Source of the DNA: Owenia fusiformis
Taxonomy: Eukaryota; Annelida; Polychaeta; Sabellida; Oweniidae
Direction: 5' to 3'
Assembly: GCA_903813345.2 (NCBI GenBank)
Contig: CAIIXF020000002.1
Location: forward strand, 11,120,150-11,184,149
DNA length: 64,000 bases
The position numbers and the translations under genes were made by a program. Position 1 is the stretch's first letter; every line of letters starts with the position of its first letter. Below the pieces are notes generated by a model. The model saw nothing but the letters and a program-made list of their open reading frames with translations, searched no databases and had not been told where the DNA came from. Positions 1 to 64,000 of the stretch are shown here, piece by piece.

Positions 1-80
1 GACATTGTGGGACTCAATATGGCATGGTGGGACTTGATGGGTCGAGTGGGATTTTGTACCATTGGAATATGTTGGCCTTA
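1..80. mobile_element. Truncated end of a GGGAC-rich MITE
   Basis: The first 80 bases repeat the phrasing of the right end of the complete MITE at 17406-17828: GTGGGACT, GGGATTTTG, CCATTGG, then a terminus near GTTGGCCT. The left part lies outside the window. Orientation relative to the neighbouring kinase exons is opposite to that in the intact receptor gene, so this looks like an independent insertion and not one copied with the gene. Confidence 0.5.
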
Positions 81-1264
81 GGACCAAACTCGCGTAATGT
101 AACATATCATATAAGTAATGTAGACAAACCCAATGCCACGGAACTGATCACTGTCTTTGAGAGAATGTAAAACACTATTATTTCCTTTGGCTTCAGGTTT
201 CTACAACTAAACAATTTATGACACATATAATACTTATACACCCCCTCCATAAGGTTGGCAACTGCAAGTTTTCATATGATTACATATTAAGGTCTGTCAA
301 TGTTTGAACCTTGATTTTGTTCCTTATTGCTTTATTCCAAAAGCTTGATGTCTTGTTTAAAATTGCCAAACAGCATGAAAAACTTTAATAAGTGATTTAA
401 AGGGGGACTTCCAGTTACAAAACTTATGATGGGAGTGTAATATAACACATTATCATCATAATTCATTCTTAACATACCATAACTACATGATAGAATGGCA
501 TCTGAAATACAATTTTGAAAAATGTTAATGTGAAAAGTACACAATCACATACATGTATTTCCTATTGTTGACCACACATACCCTAAACGGTTTTATGGGG
601 TATGGCAATGATAAACTGTAAAAAATATAAAATGGTAGATAATGAATATGTTTAGCATATCATGATGTCACAAATAGTGTTAAGATTTATTTAGAATAAC
701 ACTTTTTGCTATAATGATACACACTTTCTATTTGACCCTAGCAAAAAGTTCAACAACTGAAGTGTTATGTGCCACGCCCCCTTTCTTGAATTTTTAGGGG
801 AAGGTAAAGAGAAAAATCAGAAAAATAGATACTTGTACTTTTTGTTGAAACTAATTCAAGAAATATTTGCTAACATCATCAGTGAAGTTTTAAATCAGGT
901 TTTATACACCATAGGCCCTTACTGTTTTTTAAACGACTGATTAACTATCGACTGATTAAGAAATTTTGAAGAGAAATTATGTACTTTTAGGGACAAATTA
1001 TCCCATACCTCGACCAAATTTTGTAGGTTAAGACCCAAACTTTCAGGAATTCTTCATACATGCCTTATTGATATATTGACAATGTTTCATTATAATTGCA
1101 ACATCCAGAAATGAGATATTGAGTAGTTTCAAGCATATGGTCAAACTCCGACTCGAAAATAATAAAATTTGCTGACTCAGCACTTTTGAGCCTGCTTTGC
1201 AAGGGTTCACAAACTTTTTTTTACATGCCTTGGGGTCCCCTACAAGAATCTAAAGTCAAATTGA
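81..1264. other. No gene seen
   Basis: AT-rich sequence with only short random ORFs. I see no exon with recognisable protein similarity. A short stretch around 236-270 resembles, in inverted form, a stretch near 34220-34250, so at least part is old dispersed repeat. Confidence 0.5.
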
Positions 1265-3690
1265 ATCTAGGTGTTTTGGACACAAATCGCCTTGGCCGTA
1301 GCACTACTACTGCGCTCAAGGGCTTCGCAGCAATCTCTGTATCGAGTCGCTGACCGGATCTGCCGTTCGTAGGGGGAATGCCATCCAATTTCTGCTCTCA
1401 CTGCAAGGTTTGTGGTGTATTTCCCAACTCCAAGAAAAATTCTACATGCTCTGTGTAACACTACATTAATGCAGGAATGCTGCTAAAGTCCCCATACCTC
1501 AGCACCGTATTCCAGTATTGGTCGCACTAGGCAATCGTATAATCTCGTGCAGCACAAAGAGAGGCCTACAAATGACTTATACTTTGCTGTTAAAAGACCC
1601 AACGCACGACTGGCAGATTGAGCTATTGCTTTCGCCATCAGAGAATAAACCATGTGTTCGTTGAAACTGAGTCCAACATATCTGTACGACGGTTTAACGT
1701 TGATGTCATGATTATCAAATTTAAATGCGAAGTTAGTTTGGGGTATGGTCGAAAGTGCACCACATTCGTTTTCGAAGTATATGTAGCGACCCGGGGTTGG
1801 CTAGTCATATTTTACTCTTAAATGGAATGCCAACCTTTCACCCGGTGTCGCTACTTCCCTTCCGCTCCAGAGCGCGAATAGTTCCGCTGCAGGGTCAGGG
1901 TAATACATGTAGTTACTTGAGCTAGATAGCTTTTGTATCGGGACAACTATTTTGCAAGGTTTTTTAATGTAAATCATTTTGTTAGGTAAATACTTTTTGT
2001 AAGGGTGATCTCTCGCGAGAGACGACGAGAAGATAGTTGGCGCCATGTTTTTCACTCACGAGGCAGTTTTTATTTGATTTTGATTACTTTTGATACTTGA
2101 TCAGGCCTGATCGATCGTTATGGCAGCCAGAGGGATGAAGAGATTTGAGTGGCTGCAAAACTGAGGTTGTATTTTTATATTTGAACTCCACTGCAGCGCT
2201 GAGCATATTTGTAGAAATATTGTGAATTATTTTCAGATTTTTAATTTTGTCATTGCAGTCTGTTTGACTTTGATTCAACTGAGTGTGTATTTGATTTTGC
2301 TATTTGGAACAGTTGATCTTTTGTGATTGATTCTCGAGAGAATTATGTAATTTTTGGCTGGAAGATTTGGCCTAGTTTTTGATATGCTCAGCGCGCAGGT
2401 GAGATTTTACACAGCGCCACCTTTTGACAATCGCGCTTGAATCTGATGTTGTTTTCATCATAAGGGCTGAGATATAGTCGCCATCTTAGTTAATACCTTT
2501 GTAATTTGTTTGTAATTTGTCAGGTTCGACTAAAGTCAGATTTTGCTTTTAGAGCCATGTAATTTGCTTTGATTTGTATAGATAAAACTGATGTAAAACC
2601 AGATCTTAATTCTTTATTTACAATTAAACTTTAAAACTTTACTTGATTTGTCGTGTTGATTGTTTGTAGTCATTGATTGATGGTTTAGATGGAATAACAG
2701 TAAAATGGCCCTATGATTATAGCTTTCTGATATCTTCCTTGCTTCATTTCTTCATTCTGTTCCAAATCATTCTTGTTCAATTAGTGTTTCCAACTTTTGT
2801 GTCTATTCAAAGATGGCAGCACCTTACATATAGTCAAGCAATCAATCTCTTTCAGCTCAAATTAGATTCACTACGTTGCCATGGCCGTTCAGCTTATCAC
2901 GCTACCATTGTTTGCTCGTTCGGTCCTGTTTGTTTGTTTGTACGGGTTGCTCTCTTGTAGTATTGGTAAGCCTAAATTGATTGATTGGGCAGCCCGTACG
3001 TGGCAGTTTCGGGATTAAGACCGGAGCTGTTACATATATAATGACATTCTCCATTTAAAGCACCATGCGCGTAGTACATCCAAAATACGTTGCACTGCCT
3101 CTTCAGTTGGGCCTATAAATGCTATATCGTCAGCGTAGACAAGGATAGAAATATTTTCTCCGTTGACGTCGACTCTCGAATTCAGAGATTTTACATCATC
3201 GATAAGTCCATTTATATATAAATTGAAGAGCAAACAAGATGTTAAAAAGCCCTGCTTATGACCAGATGCAACCTCAAATGATTCAGTTAAGTGCCCATTG
3301 AAGCTTACACAACGCCTTACGTCATTGTACATTGCTTGAAGTGCGCCCATAAAGCGACCAGATATGCCTATTTGGCTAAGCTTGTACCATAATAAATTCC
3401 TATCAATTTTGTCGTAGACTCTTCCCGCGTCCACGAAACAAGCGTTAGTGCGCTGCTTACGTTTAATCCTATGGTCGATTATGGACGAAAGAGTAAAAAT
3501 ATGATCTTGGCAGCTTTTACCCTTCATAAATCCATTTTGCTCTTTGTGAACTAGGTTGTTATCCTTGAAGAAAGTGGTAAGTCGAGCATACAAACTCCAG
3601 CTATACAGTTTGCAAATAGCAGACGCAACTGTTATTCCACGAAACGTGAATGGGTGGGGACTAAGTAGTGCTTGAAGCAAAAGTTAATAC
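1265..3690 (-). pseudogene. 5'-truncated non-LTR retrotransposon (reverse transcriptase) remnant, split by an LTR insertion
   Basis: Reading the minus strand, 3680-3035 encodes reverse transcriptase: an FRGIT start of the fingers, a GFMKGKSCQDHIFTL segment, a decayed palm motif A (FVDAGRVYDKIDR where FVDxxKAYD is usual) and motif C YADD. The protein then stops because of the insertion at 1782-3034. It resumes at about 1777 with KTNVVHFR, SYRYVGL, LVRPILEYGAEVW and RACRIFLGVGKYT, which are typical post-RT LINE sequences, and ends near 1265. No endonuclease domain is present, so the copy is 5'-truncated just before the kinase pseudogene exon at 3713. There is an internal stop after GAEVWGL. It is a dead copy. 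The clade is not resolved by eye. Confidence 0.85.
1782..3034. mobile_element. Solo-LTR-like insertion inside the LINE remnant
   Basis: A 1,253-bp block interrupts the LINE reading frame exactly. It begins TGTAGCGACC and ends AGCTGTTACA, giving the TG...CA termini and short TGTARC inverted ends of an LTR. It is flanked by TATA on both sides (1778-1781 and 3035-3038), a plausible but low-complexity target duplication. Removing it rejoins the LINE protein at KWRMSLY/TSKTNVVHFR in frame. There is no internal coding region, hence solo LTR. A non-autonomous DNA element with short inverted ends is the alternative. Confidence 0.6.
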
Positions 3691-3712
3691 AAAATGTACT
3701 TTTCTATTCCAG

Positions 3713-4978
3713 ATCATTCACAAAAAAACTTGCTGCCAGAAACATTCTGGTTACTGAGGAAAACCATGCCAAGATATATGGATTTGGTCCTACGTCAATA
3801 GAGAAAAATGAACCAAATGAACCAAAGCCAGTCGACGGGAATGAAATCATCAGAGTAGGTTACCGTAATCAAAAGAACATTGTTAAAACATTATATTCGT
3901 CCGGAACATTAATATTCCGAATTGCTAAGTCTTGTTTTATTGTTCGATTCCCTTAATGTTTTGTCAGATCCCGTTGAAGTGGCTTGCCTTGGAGACGTTA
4001 CTTTCCTCATCCGGGCAACGGTATTACGACAAACAGACGGATGTGTGGTCATTTGGTGTTACTACATGTATCTGGGAGATCTTCAGTGTCGGTAAATGTC
4101 ATAAATAGAAACTGCATAAAAACATAAACGATAAAACTCTTTAAATCATTTTACTGGCCTGGTCCGTGTCATTTTTAAGAAAACAATTTTTACGTTTTTC
4201 TCAATGGAATATCAATAATATTTAAAGTGAGATATTTAAAAGAGGAAACTTAGTCCAAGAGATGTTTAAGTTAAAGTAACGAAAAATGCAACAAAAATGC
4301 AACAAAAATGCAAGAATAGCCAGGGGCAATCGAACAGCCATCTCATTTCTTGATTTGTGATTTTTATTTGTCAGCCTTTGGACAACGCATCCTACAACAG
4401 TCAACATATATATTAGATTGTATTTTGTATATTAGAATGTATATTGCATAAGGAACACTTCACTTGAAAGCAGTTGGCAGCACGAGTTATTCACACGGAA
4501 AAATCATAACGTCACGATTTTGGTAAAAACAAATGATGATTGATGTTGCCTTTCCTCGTGTCAGGGTTTGATAAAATCAACGCGCACTCTTTAGAGATAT
4601 GAGTTATCTGTTTGCACGTTCAGAATATACAAATTAAGATGTGACTGGCTGAAGTCGGTTATGATATCTGCTACTTTCCACATGTTCAAAATATTATTGT
4701 TAAACTATCATTAGCACTAGGATAAATTAGGTTAATACCAACAACGTATATGTATTTTATTTATAATTACGATAGTATAAATTTTCATCTTTTATTCCTA
4801 GATTTAACTAAAATATCCTAAGAAAAACAGTTTTATCTTCTTCAGGTTTAAGGATTGTATGTGGGCTTGCTGGACGGACAAGCCAAGTGAACTTCCCACC
4901 ATGGGAGCCATCAAGCAGATTATTCACGAGGCCTTGTACACGACACCAGGAGATGACGTTTACTATGCAGATTCTTAA
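3713..4978 (+). pseudogene. Broken partial copy of the receptor pseudokinase gene (C-terminal kinase exons)
   Basis: Three exons match the last part of the minus-strand receptor gene at 16010-17205: 3713-3854 (HKKLAARN and YGFGP region), 3968-4091 ([19 protein letters not shown]) and 4846-4978 (FKDCMWACW to YYADS stop). All keep AG/GT borders. Three defects are visible. The first exon has seven A where the intact gene has six bases (AAGAAG), which shifts the frame. The second has a 6-bp insertion before the WE residues. The exon matching 16335-16431 (TPYPELKS...PDW) is absent from the 4092-4845 interval; skipping it would also break phase. The LINE remnant abuts upstream, so upstream exons may be lost or outside the window. 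It is an inverted, fairly young duplicate. Confidence 0.85.
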
Positions 4979-5086
4979 ACATTTGCAGAAATGATTGTAA
5001 AATTATCTTAACATTGAAATATTAACAAGAACATTTTATATATATTGTAAAGCATGATACGTTTTAAAGCAAAAACATACACAAAT

Positions 5087-5564
5087 TTCACTGTTCCACA
5101 ACTAGTCATTTTGACGGAACGTCAATGTAACAATATGGATGAACTTCCTGGTTTTTGTTTTTCTCAATTTAAAACTTATAAGGCAACTTGCAGATTAAAA
5201 TTTCGCACAAAGCTAGAAAATGTCTAGCTCTAATAAGTTTCTTTAATTTGGAATTTGTTTTGTAAATTAAGTTGCAATTCATATATTTAGTCCCTCGCTT
5301 TTGTTACGTTATTTTTCTTTGACGACTTACGTCAACGTAACAAAATAGTCTAAATGCATGAATAACAGCTTTATTCAAAAATCAAATTCCAAACCGAGAG
5401 CATTTCTTAAAGCTACTCTATATTGTCTAACTTTGTGAAAATGATAATCCGCAACTTGACTTATAAGAAGGTTTAAATCGAGAAAACAAAAAACTCATAT
5501 CCAGGAAATTCATCCATGTTGCTACATTGATGTTCCGTCAAGTAACTAGTTGTGGAACAGTGAA
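5087..5564. mobile_element. Foldback element with long imperfect inverted repeats
   Basis: Both ends read TTCACTGTTCCACAACTAGT inward, followed by matching tracts (GACGGAAC, CAATGTA, ATGGATGAA, TTCCTGG). The arms stay similar for well over 100 bp, to AACTTATAAG and the TTGCAG/TTGCGG segment. No coding capacity. It sits just 3' of the kinase pseudogene. Confidence 0.8.
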
Positions 5565-5898
5565 TGTGGCAAGACTTAACATTGCGTGGTACATCGTCGG
5601 ACTCCATGTGGATCCATGTGAGCTGGATATGTAAGGCATACGCCAAACAACATCAGCGTTTGTACATATTTAAAACAACGAGTGAAAGTCTGCAAAATAA
5701 TTTCTAGTGATTTAATATGTGCGTTTATATTGCTACAGACTATATTCATTCTTTAATGGGTGTGATATTAATTAATATCTAGCCTTCGAGTCATATTTGA
5801 TATAAAATAGAAAATATAGTGGCAGTGTCCTAGCTAGTTCAATAGAAAGCCTTTATGTCATTGTTGGTATATGATAATCAAATAGTGTTGATGAGTGC

Positions 5899-8800
5899 CT
5901 ACTCAAACTGGACTTCAAAATCCAGTTTGTCGATGATTGGGTTGTACAGGGTGTTGAACTGTTCGTTCTGAGCCACTGTAAAATAGTTTTTCCAGTTTCC
6001 AACTTGTCCTGAAATAATGAAACGTATGTCGATTGCTTATGTTTATCATCTCATGTGTGTTAAACAAGGAAACAATTCTAAAATTATTTTAACGCATAGA
6101 TGGGTCGTGTCAACCAAGTATCAACTACCTCGGATGCTATTTAATGTATTTTTTATTGTCCGTATCTAATTCAAAGTATTGGTTTTAATAATATATGGTT
6201 CCATCTTTGGCAGTATTGGTTTTTATCATTAAAAGTAAATAAAGAAGTAAAGAGATCAGCAAGAATCATTAAAATGTACTAAAATGATTGTCAATGGGCT
6301 TTGCTTCTGTCGTAATTTCTATATATTCTAAACGAGATTATATAAACATACAAACAAAAGTTACTTATGCTTGCTTGAGAAGTACAAATAGATGTTCCAA
6401 AGGTGGCAGCGATTCACTTCCTTGCTATTTTGATCAATTATATAAAATGTAGCAAAAAGCCTACCCTTTCTTATAAGTGGTTTCCCAGATTTCAATCTTG
6501 CAAAATCCAGACTATCATTTTTCTTCATTGTGTCAATGCTGCAAGCCTCAGCAAGATTTTCGAAGAACTCATCGGTGTATGTCTTGCCAATATGTGCGGA
6601 TAATTTCTTGGCTGTGTTGATGAAATCCTATGTAAGAAGTCATTGACTACAATACTACCATACAGAGCATAGAAATGATGATACACTTAAAAGTGTCAGA
6701 TAAAGTATAAAATGCACATGCGTCCAGGTGTTGTCAAACAAGAGGGGGAGTAACCCCAGGGTTTTGATTAAATCAATCAAATTTTCTTTGTAAAACTAAA
6801 ATATTATGATTGAGGTCTTAGAAAACATTTATGCTATTAATTTTGTCAACAAGGTTCAGAAAGATATTTTATTTTCATTCTCAAGAATTCGTAGAAATGA
6901 ACAAGAACAATTGCACTAGAAATCAAAAATATTAACAAAAACTGTCATAAAAACATGTTTAAATAAAGTGACCATTGCATAAATGACCGTGTTTTCACAG
7001 AATGTTTTCAATAAATGGTGTAAAAGAAAAACAATGTTAAATTCAGTTCGCCATATTGAGAGAGCCCTGTGCATGAATTGGACAGCAGTTGTGTTTTGCA
7101 TCCCAAAGCCTGCTGTTTGCAATAGCATTGTGCACAAGTATAACGAGTGCATAATTATATCATATACTGTCCCAAAGGGTAATTATGACGAAATTGTGAC
7201 ATAGCTCATCATCTGAAAATGGTCTTGAGAATAAATATCCACCTTCAAAATATCCGTGTATGTATAAAATGTATATTAAAAATATCAAGCAACACTGCCT
7301 TTTTGTTGACCATTTTATCTTTTGTGTGTGCACTTTAAAATGATAAATGCCAAGGTAATACATAAAGGTACCAGAGTTTTATTCCGTTATTGCCCGAGTC
7401 GCATTTGCTCCGATTCACCAGCCGGCGTCCGACAACTTGTCGTATTTTGTTCAAAATTTTATTCAATTTTCAAATATAACATACTATGCATAATATAACC
7501 TCGGCAAATATTGCAAATAATACCTGGGTCTCATTTGCTCCTATCCATCGGCCGGAGCCTGGTCGATTGAGAGTTTTACTTAGAATTGCATTCACGTTTT
7601 TAACACAATCAGCTTGGCACCGGCCGATGGAGAATGTGAGCGAGGCATAAGCGAAAAAGGCGAATATTGAGAGAGCTTTCACATCGATATGAAATCAGCT
7701 AGTCTAATCCCCTAATGTAAACTCTGTGCTATAAGTAGCTAGGAAGGGCGGATACTTAAATGTAATATTAAAACTAAATTTTACTTACATTTTCCAACGG
7801 ATAAGGCAGAGACTTTTTGAGCATCTTTATCTGTATATTTCACACAAAGGTAATTTCACAATTGCTAAATATTATAAGCCAATATTTTTACCCGACTATC
7901 CCACTTTGTCCCTTATAACTACCGTAACATTAAGTTGATTTGTCTTATTCCACCAGACGTTAACCATGATTTCACGTGATTACGTTAAACGATCATAAAG
8001 AGACGTGTCAACTTTTACCTTTTTCAAATTCTCATAGCTAAAGACCAGTATCTCTGGGATTCCTTTTGACTTTTCTAACCAGTAAGGTACAGAATCAAGC
8101 CATCTTCCATATTCATCTACAATGTATGTAAAATGAATGTATGTAATGGAATTTGCAAAGAATGCGTTCGTTACAACATAAAAACCTTGAACTCTAAGTC
8201 AAGTTTGTAGGAGATAGTTAAAGGGGCAACAAGGACTGTAGAGAGAAAATTCGAGCTATCAGGTCAATATTTAGCTTAATCTTCTTTGACATACCTATTT
8301 TTCTTATGTGTGGATAAACTATCAATTTCAGCATAAGGAAGTGTAAATTCAGTTCAAAGCTTCTTATAAAGGGAGTCCCACTTATAGATTTCACCATGTT
8401 TCAAGAGGAATATCAGCTGAAATAATGTTCATCCAGGGGGTTTCTTTGTAGATAATAAAAATATAAGTGGGTCTTGATGAGATATCCAAGCTTCAATATA
8501 TTTTGACACTGGTCGATGATTGTTGAATGGCCCCCTGTACTAATTGTTGCACCTTTAATACATGGAAATTGTAGAATATGAGTTATTGACAATATACAAA
8601 ACCATATTAGTCGAAGTCAAGTTAGTAGAATACTAAATTATTGGGAATCGCAGTGTTGAAAGGTCAGTTAATGGGATTGAACTGGGCCATCAGTTAATAA
8701 ACCGTACTTACGCTGTTCTTTGAGCATTATGTCAAAGTATTCATTCCACCCTCCAGTGTAATCATATAACGACTCTAACGCAATTATATGATAGAAGTAT

Positions 8801-11800
8801 GATACTGCCACATCTTTAGGATTTCTGTACATGTAGAACATCTTACAGCCTTTGCTCAGCATATCCTGCAAAGTATTCACTTATATTGCATGTCTCAAAC
8901 TGATATAGACTGAACAGCCTTTGAGAAACTGTTGTATGGCCTGCCAATCTAAAAAATCAATATTAGTGAATACTTTAACCACTAATTCACATGATTTGAC
9001 AATCACATTGAAAACGATTCGGCCGCTAGTAGAGCAAAACGACATTAACACAACGTGTCTCTCAATATTCTAATTGTACAATGGAAAGTTTGGTTTATTT
9101 TAAAAAAGTATCTTGTTAATGAAATAAAAGGTGTATCTTATTTTTTATCTACTTTGTGGGGTTTTGTTTTAAGCTTTTGCATATTTTTGTGAAATCAACC
9201 AAAATTTCCTTTGTATAACTATAATATTGTGAGGACATGTTGTATATGTTATTTTGTTCCAACAAGGTTCGGAAAGACATTTCATTTCATTCTCAAGAAT
9301 TGGTAGAAAAGAACAAAAAATAACTGCACTAAAAAACAAAAAATGTCAACAAAAACAATTACATAAAATATGTGTAAATAATTTTTGCATTAACTTGTTG
9401 CCAATCAGTCAACATTACATAACGGACCGTGTTTTTACAAAATGTTTTCAATAATTGGTTTAAGAGAAGAACATTATTGGATTCAGTTCACCATATCGAT
9501 ACCTATCCTTTACGATAATTGATATTTTCAAATATAGTCAACTTCTGTTATTCTAACAAAGCCTGCGCCGTGTGTGTGTTAATATCAACATTTAATACAT
9601 AATTTCCAACTTGTTTGGTATGTTTGTTAGCAGCTCTAAAAAGGGATTTGCTTGATATTTTATACTCATAAAATATCAATCATGTCCATATGATTTGTAT
9701 CCTCCAACACATACTCACCACATTCAATTTACTAAGAGACTAGATATAATTGAGAATTTATATAACAATCATTTAAATCTAAATTGGATTAGTTTCATTT
9801 TCCAAAATAATTATTTTCAGTATAGGTCGTATGGCCATGATAGCCAGTTTTGTTGACATTAAAATAACACACATTAAATGTCATTGATATTAACACACAC
9901 GGCGCAGGCTTTGGTAGAATAACAGAATTTGACTCTATTTGAAAATATCAATTATATCGTACATTTGGCCCTGTATCAAAATTCAAATTAATTCAGTGTT
10001 GGCACAATTACATCTTCGTATCTTCGTGTGATCTTTGGTAAGCGGAAAACGTACCATTACTGAGAAAATTGGAATTTAGAATAGCTGCAGTCCCACACCG
10101 GAATAGCCTGACAACGGTAAAGTCAGATACCGTTGTCACAAATGGCGGACATAACCGTCGCTTCAATTAGATTTTCATGAATTGTATGTTTAATAGAGCA
10201 CCTAGACTAAATTCCAGTGGAACAAAAATCAATCAAAGTGTCTTAATACTCATTGTACAGTTAATAATGTTCTACCATCGAAATAACCGATCAAAATGAG
10301 ATACGGGACAACGGACATTGTAATTATTATCATATGCCGTTGTCTCTCTGAATTACTCAAATTCAGATTCCGTTGTCATTGACGATATTGAAGACGCTAT
10401 TTTGTGGCGATTCACGACCCAATTTGATCGAAATCGGAACTTCATATGAAACATTATCACAAGAGTTTGATACATGCACAGAATTAGCGACGATAAAATC
10501 CCATGAAATGAGGACCAAGTGATTAAACAGAAGCGGCGGTTATGTCTGCCATTTGTGACAACAGTATCTGACGTAACCGTTGTCAGGCTATTCCGGTGTG
10601 AGTCGATCCATCTGCCCAACGCAGTCCGGCACCCGGTGTTGCTTTAAACAGACCACAGCGCATTTATTATCACATCATTCTCAAAACTCAAACTTGGAGT
10701 TTCAATCAAGGTTTTACACTAGGTAAAATCAATATGTTCCTACTGTTTCAGCTTAATCTGGATAACTGCTTATTTTTTTATCAACGTAACAACATTTGAT
10801 ACAGAGCAATTTTGGCCATTTATGTGGAAGGCACTGCCGGATGTCTTTCCATTTTGGCCACCTCATTTTGGAGCTGAACTGAGTTGAACAGTAACGCGAA
10901 CATTTACGCGAATCAAATATTGTCATTTACATTATTTCATAGTTGCCTTACTTTTGGAATGTGTTCATATTTCAGATGTGTCAACAAAAGCCTTGGCGAC
11001 GGCATGCTTTCAAGTTCTTCCATTGTTTTAACCTCAATGAAATTACGTCCCTTGGATATATTAGCGCTTTCTGTTGTGCCATGTTGTAGCATATAGACAA
11101 CCTCATTCATCCAATGGTGTCCTGGAAATTAGGTTATAGACGACAAGTTTATTGATGAAAATTTCTCGATACTTCATTCAAAATATACAAGTGATAATCA
11201 AGATGATTGCTTCTTAAATAATTAGATATTTTAACTTTTTGCATTCCACACTTCCAGCATGTTTCTGTCCAGGCAATTCCGATAAAAAACAATCAAAGTC
11301 GTGCATATTATACAAATAGTGACTTCCATAGTGAATTTGTTATGATTAAGAGAACTATTCAAAGTATATAAGTTACATTATCCTACATGAGATCACAAAT
11401 ATTGTTTTGTCTTTAACATGCATTTGAAACTCCAAATCGCCACCAAAAATGCTTAAATTGGTGGAAATTCTTATGTATTTCCAATGTCTGCCTTTCATCA
11501 TCAACAACAAATAAGGGTAGAGTAAATGGTAAATATTATATTGTGACATATACACAGATTCATGATTATTTTATTTGTTGGGATTTGCAACTGGAGATGC
11601 CGTTTTCAAGTTTCAAAAGATTTTGTTATTACTGTGAGTACCTATATTTTACCTGATTTCGGATATGATGATACAATGACGTCATCTTCCCTTGCCTTGA
11701 AGTCCTTGAAGCTTTCAAACCAATCTTTCCAGTCAAGGTCAACAATCTGTTGGCCTGGTTCGAAATGAGTCCTCGGCCAGAAGTTTGGGAAGAAATCACC

Positions 11801-11938
11801 TTTGTACATTGTTGATTTCAAACCATGCTTTAATAAGACCTGCGTTGCCACGTTAAAGTCCACAGTTGCCAAATTAGTTTCATGGTTAGTTGTTTCTTTG
11901 TCATCCTCAAAAGCACCCGCTTTGTTATTTTCTGCCAT
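5899..11938 (-). CDS. Cytosolic sulfotransferase (SULT family), six exons
   Basis: The product transfers sulfate from PAPS to hydroxyl or amine groups of small acceptors in the cytosol; the acceptor cannot be told. Exons, 5' to 3': 11938-11653, 11121-10952, 8865-8712, 8116-8019, 6627-6465 and 6008-5899. All borders are GT-AG and the phases agree, giving 981 nt and 326 residues, a normal SULT length. Family motifs: 5'-phosphosulfate loop YPKSG (92-96), catalytic-type His in THLKY (H144), 3'-phosphate motif RNPKDVAVSY (R166, S174), and C-terminal RKGQVGNWKN (289-298). The usual YPKSGTxW reads YPKSGHHW here. The ATG at 11938 opens a clean N-terminal exon with no signal peptide. Introns hold several MITEs. 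The gene looks intact. Confidence 0.93.
6775..7060. repeat. Dispersed AT-rich repeat, copy A
   Basis: Shares a long run of matches with 9190-9510: AAATCAA, CAACAAGGTTC, AGAAAGA, TTCTCAAGAATT, GACCGTGTTTT, ATGTTTTCAATAA, CAGTTC, CCATAT. Related copies lie at 12590-12830 (inverted) and 38690-38930. No coding potential. It lies in intron 4 of the sulfotransferase gene. Confidence 0.65.
8222..8554. mobile_element. MITE with TTAA target duplication (Kolobok- or piggyBac-like)
   Basis: Ends AGGGGCAACAA and, inverted, AGGTGCAACAA are bounded by TTAA at 8218-8221 and 8555-8558. No ORF. The internal sequence, read in reverse, matches the stretch 47148-47470 inside the tandem DNA transposon (segments such as TATTGAAGCTTGGATAT, AAAGAAACCCCCT and ATTATTTCAGCTGA). 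Superfamily placement rests only on the TTAA site and terminal bases. Confidence 0.65.
9190..9510. repeat. Dispersed AT-rich repeat, copy B
   Basis: Best preserved copy of the family also seen at 6775-7060, 12590-12830 and 38690-38930. It ends CCATATCGATACCTATC, a phrase repeated in inverted form near 12601-12620. No protein-coding signal and no clear terminal repeats. Confidence 0.65.
9511..9961. mobile_element. MITE with terminal inverted repeats of about 75 bp
   Basis: The left arm (9511-9586) and right arm (9888-9961) are inverted copies. They start near TACGAT...AATTGATATTTTC and run through TTCTGTTATTCTA, AAAGCCTGCGCCGTGTG and TTAATATCAA. About 300 bp of AT-rich filler lies between. 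No target duplication is obvious. It is in intron 2 of the sulfotransferase gene. Confidence 0.75.
10094..10600. mobile_element. MITE with terminal inverted repeats of about 77 bp
   Basis: Arms 10094-10170 and 10525-10600 match in inverse: CACACCGGAATAGCCTGACA, AACGGT, GTCAGATAC, TTGTCACAAATGGC, ACATAACCG. A second, weaker symmetry with CCGTTGTC lies around 10330-10380. A possible AGTC duplication at the edges is off by one base, so I do not claim it. Non-coding, in intron 2 of the sulfotransferase gene. Confidence 0.78.
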
Positions 11939-12112
11939 AGTGTAGTCTCTACGTTGATGAATGTTTTATGTTTGAATTGTTAATACAAGTCCTGTAAAGT
12001 ATATGCTAAAGTTCAAGTTGTGCTGTTATCAGTAACATTACTAGTGTTTTAATCTCTTGTCTTTTTAATCTACACTGCCTAAACGTTTTTAATATGCAAG
12101 TGATATGCAAAT

Positions 12113-12240
12113 CACATTTAGTGCAATATATGTATTTATTGCAATATTTGACAACTTGCAACTCTCATTTAGTGCAATATATGTATTTATTATGCAATAT
12201 CCTTCTCACATTAGGTGCAATATATGTATTTAATATAATG
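12113..12240. repeat. Three tandem copies of a unit of about 58 bp
   Basis: The phrase CATTTAGTGCAATATATGTA followed by TTTAT recurs three times with diverging spacers, upstream of the sulfotransferase start. No coding or promoter meaning is evident. Confidence 0.65.
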
Positions 12241-12589
12241 ATTGACAATATCATTCCATGAACTGCTTATTTATGCCAATTTATATCATTGGTTATTAAT
12301 GTATAAATTTTTACCAGAGACATTTTTTGTCTCTGTCTTTATGAATGTTGACCCAAGCTGCCCATTGGGGGTAGTAATGGGTGACACTCAGATATAATGT
12401 ATACTGTGTCTCATAAGTCGGCACCGGCTGCTGATGTTACAATATGTTGTTTTTATTATGTATTTTATATGTATATTGTAATATCAGTGACACAAAAATA
12501 AACTATTTTAAACTAAAAAACTAAACTATTTTAGCTTTTTCAACAAGTAACAATGGTTCAAACTATTTGAAGTTTCACCTCAATGATTT

Positions 12590-12830
12590 CAAGGGAAATG
12601 ATAGGTATCGATATGGAGAAATGAAATGAAAAACCAATTATTGAAAACATTCTGTAAAAAAGCACGGTCCTTTGTGTAATGTTGACTGACTGGCAACAAT
12701 TTAATGCAAAAATTATTTATATATATTTTATATAACTGTTTTTGTTAAATGTTTTTGTTTTTTTAGTGCAATAATTGTTTATGTGCCTTTCTCCCAATTC
12801 TTGAGAATGATTGATTTAATGCCCTGTTTG
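12590..12830. repeat. Dispersed AT-rich repeat, copy C (inverted)
   Basis: Reverse complement of the family at 9190-9510: GATAGGTATCGATATGG, CCAATTATTGAAAACATT, GCACGGTCC, TTGTGTAATGTTGACTGA, and ATTCTTGAGAATGA at the far end. The 240-12,580 side (12241-12589) shows nothing but AT-rich sequence and a small AGAGACA/TGTCTCT hairpin near 12315. Confidence 0.6.
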
Positions 12831-13565
12831 TCAATGGTTTGGGTGTTTAGTCTGGTGTTTGAGCTATGTGTTGGTTTGTGTGTAGTGGTGGTAATATCTT
12901 ATTGATAAGATATTAACTAACTAGGGGTTCTGTTTTCCTGTGTTGGGTTGTATTTTGGTTTTATCGGAGTTTTGCGGTATTTTGGTTTACGTTTGGTGGC
13001 GTTTGTGGTATGTGGGTAACTCGTTTTTCAATGGTTTGGGTGTGTTGTACATGCTGTCTGAGCTTTGTTTCGGTGTGTATGTTATGATCGTAGCATCTCT
13101 TGCTATTGAGATATTATCCTGTGTTTGTGTACATGTTTTGTCGGGATCGTGTGTATTGGTTAATTGCATCTAGATGTGGTCAGTTGGTTTGTTGAAATTT
13201 GTTTTGTTTGGTTGGTTTTTTATTTAACCTATATGGTGAGGTGTTTTTATTTTGATAGTGTGTGCGTTCGAGGAGTTGCTATTTTGTTCGCGTTTTGTTG
13301 TATTTTGGTTTTATCGGAGTTTTGCGGTATTTTTGTTTTTAAATTTCGTGCTTGTTTTGTAGCATTTTTTGGTATGCAAGTGGTTGGTAAGTGTTTTTCA
13401 AAGGTTTGGGTGTGTAATGTGATGTCCGAGCTTTATTTCGGTGTGTATGTTATGGTAATAGCATCTCTTGTAATTGAGATATTAACTTGATTTGGGTTAC
13501 TGTCTTCCCTTGATTTCATTATGTTTTGATTATTCCGTGTTTGTGATTTGTCGGGACCGTGTATG
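12830..13565. repeat. G/T-rich diverged direct repeats (three copies)
   Basis: A block starting CAAWGGTTTGGGTGT recurs at about 12832, 13031 and 13398. Each copy continues through GAGCT(A/T)T, GGTGTGTATGT and, in two copies, TTGAGATATTA. A second phrase, TTTTATCGGAGTTTTGCGGT, occurs near 12959 and 13309. The plus strand is strongly G+T rich with few C, so long hydrophobic-looking ORFs arise by composition alone. Confidence 0.7.
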
Positions 13566-13579
13566 CGCACTGGTAAATA

Positions 13580-13915
13580 AACAAAATGTTTTTACCAAAA
13601 AGCTTCCAAATAAAATGTTTTCGCGCAAAAACCTTTTATTTTTTTTCGAGGATTTTTGGCCAAAATCGCTTTGTTTCGAGGCTTTTTGCGTTAAAAACGT
13701 TTAATTTCGAGGCTTTTTGGCAACAAACGCTTTATTTTGAGGTTTTTTGTATGAAACTTTGATTTCGAGGCTTTTAGGCCAAAAACGCTCTGTTTCGAGG
13801 CTTTTTGCGTGTAAACGTTTTATTTCGATGACTTTTGGCCAAAACGCTTTGTGGCGAGGCTTTTATAGCGTTGAAAACATTTTATTTCGAGGCTTTTTGG
13901 CAAAAAAACGCTCGT
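13580..13915. repeat. Minisatellite of about 32-bp units in alternating forms
   Basis: Units read TTTCGAGGCTTTTTGGCCAA, then AAACGCT, alternating with TTTCGAGGCTTTTTGCGTTA, then AAACGTT, giving a higher-order period near 64 bp. About nine diverged units are visible. The array directly follows the G/T-rich repeat block. Function unknown. Confidence 0.75.
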
Positions 13916-14974
13916 CAGAATTGATCAGGCCAATTTTTCTAAGATATGTTATCATATCTGAACTAAATTTATGGCTGAATTTGATCGAATGCGCCTACGA
14001 TCGGATAAAATTTGAAGAAGGATATATACCATGGTATTTAGCCAAACTTAGTCTGTTCTTTTGATTTGAAAAGAAGTTAATGATAGAAAACCACTGAAAC
14101 ACTGACTTATTTAGTCAGTTATTGGCAAACTTTGCAACAAATAATTCAAATTTTAGTGTCATGGTCCAGTGATTTTTGCCAATCAAACACTGAAATCAGT
14201 ACATAGAGGCTTCGTCGGCTCTTTGGAGGTTTAGTTGTTTAGATCACAATTAATGTCGTCATTTAAATGTGAAAATCTTAAATTCACAATACAAATATTT
14301 GGCCAAAATCCAAACCACCCCAATGTTAGTTAACTGCCCATAAAATGCTTAATTACCAATAGATCATTCTTAAACTGCACAAAAAATCTCGAAATACTCC
14401 ATTCTTTCATATGGTGGTATATTGGGTTATGTACCGAAAATCCTCTTGTTTTTCATAATTATTCCGAATATTCTAATGTTTCCCCATTGGATTGTATTAG
14501 AGCATTTGTCTGTGGAATTAACCCTAATTCAGATCGGATGCGGTAAAACCGAACGTTCCGGGTATTACGTTCGCTCTTGTATAGATTTTTTCCTATCATT
14601 GTTTAATTAAAGTCACGTGACTCGAGAATTGCAATCTATCGTTATGTTTCATTTCAGCATTTCCTTATGCACAAATATTTCGTTGCTATGGGTACTATAC
14701 TATTTGTAAAATATATTTCTTTTTTCAAACTACAGACAATTTCCTTGAAATATACGAATTATATAAGAAAGCAAATAATAAATTCTTGATTACAAAATAT
14801 TTCTAGTCCTTACAAACATGAAATTATGGGTCCGATTTGAGGATCAATATGCACATTTGCTAGACCACATATATAATATGCATTTGTAATATCGACATTT
14901 TTATTTAAGAATGTAACAAATACATTCGTATGGGAAACAATATTACTTACAAATAATGAAGCAGTTTTGGTCCT
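13916..14974. other. No gene seen
   Basis: AT-rich intergenic sequence between the sulfotransferase and receptor genes. Only short composition-driven ORFs. I found no exon-like segment with splice signals or protein similarity. Confidence 0.5.
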
Positions 14975-15690
14975 ATGAAATTAAAAGGTCAATGTGCAGT
15001 ATGGCAAGTGATTTTAGACAGTCATATGTTTCACCATGAGTATTTTCTGGGTATAAATACAGTGTTTTTTATTAAAACAATATGTTTTCTTTAAAGTGAA
15101 GTCCCCGTGATGATGAAAATATCAATCCAACATTCTGAAAAATTATGGATTAGGACCCCATCTTGTCACCTTTTTAAAAATTTAAGGCTTATTTTCAAAA
15201 AAGAGGATCTTTTTCTCAATTTAAATGTATTAACGGTTTCTTCTACACTATATTAATTACTTCTGAAAAGAGGATGGGTATTGAGATGCGATAAAGTTAA
15301 AAACCACATTTCCCATGTTATTTTCCCATATAAAAAACTCATGCTATCCATTGTTTTCAGCATGATTTTGGTCATTGAAGATTGATATCTTCAAAACTAG
15401 ACTTTCAATACCATAATTTCGAAGATGTTTTAGACCCATTGTTGAATAATGTTTTCATGCAATAAAAATCAGAAAAAGAAGATCCTCTTTTGAGCAAATA
15501 AGTTCAACATTTTGAAAAAAATATAATTTTTCGAATTGTTCGATTAATATTTTCATCATCATGGGGACTTCAATGTAAAGAAAACATATTATTTTAATAA
15601 AAACCACTGTTTTTGTGCCCAGAAAGAACTAATGTTGAAAGATATGACCGTCTAAAATCTCTTGCCATACTACACATGGACCTTTCTATT
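14975..15690. mobile_element. Foldback element with arms of about 170-200 bp
   Basis: The left arm from about 14980 (AAAAGGTCAATGTG, GTATGGCAAG, GATTTTAGAC) and the right arm ending about 15690 are inverted copies. They also share TTTATTAAAA, ATATGTTTTCTTTA, GAAGTCCCC and ATGATGATGAAAATAT. The centre holds short inverted AAGAGGATC tracts. No coding potential. It lies about 300 bp 3' of the receptor gene's stop codon. Confidence 0.75.
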
Positions 15691-16009
15691 GTATTGATCC
15701 GCCTTGTGAAAAAACGTTATAAGTAATTATGATAAATTAACCTGCCCATGTGGAAAATATTAACATATAGATTTCTGCTTGCATCTTTTGTTTAATAACA
15801 TGCGTAGACGGAAAGCATGATTTTCTTTAAATGTCAAAGCTGCAAGATTAGTACAACACTGCTTGCTCCTTCTGACTCTCTACAGTGTAATACAAAAAGA
15901 AGATTCGAGGAGATTCCACCATTATTGAGAGTTTTTCTGTCTAAATATTCGTACAACATGCGTTATTTACAACTCAAGTTTTGGAACATATATATTTTTC
16001 TCGTTGTTA

Positions 16010-19000
16010 TTAGGAATCTGCATAATAAACGTCATCTCCTGGTGTCGTGTACAGCGCCTCGTGAATAATCTGCTTGATGGCTCCCATGGTGGGACGTTCA
16101 CTTGGCTTCTCCGTCCAGCAAGCCCACATGCAGTCTTTGAACCTAGAATGCGTAAAACACAAAAATGACATGATTCTAGACATTTTCTGAGAAGATCATA
16201 TACAGGCAATGCTTTCCATGGAGCTGTCATGTGTTAGGAGGGGCATGAACAGTGATTTCTTGTCATCACAATGCAACCTCATTAGAACGTTATATTGAAA
16301 CGATTATGTCATTACATCTAAAGGTACAACTCACAGCCAGTCTGGGCACTTGTCAGGAATAGCTAACCGCCCTCCCTTTGATAAGAACTGCTTCACTTCT
16401 GTGCTTTTGAGCTCTGGGTACGGTGTTGCACCTTGAATATAAAAAGTGATGTTTTATACCTCAATGGGGTAAGCATGTATTATGTTGAAATTAAAATGTA
16501 CGTAAAGTTATACAGACTAAGTGATTCATCATGTGTTAAACAATCCTCATTTATGATAATTACAAATGGAAATGAACGCAAAAATACTTTTTCTTGCTTA
16601 ATATTTTTCATTCTAATGGTATTTATTACAACTACACAATGTACATCTACACTAACCGACACTGAAGACCTCCCATAAAGTAACACCAAATGCCCACACA
16701 TCCGTTTGTTTGTCGTAATATCGTTGTCCCGCAGAGGAAAGTAACGTTTCCAGCGACAGCCACTTCAACGGTATCTGATCAAACATTAATAAGTAACCAA
16801 AATGTTGATTTTTTTATATCAGTTTAGTATCATTTGGAATAGATATTGGGTATGCTACCCTCCCAAATGCTCGGTAACAAGGTGCTCCATCGATATTTGA
16901 CTTTTTATTTGGTGTTTTAACAAATACACCTTGTCATTCAAATCTGTCATTGAGAAAGTAAGCTTCGAACAAAAAGAGACCCTTTGACACGCATACAATG
17001 TAAACTTTTACGTCGCCAAACTTAAAGAGAAATTGTATTAAAAAAATGGTACATGACAAAGTTGACTAACTCTGATAATCTCCTTTCCGTCAACTGGTTT
17101 TTGTTCATTTTCGTTCTCTATTGTCGTTGGACCGAATCCATATATCTTGGCGTGGTTATCACTGGTTACCAGAATATTTCGGGCTGCTAGCTTCTTGTGA
17201 ATGATCTGAAGTGAAAAAGCATATAGAGCAATCTTATTAATGTATTTCTTACCTTTTCTCCAAGAAACTCATGTAATAAATAAAAAAATTAAAAAATTAA
17301 TGTTGTAAAGTTTTGATTTTGTCCATGTTTTAAATAAAATCAACTGGAATTGTTTAGTATTCCCAGAAGAGTTTGTAACATTCTTAGAGTTTGTCTAAAA
17401 GTAAAAGCCCAACATACACCAATGGGTCACGGTGGGACCACCATAGACTTAACATTGCCTGAGACCTCATCGGATTTTGCCCCATGGACTCCGTGAGACC
17501 CCATGGGACTTTGTCGAACTTTGCAAGATGGGGCAAAATTCTACGAAGCCATATCGAGAGTGAACATGTTCATCCTTTCTATGGGGCATCGTGGGACTCT
17601 TGACCATGTGACGTACCTCGTGACTTGAGATTAAAATGGCCACCTCAAAACCTTCTAAACTTAATTACATCATTTCAGTGGGACTCGACCCCGACGGGAC
17701 ATGGTGACCTCGATGGGAACCCATTGGGAAAAGTTAGTGAGGTCCAATGGGACTCCATGAGATTCGGTGGGGAAAGGTGGGACTCGATTGGTCAAGATGG
17801 ATTTTGCCCCATTGGTGTGTATTGGGCTAAAGTAAAAATGTCAGAATATTCCATATGCAATATTAATATGTAGCTCACGTTGTGGTCATGAAGATGAGAC
17901 ATTCCCTTTGCTATCTCCAACGTGAACTGAAAGAGATGGTCTATGAGGTCCTCTTCTGGGTCGTGCTCGTGCCTCTTGAGCCAATCCTTCAATGTACCCT
18001 CAGAGCAGTATTCCAACAGGATGATTGGTCCCAGAGGTCCTATATAAATGAAATAATTTTAAAACTAAAGAATTAGTTTGTAACCCATATATTCCAATGT
18101 ATTTCTATTTCTTTGATTGTTTAGCTGTTTGATCATTTAATTAGATTAGCTAGAACATGCAAAGCTGAGTGTGATTTTTGAGAAGACCAAAAAACTTGGA
18201 AATCTTGATAGCATTTGAAGATTTTGTATACCGTCTGATATTCCTCCAATGAATGTAACTATATTCTCGTGCATTGGGACCGCAGTAGCCAAGAAGTTCA
18301 ATTTGGCATTCATCAACAACTCCTCGTCTTCACCAGCATTATCTGTGGAAAATAGCACTTAAAGATAGATTCATAGATAAAGAGTTCCTTTCTCAGAGGG
18401 TGTGTTGATATTTTTGGATCATTCTCTGTAATTAATAACTCTCTCTATAAGTTTGGCAACAAAAATTTCCCATTTGATGTGATGTAAACGTCTATTAGCA
18501 CGTGTTTGAATCTGTCAAAATCGCCTCGAGGCTTTGAATAGAAATCGGCAGAAATTTGCAGGTATAAAGATGGGCATTTATAAGCGTGTTAAGGTTAAGA
18601 CCAAATCTTTTTAAAAATTGTTCCTCAATATTCTTTACTTTACTGAATTTTTTAAATCAAAAAAAGAAATAGCTTTTAGCACGTGGACCAAAAGAGGACT
18701 TCTGAGCTACTCATTGTCAGTTAATGCTTAGTTCCAGAAAACAGGTTACACCAGAAGACGACAAAGTTGTTAGTTCCCACGGAGAAACTACAGAGTATAC
18801 AATTACGAATATCAATTATTAACACTACCTTTTAGCATCTTTGCAACAACAATCTTGTCTTTATCCTTATGATTCTTTGCCAGTTTGATATCAGCAAACT
18901 TTCCACTCGTTAACATTTTTATGACTGTGATATTGGACATCTTCATCTCCCAGGGTTGGCCAAACATCGACATACGACCATAAACATACACATCTTCTTC

Positions 19001-19036
19001 GTAACAAGGGTTTGCCATAGCGAAGTCATCATTTCT
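16010..19036 (-). other. Seven exons of the receptor's degenerate kinase domain
   Basis: The glycine loop is eroded (LTSGKFADI where GxGxFGxV is expected). The ATP lysine is present (VVAKML). The helix-C glutamate is not evident in LLMNAKLNFL. HRDLAARN has become HKKLAARN, DFGL has become GFGP, and the APE region reads LSLETL. The C-lobe is otherwise conserved: IPLKWL, TDVWAFGVTLWE, and CW..KPSERPTM. The tail after the kinase is very short (YYADS stop). The plus-strand partial copy at 3713-4978 shares HKK and GFG, so these changes predate the duplication. Confidence 0.88.
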
Positions 19037-22000
19037 CTACATGTAAATCATTTAAGTTATGATCTTGTCAATGTGCTTTTCAAGACTCATTCATGCATTG
19101 AAAAGTCGAACTACGTATTGACGTTACACGAATTTACGTATGGTCTCAGACAGCGTGTGCTTTTAAAATTCGGATATCTGATGCATGTTACAATACACAT
19201 ATACAGGGTGGGCCAAAAAAACAATACCCATCTTTAAATCAGATTGAAAACAGCTATGTTCAATATGATACATGATTTATATATCATTTTAAGGTAATCC
19301 ATTTTCGAACAATTTGGTATATAACACTATGTCATGAAATCAATATTAAAGTTTTATTATGCTTATTTGCGAGGCCGGGTCGGTATTTAAGGTATCCAGA
19401 TTTTAGGGAGAAAATAGTAAATCTGTGGAATAATGTTAATTTTTTATTCATAGAATATCATTTTGTTAGGTGAATAAATGCTTGTATATTTGCATATTTT
19501 TGTGACTAAACTTATTGTTTATGAATTTTAGTGTTGTTTATTATCATTAAGTACTCAATGTGTAAAAGACATTAAACGTATATGTGACGAAGATTTTATT
19601 TTCCAACAAGACATTGGTTCGTACCATAGATCTCAGGAGACATTGGAATTCCTTTGCAAACAAGGTGTCAATTTGATTGATCTCGATGCTTGGCCCCAAA
19701 ACAGCCCCGATGCTACATGTAATGTGTTTGATTACCATACATGGAGTCATCTCGAGGAAATGGTACTATCAAAAGCATCCAATGAACAGCTTTGATGAGT
19801 TGAAACAGAATCCTAAAGTGCTGAAATTAATTGCAACAGAAATCTCTCAATAAGGCTATTGATAGATTGCCCTACCACTTGAAGCTTATTGTTGATGCAG
19901 AGGGGAGGGGGTGGGGGTAAATTGAGCAATTGTGAAAATTGTTTAAATAAATAAAGTGTAAAATGTTATTAAACAACACTGAAATTCATAAAAAATATAT
20001 TTAGTCACACCATGATGCAAATATTAATATCCAAGCATGTATTCACCTAACAAATGAATGATATTCTAAAAATAAAAGATTAACATAATTCCGCAGATTT
20101 ACTATTTTCTCCCTTAAATCTGGAGACCTTAAATAGCAACCCGACCTCCAAAATAAGTATAATAAAACTTTACTATTGATTTTATGACACAGTGTTCTAT
20201 ACCAAATTGTTTGAAATTGTATAACCTTTAAAATGATATGTAAGTCAATGTACCATATTGAATGTAACTATTTTTATCCTGATTTGAAATTGGGTATTGG
20301 TTTTTTGGCCCACCCTGTAGTTGTACATGTATATCAACGTATAATCACGAAAGTTCAACGCTGGAATAACTTACATTATGGATATCCTTATTGGTCCTGA
20401 ATGCGACCTGTTTGTTCCCAGAGTTCTCCTTGCGTCGGCGACACAGTAGGAATACAACCAGCAGCACTACTAACCCAACCAACACTTAAACAAACATAAG
20501 TTACAATATAATGATACAGCTTCTCTTTCTTTTTGTAACCACTGACACACTGTTATAAAAGTGAAAACAAATAAATAAAGACGTTTGATTTAGTCTCAGA
20601 TACTACCAGTAGGGATTGTTTGTCTTTATTTCATTTGTTAATACCTCCTTCCCTTGGGTGGTCACCTTGGATACCGAAACAGAAATGATCCGTTTTGGTA
20701 ACAAGATGGCTATAGTTCCGTTGAAAATCCAGTAAAAAATGTTTTCCCTGATTTCTCGAGATATAGCATAAATCGTTTGAATATTTTCGGCACAAAACAT
20801 GTGTAAATATTCATATATCGCATCTTCAAGGTTCCGACATTTTGTTACCGTTTCGGTAACTAATTTGAAGAGTACAGCACATGTGACCATCCCGTGTACC
20901 TCAATCTCTACAACGTTTCACTGCTATAGCCGAATCTTACCTAACACTCCTATGATTATTCCAGCAATACCCCCTCCTCCTAATGCCCCTATAGATGCAC
21001 CTGGAGGTATTAAAATAATTAACATTACAGCAATATACGTGGTCTTCATTCTTAGAAATATCTCACTAATATTTTATTTGAACAATGACTAGTGAAGTTA
21101 CTTAATGGATACGACATACATGTATTTTTAGTTTTTTAGATATTTAGAACGGACATTGTTCAGTTTTCCTCGAATATTATGACTTTTAACATACCAGTAA
21201 AATTCGGGTCATATGCTGTTTTGAATATCCTTTCAGCAACATCTGATATGAAATTATTCTCATAAACAACTGCTACTCCTATCACATACTCAGTGTTGCT
21301 ATCAAGGTCTTCGAGCGTCCCCCTCCTACTCGTAAATTTAACTTCAACTTCTTCTCCTTCCCCGTCTCGCCGCTGGTACGTCACTTTATATTCTTTAACG
21401 TTATAACAACTGCGTGGCTCTTCCCAGCTGATTATGAGAAAAGCATGATCCTGTTGAACTTGTTTCAAAGTGGAGTTGTCGACATGAGGAACTGAAAAAG
21501 GATTAAATATATGCATTGGAGTGATTTATTTAAATACACGATATATCATTTATTGTTTATATAGGTGGGTAGAGAGGCAACTGGTCAACTCAACCCCAAG
21601 TCAACTCCACCCTTAGTCATTTCGACCCCAAGTTAAGTCAACCCTTAGTCAGGTCGACCCCAAGTCATCTCAACACTTGGTCAACTTAACCAAAGAAATG
21701 TTTATTTTTTGAAGTTAGATTTTATATCAAGACTCCACAAACAATGGGATTCATGTTTTTCACCATCCTACAGTATTATACTTATCCTTTCTCAATGTAA
21801 AATCTTGCTGAATTAGGGAAGGAATTCCTTGCATTAATCAAATCGGATTCAAATAGTTAAGTTTACCTTTACCATTAGTATTAATTTATTCCTTTAATTT
21901 TCATATACTATATGAATGATATATTGTATAAATAATGTACCTCCAGAAACTAGTAAAATCATTGGGGTCGAGTTGACTAAGGGTTGAGTTGACCAAGGGT

Positions 22001-25000
22001 TGAAATGACTTGGGGTCGAGTTGACTAAGGGTTGAGCTGACCAAGGGTTGAAATGACTTGGGGTCGAATTGACTAAGGGTTGAATTGACTTGAGTTGAGT
22101 TGACTTGGGGTTGAGTTGACCAGGAAGCGGTAGAGAGGTGGGTCGGGTACTATATAGACATTGTTTCTTTTCACGTTGGATTATGCTTTGGGAAAGATGG
22201 GGTTTGTTTTCCTTATGACTGATGTAAAAATGTTTTCTTTTTTAGCTTGTTTCCGTATCATGACAGTAGCTCTATCAATACAATCGTAAATCAACAAATT
22301 GTGGCGATACCATGTTATCTTTCTTTGGTTGTTATGGCTTTGAATTAGCATGTGTTATCAAATGCTACGTGTATACAACTCACAGTAATGTACTCCGTCA
22401 AGCTGCCCCAGGGGAGGAAGCTGAAACAAAAATGAAGATTTTTACTTGATTATTGAAGTACACGCACATTAGCGTAAAATAACCAACAGACACATTCAGT
22501 TGGATCTTTTTCAGGTACAACAGGTGCATCAAATAGTATGACTGTCTAACATGTGTTCAAGTTCCTCTAAAGCTAGATAGAGGACACTGGTGTTTTTAGA
22601 TACATAATTTGTTTCAGTAAACACATAGCTATAGACTACTCTACCCTCTCTTTATAAGGTTTAACAGCTCTGACTAACTATTGCCGCCGGAGTGTTAGCT
22701 TTGATTTGAAATTCTTTCCTCTTTCTATTGGGCCAAAATAGAATTAGATGCTTTTCCAAATCGCCAATCAGCAAACGTGAACAGCCTTTAACATGTGGTT
22801 CAATGATGGCTCTAACATGCATGTGGTTCAATGAATGAGACACACGGCCCAATGGCTCTTACGTTTGGTTCAATGGATCCAACATGTGGTTCAATGGATC
22901 AAACATGCGGTTCAATGGCGAATTTGGCAGACATTTGAGTGAATATACGAGTTCTTACCAAAGTTAATTTACAGAAATGAATATACACATTTTTTTCCAT
23001 TTTGGTTTTCTCTTCAAACCGATCAAAAGTATGTATGTAAATGAGACGCCGGATTACTTTTAAACGATATGAATATTTCAAAGCATTAATACAAACCTGA
23101 AGCGTTCTGTTTTTAGTCAGTCCAGCTTGATTTTGCACGTTTATTCGCATTGTGTAATCGTTCCGATCAATCAAAAATTTGAAGTCACAGTTGTTAAGTG
23201 GGACTATATTATTGCGCGGATAGCATGTTTCGCCTCCGAGTATAGATGGGCAGTAACACGACCCGCCATTGCCAAGACAGGAAGAGTCTACTGATGTTAT
23301 CTGTAATGAAAGGCATAACCCCTTTATGTTCAATGAGATATTAGATACATCGATAAGATTTAACTGGAGGTGATTCGGAGTAAGAGAATTGCAGCTACAA
23401 TTACGTTTGTTCAGAAGTACTTTTCCTTATAATGTTTGTTAGTTTTAAATTCAACATCTCACCGGGACTTTGCCTTTAGCCTGTGTGCCAGTGATCTCCC
23501 AGTCTATTTCCATTATACCACTGTGTTCATCCTCTGCACCAATTGTGATTCTGCAAAATATGAACTACGTGCCCATTAATGTACCTCAGATTATTCGTTT
23601 AAGGAAACTCCACGAGTAAAAATAATGATGTTGTCGTCATAATCCTAAAAGTAAATTTTTGAAAGGGGGCATATGCCATTTATGTACCTGCTTTCAAACG
23701 TTCCAACATTTTTCTCAAATATAGGCTCTTGGATTATGGGAGGGGAGCCGTCAATGTAGACCGTCTGTTTATCTTCCTTCATGTGTCCCATAATGTCCTG
23801 CGCCTTGATCCAAACAGTCGCAGCTTCGCCATCTTCTAAATTAGCCTGGAATGTCGCCTGTGTGCGAAGTGGACCGTCGAGAGTCATCTTATCCCCGTCT
23901 GAAGGTCCGATCTTTGTATCCAATGACTCATTGTGAGTCTTCTTAAACACCTCAAAGCTTGCAACTCCTCTTTTATTTAATATCTCAGCCCTTCTTCTTT
24001 GCCCAGTTGTGTCGTCAATTATGTTTCCCCCTTGGAACTCAGCAATGCTGTCTAACAAGTCGCCATCTTCGTAAATTTTATTAACAAAATGATTGGTCCA
24101 GTCTACTTGAATAAGATCTCCAGTTACTTGCCAGACTCCTCTATTGTGCGCCAAGGGGAATTGGATGGGTCTCGAATCATCAGTCGTTATCTCCGAATCA
24201 TCGTCAAACAAGACAAACCGTCTAGCCTTGTGCGTGTTCCCAGCCTTGTCATATACATTCAGTATGACAGAATAAAGCCCAGTTACCAGAGTCACGCGTG
24301 GAGGTGTATCCCCAGTTCTCCATGTTGTCGAATACGTCTTGTCACTACTTTCAGTGAGACTACTGGCTCCTTCTGGTTTGATTAACTTATAGATGGAGTA
24401 TTCATACTTCTCAATACCAGCTAAAGCATCTTCCCATCCTGCTGCAGACAATGTAGGCCGTTCCTACAAATTGAAAAATTCGTTTTTTATGACTGAAATT
24501 CTTTATCTATTATTTATTTAAATTGTCACTGATGTTGTCTTTGACCAAATGTAGGATTAATAGAAAATCAGAACTCACGTAAGAGGCCATGGTTAAGATA
24601 CTTAACCCTCGTCACAGTGCCTTTCTTTCGCGGCTCTTAAACAATAATGGGAAATAATAATATTTTCCCCAAGCAAGGTAAGGTTTAATTATCCACAATT
24701 TAGTATTGTAATTTCGTCCACCTTACGAACATAAGGGTCCAAAATATGTCTCTTTGTAATTACACTTTTTGTTGACATAGAGAGGGACCCATTTGTTATT
24801 GCAGATCTTGTAGCCATGCGTTTGGAAAAGGATTTTTTGAGACCGTTCGTTCTTTGTATACTCACATCAGTTATGTCGGTTGTTCCAATATTTAGTGCAT
24901 TTTGCACACCTGAACATGTGTCAGTTGGCTCACTACAATGGTATGGTTTCACCAAATCTATTACAAGGGTCATTTTTCTTGATATTCTTTGTCCAAAATA

Positions 25001-28000
25001 GGGAACCCTCACAGAACTAGATACGCCTTGATAGTCAGTAACAGATAGATCTTTGTAGCCGCCATTAGTTGTAGTATGTTGTACTTCCAAACTGTAAACA
25101 GTTGAATAAACGTTGATGATTAAAATATTATACATTTACACTAGCTAGCTGGTATGTACTGTATATTCAATACCAGTACGTGAATACAGTATTTCAAATA
25201 ATCTGCATTCTTAATCTAAAACATAGTGCATGGCTTAGATTCACGGCATGTGCTTTAATGCGGGTCAAAATGTCAAACCTTGTAAAACCCTTTCAAAAAT
25301 GCCCTGCCCTTAAATGCTTTAATAGCTATCACGAATTTCAAAGGCGGTAGGTTAGACCATACCTTTTTAGAGAACTTGACGTGAACGTGTAACGTGTGCC
25401 CCCCCCCCGATAAAACTGTTTATCGAGCAAGTAAATACTTTGAAGGAGTGAGCTGATCTCATCATTTTACATGTTCACGTACAAGTTATATCAAAAACGT
25501 GTAGGCTTAGCTTAACCTCCCTAATATGTGTTGAGGTCTTACGTATCTTCATGTCCATGACTTGTTTGAATTCCTCCAAATGTTAGGTCGCAAGATGAGG
25601 TAGTCCGTGGGTTGGTTTCACTTAAGGCTGAATTGCACTCTTTTGTTGTACCATTACTCTCCGGAGTACTAAGTCCTTAAAGAGCAACGTAGAGAATAGA
25701 AACAATGCGGGCCCGTAGCCAGGGAGGATTTGGGGTTCGAGCATACACCCCTTTCCACCCTGGCCAAAGATTCTTTCAAAATCATGCAGTTTTTCACCAT
25801 TCACGGCACTTTTCCTATTAATAGTTTTGAGGGGTGATTTAATCAGTCAGATATATATTACATTGATCTCAATTACCATATTTAAGGAATAAAGACCGAG
25901 ATTTTATGATTTATGGCGTAATACATGTAATGACCGAAAATTTTATTTTGTTCATTGTTGAAAGACCGAAATCGCGTAGCAATTGAGGTCTTTATGGCAA
26001 TGCCAGAATAAAATTTATAGGTCATATATTTGACATAAATCATTCATTCACGCATTCATGAATGTTAGCGGTCATACATACTCGATCCAATATAGGCTCT
26101 AGCGATTGTGACGCCACGTATCATATTAGAATTCTAATATAATCATGATGCTGGTGATGTTACAAAAATATAAGTTGTTTAAGTTCAAAATAGGGACCAC
26201 GTTGTTCGATGATAGCTTTTAACACAATACAAGTAAACTTGCTTTTATATATTTGCGTGGAACAAGTAAGAGTGATGACTTTCGATTTCATTAGATAATT
26301 TTGTATTTTTGACACTTTTTCTCACCTTTACGGTTTAGAGTGAAAGTTACATCTGACACAGTGATTCCTAATTCGGAAGCAGTTACAGTTCCGGGTTTAT
26401 TTGGAAGATTGGTCTTCTCATATTTAGCCGTCATCTTCATAGAGATCTCGTTTATGTTAACATCGTTGGAGTAGATTTCATCGTCGAAGCAGTTGGCTTT
26501 AAGAATGATCTTTGGCGATTCTCCTGGGGCTTTGTAGACGAATTCACAGTTACTCAAAATCGGCTGCTCATCGGCGTTCACTGTTTAATTAATTAGAATT
26601 GTTTAATAGAGAAAGCACTCACAGATGTCTTGTGCACCATTCAAAAGTCTGCGTGTGGACACCCCCTCCCCCCAAATTGATCTTAATTAGCGCTTGATCT
26701 AAAAGGAATGGATAGTGCAATTTCTAAATACAACTTACACGTGTCACAGCCGCCCTGTTCAAATCCTTCTGAACAAGTACAAGGAGTTGCTGCAGATGAA
26801 TCACATGTTCCAGGGAAACACGTCTGACAAGGATTAACAGCTACAAAATAAGCATTATAAATCAAAGACAGTTAAACAATTCTCACAGATTTATCACAAA
26901 AGTGGTCGTCGACAAATATTTTTGATCTCAGAGTACATTTTGTATTTATATTCTCTTACTCAATTCATTCTTTGACAATTCTTAGATTAACGAATAGTCC
27001 CATCTCAGCTGCGAATTAGTACTCGCATAATTCAGAACGATTATGATTATGTCATAAACCATCACATTAACAAAACAGTACTGAAAATAATACTTACATA
27101 TTAAGAATCTGTATAGAAGATATTTCCTTATACTCTCAAGGGCATTAAAATTGCCAACGTAGAACATATGTTCTTGATCGGGATCATTTGCTATTGCCCT
27201 CAATTCTGCGTCGTCTGTTCTCCCAATTCCTACTGCAAACATTACAATGCCTTCGCTTCTGGCGGCATTTGATGGTTGAATAGGGTCTGAGTTATAGCTG
27301 GCCTTACCATCTGTGACAACAACTAACAGTTTTGGTGTGTTTGCGCGCCCAGAGCGTAATTCAACTCTACCTGCGTTTATCGCTGTTCCGGTCGCAGTTC
27401 CACCACCCTGGTACGGAATACTTCTAATGGCGTTCTGTAATGAGGTCTGCGTTGTGTATTGATGCAAACGAATGATGTGATAGACACTCGATTCATAGGA
27501 TATGACTCCAATTCGAACTTCATCACTGGCAATTGGTAAGAACTTAACGATGTTAATCACAAATGCTTTTATTTTGTTAAAGTTTGATGATCCTACACTC
27601 CCGGATGAATCCAAGACGAAAACGATTTCTCCCTCTTGCTTCTGCTGCTGGGAATCAACTGAAAATATTATAACTGACTATAGTGTTATTTCATGAAAAA
27701 ATGGTGAAAAGGTAAAACTTGCCCATTAAAATTAGATCAAATAAAATTTAGATAAAATAAGGTTAGATTTTCTACAAAGCTACTTCGGAACGAATTCTAC
27801 AATCGTTTTCTTTTTCTTCGTACTAAAACCTGATGTGAAACAATCAAAAGCCTTAAACCTGGTGTATGTGCTTTACAACGCAATCCAAAGTACCATTTCG
27901 GACTTAGATGTTCCATTATTTCGTATAAAATTATTACATAATCTTAAACTGACAACGTTATTACACAAATGGGTAGATAGATACTTTGCGTATGATACAA

Positions 28001-31000
28001 ATGACCACCTCTGCACTAGGGCTCCAATACACCATCCGAATTTTTAGTTAATGCAAAATTAGATATTAACCCTTTCACTACCAATGGGGTCATTTATTAA
28101 TTTTATGAAAATCAATTTCAAATTTGCCTAATACCCTTATGGCCATAATTTTAGGCCTAACTTATTCAATAGCAACTTATACTTTGGAGAATATTTAAGA
28201 GTTTGAACCCACATATCCTGAGATAGGGGTCATTAAATGCAGTGATCTCACAAAATGCGTCAGAATTTTTGTTTTCGGTAGAAAAGAGATTTGATATTTG
28301 AAAACAGTGTGTAGATCTGGGTAGTTAGTAATGTAGAGTACAAATTATAAATTTTCTCCTGAGAATATTAAGATTAAAACAGCAAGATGTATTGAGTTAA
28401 CATGAGAATATGCATTTTTGACTTAATATTAGGTATCATATCCTTTTGACATTATTATATACTACTTATACATTATACATCCATTACTACTTATATATTC
28501 ACTGTATGTACAGTGATCGCCTACTATTAAAAGTGCGTGATCAAAGACTCGACAAGATGCGCAAAATTCGAAATGTCGGAGGAAAGGTATGTTTGTTTCT
28601 CTTCTCTTTACCACCTTAATTTCATTTAACTACAGATGGTATTCCATATGCAGTATAAGAGACTCAAGATTCATTTGGTAACAGGATTCAGTGATTGGCT
28701 CAACCGAAATACCTGAACTGAGTTGATAAATAAAAATCAAAAACCCGCCGAACGAAAATGTATATTTCACAAAATTTTCTGTTTTTAGATTACCAAAACC
28801 ACAATACAAACATGCCTATGGTTAATATACATAATACTTTGATACGACGTCAGATACTGTACATTATTGAATCACCAGTTGCCTAATATAATATAAACAC
28901 AAATAAATCTTTTAAAAATAACCGTTACAAAATATTTGAATTTTGCGCATCTTGTCGAGTCATTGATCATTAATAATAGGCGATCACTGTACATACAGTG
29001 ATATTATATACAACTTATAAGTACAATTATTCCAATGCTTTGATTCTTTTTAAAGAAATACAAACATTACATCTATAAACAAATGGTATAACAGGTGTTC
29101 CATTACTATTTAAGTAAGGTAGCATCCACCAAATGCAAGCAAAATATTTGACATTTGACCTCTATTACCAGGCCTTTTTCTCACATTGCAATATTTTACT
29201 TCGCTCTGAGTATAATTCTATACCAGGCTTTCATAATGTCAAATATTAAGGAATACGTTCTTAGGCATATCAATTCACAAAGGGATTCTGAAAATAATAT
29301 ATTTTTATATAGAACCTCCCTCCCTCATTTCAACTAAGGGAAGATCCATAGTCACACAATTTATCATAGCGAAGATTTAGATTTATGAATTTTATTTTAT
29401 TTATTTTTTTTTTTATTTATTTCTTATTTCCTTCATATAACAATAAATCAAAATACAAATTACTTACAGAGGACACCTAAAATAGGTGTATATACTGCTT
29501 GATAAACATAAATTGAATATAATAATAGCGCAAATAAATAAATAAGTATAAATAAGAGCACATCAACAGTTGTTGGGTAGGAGCAGGGGGAGTGACAGTA
29601 AAAATAAAGTAGAGTATGATAGCATGATGATAATATTAGGACAAATACTGCTGGAAATGATTAATTGTAATTAAATGCCTTTAAGACCCAGAATGATATA
29701 TTTGGTGATATACACTCTAATATAAAGAAATTTTATCTATCAAATACTTTTTGTACCTTATCTTAAAAATATTCAAAGAAGAACTTTCTCTTATTGGCTT
29801 TTCAATACTGTTCCATATCCATTGACCTTGAATCTTAATAGAAAAAAATCCTACTTTGGTGGTATATCCAAAAGCATGTAGATCCTGACAATGGCGAGTA
29901 TGATAATTGTGAATGTTAACATTTATTTGGAAAAAATCACCAAAAAGTTGTGGAAACACTGTTAATCGGTTGTACCATTTGTATACAAATTGGGCGACGT
30001 TAAAAAGGTGGATATTGTAAATATCCAAAACTTTAAATTGTTTAAAAAGTGGAGCTGTATGGGCTCTTCTATCTTTGAAAGCAAGCAATCTCAAAAAGCT
30101 TTTTTGAATTTTAAAAATTTTATCAAGTGCAGTTTTATAATTGCTGCCCCATATTATAATACAATAATTGAGATAAGAGTATATCAATGAGTTGTAGATT
30201 GCCAACATACTTGGTACATTTAATAGATATCTGCATTTGTATAGAATTCCAATTGTACAAGATAATTTTGTTTCAAGATTCTTAATATGTTGTTTCCAGT
30301 CAAGATATTCATCAATTTGAACACCAAGAAAATTAATTGATTTTACCCTTTCAATATTGATATTATTAATTTTTATATTCACATTTTTATTAATTTGCTT
30401 TTTCTTCTTTGTGAAAATTATGTATTTGGTTTTATCATAATTGAGTGATAGTTTATTTGATCTAAACCAATCATCCAGGGATAAAAGTTCTCGATTAAGG
30501 TTATTAACAAGTAGGTCTATATTAGAGTTATGTGCAAGAATGTTGGTGTCATCAGCAAATAAAACTGATTTCAAAGTGGGAGATGCCAAATACATATCAT
30601 TTATATATAAGATGAATAAGAGTGGCCCTAGAACCGATCCTTGGGGTATTCCATGAGATATTGATTTAACTTCAGAAGAAGTTCCATTATAAAAGACTAC
30701 TTGTTTTCGATTGGCTAAATATGATTTGAAAAAATTGAAGGACTTATCTCGTATCCCATAAAATTCTAATTTTTTAAGCAATATTTCATGATTTAACGTG
30801 TCAAACGCTTTAGAAAGATCAAGAAAAAGTCCAATTGAATACTCATCATTTTCTAAGGCTGTTCTAATATTTTCAACAAAAGTTAAGATTGCCATATATG
30901 TAGAGAAGTCTTTTCTAAATCCAAATTGTTGTAAGTAAAGGATTTGATTATTTTCGATAAATTGATAAAGACGTTTATGAACTAGTTTTTCAAGAAGTTT

Positions 31001-34000
31001 AGAAAAAACTGACAAAAGAGATACAGGTCTATAATTCGTAAAGACATTTCTATTACCCTTCTTAAATAAAGGTATAACTTTTGCAAGCTTAAGAAGGTCA
31101 GGAAAACAGCCATCAGTTAAAGATTTGTTGTAAATAAATAATAATGGATTAATGATTTCATCTTTACTTCTCTTGATTACAATAGGTTTTATCTCATCAA
31201 TTGAGGCCGAGGAATCTTTTAAATTTGACATCTCTTGAAGAAGTTCATCTTGATTAATGTTTGAAAAGGTAAAATTGTTGTTATTTCTAAGTTGTTGATT
31301 CATATATTCAGACCAAAATTTCTTACTTGGTAAAATTTTATCATTAAGTTTCCTCCCTACATTTGAAAAGAAATCATTAAACATATTAGCAACCTCCTTT
31401 GGATCATGGATAATTTGTCCATCTAGGTCAAAATCTAATTGGGGCTTGGTGTTTGTTCCATTCTTTTTCAGTATTTCATTGATAACATTCCAAGTACTTT
31501 TGATATTACCATTAGTAGCTTGGAGTTTTTCCCTATAAAATGACCTCTCAGATGTTCTCAATATTGATCTTAATTTAGCTTTAAAGTCCTTGTATTTTTT
31601 CAAGTTTAAAAGAGTAGGTGATTTAAGATATTTGTAATACAACTTATTCTTTGTCTTGGCAGATGTTATTATACCTAATGTTAACCATGGTCGGCTATTA
31701 TCATTAAAATATTTTACTTTTTTCTTAACAATAGGGAATGATTCATTGTATGCATTATAAATGTCATCATAAAATATAGAATATGCTGAATTTACATCCG
31801 TGGAAGTATAAAGTTTTGACCAATCATGGTTATGCAATTTTTGCTTGAATTTCTCAGTATTAATATTATTATAAATTCTATATGAAATCTCTTTTTGAGT
31901 ATTTTTATTTATATATGCACGTGTTAGGAGAAAAACAGGAAAATGATCAGAAATGTCTGTCAGGATAACATCACTGTGGATAACATTATTTAAATTTGAG
32001 AAAATGTTGTCAATTAAAGTGGCTGAATGTGCTGTGACTCTAGTGGGCCTATAAATTAATGGTTGATGATTAAATGACTGCATAATATTAAGAAATTCTC
32101 CAGTGTTTTGATGGGAATCACATTTAAATAAGTCAATATTAAAATCTCCTGTCAAAACTGAGTGCTTATTTTCAGAAGAAACTTTGGTCATAAATAAATT
32201 CAGGTGGTCATTAAATTCTCCTATATTGACATTTGGAGGCTTATATAAAGTAGTAACAATTATGTTCTTTGTGTTTGAATTAATAATCTCAATTGAAACT
32301 GATTCACAGTGTTCATCACCAAAAGAAAGATCTGTTCGTAATTTATAATTGATACTTTTAGCCACGAAAATAGCCACACCACCACCATCTTTATTTACCC
32401 GTGATGAAAACTCGGCTGTGTAATTAGGAAAAAGTGTTTCATAACGTTTTTCAGTATTTAAATTTAGCCAAGTTTCTGAGAAAGCAAATATTTGAATAGG
32501 GTTCTTCTTGAATTGTTCTAGAAATAATTTGAGATCAGTTTCCTTACTAGGAAGGCTCTGGGTATTAAAGTGTATTAAAGATAAATCATGATCTTTACTT
32601 GATTCCATAAGAGATGTTAGCTCATTAAGGGTCCTAAATTTACATTTAGACTTTGATGTCTTAGTTCTGTCATTTATAATATTACTAACATCATCTTGAT
32701 CATTCAATCTTTCTTCATATGGGTTAAATAATTTGTGTTCAAAGTTAAGAAGTCGGTCACAACTTGGTATTGATTCTAAAAATTCAATATCATCAATGAC
32801 ATTGAAAAATGGGAGAAGTGACATCCCAGCATTGTCCTCAAAATCATGCAGATCAGCCATCTGGTAAAAGTAATACTATGAAATATACCGACATTACCCA
32901 TGCTCCAACCAAACCACCATTGTGCTCAAAATTTAACCATTTGTTCATGGTGTGTCACCAATCAACAGAAAAAGAAGTAGTGCTCCTGCACTTAATCATG
33001 GTATTACTAGTGAAATCTGAGATAAGGAATCCAAGGAGTTGTTAATAAAGAAATGATATGTAATTTAGTAGTTCTCAAATAAAAACCCTCTCTCATAAGA
33101 AATGGTAATCGACAGTTGTAAAAACCATTATTTCTCGTTTGTATGTTTTTAACAGGTGTTTTTACAAACTATCAATTGCAAAAATAAAACATTGATTAAT
33201 TCAAAAGAGGGCTGCATTGAAAACAGTATTCATAATTGATACTGAGTATAAGTAAGTTTAATTTTCACAAGATCATATGAAATTGATCTGGCACTGACAA
33301 AATTAAAATGACAAGAAGCAAGTAGTCAATTGCTGTATTGAAGTGTTGATAAACACAGTCAATAGATGGCAGTATTGAAAACAGCAATCATAATTGTTAC
33401 TAGTTGAAAGTAAATATCGTCAGTTGTAAAAACCATTATTTCTCATTTATATGTTTTTAACAGTTGTTTTTACAAACTATCAATTGCAAAAATAAAACAT
33501 TGAATAATATTCAAAAGAGGGCTGCATTGATAACAGTATTCATAGTTGATACTGAGTATAAGTAAGTTTAATTATTACAAGATCATATGAAATTGATCTG
33601 GCACTGACAAAATTAAAAATGCAAACAGTCAATTGCTGTTTTGAAGTGTTAATTGACACAGTCAATAGAGGGCAGTATTGAAAACAGCAGTCATAATTGT
33701 TACTGGTTGAAAGTAAATATTTTGTTATACTGCTATCAATGCATGCTGGCTTTTACCTCAACTTGAAATATCAACTGAAAACATGCTGAATAGTATAATA
33801 CCCTTTATTCAAAACCCACACATTTCTGTACAGGTGAAATACTATCAGGTTACTTGAAACTCTTGGCTTTCCAGTCCTTTGAAATAGACACGATTCAATC
33901 CCTTGTGAGATTTCCACTCAGGTTTGGACCTAGTAAAAACTAAACAATGTTTTGGAATGTTCCACTCATCTAAAGAATTTTATTACCCATGTATACCCAT

Positions 34001-35745
34001 AAAGGGTTAAGTGTACACAAAGTAAACACCAATTTTACAATATATCAATACAACAGAAAACACCTATTGTAATTGAGGAAAAAATTGAGAATATTTGGAG
34101 GAATTGGACATGAAGTCAAATTATGTTTCAATCAATAGTATAAGTATTTTCATCGCAGGTCAAGTAAATAAAAATTCAAAAGTAAAGAGGCTTCCACACG
34201 TAGTTCAATGGGGGAACTAAGGTTGCCAAACTTATGGAGGGGAGTGTATGTTCTCTTGTTTCATATGAAAGGTCAATGAAAAATTATGAACATGGTATTG
34301 TTTTCATGGATATTTGGGTGGTAATTTCATAGAAAAACTGTAAACATAACCACGATGTTATAAGATCATAATAGCATACTGTTGTCAGGCCCGTAGCCAG
34401 AGGGGGAGCTGGGGGAGCGGAAGCTCCCCCCTGGCCAAAAATTCTTTCAAAATCATACAGTTTTTCACTATTCTGAGAATTTTCGCATGATTTTTAGCCA
34501 AAATTTTGAAAAAGCTGCCCCCCCCTGGAAAAAAGCTCCCCCTCCTGGTAAAAGCTAGCTACGGGCAAGGTTGTGTTGCTTAGACAACCTTTGTTGTTTT
34601 GGACTTTTAGCTTGAATATGGTAACCGATTGTCAAAACATATTTTGATTGAAAAAGCATGATTGATTTCTTAGTTTTACCCTTTTGTGATGAAAGGGTTA
34701 ATATCTAATTTAGAATTCAGCTAAAATTCGAAAGGAGGTTAGATACTCAGAGCTGACACTTTCAGCTTTCCAATGGTGTATGAGAACCTTAGTTCAGAAG
34801 AGGTAATATGAAAATCACTAAGGAGCGCACGTAGAGGCTCTATTTTGCACAAGTAGAAGTGGCAGAGATAATTGGCCAAAAACATTATTTTAATCGCAAA
34901 GTCTATGTCCCACATTTATCGCATTGACTAATATGAAAATGTCAAGAACATATCGCATCAATATTAAAGAAGCATTATATAAGGTTTCGCATTTTGAATT
35001 CTGTTGCCCTATATATTATTGATACATAAGTTAAATGGGTACCTATTTTAATAAGTGTTTACTTTAGTAAATGTTTTCATGAACGTGGTACACAGAGACT
35101 TTCCCATTCAATTCATAATACCCTTAATATTCCCCTGCAACGTAAGTTTCTGGAAACTGGACCTATTTTTATTTCGTCTTGTGCAACCTCATTGCAGTCC
35201 AAGAACTCACATTGCAAACCCTGGAACTTATTTCATTTCTTTAGTACAATCTCATTTAAGTCCAATCAGGTCCCCTTGTTAAAAAGTCTATCAAAATCCT
35301 GCCGTTTTCACCATTCTGTGAACACTTTTCAGGTTTTTGGGGTGGTTTCTGGTATATTGAACCACCCTGCATGAAGTCGAACGAATACAAAAGTCAAAGG
35401 CTGAAGGAGTTTGAAATAAGATTTAAATCATTCCCCATATATCATCCGCTCTCGGAGAAAAACATCTCGCATCTCAAAAGGAATAGGAGTCTCGGCCGCA
35501 CCGATGAGCAACTTCAACATATAATCAATTTCCCCTCCTTTAGTGTAGTGATGTTAAGTGTATCATTTAAATTGAGCAAAGAATAGAAGGGATAATATAT
35601 AACTTCTTGCAGTGTTAATGTGTTCATGAAAGTGATGATAATCTAAAGTAAACCCATTAAATGAAAATATAAACTTACCGCTATCAACGAACAGCATGCC
35701 AACGGCGAGAACAACAATTATCCAAAAAAGCCCGCTTCGTCCCAT
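16010..35745 (-). CDS. Receptor-type pseudokinase: signal peptide, VWA, EGF-like, FN3, TM, inactive tyrosine-kinase domain (20 exons)
   Basis: Exons, 5' to 3': 35745-35679, 27658-27098, 26840-26739, 26580-26326, 25627-25543, 25091-24866, 24463-23688, 23550-23463, 23300-23097, 22420-22384, 21491-21195, 21000-20941, 20484-20375, 19036-18829, 18342-18232, 18039-17879, 17205-17071, 16774-16657, 16431-16335 and 16142-16010. All have GT-AG borders and every phase matches, giving 3,831 nt and 1,276 residues. Residues 1-22 are a hydrophobic signal peptide. VWA is at about 34-205 with the MIDAS DSSGS (39-43). A Cys-rich EGF-like segment follows at 210-243, then an unassigned ectodomain, FN3 at 801-899, a membrane span near 905-935, and the kinase fold at 957-1270. 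Lys of the VAxK motif is kept (K1022), but HRD reads HKK (1119-1121) and DFG reads GFG (1139-1141). Catalysis is therefore unlikely; a ligand-binding or scaffold role at the plasma membrane is inferred. The receptor's family name is unknown to me. Confidence 0.88.
17406..17828. mobile_element. MITE with 21-bp inverted ends and 8-bp target duplication
   Basis: Ends AGCCCAACATACACCAATGG and, inverted, AGCCCAATACACACCAATGG. Direct repeats AAAGTAAA flank it at 17398-17405 and 17829-17836. The interior is rich in TGGGAC and CCATGGG phrases. An 8-bp duplication suggests a hAT-like (or Merlin-like) mobiliser. It is inserted in the intron between two kinase exons of the receptor gene. Confidence 0.85.
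19204..20317 (+). mobile_element. Tc1/mariner element, internally decayed, with inverted repeats of about 320 bp
   Basis: Termini CAGGGTGGGCCAAAAAA on both sides with TA duplications (19202-19203 and 20318-20319). The arms match for hundreds of bases. Between about 19600 and 19790 the plus strand still encodes a mariner-like C-terminal piece: FQQDIGSYHRS with the second catalytic Asp, then WPQNSPDA and DYHTWSHLEEMV. The N-terminal half of the transposase is missing, so the copy is dead. It lies in the receptor intron between the TM exon and the first kinase exon. Confidence 0.85.
21195..21491 (-). other. Exon 11 of the receptor: fibronectin type III domain
   Basis: A single 297-nt exon of phase 1-1, the usual phase for shuffled extracellular modules. 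It carries FN3 hallmarks: a FLIISWEEP B-strand tryptophan, YKVTYQ in strand C, and LDSNTEYVIGVAVVY in strand F. It sits just before the two exons that build the membrane span (21000-20941 and 20484-20375). Confidence 0.9.
21578..22128. mobile_element. Mutator-like MITE with minisatellite arms
   Basis: Both arms are tandem runs of short modules such as GGTCAACTCAACCCCAAGTC and CCCTTAGTCA, mirrored at the two ends. The direct repeat GGTAGAGAGG (21568-21577 and 22129-22138) gives a 10-bp target duplication, which fits Mutator-like elements. The middle is AT-rich and non-coding. Located in an intron before the FN3 exon. Confidence 0.75.
22790..22918. repeat. Short tandem repeat of a TGGTTCAATG unit
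   Basis: Five to six units of 20-30 bp sharing ACATG(T/C)GGTTCAATG, in the intron 3' of exon 9 (23300-23097) of the receptor gene. No further meaning seen. Confidence 0.7.
25690..25800. repeat. Fragment of the GCCCGTAGCCAG dispersed element
   Basis: Starts GGGCCCGTAGCCAGGGAGG and continues through CTGGCCAAAGATTCTTTC and AAAATCATGCAGTTTTTCAC, matching the fuller copy at 34385-34568. A poorer relative is at about 35280-35345. Confidence 0.65.
27098..27658 (-). other. Exon 2 of the receptor: von Willebrand factor A domain
   Basis: One exon of 187 codons holds the whole VWA fold. Metal-site residues are DSSGS (39-43), the threonine in GGGTATGTA and the aspartate in VVVTDGKAS. These are the three MIDAS loops, so metal-dependent ligand binding is plausible. 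The acceptor follows an 8-kb intron full of mobile elements. Its phase 1 start joins the signal-peptide exon cleanly. Confidence 0.9.
28500..29000. mobile_element. MITE with CACTG ends, inverted repeats of about 70 bp and 5-bp target duplication
   Basis: Both ends read CACTGTATGTACAGTGATCG inward, then CCTA, and later GACTCGACAAGATGCGCAAA. ATATT flanks each side (28495-28499 and 29001-29005). The terminal 16 bases are themselves palindromic. A 5-bp duplication and a CAC start recall Transib/ProtoRAG-type elements, but the heptamer is not a standard one. Non-coding. Confidence 0.85.
29717..32860 (-). CDS. LINE polyprotein: endonuclease plus reverse transcriptase (intact)
   Basis: The protein nicks target DNA and reverse-transcribes the element's RNA at the nick (target-primed reverse transcription). 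It is 1,047 residues with no stop or frameshift. An N-terminal stretch of about 90 residues is unassigned. The AP-type endonuclease spans about 95-310, with N99, the E129 of SETW, TGDFN (D239, N241) and SDH (304-306). Reverse transcriptase spans about 590-860: NYRPVSLL (609-616), FGFRKDFST, motif A FLDLSKAFD (D681), GIPQGSVLGP, and motif C FADD (768-771). No RNase H is seen. The motif style suits the Jockey/CR1 group of LINEs. All catalytic residues are present, so recent activity is possible. Confidence 0.93.
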   Translation of the reverse strand: MADLHDFEDNAGMSLLPFFNVIDDIEFLESIPSCDRLLNFEHKLFNPYEERLNDQDDVSNIINDRTKTSKSKCKFRTLNELTSLMESSKDHDLSLIHFNTQSLPSKETDLKLFLEQFKKNPIQIFAFSETWLNLNTEKRYETLFPNYTAEFSSRVNKDGGGVAIFVAKSINYKLRTDLSFGDEHCESVSIEIINSNTKNIIVTTLYKPPNVNIGEFNDHLNLFMTKVSSENKHSVLTGDFNIDLFKCDSHQNTGEFLNIMQSFNHQPLIYRPTRVTAHSATLIDNIFSNLNNVIHSDVILTDISDHFPVFLLTRAYINKNTQKEISYRIYNNINTEKFKQKLHNHDWSKLYTSTDVNSAYSIFYDDIYNAYNESFPIVKKKVKYFNDNSRPWLTLGIITSAKTKNKLYYKYLKSPTLLNLKKYKDFKAKLRSILRTSERSFYREKLQATNGNIKSTWNVINEILKKNGTNTKPQLDFDLDGQIIHDPKEVANMFNDFFSNVGRKLNDKILPSKKFWSEYMNQQLRNNNNFTFSNINQDELLQEMSNLKDSSASIDEIKPIVIKRSKDEIINPLLFIYNKSLTDGCFPDLLKLAKVIPLFKKGNRNVFTNYRPVSLLSVFSKLLEKLVHKRLYQFIENNQILYLQQFGFRKDFSTYMAILTFVENIRTALENDEYSIGLFLDLSKAFDTLNHEILLKKLEFYGIRDKSFNFFKSYLANRKQVVFYNGTSSEVKSISHGIPQGSVLGPLLFILYINDMYLASPTLKSVLFADDTNILAHNSNIDLLVNNLNRELLSLDDWFRSNKLSLNYDKTKYIIFTKKKKQINKNVNIKINNINIERVKSINFLGVQIDEYLDWKQHIKNLETKLSCTIGILYKCRYLLNVPSMLAIYNSLIYSYLNYCIIIWGSNYKTALDKIFKIQKSFLRLLAFKDRRAHTAPLFKQFKVLDIYNIHLFNVAQFVYKWYNRLTVFPQLFGDFFQINVNIHNYHTRHCQDLHAFGYTTKVGFFSIKIQGQWIWNSIEKPIRESSSLNIFKIRYKKYLIDKISLY
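33105..33722 (-). repeat. Two tandem monomers of about 310 bp upstream of the LINE ORF
   Basis: Both units run from CAGTTGTAAAAACCATTATT through AACTATCAATTGCAAAAATA, AAAGAGGGCTGCATTGA, GATCTGGCACTGACAAAATT and CAGTCAATAGA to TTGAAAGTAAATAT. They begin at about 33110 and 33419. Their position just 5' of the ORF suggests promoter monomers like those known in some LINE 5' UTRs; that role is inferred. Confidence 0.75.
34385..34568. mobile_element. Short MITE with GCCCGTAGC ends
   Basis: Ends GGCCCGTAGCCAG and, inverted, TGCCCGTAGCTAG. The interior has C-rich GCTCCCCC tracts and AATTCTTTCAAAATCAT. Fragments of the same family occur at 25690-25800 and about 35280-35345. Confidence 0.7.
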
Positions 35746-38689
35746 GTCGAAAGATAACGTTTAGGCATCCAAAATGAATAACTTATTTTCTCTTTTTGAT
35801 TCTACCGTTTCTTAAATTTTATAATTAAAGTAAAGATCAATTTGCTGCCGCTATGTATGCTGGTGTTTACATGAAGATTTCAGCAACAGTTATTGTCGAT
35901 GCCAACTCATAGATGACATGAACAAGGAAGTTAATTAATTTTTATATATTACATAGCATTACTTGTTTGCGTAGTTCCATTTTAAGCGATTCAATAGACG
36001 ATCAACGAACAGTCACGACTTTTTAAAGAAGTACAAATATTGAGCTTACAGAGAAAAGTCATTTTAACAATTACTCATTCATATTGTATAGTACTATAGA
36101 AATAAAGTTTAGTCTTGGTCTAGGAGGTGGTAGCCAAGTATGGGCATTCGAAGCGATTGTCTTATAGGCCTATAAGTTTCACTTACAGAAGAATATTTTT
36201 GTTATGTAACAATTAAAACTGATGCAATTAAGTTTAATATACTATTATATTCCCTTTAACCAACATGCCTTTACTTTTTTTTCATTTTTCCTTACCTTAT
36301 TTTAGAAAGTGGCTTGGTTCTGGGTCCCTTTCCTTGCTATTATTTTTAACATCTAGAAAATATGGAACGTCTGTAATTCTCATTATGAAGCCAGTTGCAT
36401 ACAAGTAAAATGTAGCTACCCTGTAATGAGTCACTGCAAGTGACGATATTAAGATATATCGCTCTTCCTCCATGTCCCGTGTATTAAAAACACACTTGTA
36501 TCCCTACATCCCCTTCTTCTTCTCCTGTCTTCTTTTCACCAACTATAAGAGCTTATTGAATCTGCTTACATGGCTAACTTAAGAATGAATCTTGGATGAT
36601 GGAAAATTAGGTAAAAAAAATTTTCTAGGTCAAAGGTCGATATTTAGGTCAAATCTTACGTTTTCCGTATTTTGCATTTTGCCAATTATCTTTGTCGGAA
36701 TTCATCATTTCTCCTAGATCGGTTTTACATCATGTACATTGGATTTTTTATCACTCTTGCCGAAAGTGTCCGGAAAAATCGTCAAAAAAAAGTTATCTAA
36801 ATTCAACGCTTGGTGTAGCAAAATGATGGGAGATTTACATAATCATAATCGAAATCTGACTTCGGTTGAAGATTCTATGACGTTTTAAAATCTCGAAAAA
36901 TCTCGTACTACTAGTACTAGGAGCCTATATAATACCGTACAATGCATCCAGTCCTAAGTTTTTTAGATCCATTATGTATTGGTATAGGACGTTAAGTAAA
37001 CGGTGTTAAAATGATGAATGTAAAGTTGATGAGTCACGACTCATGGGGACGTGCGTTAATTTCATTTTAACGTTAAACCATGGTTTTGGGATATTGGGGT
37101 CAATTTTCTTATGACGGGTTTCCACTTAACGAGTTTGTTTTTCTTGTTAGGTTTCTTCGCAATTTTTGGTACTTTTCTTTTTGCCACTTGTGCTTAGATA
37201 TTCATACTTTAAAAAAATTGTCAAACGTCCGTCTCAATGCAATTTATTGATTAAAAATATTGTTACTCATAGTACAAGCCATCCATCTAAATATATTGCA
37301 ATGACTCCTACTGTGTAAACTAGCACTTTAATGCACTTGCAAAATGGGACCATGTCTTGCAATCAAAGTATCATCATCAGTTACTTTTCACATGATTTGT
37401 TTTCGTTTTATATTCTGGGGCTCAACTTCAGGGAGCTGTCTAGATCTTGTTAAGAAAATACCCTATTTGAAAAAATAGTTTTAATGTGCGATCACAGCCC
37501 CTTGTGGTTAAATGTTTTCTGTTTTGATTTTGTGACATTCATTTAGAGGGGTAATCGGATTCCTCACAAAAGGGGCTTGTTACAATATAGAGTTTCATTT
37601 ATGGGTGCACAAAGAAGATCGTCATTCCATTTTCTGACAACAGTATTACACTATGATTAGGAAATATTTATCATTAGATTTTCTTCAACTTCAGATATCC
37701 AATACAGGTTGAATTGTTTGCTGTAACCATATTGTAAAAGGTAAATATTCGAAAATGTTATGTCTGGTGGCGCAATTTTTTTTATCATAATCATAATGAT
37801 ATACATGTACACCAGTAAGGGTAAAACTGTGTTTGCGATTGCCGAACGATCGGTGGGTGCAGTAAGTGGGCGTCTCCATTTACACGGTTGATCTTAAATA
37901 GGCTGTTACTCCATCCATCGAAACTACCTTCTCGCTCTGTATTTCTGCCCCCCTCCCATTTTTACTCCCTCCACCGAAGCTATATTTTCACTTTGTATCT
38001 CAGCCACCCACTTCCTCATCATTTAGTGCATATTATAGCCGGATAAAATTGCATAAACTAAGATGAAGTCATAGACGATACAATGTAGGTTGCCAATCAT
38101 ACCCAGTCTGATTGTAACAAGACACAAATATTGAGTGTAGCAGGATATCATGATGTATTTAATTTCATAAAGATTATGAGTAACATTATGGGTCGCAATA
38201 ACTTATAGACAATAGACTCCAATAGACTATTGAGCACTAAACATAAATATCTACAAATTCTGATGAATTACTTATAGACATATACGCAAAATCCTTAAGG
38301 TAGACCGAATACGGCGATTAATCTGAATTAAGAGTTGTGTACATTCTACTTTTATTGGTCAAATTCATTTCCATGGTGACACAAATGTATTAAGAGTTCG
38401 TAATTAAGTTACTTAATTGCAAAGCGTGTGACTGAAACGACGTTTATTCAGTACTCACGCATACATAACATGTTGATTCATGGCTTCATAATTATAGAAC
38501 TTCTTGTTCCTGGTTTCGAAAACTTATAGGAGGTATTTCAACTTGATCTATTTCACGACTGTAAATTAAAGTAAATGGCCCTTTGATGCTCAAAGAGAGC
38601 TAAAAATATAGATGACTATAAATCCATTAAGGTGTCACGTTTCGTAGGACATCCTGAATCTTTTCAATGTACAGGGTAACAAAATGAAA
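35746..38689. other. Upstream region of the receptor gene; no gene seen
   Basis: AT-rich, with no exon I can support on either strand. The receptor's promoter should lie just above 35745, but I see no clear core element. A direct AAAATCTCGAAAAATCTCG phrase near 36880 and a few palindromic tracts were the only structure noted. Confidence 0.5.
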
Positions 38690-38930
38690 CGATTTTTGGT
38701 TAAGTATTTCATTGCATTCCAAGAATAGGTAGAAAAGAACAGAAAACATTTTTATCAAAAAGAGAAATTCTATACAATAACAATTACATAAAAATATATA
38801 TGAATGTTTTCAAATTAGACTGTTGTCATTTGATGACTATTTCATCCCTATTCCATTGAACAATGTAGTTTCAATCATCTAAAATCGGTTTAAGAAAAAA
38901 ACAATGTTAACCAAACCATAACCAATCCTT
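38690..38930. repeat. Dispersed AT-rich repeat, copy D
   Basis: Shares TTCATTGCATTC, AAGAATAGGTAGAAAAGAACA, ACAATTACATAAAA, GGTTTAAGAAAAA and CCAATCCTT with copies at 6775-7060 and 9190-9510. More diverged than those. Confidence 0.55.
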
Positions 38931-39360
38931 TCGGTATATACTGATTTAATGAGTAATCGAATGTATTCATAGATTATACCATGTATTATTTCATTCTATT
39001 ATAACGTAGTGGTATATGCGGAAAAGCCGGGTGGTTTTATAAGCTATGGGACAGGATTTCGGACATACAGTATTTTTCAATGTTCATCCACATTACTGTA
39101 TTGGTTAGTAGGTCGGTCGTTTGGACTGTTTAGGTGAGACCATCTAAGTAGCCACAACAGTTATATATCATTGTCTCCCGAAGGAGTAGCCTCTCTGCTG
39201 AATACGAATACAATGAATGAATGCCATCCCCTGCCAATGGTCTCCACTATCTCATTACATACATATGTAGGTATGACACTGGCTCCATTTCATTCTCATA
39301 TAATACGACAGTTTCATTACGAGGACCACTTCATGGGACAATAAATCGGTCACATTGTAT

Positions 39361-40968
39361 TTATTCTCTTAGTTGAGATGGCTTTAAATCTTTCATCTCG
39401 TCACGATTATCGTCTTTAAAGTATTTTAAAAACTTCCTGTATTGTCCCATATGAGGATTGGTCCGTCGTGTTTCCTCATACTCAATAGCAATTCTTTCTT
39501 TTTCGATTGCTGAAAGAACAGAAAATGTGAATCATCCAGGGACGTTGCTGGGGTCAGTTTCTTTTATAAATAAATCGATCCAATTAAAATGGATAGAGAG
39601 TGTAAAATATGGGGAGAAATTATTTCTTTAATAAATCCCTTATCAGGGAATGTATTTTGACATCGCATGTATAAAACATAAACAATGGCGGCTATTATAA
39701 TAGAAACATTATTAGGAGAACCACTGATGTTCTACAAAATTGCCAAAATGTTACGTTTGAACATTTCCTTTTGAGTAGTGCATATACTATAGATATAATG
39801 ATGAAAACAGTTATCAAGCAAACAGATGTCTAAATGTAAGCCATTTTTGATGTGTACAAATGTAAATAACCTGTTAATTGATCAATCTTCACTTATGTGC
39901 ATGTGGAGGAAATAAAGATACTGAACTGAACTTCGAATACCTTTATAAAGAAAACTTAAAGGCCCAGTGTACAGTTTAATAAAGAAATACTTAAAAAGAA
40001 GGAGTGTGGAATTAAAGTGATGGAGCTAAACTAAAATGGAGGTTCGTGAGCATTTTAACACAATGTGCATTAGGAGTACTATTCTATGTGAAAGTGTCTT
40101 TGAATAGAGTTTGAGACGGGGTGACCAGTCACTGCAATGTCAGAGCTATCAACCTTGGTGAGAACAGAGAAAAACTGAAACAATACTAGAATGGCATAAA
40201 CGAAGATCTTATTTTATATCCTGGTTACACACAATTTGCACTTAAACTGATTTCCATGAGAAAATATCATCAGAACCCGAGATGATGTAGGCTACAGGGG
40301 CCGACTTCTGGTTGTTGTCACGCGGTGGGATTGGGTAAAAAATTTTGTTTTTCAGAAAGCCAAAACATGTGTAGTATTTTTCATTAAAATATTCATTTTA
40401 GACCGCCAAAGTAATATTTTTAAAATCCCTGGATCAATTTAAAAGTAGATGGCAGTTTCCTAAAAAATGAGGACTATAATGCAGGTTGCTATATGAATGA
40501 GGAAAATTGCACGCCGAATAAGATTATCATGCAACATGGGCCAGGCACAATCGAATGTCATCTTCGTGATATGAGTTCCTTACGACGTTGTTATGAATAG
40601 TCACGATTGTGTGGCAACTGTTTATAGATTTACAAATGCATCAGATATATTATTTAAATCAAACATCTTCTCAGGGCAACATTCCTTTTCATAAAAATAA
40701 GGTATTTACTTTCTTTTGAAGGCAGTGTGTTCTTCTCAGCCACGTGTGTTTTCTGCAACTCGTACCAATACTTAAAGTTCTTGACTTCCCCATTCACAGC
40801 ACCAACTTCAGGTTCCACAACAGGCTTTTTCACCAAAAGTGGAAACGAGGCTCCATCATCAGACGATTCTAATGAACATTTTGTTTTTTCAATTACGTCA
40901 TCTTCGGGTTTAGTCTTTGAAGTTTCCTCACTCGTTTCGAGACCTTTCAGGAATTCATCCAAGTTCAT
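39361..40968 (-). CDS. Small two-exon gene of unknown function, 135 residues
   Basis: Exon 1 is 40968-40710 and exon 2 is 39509-39361, with GT-AG borders and matching phase. An in-frame TAA lies just upstream of the ATG at 40968. The protein is highly charged. It has an acidic N-terminal third, a central FKYWYELQK segment, and a basic, probably helical C-terminal part with IEKERIAIEYEETRR and GQYRKFLKYFKDD. No signal peptide or membrane span, so probably intracellular. An acceptor (TATTTTCAG) at about 41060 and a donor (AGGTAAGT) at 42849 suggest a spliced 5' UTR whose intron holds the mariner relic. I do not recognise the family. The clean splice phasing and composition, rather than homology, support it as real. 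Confidence 0.65.
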
Positions 40969-41261
40969 TTTTTCAATTTAAGGCACAAAATAAAGGTCGA
41001 TTATGGCACTATTCAAAGAGCTTTGTTCTGCACATTTTTTGCCATAACAGCGGGTAAACCTGAAAATATGTTTCATTTGTAATAAACAAGAGTAATATTA
41101 CAAAATTGAATGATTTGTACAAAAATGAATTGAAAGGTCTCTGTTGTATTGTATTGTATATCTTTATTGCCCATAATAAAATGGAGATACAATTTATATG
41201 TACAGTGATGTAAAATAAAAGTACAAAATTATGACAAAATTATATACGTGTTAGACGTATA

Positions 41262-42314
41262 CCAGGTCGTTCAATAAGTTCACGGAAAAACGCTCTCATT
41301 TCAAGGATTTTTGATATTTTCTCATGAAATTTTTACACAATGTATGAAAAATACTTTCTGATTGATTCTGAAAATATCAGCATCTCTTATTTGATTGGTC
41401 AAAAATAAGGGTTACTATGGTAACTTGACTTTTGGGTAGGCGGGGCACTTTTTACGTCACATTATTCATTAGAAAAACAACAGAATAGTAGGCAATTTAT
41501 GAGTATATCACATGAATTTCTTCTCCGCTTTCTACTTGCACATGATATTACTTAATGTAATGATAGTAAAAACTATTGTCCCATAAGGTTTTAGAAATAT
41601 TCTCCCTCATGTTTAATGCACAGTAGGTTGCATTCAAGCCATTGACGAGACAATGCTCTGAAGCCATCTGGAAAACTTGTTTAAGGGCAATCTGGACTGC
41701 AGTCGAAAGTAGTTTCATTGTTTCATAAAGTGCACCTCTTAGCTGATCCTAGTGGAAACAGCAAAATCAAAGTTGTCTCATCTGGAGAGTTTGTAACTTG
41801 GGGCAGCTTTGCCATCTATTTTGCCATGGTTTGGTGATGGTTTCCTGCACAATATTAGCAGTGTGATGGGCTGGATAATTCTGATGGAAAAATTTAGAGT
41901 TTGGCTGAATGGAAGTTTTAATCAACTTACCATACCATTACTTTGTTGATTTTCTGGTCCACTGGTACAGCATTGACTAGCACAATTTCAGAAATGTTCG
42001 TGAAAACAATGAACATCAATTTTCCCTCAAAGATTTGTAATTTGAATAAGAACAAATAAAAAAATAAGGATCCTTCCTTTGCACATATTGATAGATTTCT
42101 GTAATGGTAAATTGTGTGACGTAAAAAGTGCCCCGCCTACCCAAAAGTCAAGTTACCATAGTAACCCTTATTTTTGACCAATCTAATTAGAGATGCTGAG
42201 ATTTTAAGAATCAATCAGAAAGTATTTTTTAAACATTGTGTGAAAATTTTATGGAAAAATATCAAGAATCTTTGACATGAGAGCATTTTTCCGTGAACTT
42301 ATTGAACGACCTGG
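41262..42314 (-). mobile_element. Tc1/mariner relic with inverted repeats of over 200 bp
   Basis: Ends CCAGGTCGTTCAATAAGTTC on both sides with TA duplications (41260-41261 and 42315-42316). The arms also share GGTTACTATGGTAACTTGAC and GGCGGGGCACTTTTTACGTC. On the minus strand between about 42000 and 41600, broken frames still show mariner-like phrases (HTANIVQETIT-like, LKQVFQMASEHCLVNGL-like). Many stops, so inactive. Confidence 0.8.
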
Positions 42315-43193
42315 TAGAAGCTATTCAATGAGCAAAATGCTCGTACGGTTGAGTCAGGTACTGTAAGTGTCTCAAACACAGTCACAGTCTGTTGTCTAAT
42401 ATAGGATGGAAAATGCATGATGGTTTTTCTTTCGTTCTCAAGTCGCTTTAGAAGTGTTTCCATCTTCCTTGTTCATAATTGGCTTAATCAAAGTAAAGGT
42501 ATCTACCACCAATTCCCTTACAAGTATTTTTGGGTAGTTAAAGGAACAGTATATTGATGGCTTTTGATGAGTGTTTGGGAGAGGTTGGGAGGGGGTGTGG
42601 GGTGTCACTTTAGAGGCATGTAAAATGGACTCGTGTCTGAAGTCGAGTCAAATCTCTTCTTTTTCCGAAGCATGAAGTAAGGTGTCTGTTATAGAATGGT
42701 ACAAATCTAATCGATGCTTTCAGATGACATCAAATATGCAACTACACTTACAGTGTATCTATGTTACTTATGCAATTTCCAACTCTTAATTATTTCTAAC
42801 AACGAGGAAGTTCTATAAAAATCAAAGCAGCCGTAATATTAGACTTACCTTGTTATATATATAGAAGCAGAAGGTCCTTAAACCACTCCAAAAAATTACA
42901 TACTTCAATCCTCCCATTAGACAGGCAAGCTCAATACCTGAATAACAGAAACATAAATTGGTAATTAATCAAATACTGCGTTGCCAGTTTGCCACATAGC
43001 GGAGTGTTTAATAGCGTCTCGGGGTGATATTGGATAAGTTTATTGATTAATCGCAGTTGTATTAATCCAATATTGTCTTTCGGTTCAATGTATACAATAA
43101 CATTGTGTATGAGTAAAATAACATTGTATGTTCATTGAATGCTGTGTGTTTATATGACGTTTCAGGAAGAGAAATAAGGGTTATGTACTGGGA

Positions 43194-43305
43194 GGTTTTG
43201 GATATGGGGTTTATCCAGAGGGAGATATGCATATCTACCTGAGGGACCGTAGGGACCGAAGGTAGATGTGCAGTTCTCACGAGGGATGAACCCAATATCC
43301 AAACC
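43194..43305. mobile_element. Small inverted-repeat element
   Basis: Left end GGTTTTGGATATGGGGTTTA mirrors the right end GGTTTGGATATTGGGTTCAT (inverted). The centre holds GAGGGACCGTAGGGACCGAA. About 112 bp and non-coding. Confidence 0.55.
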
Positions 43306-43599
43306 GACCGTACAATCTCAAACTGTACTGTACAGCGCTGTTTTTGAAATTTGATTAAATAAAATAATTATGAGTGAAGAATTATAAGTGAAAGATAACT
43401 TATCTATCTATCTTATCTATAAATCAGTCTAGCCCATTGTCATTTACTTTTAAAACTGAATCCCTCAGATTAAATCAAAATGTAAATCAAAATGGTCAAT
43501 TTATAGTATTTTCGGTACTATTTGGTTATTTAAACCTAAATTATGTAGCATTCTTTATGGTTGATAAACAATCAAGGTGATCGGTTGTAAAACTGTTAT

Positions 43600-43755
43600 T
43601 TTGATAAAGATGAAATTTGTTGAAATGGCTGTTGCACGCATTCAATTATGCAAGTTGACTACCAATCTCTTTTCAACAGTAATGTAATGTAATGTTTCAT
43701 GATTCAATTCCAGTCAGTAAATTTACCTAAAATGTATCAGTAAATCCTCAGTTTA
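43600..43755. repeat. Dispersed repeat shared with 62055-62245
   Basis: Both copies run GATAAAGATGAAATTTGTTG, GTTGCACGCAT, ATGCA(A/G)GTTGA, AACAGTAATG, TTCATGATTCAATTCCA, TTTACCTAAA and GTAAATCCTC in the same orientation. The two copies bracket the tandem 8-kb transposons. Confidence 0.65.
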
Positions 43756-44175
43756 TCCGTGTTTGGCCAGTCATTTAATCTTTGTTGCACTTCTGGAATG
43801 TTGTGTGTGGTCCCCGGGGTGTGGTCCTCCCCTCTAATAAAGACTTTTTTCATTTATTTAAAGGTGCAGTCATATTGTATGTAATAACCATGCTGAATAA
43901 CTATTTACATTACTGTAATCATTCTTCGAATCTTAAAAGTAATTTTAACGTGTTCCTAGTTTGATATATACCTATAACAGTATAGGTAGACGGTTATGTA
44001 TCATCAGAATCGGTATAAATATTCAACTGTATCATCAATTATGTACGGCGAGCAATGATTGGAAGGCTAAGCTACACGTTTTAAGAGAGCTCGTACGTGA
44101 ACGTTCAAAATTACTGTCCTCAAGGGGTAAGTGCTTTACCCTTCACAGTATTTACTTGCCCGTTTGAGAATGAAG

Positions 44176-44262
44176 GTTATACCTCGGTCACATTTGATCT
44201 ACGCCCGTAGCTTTCTTAAATCGATACGGCCGCCGCGGGACAAATGTGACCGAGGGTTTAAC
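44176..44262. mobile_element. Short palindromic MITE (CTCGGTCACATTTG ends)
   Basis: Left GTTATACCTCGGTCACATTT and right, inverted, GTTAAACCCTCGGTCACATT enclose about 45 bp with CG-rich tracts (ACGCCCGTAG, CGGCCGCCGCGG). Non-coding. Confidence 0.65.
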
Positions 44263-44753
44263 AAGGAAAAAAGCTCCAACAATGTCTTCGGAAAACGCGA
44301 TTGAAAGGGGACAATCATCATATAGGGGTTAATGATAACACCTGTTCACGTACAAGTATTCTTTAAAAACGTGTAGCTTAACCTCCCGAGCTAATAACTC
44401 GGGTAAAACATAACACCATTCAACCCTATTCAGAATATTGACATATTCGCATGCCATTTGAATGGAGGAGCGAATATCAATTTCATCTATTTGAAGTTGT
44501 TGATCTTCATGTTTACACGAAGTTGTTACATTCATACTGTATTTATCTTAGAGTCGTGACATGAAAAAAGTACAAATAAAACCATGGATTAAAATAGACC
44601 ATGATATAACTGGTCAATACAGTGTATTATCACTTTGCCGGGCCAGTTCTACGGGTTTTAGTGCTAGTTTAGAAGGCATTCATTTTACTGTATCGACCTG
44701 AGCAATATGTTACGTCATAGTGGCGGTCAATACTGCCGGTCAAGAGTGCAATA

Positions 44754-44775
44754 GACATATTCGCAATAAGAGTTC
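44754..44775. repeat. Left terminal inverted repeat, copy 1
   Basis: GACATATTCGCAATAAGAGT and onward pairs with the right end at 52963-52983, about 16 of 21 aligned positions plus one gap. Preceded by TA at 44752-44753. Confidence 0.75.
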
Positions 44776-44882
44776 AGGTGGTAATTTACATAAATATTTC
44801 CCATGATGCATCGCTTCGGAAGGGACAAATTTTCATTGGCCCGCCGAACTCGCTTACTCTGAACGAAACGTCTAGAGATTGC

Positions 44883-44896
44883 AAAGTCAAAGGTCA
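44883..44896 (+). promoter_or_regulatory. DR1-type nuclear-receptor-like site upstream of the YqaJ gene, copy 1
   Basis: AAAGTCAAAGGTCA, two half-sites one base apart, lies about 50 bp upstream of the nuclease ATG and about 130 bp inside the element's left end. Such a site could bind HNF4/RXR-type receptors. It may be chance; the same site is in copy 2 at 53118-53131. Confidence 0.3.
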
Positions 44897-44943
44897 CGAT
44901 CTGCTAATTTCATTGGTCGATGATTACATCATATAGCATCAAA

Positions 44944-46883
44944 ATGGCGGACGATTACTCGAACAAAATTTCAACAAATTCTGATAAAACTAGCGTCAAT
45001 CTTGACAAAATGACAGTTTCTCAGCTTAAGGACTACCTTAAACAAAGAGAGGTTTCAACATCTGACTATCGGAGAGATATGCTCGTCGGACTTGCGAAAT
45101 TGGCGCATGAAATCCAACTTGAAAAAAATCCGGAAATAAATGAGGAAACATTTTCAACTGAATCGAGGAGAACAGTTAATATTGATGGAAAAACAATCAC
45201 TTTTGAAGATCCCGAACAAATAAAAAATTGGAATATTGATCTAAAAACCGTACCGGACATTGAACTTTCCCACTGTTTCCACTATCTTCATACTGTTTGT
45301 GGATGGAATGCTGGAAGATTGGCAAATTATACCAAAGACAATGGGTTCAAACTTTTCAAAGATCGACATATTTCAGCAGTTAAAGTCAAATCATTGAGTC
45401 ATGAGCATATGTATGTGCAGGCCGAATGTGTTAGACAAACATCACTAAGTGAAAATCCGTACAAATTATTTGTACTTTTAGAGAAGTCGGGCATAATCAA
45501 GTCAGCTGGGTGTCAGTGTGTTGCGTAAGTTAGATTATCAAAAATATATCATTAAATATTGCTAAAATTAAAATAGTCTCTTCTGTTTTGCAAAAATAAA
45601 TTTTTGAACAGTATACAGATCAATTTATGAATAACTTGAAAATGATCATTTCTTGTTTCCTTCAGATGGAGGATAAGTGATATTTGTTTTGATATCAACA
45701 AATAGACCGGTTAAATGTAATTTCTAACAAATCAAATATTTGAAGCAAATAATTTTGTACTTTCAGTGGAGATGGAAGCTGTAAACATGTTGCGGCCCTG
45801 CTGTTTTCCTTGCATGATTTCATCTCTCGAAATGAGGACCGTAATACTGAAGTCTGCACTGATGTGCCATGTTCCTGGACAGTGCCGAGGAAACGCAGCA
45901 AACCAGAGTATTGGGACGATATCGATATTTGTGCTGATGTAGAAAAACCATCTAAAAAACCAACATGTGACAGTTATACACCATTTCCACCCCTCAGCCC
46001 TGCCGCGAAAGATGCAATTGAAAAAGATTTCATTGCTTTGATTAAAAACACTGACTCATGTATTGCCATAGATTATAATGATAGTGAGAGTGACTCTGAC
46101 TGTCAGGCTCCCAAAAGTTTGTTCGAAATTGTGGAGTGTATTGATAAACCACGCAGTGCAGATGCTATTATGGAGGCATTCCATGGAGAGACAACAAATG
46201 ATGTTATCAACGCTGTTTATAATCTTACAATCTCTCAGTCAGAGTCAGATGACTGGTATAAGTATCGCCATGGAAGGATAACCGCCTCAATAGCCAAAAA
46301 AGCAGCTTGTGCAACAGAGCAAACACTCTCAAACCCTGATAATTATATCGCCAATGGAATCATGAACAATAACAATACTGACTTCACTGTGGATAGCATT
46401 GAGTTTGGAAAATTGCACGAGGAAACTGCCCGCCATTTATATGTCCAAAGTGAGAAAAAAAAACACACCCGATTTTCTGTGGATACTGCTGGACTAGTTA
46501 TCAACAGTCAGTACCCTCACCTCGGGGCTAGCCCTGATGGGATTGTGAAATGTGATTGTTGTGGAAAGGGAGCACTTGAGATTAAATGTTCATATAGATT
46601 TGCCAATGTAAAACTTCAAAATGCACTCTCATCATCTACTTGTAAATATCATTGCACATTTAAGGACAACAAACTTAATTTGAAAAAATCTTCAGCATGG
46701 TACTATCAAATCCAGATGCAGATGTTAATAATGGACGTTGAATGGTGTGATTTTGTTCTGTATTCCACCAAGGGAATTTTAGTGTCAAAAATTCCAAGAG
46801 ACTTTGGCTTCTGTGAGGAATTGCTTGAAAAACTCAATGTGTTTTATAAAAGGTGCATTATTCCAAGGCTTATTGCTCAATAA
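44944..46883 (+). CDS. SAP-SWIM-YqaJ nuclease encoded by transposon copy 1
   Basis: Exons 44944-45524 and 45767-46883 (GTAAGT donor, TTTCAG acceptor) give 565 residues. The start at 44944 has a strong AAAATGG context; an in-frame ATG at 44920 would add eight residues. Domains: a SAP-like DNA-binding helix pair at about 23-54 (LKDYLKQREVS...), a SWIM zinc finger CxC-x6-CxH (C190, C192, C199, H201) split by the intron, an acidic linker, and a YqaJ/lambda-exonuclease-type nuclease at about 350-540. Candidate catalytic residues are E412 or E413, D451 (ASPDG), E465 and K467 (LEIKC), and Q508. Such PD-(D/E)xK enzymes degrade or process DNA ends. A role in end processing during transposition is inferred. 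Confidence 0.85.
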
Positions 46884-46971
46884 CAAGGTTTTAATGTATT
46901 CAGTGATAGTGTAATGAGATATGAAAAACTGATGTACTCTCTGACTGTACTTTGAATGAAACACAAATGAA

Positions 46972-46977
46972 AATAAA
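46972..46977 (+). terminator. Polyadenylation signal of the YqaJ gene, copy 1
   Basis: AATAAA about 90 nt after the stop codon, followed by more overlapping AATAAA-like motifs. The same signal is at 55207-55212 in copy 2. Confidence 0.5.
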
Positions 46978-47147
46978 TAAATAAAATTGACTCATCTCAA
47001 TATAAGTTATGTTTCAAAATGAGGTCTCTCTGGACTAACAGCTGACAGTCTCAGTATGAAATAAATATCTTCTTGATCAAAGTTATATACATGCCTGGTC
47101 AGATTTATGACATATTGGTATATCATGAAAAATCCCTGTTGACTGGA

Positions 47148-47470
47148 AATTCCAACAATCATGGTCATGGACCAAGAGCGTCAAAAAATATTGAAGCTTG
47201 GATATTTCACCAAAGTTATTTTCATTATCTTTAAAGAAACCCCCTCAATGAATATTATTTCAGCTGAAATTCCTTCAGTTAAAATCTTGAAATGGGTGAG
47301 TATCTTAAAAATTTATAATTAGAACTGGACTCCTCTTTTGAACCTTCAAACTAAATTTAACCTTCTAAATGCTGAAAGTCCATTGTCCATACATTTAAGG
47401 AAAATAGGTTTGACAAAGAAGATATCTCAGAAAATGTTCCCCTCTTCAGGCCTTGTTGCCACTTTAATTT
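47148..47470. repeat. MITE-related segment inside the transposon, copy 1
   Basis: Matches the stand-alone MITE at 8222-8554 (inverted) over most of its length. It ends CCTTGTTGCCACTTTAA, comparable to the MITE terminus and TTAA site. The equivalent in copy 2 is about 55383-55705. The TTGCCACTTTAA motif then recurs through the array to its right. Confidence 0.6.
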
Positions 47471-49800
47471 AGAAATCAGTAGGCTTCCTGAGAAATACAC
47501 CTGTACCAGTACACAGTTGGACAAACAACGTTTTAATGTCAATAAAGTTTATTTAAAAATACTTACTAATAATAATACTCCAATATTGTAAAATATACAA
47601 TACTACCATTTTCACTACAAAATAATAATAACTAACTAAAAACTACAGTTTAATATGTACATACAGCCATGAAGATGGTCTCTAGCTATTCACAATCATC
47701 TAACAAAAGGCTGAATTGTGAAAAGTAACCCCATAAATATGCTTAGTTGCTATAATATAATATATATATGATACTAATAAGATACAAAATTGCCACTTAA
47801 AATACCATGACTAGGAGATTTCAGAAAAAGTAATCCCATCAAATGATTCACATTATAAAGATAGAAAGTACATAAGAACTACCTCTTTAGTATCCCATGA
47901 CTGCAAATTATCCTAGTATTGATTGTATGTAAAAACTAGTAAGAATATAATATGAATTATAAAAATACAATATTGCCACTTTAAATCCATTGCTTTGACT
48001 GAGCAAATTGCAAATTATAATACAGATTGAAAGTAAGATTGACTAGTGATATCACGAAGAAATAGTATTCTACATCTGTTTGATTGCCAAAACACTAATA
48101 CTGATTGCCAGTTTAAATTCCATTGATAAGAAATCCTACCATTGTTAAATAGGAAAATAAAACATGGTATAGAAAGAGTAAGATTCACTTTAATTTAATG
48201 AATTATACTATGAAATTCTACATATTCTTCAGTGTTGCTAAATAGTGAAAGTGATAATGATGCAATTTCTCAAAGGCAGTCAGCAAAATATAATACTAAT
48301 ATTTCATGACTTTTGACGTAAAATCCTTCATTAGAAAACTTCAACTTTTGAAAAATGCAATATTGCCACTTTAAATCTATGACTAGTGGACTACCTAAAT
48401 ACTAGTACTACTCTAGTATATACAAGATACATTATTGAAGGCCTCTAATTAAAAAGAAGGTCAGGTTATATATTTAAATAAATAATATAAAAACATGTAT
48501 GCATTGCTACTTTAAATGATGTGGCAAGAAATACATCCAATCATACTACTCAGTCACAATCTTAAAAAATAGGGTAAATTTTGGAATGTAATATTTACAA
48601 AAATGTTATATTGCCACTTTAACTATTACTATGAGATTCCAGCAGTTGAATAATACAAAATACTTTACTTTTAATCATACACTCAGTCACAATCTTAAAA
48701 ATAGGGTAAATTTTGGAATGTAGTATTTACAAAGATGTTATATTGCCACTTTAAGTTAATGGCATGACTATGAGATTGCAGCAGTTGAATAATACAAAAA
48801 TACTTGACTTTCAATCTCAAACACTAAGTCACAATCTGACAATATGCTATATTGTCAAATAAAATATTTACAAAAATGTTATATTGCCACTTTTAGTTGA
48901 CATGACTATGAGATTGCAGCAGTTGAATAATACAAAAATACTTGACTTTCAATCTCAAACACTAAGTCACAATCTGACAATATGCTATATTGTCAAATAA
49001 AATATTTAAAAAAATGTTATATTGCCACTTTTAGTTAATGGCATGACTATGAGATTGCAGCAGTTGAATAATACAAAAATACTTGACTTTCAATCTCAAA
49101 CACTAAGTCACAATCTGACAATATGCTATATTGTCAAATAAAATATTTACAAAAATGTTATATTGCCACTTTTAGTTAATGGCATGACTATGAGATTGCA
49201 GCAGTTGAATAATACAAAAATACTTGACTTTCAATCTCAAACACTAAGTCACAATCTGACAATATGCTATATTGTCAAATAAAATATTTACAAAAATGTT
49301 ATATTGCCACTTTTAGTTAATGGCATGACTATGAGATTGCAGCAGTTGAATAATACAAAAATACTTGACTTTTAAACACTCAGTCACAATCTGACAATAT
49401 ATTGTCAAATATTGTATTTATAAAGATGTTATATTGCCACTTTAAGTTAATGTCTTGATTCCAGCAATTGAATTATACAAAAAAAACTTTTAATGTCATC
49501 ATTCAGTCACAACCTGATTATATGCTGGAAAATATATATATTGGGGAATGTTATATTTATAATTAAATATGGGATATTGGAACTTTAATTTAACATCATG
49601 ACTATGAGATTTAAATACTATAGTAAAACAACAGCATGAGACATTTTGTCTTAGCTAGAAATGTTCTTGAATGATAGGCTACATTTCAAGAGACTAGTAA
49701 TATTGATAAAGATAACTTTGGCAATAACATTATCTGAGAACATTATTTTAATATAAAGAACATTTGTCGCCACTTAAATATCATCAACTATTTGTGATGA
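47471..49800. repeat. Array of TTGCCACTTTA-containing units; 141-bp core at 48560-49460, copy 1
   Basis: TTGCCAC occurs at 48611, 48743, 48884, 49022, 49163, 49304 and 49434, spacing 130-141 bp. The units are nearly identical (ACTATGAGATTGCAGCAGTT, ACAAAAATACTTGACTTT, CTAAGTCACAATCTGACAAT). Older, degraded units with spacings of about 107-256 bp extend to 47791 on the left and about 49770 on the right. Non-coding, between the 3' ends of two convergent genes. In this copy one unit has TTGACATG where copy 2 has TTAATGGCATG. Confidence 0.85.
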
Positions 49801-49921
49801 AGTCCATGATAACTTATGATAATATAAAATGATATGTACATGTAGCTTGACATTTCTTTGCTGCAATAAGTAAACTGCAGCAGTTACTGTCAATAAGTTT
49901 GAGATTCATTGTACAAAATGT

Positions 49922-52552
49922 TCACTTTTTTACCAATGGTGGAGATAGGTTGCATAAAAATGCACCTATGCCAAGCATTTGATTCATTAATGGCTTAAGA
50001 GTTAGTGGAATTATGTTTCCAATCAAACGGAACCACTTAAGTCGTCCTATTGCCCGCTCTACATGGATCCTGAGTTTTGCTATGGCCCGGGTTTTCTTAA
50101 TTTCACGTGTGTTTAGTCGTTTACCCTTCCCATGTTTGGCCTTATGAGTGAATGGTGGCATGTTAAGAGTGGCTTTCTTTGGCAGAAGAAGATCCTGGAT
50201 AGTAAAACCTCGATCAGCCATTATGCTGTCTCCTTCTTCAATGTTATCTATGAATCCTGAATCCTTCGTGATATATCTGTCAGAAGCATTGCCTCCATAT
50301 AGTTTAGATATAAAGTTGAATGACCCCCAGGGGCTTACAGACAGCAAAACCTTGGCAGTGTTATGTGACTTATAAGTGCTATATGTGCAACTTTGGGCTG
50401 TTGGATTTGATGGCTTCTGAACAAAGAATTCACTACAGTCTATTATTGCTCTGGTGTTTGGATAGCTTCTCCTGAAACCTGTGGGTAAGTTTCTTTTAGT
50501 TGTTTTCTTTGAGGCCCACTTAATAAATGGAGAAAACACATTGTACATGACATTTATCCATGTTGAGAACACAGAGGAAGTTACGGTTGTAGAAACTCCA
50601 AATAAATCTGATGTAAACCACCCAAGAAGTCCAAGTCTAAATCTAACAAGGGTCATGATAAACTCCTCATAGTGTGTCATGATTCTCCTTCGGCCTTTCT
50701 TCTGCCCTCTGTTTGGCTTTAGTAATGGCTTTGTATTTTTTCCACCTTTCCAATAAATAAGGTTGGAAAAATTGGAGGTGGATTTGGCAATTAGTTGAAA
50801 TAGTCCATCAAGCATAGTCCGGGAACAAATACCAGTATACTGTTTAATCGATTTGTCATTCTCCAGAACTTTCTCCATGAACAAATCCCTCCGAAGTTTT
50901 TCTTTATTTCCAAAGCGCTTATGGGATTCCATCATTTCATCAAACTGCAAACCGGTGCAGTCTGTTTGCGTTTCAATAGAGATGCCTTTGACAAACTTGA
51001 AGGGAACATCATAGTCATGTTCAGGATACGGGGTGTCTCTGATCTCAAATGACTCTCCACATTGGAATGGTTGATTTGTTGACTTCGGATATATTGTTAC
51101 ATTTGCCCCTACTGGTAGAAGATCCTGAAATTAAATAAGATTATATTAATTTAAGCAGACAAACCTGAAACACTGTTGATAAACTGCTAATACAGCATGG
51201 CATATCACCGATAAAAATGGAAATAAAGCTAGGGAAAGTTAAAATATGCAAATTAATTACTAGTATAGTATCTATATTAACCATTTTGAATAAAAATTCA
51301 TTCCTATGATAGTTTTATGATAATATAAATTTTTTATAACTCAGAGAGTATGGCAAAATTGTCCTGCAAATGCGAACTTTTGTTGTAAAATGTGTCTTTT
51401 AAATCCCCAGAGATGATTTGTTACATTTAGTATTAACCCGGGACTTTGATATATTCCATATATTTATTTTATATACTTTGTTCCGTGTAAAACATTTCGT
51501 CTAGTGTTGCTGGGGGTAAAATGTCTTAATGTTTTGATTGTTTTGCTTATTAGGCCATATTCAAATCCGCGAAATTTAATAGGCGCAAAATTGCAATTTT
51601 GAAAGATCGCGAAAATTTATCAGATTTATGCTGAGATTACTAGTAATCCAAGGATCATACTAATTCAATGATTTTTGGATTAATTCTTGGATTAATCCCA
51701 CTATGCATCATTACAATGACAAAATTTATCCGGATCGGATCGCGGATTGTACAAATTCACTGCCCCAGGAGTAGCAGGGGCATAGCCAGCAAATGTCATT
51801 AGGTGCCATTTTGGGGTTGGCATTTTAAATGATGAGAGCAACAAAAAGTTGGTCAGGAGGTTCCCCTTTTTAAATTTTCAAAAACATTTACATCAAGGTG
51901 CATTACAACATTAAAAGTTAATGATTTTTCAATAAATTTTACACGAAAATTGACTTTTCCTTTTTGAGGTAATACTGATACCCAAGTGATGGGATTGCAC
52001 CCCCCCCCCCCGGCTATACCCATGTGTAATTCTACTTACACCATCAATGATATTGGTTGAAACACTCTGACTGCTAGATTCAAGGGAGTCAGAAGTTTCC
52101 ACACCACTAGTCCCAAGATCAATTAGGTCTGTCGATGGTTTGAGGCCAGGCTGACTTGTTCTCCTAGTACTATACAGTTCTCCGAGACTTTTTCTCTTGA
52201 CACTTTTACGCGGTAAATTATTTTCAATATTGGCCCTAAGCCTATTATCAGGTTCGCACTTATCACTATTCACATATCCATTATAATCGAATAATGTTGG
52301 GTATGGATTCTCACTTGTTGGTCTAGAGTCAATAAAATGCCGAGAACATAGAACAGCATGTGGGGCAGGTGTCCATGGTTTCCTATTATCTTTAGGGTCC
52401 ACCCTTTTAGTCTTTCGTATCCAAATATCTCTATCATCATTTCGGGGGAATTCAAAAAATGAAATATTTTTCATCCATGGATGTTTCTCCAAGTTTTTTA
52501 ATTTCCTACTATCACTGGTGCATTTCCCCGCTGCACAGTGCTTCACTGGCAT
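49922..52552 (-). CDS. THAP-DDE transposase encoded by transposon copy 1
   Basis: Exons 52552-52040 (phase 0, GTAAGT donor) and 51124-49922 (TTTCAG acceptor) give 571 residues. Residues 1-90 form a THAP zinc finger: C6, C11, W44, C69, H72, with FEFP and YPTLF boxes. A linker of about 100 residues follows, then a helix-rich middle, and a DDE_4 (IS5/Harbinger-like) catalytic core. The catalytic triad is D400 (IIDCSEF), D475 (MADRGF) and E527 (HVERAIGRLK). The protein would bind the element ends through THAP and cut and join DNA in the nucleus. THAP and DDE are on one spliced protein here, unlike classical Harbinger elements that use a separate Myb-like protein. Confidence 0.9.
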
Positions 52553-52694
52553 TGTTCTGATCTTCCATCAGCCCTAAAGTATAGTTTTTTGATCGGGTCT
52601 ATTCAATAATTAGAAAAATCTTCGAAGATTCAAAAATTACAATATTTATTTATTTCGATCTTCAATGGCGTCTGGGCAATTTCCGGGAAACTAG

Positions 52695-52702
52695 TGACGT
52701 CA
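52695..52702. promoter_or_regulatory. Perfect CRE palindrome upstream of the transposase gene, copy 1
   Basis: TGACGTCA lies about 145 bp upstream of the transposase ATG, next to a TTCCGGGAA palindrome. A CREB/ATF-type site is a plausible promoter element. The equivalent in copy 2 is 60932-60939. Confidence 0.4.
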
Positions 52703-52962
52703 CTGGAATTGGGTGGCATTTTCAACCACAAATTTCTTCGGAGTAGGGGAATATATTTCAAAACGCATTGTTGTATATCTTAATTACGTACATATCTTTG
52801 GTTTGTGCAAATGCAACTCTACATAAATGTTTTAAAAAGCCGCTCTGCGGCATTGAAAATCACAACCCTGTGTAATCCAATGGGGAAAAACCCGGATGTA
52901 GACGAAGTTGTACCCCTGCGTGAGAGCTCTCCTGTCGGGAGGTAGCTACACTGAACTAAGTT

Positions 52963-52983
52963 GAATTTTATCGCGTATAACTC
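52963..52983. repeat. Right terminal inverted repeat, copy 1
   Basis: Reads inward as GAGTTATACGCGATAAAATT and is followed by TA at 52984-52985, one T, and the TA (52987-52988) that starts copy 2. Confidence 0.75.
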
Positions 52984-52988
52984 TATTA

Positions 52989-53010
52989 GACATATTCGCA
53001 ATAAGAGTTC
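52989..53010. repeat. Left terminal inverted repeat, copy 2
   Basis: Identical to 44754-44775. It lies five bases (TATTA) after the end of copy 1. Confidence 0.75.
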
Positions 53011-53178
53011 AGGTGGTAATTTACATAAATATTTCCCATGATGCATCGCTTCGGAAGGGACAAATTTTCATTGGCCCGCCGAACTCGCTTACTCTGAACG
53101 AAACGTCTAGAGATTGCAAAGTCAAAGGTCACGATCTGCTAATTTCATTGGTCGATGATTACATCATATAGCATCAAA

Positions 53179-55118
53179 ATGGCGGACGATTACTCGAACA
53201 AAATTTCAACAAATTCTGATAAAACTAGCGTCAATCTTGACAAAATGACAGTTTCTCAGCTTAAGGACTACCTTAAACAAAGAGAGGTTTCAACATCTGA
53301 CTATCGGAGAGATATGCTCGTCGGACTTGCGAAATTGGCGCATGAAATCCAACTTGAAAAAAATCCGGAAATAAATGAGGAAACATTTTCAACTGAATCG
53401 AGGAGAACAGTTAATATTGATGGAAAAACAATCACTTTTGAAGATCCCGAACAAATAAAAAATTGGAATATTGATCTAAAAACCGTACCGGACATTGAAC
53501 TTTCCCACTGTTTCCACTATCTTCATACTGTTTGTGGATGGAATGCTGGAAGATTGGCAAATTATACCAAAGACAATGGGTTCAAACTTTTCAAAGATCG
53601 ACATATTTCAGCAGTTAAAGTCAAATCATTGAGTCATGAGCATATGTATGTGCAGGCCGAATGTGTTAGACAAACATCACTAAGTGAAAATCCGTACAAA
53701 TTATTTGTACTTTTAGAGAAGTCGGGCATAATCAAGTCAGCTGGGTGTCAGTGTGTTGCGTAAGTTAGATTATCAAAAATATATCATTAAATATTGCTAA
53801 AATTAAAATAGTCTCTTCTGTTTTGCAAAAATAAATTTTTGAACAGTATACAGATCAATTTATGAATAACTTGAAAATGATCATTTCTTGTTTCCTTCAG
53901 ATGGAGGATAAGTGATATTTGTTTTGATATCAACAAATAGACCGGTTAAATGTAATTTCTAACAAATCAAATATTTGAAGCAAATAATTTTGTACTTTCA
54001 GTGGAGATGGAAGCTGTAAACATGTTGCGGCCCTGCTGTTTTCCTTGCATGATTTCATCTCTCGAAATGAGGACCGTAATACTGAAGTCTGCACTGATGT
54101 GCCATGTTCCTGGACAGTGCCGAGGAAACGCAGCAAACCAGAGTATTGGGACGATATCGATATTTGTGCTGATGTAGAAAAACCATCTAAAAAACCAACA
54201 TGTGACAGTTATACACCATTTCCACCCCTCAGCCCTGCCGCGAAAGATGCAATTGAAAAAGATTTCATTGCTTTGATTAAAAACACTGACTCATGTATTG
54301 CCATAGATTATAATGATAGTGAGAGTGACTCTGACTGTCAGGCTCCCAAAAGTTTGTTCGAAATTGTGGAGTGTATTGATAAACCACGCAGTGCAGATGC
54401 TATTATGGAGGCATTCCATGGAGAGACAACAAATGATGTTATCAACGCTGTTTATAATCTTACAATCTCTCAGTCAGAGTCAGATGACTGGTATAAGTAT
54501 CGCCATGGAAGGATAACCGCCTCAATAGCCAAAAAAGCAGCTTGTGCAACAGAGCAAACACTCTCAAACCCTGATAATTATATCGCCAATGGAATCATGA
54601 ACAATAACAATACTGACTTCACTGTGGATAGCATTGAGTTTGGAAAATTGCACGAGGAAACTGCCCGCCATTTATATGTCCAAAGTGAGAAAAAAAAACA
54701 CACCCGATTTTCTGTGGATACTGCTGGACTAGTTATCAACAGTCAGTACCCTCACCTCGGGGCTAGCCCTGATGGGATTGTGAAATGTGATTGTTGTGGA
54801 AAGGGAGCACTTGAGATTAAATGTTCATATAGATTTGCCAATGTAAAACTTCAAAATGCACTCTCATCATCTACTTGTAAATATCATTGCACATTTAAGG
54901 ACAACAAACTTAATTTGAAAAAATCTTCAGCATGGTACTATCAAATCCAGATGCAGATGTTAATAATGGACGTTGAATGGTGTGATTTTGTTCTGTATTC
55001 CACCAAGGGAATTTTAGTGTCAAAAATTCCAAGAGACTTTGGCTTCTGTGAGGAATTGCTTGAAAAACTCAATGTGTTTTATAAAAGGTGCATTATTCCA
55101 AGGCTTATTGCTCAATAA
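53179..55118 (+). CDS. SAP-SWIM-YqaJ nuclease encoded by transposon copy 2
   Basis: Exons 53179-53759 and 54002-55118, 565 residues, identical in protein sequence to the copy 1 product. SAP-like, split SWIM finger and YqaJ nuclease are all intact. Its upstream region (left end to ATG) is also unchanged, so both copies should have the same promoter activity. The promoter of this copy begins right after the transposase promoter of copy 1, placing two divergent transcription starts within about 600 bp. Confidence 0.85.
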
Positions 55119-55705
55119 CAAGGTTTTAATGTATTCAGTGATAGTGTAATGAGATATGAAAAACTGATGTACTCTCTGACTGTACTTTGAATGAAACACA
55201 AATGAAAATAAATAAATAAAATTGACTCATCTCAATATAAGTTATGTTTCAAAATGAGGTCTCTCTGGACTAACAGCTGACAGTCTCAGTATGAAATAAA
55301 TATCTTCTTGATCAAAGTTATATACATGCCTGGTCAGATTTATGACATATTGGTATATCATGAAAAATCCCTGTTGACTGGAAATTCCAACAATCATGGT
55401 CATGGACCAAGAGCGTCAAAAAATATTGAAGCTTGGATATTTCACCAAAGTTATTTTCATTATCTTTAAAGAAACCCCCTCAATGAATATTATTTCAGCT
55501 GAAATTCCTTCAGTTAAAATCTTGAAATGGGTGAGTATCTTAAAAATTTATAATTAGAACTGGACTCCTCTTTTGAACCTTCAAACTAAATTTAACCTTC
55601 TAAATGCTGAAAGTCCATTGTCCATACATTTAAGGAAAATAGGTTTGACAAAGAAGATATCTCAGAAAATGTTCCCCTCTTCAGGCCTTGTTGCCACTTT
55701 AATTT

Positions 55706-58038
55706 AGAAATCAGTAGGCTTCCTGAGAAATACACCTGTACCAGTACACAGTTGGACAAACAACGTTTTAATGTCAATAAAGTTTATTTAAAAATACTTA
55801 CTAATAATAATACTCCAATATTGTAAAATATACAATACTACCATTTTCACTACAAAATAATAATAACTAACTAAAAACTACAGTTTAATATGTACATACA
55901 GCCATGAAGATGGTCTCTAGCTATTCACAATCATCTAACAAAAGGCTGAATTGTGAAAAGTAACCCCATAAATATGCTTAGTTGCTATAATATAATATAT
56001 ATATGATACTAATAAGATACAAAATTGCCACTTAAAATACCATGACTAGGAGATTTCAGAAAAAGTAATCCCATCAAATGATTCACATTATAAAGATAGA
56101 AAGTACATAAGAACTACCTCTTTAGTATCCCATGACTGCAAATTATCCTAGTATTGATTGTATGTAAAAACTAGTAAGAATATAATATGAATTATAAAAA
56201 TACAATATTGCCACTTTAAATCCATTGCTTTGACTGAGCAAATTGCAAATTATAATACAGATTGAAAGTAAGATTGACTAGTGATATCACGAAGAAATAG
56301 TATTCTACATCTGTTTGATTGCCAAAACACTAATACTGATTGCCAGTTTAAATTCCATTGATAAGAAATCCTACCATTGTTAAATAGGAAAATAAAACAT
56401 GGTATAGAAAGAGTAAGATTCACTTTAATTTAATGAATTATACTATGAAATTCTACATATTCTTCAGTGTTGCTAAATAGTGAAAGTGATAATGATGCAA
56501 TTTCTCAAAGGCAGTCAGCAAAATATAATACTAATATTTCATGACTTTTGACGTAAAATCCTTCATTAGAAAACTTCAACTTTTGAAAAATGCAATATTG
56601 CCACTTTAAATCTATGACTAGTGGACTACCTAAATACTAGTACTACTCTAGTATATACAAGATACATTATTGAAGGCCTCTAATTAAAAAGAAGGTCAGG
56701 TTATATATTTAAATAAATAATATAAAAACATGTATGCATTGCTACTTTAAATGATGTGGCAAGAAATACATCCAATCATACTACTCAGTCACAATCTTAA
56801 AAAATAGGGTAAATTTTGGAATGTAATATTTACAAAAATGTTATATTGCCACTTTAACTATTACTATGAGATTCCAGCAGTTGAATAATACAAAATACTT
56901 TACTTTTAATCATACACTCAGTCACAATCTTAAAAATAGGGTAAATTTTGGAATGTAGTATTTACAAAGATGTTATATTGCCACTTTAAGTTAATGGCAT
57001 GACTATGAGATTGCAGCAGTTGAATAATACAAAAATACTTGACTTTCAATCTCAAACACTAAGTCACAATCTGACAATATGCTATATTGTCAAATAAAAT
57101 ATTTACAAAAATGTTATATTGCCACTTTTAGTTAATGGCATGACTATGAGATTGCAGCAGTTGAATAATACAAAAATACTTGACTTTCAATCTCAAACAC
57201 TAAGTCACAATCTGACAATATGCTATATTGTCAAATAAAATATTTAAAAAAATGTTATATTGCCACTTTTAGTTAATGGCATGACTATGAGATTGCAGCA
57301 GTTGAATAATACAAAAATACTTGACTTTCAATCTCAAACACTAAGTCACAATCTGACAATATGCTATATTGTCAAATAAAATATTTACAAAAATGTTATA
57401 TTGCCACTTTTAGTTAATGGCATGACTATGAGATTGCAGCAGTTGAATAATACAAAAATACTTGACTTTCAATCTCAAACACTAAGTCACAATCTGACAA
57501 TATGCTATATTGTCAAATAAAATATTTACAAAAATGTTATATTGCCACTTTTAGTTAATGGCATGACTATGAGATTGCAGCAGTTGAATAATACAAAAAT
57601 ACTTGACTTTTAAACACTCAGTCACAATCTGACAATATATTGTCAAATATTGTATTTATAAAGATGTTATATTGCCACTTTAAGTTAATGTCTTGATTCC
57701 AGCAATTGAATTATACAAAAAAAACTTTTAATGTCATCATTCAGTCACAACCTGATTATATGCTGGAAAATATATATATTGGGGAATGTTATATTTATAA
57801 TTAAATATGGGATATTGGAACTTTAATTTAACATCATGACTATGAGATTTAAATACTATAGTAAAACAACAGCATGAGACATTTTGTCTTAGCTAGAAAT
57901 GTTCTTGAATGATAGGCTACATTTCAAGAGACTAGTAATATTGATAAAGATAACTTTGGCAATAACATTATCTGAGAACATTATTTTAATATAAAGAACA
58001 TTTGTCGCCACTTAAATATCATCAACTATTTGTGATGA
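55706..58038. repeat. Array of TTGCCACTTTA-containing units, copy 2
   Basis: Counterpart of 47471-49800; the near-identical 141-bp core is at about 56795-57700. All core units here keep the AATGGCATG form, so the short form in copy 1 is probably the derived one. Non-coding. Confidence 0.85.
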
Positions 58039-58159
58039 AGTCCATGATAACTTATGATAATATAAAATGATATGTACATGTAGCTTGACATTTCTTTGCT
58101 GCAATAAGTAAACTGCAGCAGTTACTGTCAATAAGTTTGAGATTCATTGTACAAAATGT

Positions 58160-60789
58160 TCACTTTTTTACCAATGGTGGAGATAGGTTGCATAAAAATG
58201 CACCTATGCCAAGCATTTGATTCATTAATGGCTTAAGAGTTAGTGGAATTATGTTTCCAATCAAACGGAACCACTTAAGTCGTCCTATTGCCCGCTCTAC
58301 ATGGATCCTGAGTTTTGCTATGGCCCGGGTTTTCTTAATTTCACGTGTGTTTAGTCGTTTACCCTTCCCATGTTTGGCCTTATGAGTGAATGGTGGCATG
58401 TTAAGAGTGGCTTTCTTTGGCAGAAGAAGATCCTGGATAGTAAAACCTCGATCAGCCATTATGCTGTCTCCTTCTTCAATGTTATCTATGAATCCTGAAT
58501 CCTTCGTGATATATCTGTCAGAAGCATTGCCTCCATATAGTTTAGATATAAAGTTGAATGACCCCCAGGGGCTTACAGACAGCAAAACCTTGGCAGTGTT
58601 ATGTGACTTATAAGTGCTATATGTGCAACTTTGGGCTGTTGGATTTGATGGCTTCTGAACAAAGAATTCACTACAGTCTATTATTGCTCTGGTGTTTGGA
58701 TAGCTTCTCCTGAAACCTGTGGGTAAGTTTCTTTTAGTTGTTTTCTTTGAGGCCCACTTAATAAATGGAGAAAACACATTGTACATGACATTTATCCATG
58801 TTGAGAACACAGAGGAAGTTACGGTTGTAGAAACTCCAAATAAATCTGATGTAAACCACCCAAGAAGTCCAAGTCTAAATCTAACAAGGGTCATGATAAA
58901 CTCCTCATAGTGTGTCATGATTCTCCTTCGGCCTTTCTTCTGCCCTCTGTTTGGCTTTAGTAATGGCTTTGTATTTTTTCCACCTTTCCAATAAATAAGG
59001 TTGGAAAAATTGGAGGTGGATTTGGCAATTAGTTGAAATAGTCCATCAAGCATAGTCCGGGAACAAATACCAGTATACTGTTTAATCGATTTGTCATTCT
59101 CCAGAACTTTCTCCATGAACAAATCCCTCCGAAGTTTTTCTTTATTTCCAAAGCGCTTATGGGATTCCATCATTTCATCAAACTGCAAACCGGTGCAGTC
59201 TGTTTGCGTTTCAATAGAGATGCCTTTGACAAACTTGAAGGGAACATCATAGTCATGTTCAGGATACGGGGTGTCTCTGATCTCAAATGACTCTCCACAT
59301 TGGAATGGTTGATTTGTTGACTTCGGATATATTGTTACATTTGCCCCTACTGGTAGAAGATCCTGAAATTAAATACGATTATATTAATTTAAGCAGACAA
59401 ACCTGAAACACTGTTGATAAACTGCTAATACAGCATGGCATATCACCGATAAAAATGGAAATAAAGCTAGGGAAAGTTAAAATATGCAAATTAATTACTA
59501 GTATAGTATCTATATTAACCATTTTGAATAAAAATTCATTCCTATGATAGTTTTATGATAATATAAATTTTTTATAACTCAGAGAGTATGGCAAAATTGT
59601 CCTGCAAATGCGAACTTTTGTTGTAAAATGTGTCTTTTAAATCCCCAGAGATGATTTGTTACATTTAGTATTAACCCGGGACTTTGATATATTCCATATA
59701 TTTATTTTATATACTTTGTTCCGTGTAAAACATTTCGTCTAGTGTTGCTGGGGGTAAAATGTCTTAATGTTTTGATTGTTTTGCTTATTAGGCCATATTC
59801 AAATCCGCGAAATTTAATAGGCGCAAAATTGCAATTTTGAAAGATCGCGAAAATTTATCAGATTTATGCTGAGATTACTAGTAATCCAAGGATCATACTA
59901 ATTCAATGATTTTTGGATTAATTCTTCGATTAATCCCACTATGCATCATTACAATGACAAAATTTATCCGGATCGGATCGCGGATTGTACAAATTCACTG
60001 CCCCAGGAGTAGCAGGGGCATAGCCAGCAAATGTCATTAGGTGCCATTTTGGGGTTGGCATTTTAAATGATGAGAGCAACAAAAAGTTGGTCAGGAGGTT
60101 CCCCTTTTTAAATTTTCAAAAACATTTACATCAAGGTGCATTACAACATTAAAAGTTAATGATTTTTCAATAAATTTTACACGAAAATTGACTTTTCCTT
60201 TTTGAGGTAATACTGATACCCAAGTGATGGGATTGCACCCCCCCCCCCGGCTATACCCATGTGTAATTCTACTTACACCATCAATGATATTGGTTGAAAC
60301 ACTCTGACTGCTAGATTCAAGGGAGTCAGAAGTTTCCACACCACTAGTCCCAAGATCAATTAGGTCTGTCGATGGTTTGAGGCCAGGCTGACTTGTTCTC
60401 CTAGTACTATACAGTTCTCCGAGACTTTTTCTCTTGACACTTTTACGCGGTAAATTATTTTCAATATTGGCCCTAAGCCTATTATCAGGTTCGCACTTAT
60501 CACTATTCACATATCCATTATAATCGAATAATGTTGGGTATGGATTCTCACTTGTTGGTCTAGAGTCAATAAAATGCCGAGAACATAGAACAGCATGTGG
60601 GGCAGGTGTCCATGGTTTCCTATTATCTTTAGGGTCCACCCTTTTAGTCTTTCGTATCCAAATATCTCTATCATCATTTCGGGGGAATTCAAAAAATGAA
60701 ATATTTTTCATCCATGGATGTTTCTCCAAGTTTTTTAATTTCCTACTATCACTGGTGCATTTCCCCGCTGCACAGTGCTTCACTGGCAT
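58160..60789 (-). CDS. THAP-DDE transposase encoded by transposon copy 2
   Basis: Exons 60789-60277 and 59362-58160, 571 residues, identical to the copy 1 product, with THAP finger and DDE triad intact. The poly-C length difference that changes unspliced read-through lies in the intron (around 60238-60248), so it does not alter the spliced protein. Without splicing the THAP frame would continue only a few dozen codons before a stop. Splicing is thus needed to make the full enzyme. Confidence 0.9.
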
Positions 60790-61199
60790 TGTTCTGATCT
60801 TCCATCAGCCCTAAAGTATAGTTTTTTGATCGGGTCTATTCAATAATTAGAAAAATCTTCGAAGATTCAAAAATTACAATATTTATTTATTTCGATCTTC
60901 AATGGCGTCTGGGCAATTTCCGGGAAACTAGTGACGTCACTGGAATTGGGTGGCATTTTCAACCACAAATTTCTTCGGAGTAGGGGAATATATTTCAAAA
61001 CGCATTGTTGTATATCTTAATTACGTACATATCTTTGGTTTGTGCAAATGCAACTCTACATAAATGTTTTAAAAAGCCGCTCTGCGGCATTGAAAATCAC
61101 AACCCTGTGTAATCCAATGGGGAAAAACCCGGATGTAGACGAAGTTGTACCCCTGCGTGAGAGCTCTCCTGTCGGGAGGTAGCTACACTGAACTAAGTT

Positions 61200-61220
61200 G
61201 AATTTTATCGCGTATAACTC
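61200..61220. repeat. Right terminal inverted repeat, copy 2
   Basis: Same as 52963-52983; followed by TA (61221-61222) and then host sequence TTCTCGACCGGC. Confidence 0.75.
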
Positions 61221-61320
61221 TATTCTCGACCGGCAATTTTCCCCGGGAAATTAGATATCGTTCAGTGCGTAAGATTTTCTTGCTGTTTCAGTCCTGGTTA
61301 TTAACGGTGGTAATAATACT

Positions 61321-61379
61321 AATAACGTCATTTCTGCGGGCAATATAGTGCACTATATTGCCCTTCAAATGACGTTATT
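61321..61379. repeat. Palindrome of about 59 bp
   Basis: AATAACGTCATTT and GGGCAATATAGTGC are mirrored around the centre GTGCAC with only a small mismatch (CTGC against TTC). About 100 bp right of the transposon pair. Confidence 0.85.
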
Positions 61380-61426
61380 GTACTATTGATCTCAAAGAAA
61401 ATGTTATTTACGTTACTTGGCTCCCA

Positions 61427-61514
61427 CTAGTCTTGCTTCAAGACTCCCCCCCCCTACCTACTTTGACAATCTGTTGTAAAGTAGATAGGGGGGGGGGTCT
61501 TGAAGCAAAACTAG
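61427..61514. repeat. Hairpin with C-run/G-run stem
   Basis: CTAGTCTTGCTTCAAGAC, a C-run and CTACCTACTTT pair with AAAGTAGATAG, a G-run and GTCTTGAAGCAAAACTAG across a loop of 13 bases. The near-direct repeats CTCCCACTAG and CTCCCATTAG at the edges suggest a small inserted element. Confidence 0.8.
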
Positions 61515-61784
61515 ACTCCCATTAGTGAAACGCATTTTGAAATTATGCTTAATTTCTTGATGAAACATTTTAATTCAAATTAAACAAATTAGCTCATCCA
61601 TGTGAGCCAATATTGTGTTTAAGTTAGGTTACTTGTTATAGTTTTGCCACATTGAATAAAACTACAGTGAAGACTTATTTAAGTTCTATTATGTTATATA
61701 CAAAGTATGTTATTTCATGGCATTCAATGTCAATAACTTACTCTTCATAAATTTAAGTTTCTTAACTCACTCCTATGGTAACTA

Positions 61785-61823
61785 ATACTGTATCATATTT
61801 TGACCCAAAATATGATACTGTAT
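61785..61823. repeat. Short palindrome
   Basis: ATACTGTATCATATTTTG and CAAAATATGATACTGTAT face each other across three bases. Confidence 0.75.
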
Positions 61824-62939
61824 ATAACATATCTTCTGAATGGAGTAGGTGTGTCACATATGTTGTATGGTTTCGGTCAATCTCACCTTAACTTTAGTTA
61901 AAGCACACAAATCATTGAATTTGTGATATGCTACAAAGATATTACATGACCTTAAGCCCTCTCATTCATTGCTATGGTAAAAGACACTGGCACATATTTT
62001 TTGAAAGTTCAACACATTTATATGTGTCAGTACAGTCTAATGAAAAATTTAATTTGATAAAGATGAAATTTGTTGATATAATGTGCAATGACTGTTGCAC
62101 GCATCCAAGTATGCAGGTTGATTACTTATCTCTTTACAACAGTAATGGAAAGCATGGGGTCTCTTGAAAGCCCATGTGTAAAGTAATGGTTCATGATTCA
62201 ATTCCAAAGATTTACCTAAATAAAAATTATTTGTAAATCCTCGGTTTCAGGGCCGTAGAGATTTCGTGCAAACCCACCCCAAATCTTGCCTGAAAAAAAT
62301 TAGAACCCACCCATTTTGGCAATTGTGCGAACCCCCTAAATTTTGAGTTAATTTTTGCAGTATTTCAGTAATTTATCGTTTTTTGATTGCCTTACTATTT
62401 CAGGTATATGCAAAGATGGAAATATGTGAGATGTAACTTTGTCATAATAGCGGGATCAGATGTCCAGATATAACCCCTTTTTTGTTCGGCTTTTTCAGGA
62501 AAGCAACAAACTTGGCACATTTGTAGAAACACATGATTTGAGTGGAAAATGATTTCAGGGCAAGTGGTTGGGGGTGGTCTTCATGGATTTTTTACCTCTG
62601 ACCCCCACCCCTATCAGGTGGGGAGGGGTAAATTATAAAAAATAAATAAAAATGGTTTTAAAGTATTTTTGTTTAAATGACTTCATTTGGTGATTGCTTT
62701 GAGCCTTGAAATGATGTAAAACTCATTTTAGAAGTGGTATTTAGTGAGGAAAATACATTTAAACCCAATTATCCAGGAAAAATTCATTATTTAAAGGGCC
62801 AAATATGGGACGTCGATTACTGTATTTCAAGAATGTGATGACTAATAGCCTTAAAAAAATTCACAGTAATAGAAGTATAAGTGTTTATTGCAGATAGAAA
62901 ATATTGCTTTGGTAGCTGATGTATTTTTAGAGAAAAAAA
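61824..62939. other. Intergenic; contains the second copy of the 43.6-kb repeat
   Basis: No gene found. 62055-62245 repeats 43600-43755. Around 62250-62340 there is a GGGCCGTAGAGAT start with ACCCACCC tracts that recalls the dispersed GCCCGTAGC family. The remainder is AT-rich with no exon signal. Confidence 0.5.
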
Positions 62940-64000
62940 TATCGAAATTTCAATTTTTTGGTGCATTTGGCTCAGGGGTAACCTTATCTTACCTCAATAA
63001 TTTTTAAGATAGTCAATGTATGCATCTCATATGAGCTCAGAATGGTGCTTCTAGTCTTGTTTTGTCATATTATTGCTAATTAGATGTACAAAAAAGATTG
63101 GAATCAAAAAAAATTCAAATTTTCATTTTCGATTCTGAATGGCCAGGGGTAACCATATTGTACCTTTATAATTTTCAAAATATGTTATATATCCATCTCA
63201 AATGAGCTCAAAATGGTGCATCTAGTCTTGTTTTGTCATAATATTGCTAATTGGAATTGAAGATTGGAATTTTTTTTAATCTAATTTTCATTTTCGCTTC
63301 TGAAGGGCCAGGGGTAACCATATTGTACCTTAATAATTTTTAAAATATGTTATATATCCATCTCAAATGAGCTCAATATGGTGCATCTAGTCTTTTTTAA
63401 TCATATTAACCCTAATAAGATGTAGAAAAATGATTTATAATTCTTAAAACTCTAAATTTTCATTTAAGCTTCAGATGGTCCAGGGGTAACCATATTTTAG
63501 CATAATAATTTTCAAGATATGTAATATATGCATCTCAAATGAGCTCAAAATGGTGCATATAGTCTTGTTTTATCATACCCCAAATAAGATGTAGAAAAAT
63601 TATTGGACATTTCTTAAAAATCTGAATTTTCTATTTGACCATATTTTTAACATAATAATTACATATTATTACATATGCATCTAAAATGAGCTCAAAGTGG
63701 TTCATATACCAGAAGTCTTGTTATCATATTTCCCCTAATAATATATAAAAACATAATTTGACATTTTTAAATATCTAATATCTAAAAATCTAAATTTTAT
63801 ATTTGAGCTTTTGACAGCCCAGGGGTAACCATACTTAAGATAATAATTTTCAATGTATGTTACATATATGCATCTCAAATGAGCTTGAAATTGTGTATAT
63901 AATCTTGTTTTGTCATATCATTTCTAAGGAGATGGAAAAAATGATCAGATTTTGATTTAGCTTTTGACTGGTTATAGGTGGCCTCATTTTACCATAATAA
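62940..64000. repeat. Satellite with monomers of about 170 bp, continuing past the window
   Basis: CAGGGGTAACC recurs at 62973, 63144, 63309, 63481 and about 63820, with one deleted copy between. Monomers share GCATCTCAAATGAGCTCAAA, ATGGTGCAT and TAGTCTTGTTTTGTCAT. Divergence rises toward the window end. Direction and centromeric or other role unknown. Confidence 0.85.

Follow-up and report, generated by a model that had tools for sequence, protein, structure and literature searches.

A head-to-tail pair of ISL2EU-type transposons at a single target site in Owenia fusiformis

The window analyzed here is a 64,000-nucleotide stretch of the Owenia fusiformis genome (contig CAIIXF020000002.1), and it carries two near-identical ISL2EU-type elements of ~8.23 kb each, arranged head to tail (Table 1). 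The whole arrangement reads GCA-AT-[el1]-ATT-[el2]-AT-TCTCG, where el1 and el2 denote the two copies, and with AT taken as the duplication the element limits are AGACATATT...ATAACTCT. Each copy contains two convergent genes of two exons each, with a YqaJ nuclease gene on the plus strand and a transposase gene on the minus strand. With exon joints predicted from GTAAGT...CAG sites, these genes would encode proteins of 565 amino acids (YqaJ) and 571 amino acids (transposase), both identical between el1 and el2. The YqaJ domain was also recovered from the spliced 565-residue protein (PF09588, E=3.5e-14), while the transposase exons join into one spliced frame that includes, in addition to its THAP and DDE domains, an HTH domain (PF13613, E=3.5e-7 in exon-by-exon Pfam searches). 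By eye, a CxC...CxH pattern was noted around the YqaJ splice joint, which we took to be a SWIM zinc finger; Pfam gave no such match up to E=1, and the assignment was dropped. A 141-bp tandem array sits between the convergent genes, and a third genomic copy (el3, described below) has a 135-nt gap against that stretch.

Table 1. Features of the transposon pair and its surroundings (window coordinates)
Feature	Position	Strand	Remarks
Host repeat, left part	44625..44752	+	ends GCA-AT; 88-94% identical to at least 39 other places
Left target-site duplication AT	44751..44752	+	empty copies of host repeat read GCAATTCTCG or variants
Element copy 1 (el1)	44753..52984	+	8232 bp; AGACATATTCGC...ATAACTCT; imperfect terminal inverted repeats
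el1 YqaJ gene exon 1, SAP-like N-terminus	44944..45524	+	open frame, GTAAGT donor; SAP match under Pfam cut-off
el1 YqaJ gene exon 2, nuclease domain	45767..46883	+	PF09588, E=2.2e-14
el1 141-bp tandem array, non-coding	48590..49452	+	6.3 units
el1 transposase exon 2, DDE domain	49922..51124	-	PF13359, E=1.7e-39
el1 transposase exon 1, THAP domain	52040..52552	-	PF05485, E=4.7e-10
ATT joint, el1/el2	52985..52987	+	sole abnormal junction of the pair
Element copy 2 (el2)	52988..61221	+	8234 bp
el2 YqaJ gene exon 1	53179..53759	+	protein same as in el1
el2 YqaJ gene exon 2	54002..55118	+	protein same as in el1
el2 141-bp tandem array	56825..57690	+	
el2 transposase exon 2	58160..59362	-	protein same as in el1
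el2 transposase exon 1	60277..60789	-	protein same as in el1
Right target-site duplication AT	61222..61223	+	from empty-site comparison and route enumeration
Host repeat, right part	61224..61390	+	second half folds back; main matches 87-97% identical, at least 40 other places

Several other repeats were observed elsewhere in the window. Specifically, two 308-bp units at 33108-33720 are 91% alike and lie directly head to tail as an ordinary short tandem duplication, and an inverted repeat of ~200 bp (93%) links 41260-41461 with 42316-42115. Strong strand asymmetry (GC skew 0.24, AT skew -0.26) marks 12001-14000, inside which a T/G-rich 58-bp array occupies 13639-13912. A 165-bp tandem array of 3.6 copies is found at 62973-63577, 1.7 kb to the right of the transposon pair.

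With respect to the two copies themselves, a global alignment confirmed the orientation and near identity described in an earlier note on this DNA, which had counted about four differences. The actual tally is close to that figure: three substitutions (window 48900, 51138 and 51689), a 3-nt indel at 48898 within the 141-bp array, and a poly-C tract at 52000 that differs by 1 nt. The indel adjoins the substitution at 48900, so that both may perhaps reflect one event. These five differences span 3.1 kb, and none of them falls within a predicted coding exon.

The next copy of the element, el3, lies on the same chromosome at a distance of 3.9 Mb (C2:7246270-7254501, in L001) and has canonical flanks (GGAA-AT-[el]-AT-TGG). 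In the three-way comparison, el3 has a substitution at 70 columns in which el1 and el2 agree, as compared to only three in which el1 and el2 differ; with el3 as the outgroup, el1 carries the derived state at one of these three columns and el2 at the other two. Beyond these three copies, similarity falls off. A search with the left end (40 of 322 candidates scored) placed the other 37 of the 40 listed places at 82-89% identity, and a transposase search with 94 matches found el1, el2 and el3 at 100%, two open copies at 73% and the rest lower. Broken transposase pieces were also seen at C8:26625001-26626291 (60-94% by piece). Since the closest other copy is 70 substitutions from both members, the pair is local and recent, in keeping with the earlier view of a recent event that left intact genes. 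As judged from sequence, the most likely origin is that the second copy of the pair derives from the first, or that both derive from one copy absent from the assembly.

The number of targets used by the pair could be read from its surroundings. A genome search with both flanks revealed that the pair is embedded in one copy of a high-copy interspersed repeat. The repeat counts in Table 1 are lower bounds, as 40 of 1210 candidates were scored for the left flank and 40 of 1514 for the right (flank from 61221); among the left-flank matches listed, most stop at window 44750-44752. The right half of the repeat also contains an inverted self-match at 61312-61387 (85% over 78 nt), with >1000 first-look candidates in the genome. 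For the empty site, we assembled 40 host-repeat loci, 20 from each flank list, and 35 of these could be paired across the site; the remaining five (L017, L031, L035, L037 and L038) were left out because their two sides were not pairable. The site letters in the aligned members are GCAATT in 15, GCATTT in nine, and GCTATT and GCAAAA in one each, and a further nine have a diverged form with AATATATTCTG at the site. Measured against a direct joining of the flanks without the element-adjacent TA, 23 of the 35 have 0 extra nt and seven, all of the diverged form, are 1 nt shorter. The other five are 8-12 nt longer, with the extra bases ~15 nt left of the site in four and just right of it in one (L022). 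In none of the 35 members does the site contain an extra TA or TATTA. Moreover, when the whole genome was searched with an exact pattern that tolerated 0-8 nt at this point, all 14 matching places (four of them also among the 35) had 0 nt there, and the control gave 0 matches.

The pre-insertion site was therefore most likely GCAATTCTCG, as far as paralogous copies can report it. The lack of an added TA or TATTA in these empty copies identifies the duplication as AT within a single A|AT|T target, and thus settles the target count at one. An insertion without duplication (Spy-like, AA|TT) was also considered, but was set aside, since an AT duplication within A|AT|T accounts for these letters equally and is what has been published for ISL2EU. 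The earlier note had instead described a TATTA spacer and a TA target duplication. Its letters are right in that TA adjoins all four element ends and TATTA lies between the elements; however, each TA is the T of the AT duplication followed by the terminal A of the element, mirrored on the right side, and the spacer is the 3-nt ATT. A TA at every end can mislead in just this way when the duplication is AT and the element begins with A and ends with T. Similarly, the product GCAATATTATTCTCG, obtained by deleting both elements and one TA for each, is arithmetically correct but is not the empty site.

The flanks of related elements point to the same duplication. We surveyed 44 relatives, of which 41 gave a left end, 40 a right end and 37 both; two pairs (L085/L086 and L088/L091) share the same flanks and are not independent in these counts. 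On the left, AAT was found in 38/41 and AAA in 3/41. On the right, ATT was found in 36/40, with ATA, CTT, AAT and CAT once each. The AAT/ATT combination predicted by a 2-bp AT duplication is present in 31 of the 37 two-ended relatives, which, together with the AT duplication of el3, contradicts a TA duplication. Within the pair, the left flank of el1 and the right flanks of both elements are canonical. Only the left flank of el2 departs, and the ATT seen there was found in none of the 41 other left ends. Among the two-ended relatives, a single short element (L076, G000:C7:30307860-30308920) is flanked by AAT on both sides; this could possibly represent a 3-bp target duplication or a point mutation. 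A proven 3-bp duplication it is not, as a genome search with its left flank recovered no place but its own and hence offered no empty site.

Taken together, these features support the earlier assignment to ISL2EU, a group within the PHIS (PIF/Harbinger-ISL2EU-Spy) superfamily. In the account given in PMC4482050, ISL2EU elements insert at A|AT|T with a duplication of AT, encode a transposase with DDE, HTH and THAP domains, and carry a YqaJ nuclease as second gene. All of these are found here: the AT duplication in the outer flanks, the empty sites, el3 and 31/37 relatives; the three transposase domains (PF13359, PF13613, PF05485); and the second gene (PF09588). Membership in Spy, described there as inserting within AAATTT without target duplication, is at odds with the 2-bp AT duplication, and PIF/Harbinger, with its TWA 3-bp duplication and Myb/SANT second gene, is at odds with both the outer AT duplication and the YqaJ gene. 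The present elements nonetheless differ from the published ISL2EU elements (mean ~4.8 kb, GG ends; PMC4482050) in their length of 8.2 kb, their internal 141-bp array and their head-to-tail pairing. Their ends read AGAC / AGAG, so the GG start of the terminal repeats, which is usual in ISL2EU though not defining, is replaced by AG.

Further dimers of the family were sought with genome pattern searches, a type of search that diverged ends escape, and none were found. Two of the dimer patterns returned only the pair at 44.7-61.3 kb and two returned nothing. A pattern for a 2-nt AT joint, with 3 mismatches allowed, gave three weak matches against one in the control, which we read as single left ends or chance. 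A candidate second pair at C10:14769572 / 14773637 was rejected, as the direct repeat includes the flanks. This repeat (L006 + L093, G000:C10, ~14768022-14775900) is a ~3.9 kb direct repeat with an offset of 4065 and 99.95% identity; it extends past a related non-autonomous element into the flanking DNA on its sides and does not stop at the element ends. A dimer of this kind is thus known here from a single case.

Building from the inferred empty site, we enumerated the routes that could lead to the pair, covering one-step tandem duplication after one insertion and every two-insertion combination in which the target duplications are perfect and 0-5 bp long. Tandem duplication yields the observed letters only after a 2-bp AT insertion, with [element]ATT (or its T-shifted equivalent) as the unit. 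For two insertions, the solutions are AT (2 bp) followed by ATT (3 bp) to its right, or ATT first and then AT into the intact AATT. Among all the combinations enumerated, none with two 2-bp duplications reproduces the structure. The spacer had been held in the earlier note to disfavor a tandem duplication; in fact, one insertion followed by duplication of [element+ATT] gives the exact sequence. The choice consequently narrows to a duplication in place or a double insertion in which one event had a 3-bp duplication.

Of these, we favor one canonical insertion followed by generation of the second copy in place from the first, probably with involvement of the transposase, and give this a probability of roughly one half. 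The locus has a single target site, an [element+ATT] repeat unit, closely related copies and one odd joint. A link to transposition is preferred because one breakpoint coincides with the left end and the other lies 3 nt beyond the right end, in contrast to the flank-carrying duplication on C10. As a possible course of events, an autonomous ISL2EU transposon would have inserted once, at A|AT|T in a copy of the interspersed repeat, with duplication of AT. The second copy would then have arisen in place with one new joint, fusing the right end and ATT (the existing right flank) to the left end. After replication, the element may have been cut out of one sister chromatid together with the adjoining 3 nt on its right, and this segment may have fused to the left end of the element on the other sister, either directly or via a circle recombining there. 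PIF/Harbinger excision normally takes the element plus one copy of the duplication (PMC2836001), and by analogy an ISL2EU element could plausibly leave its site with AT or ATT still attached.

A nearly equally good explanation is that both elements inserted at the same AATT. We regard this as a serious though less probable contender; with one 3-bp duplication, it produces the same letters as the in-place duplication. Either el2 came first and duplicated 3 bp (A|ATT|C), which is unusual, keeping AATT on its left for a canonical A|AT|T insertion of el1, or el1 inserted canonically and el2 followed beside it with a 3-bp ATT duplication; these are the only two-insertion solutions in the enumeration. 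A 2-bp insertion destroys AATT while a 3-bp insertion leaves it free, so a 3-bp duplication would itself explain the second insertion. Duplications of 3 bp are moreover the rule in PIF/Harbinger, in the same superfamily (PMC4482050), L076 could be such a case among the 37 two-ended relatives, and two insertions into one target have been described as a way in which transposable-element dimers arise (McGurk and Barbash 2018, via PMC7214746). Against this stand the flank survey, with its uniform lack of a left ATT and its prevalent AAT/ATT pairing, and the fact that L076, whose left flank matched itself alone, may reflect a point mutation.

An ordinary tandem duplication whose breakpoints happened to coincide with the element ends, with 1-nt (T) microhomology, also fits the sequence in our enumeration, and ordinary local duplications do occur, as illustrated by the C10 repeat and the 308-bp pair at 33108-33720. 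The C10 repeat, however, runs past the element ends, whereas here neither breakpoint is more than 3 nt from an element end, a coincidence rarely expected of random breaks; we therefore consider this route improbable. Slightly less probable still is an assembly artefact in which one genomic copy was doubled by the assembler: the copies differ at five places across 3.1 kb, and a falsely duplicated haplotype would presumably bring flanks along, while the repeat here ends at the element plus 3 nt. Least credible are the two insertions at TA sites 3 bp apart in GCAATATTATTCTCG that the earlier note preferred, which would account for the TA abutting all four ends but require a TATTA that is missing from all 35 aligned and all 14 pattern-matched empty sites, find no counterpart in the enumeration, and conflict with the published A|AT|T target (PMC4482050) and the relatives' flanks.

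The arrangement itself has precedents in other families. Tandem pairs of transposons, DNA transposons included, are reported in Drosophila, where double insertion, circles or concatemers, and recombination are debated as routes (McGurk and Barbash 2018, via PMC7214746, PMC12368964); those dimers belong to other families, whereas here the single target is resolved by paralogous empty sites. Clusters of Bari1 (Tc1/mariner) likewise consist of precise head-to-tail copies of a cut-and-paste element, with a circle proposed as intermediate (PMC8834629), but comprise ~80 and 6 copies, each without its first two nucleotides; the present locus has two copies, both of which retain their full ends and are joined through 3 nt. 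Coral CMITE arrays also place full-sized DNA transposon units in tandem, though these are piggyBac-related, non-autonomous and ascribed to replication slippage (PMC2872659). Our literature search found no report of a head-to-tail or dimeric Harbinger element, and none for ISL2EU appeared among the papers listed. The novelty is accordingly modest: a known arrangement, in a family for which no report was seen among those papers, with its target resolved.

The origin of head-to-tail transposon pairs is often ambiguous, and the value of this locus is that the number of targets can be read directly. Such pairs can also seed bigger arrays (PMC7214746). A more far-reaching, and in our estimation doubtful, possibility is that the ISL2EU transposase joins the element ends to each other with 3 nt of flank in between, either as a circle or as a sister-to-sister fusion. 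Several bacterial insertion sequences use a dimer route. If such a joint does form, a eukaryotic cut-and-paste element would be capable of multiplying in place by a dimer route, as these bacterial elements do.
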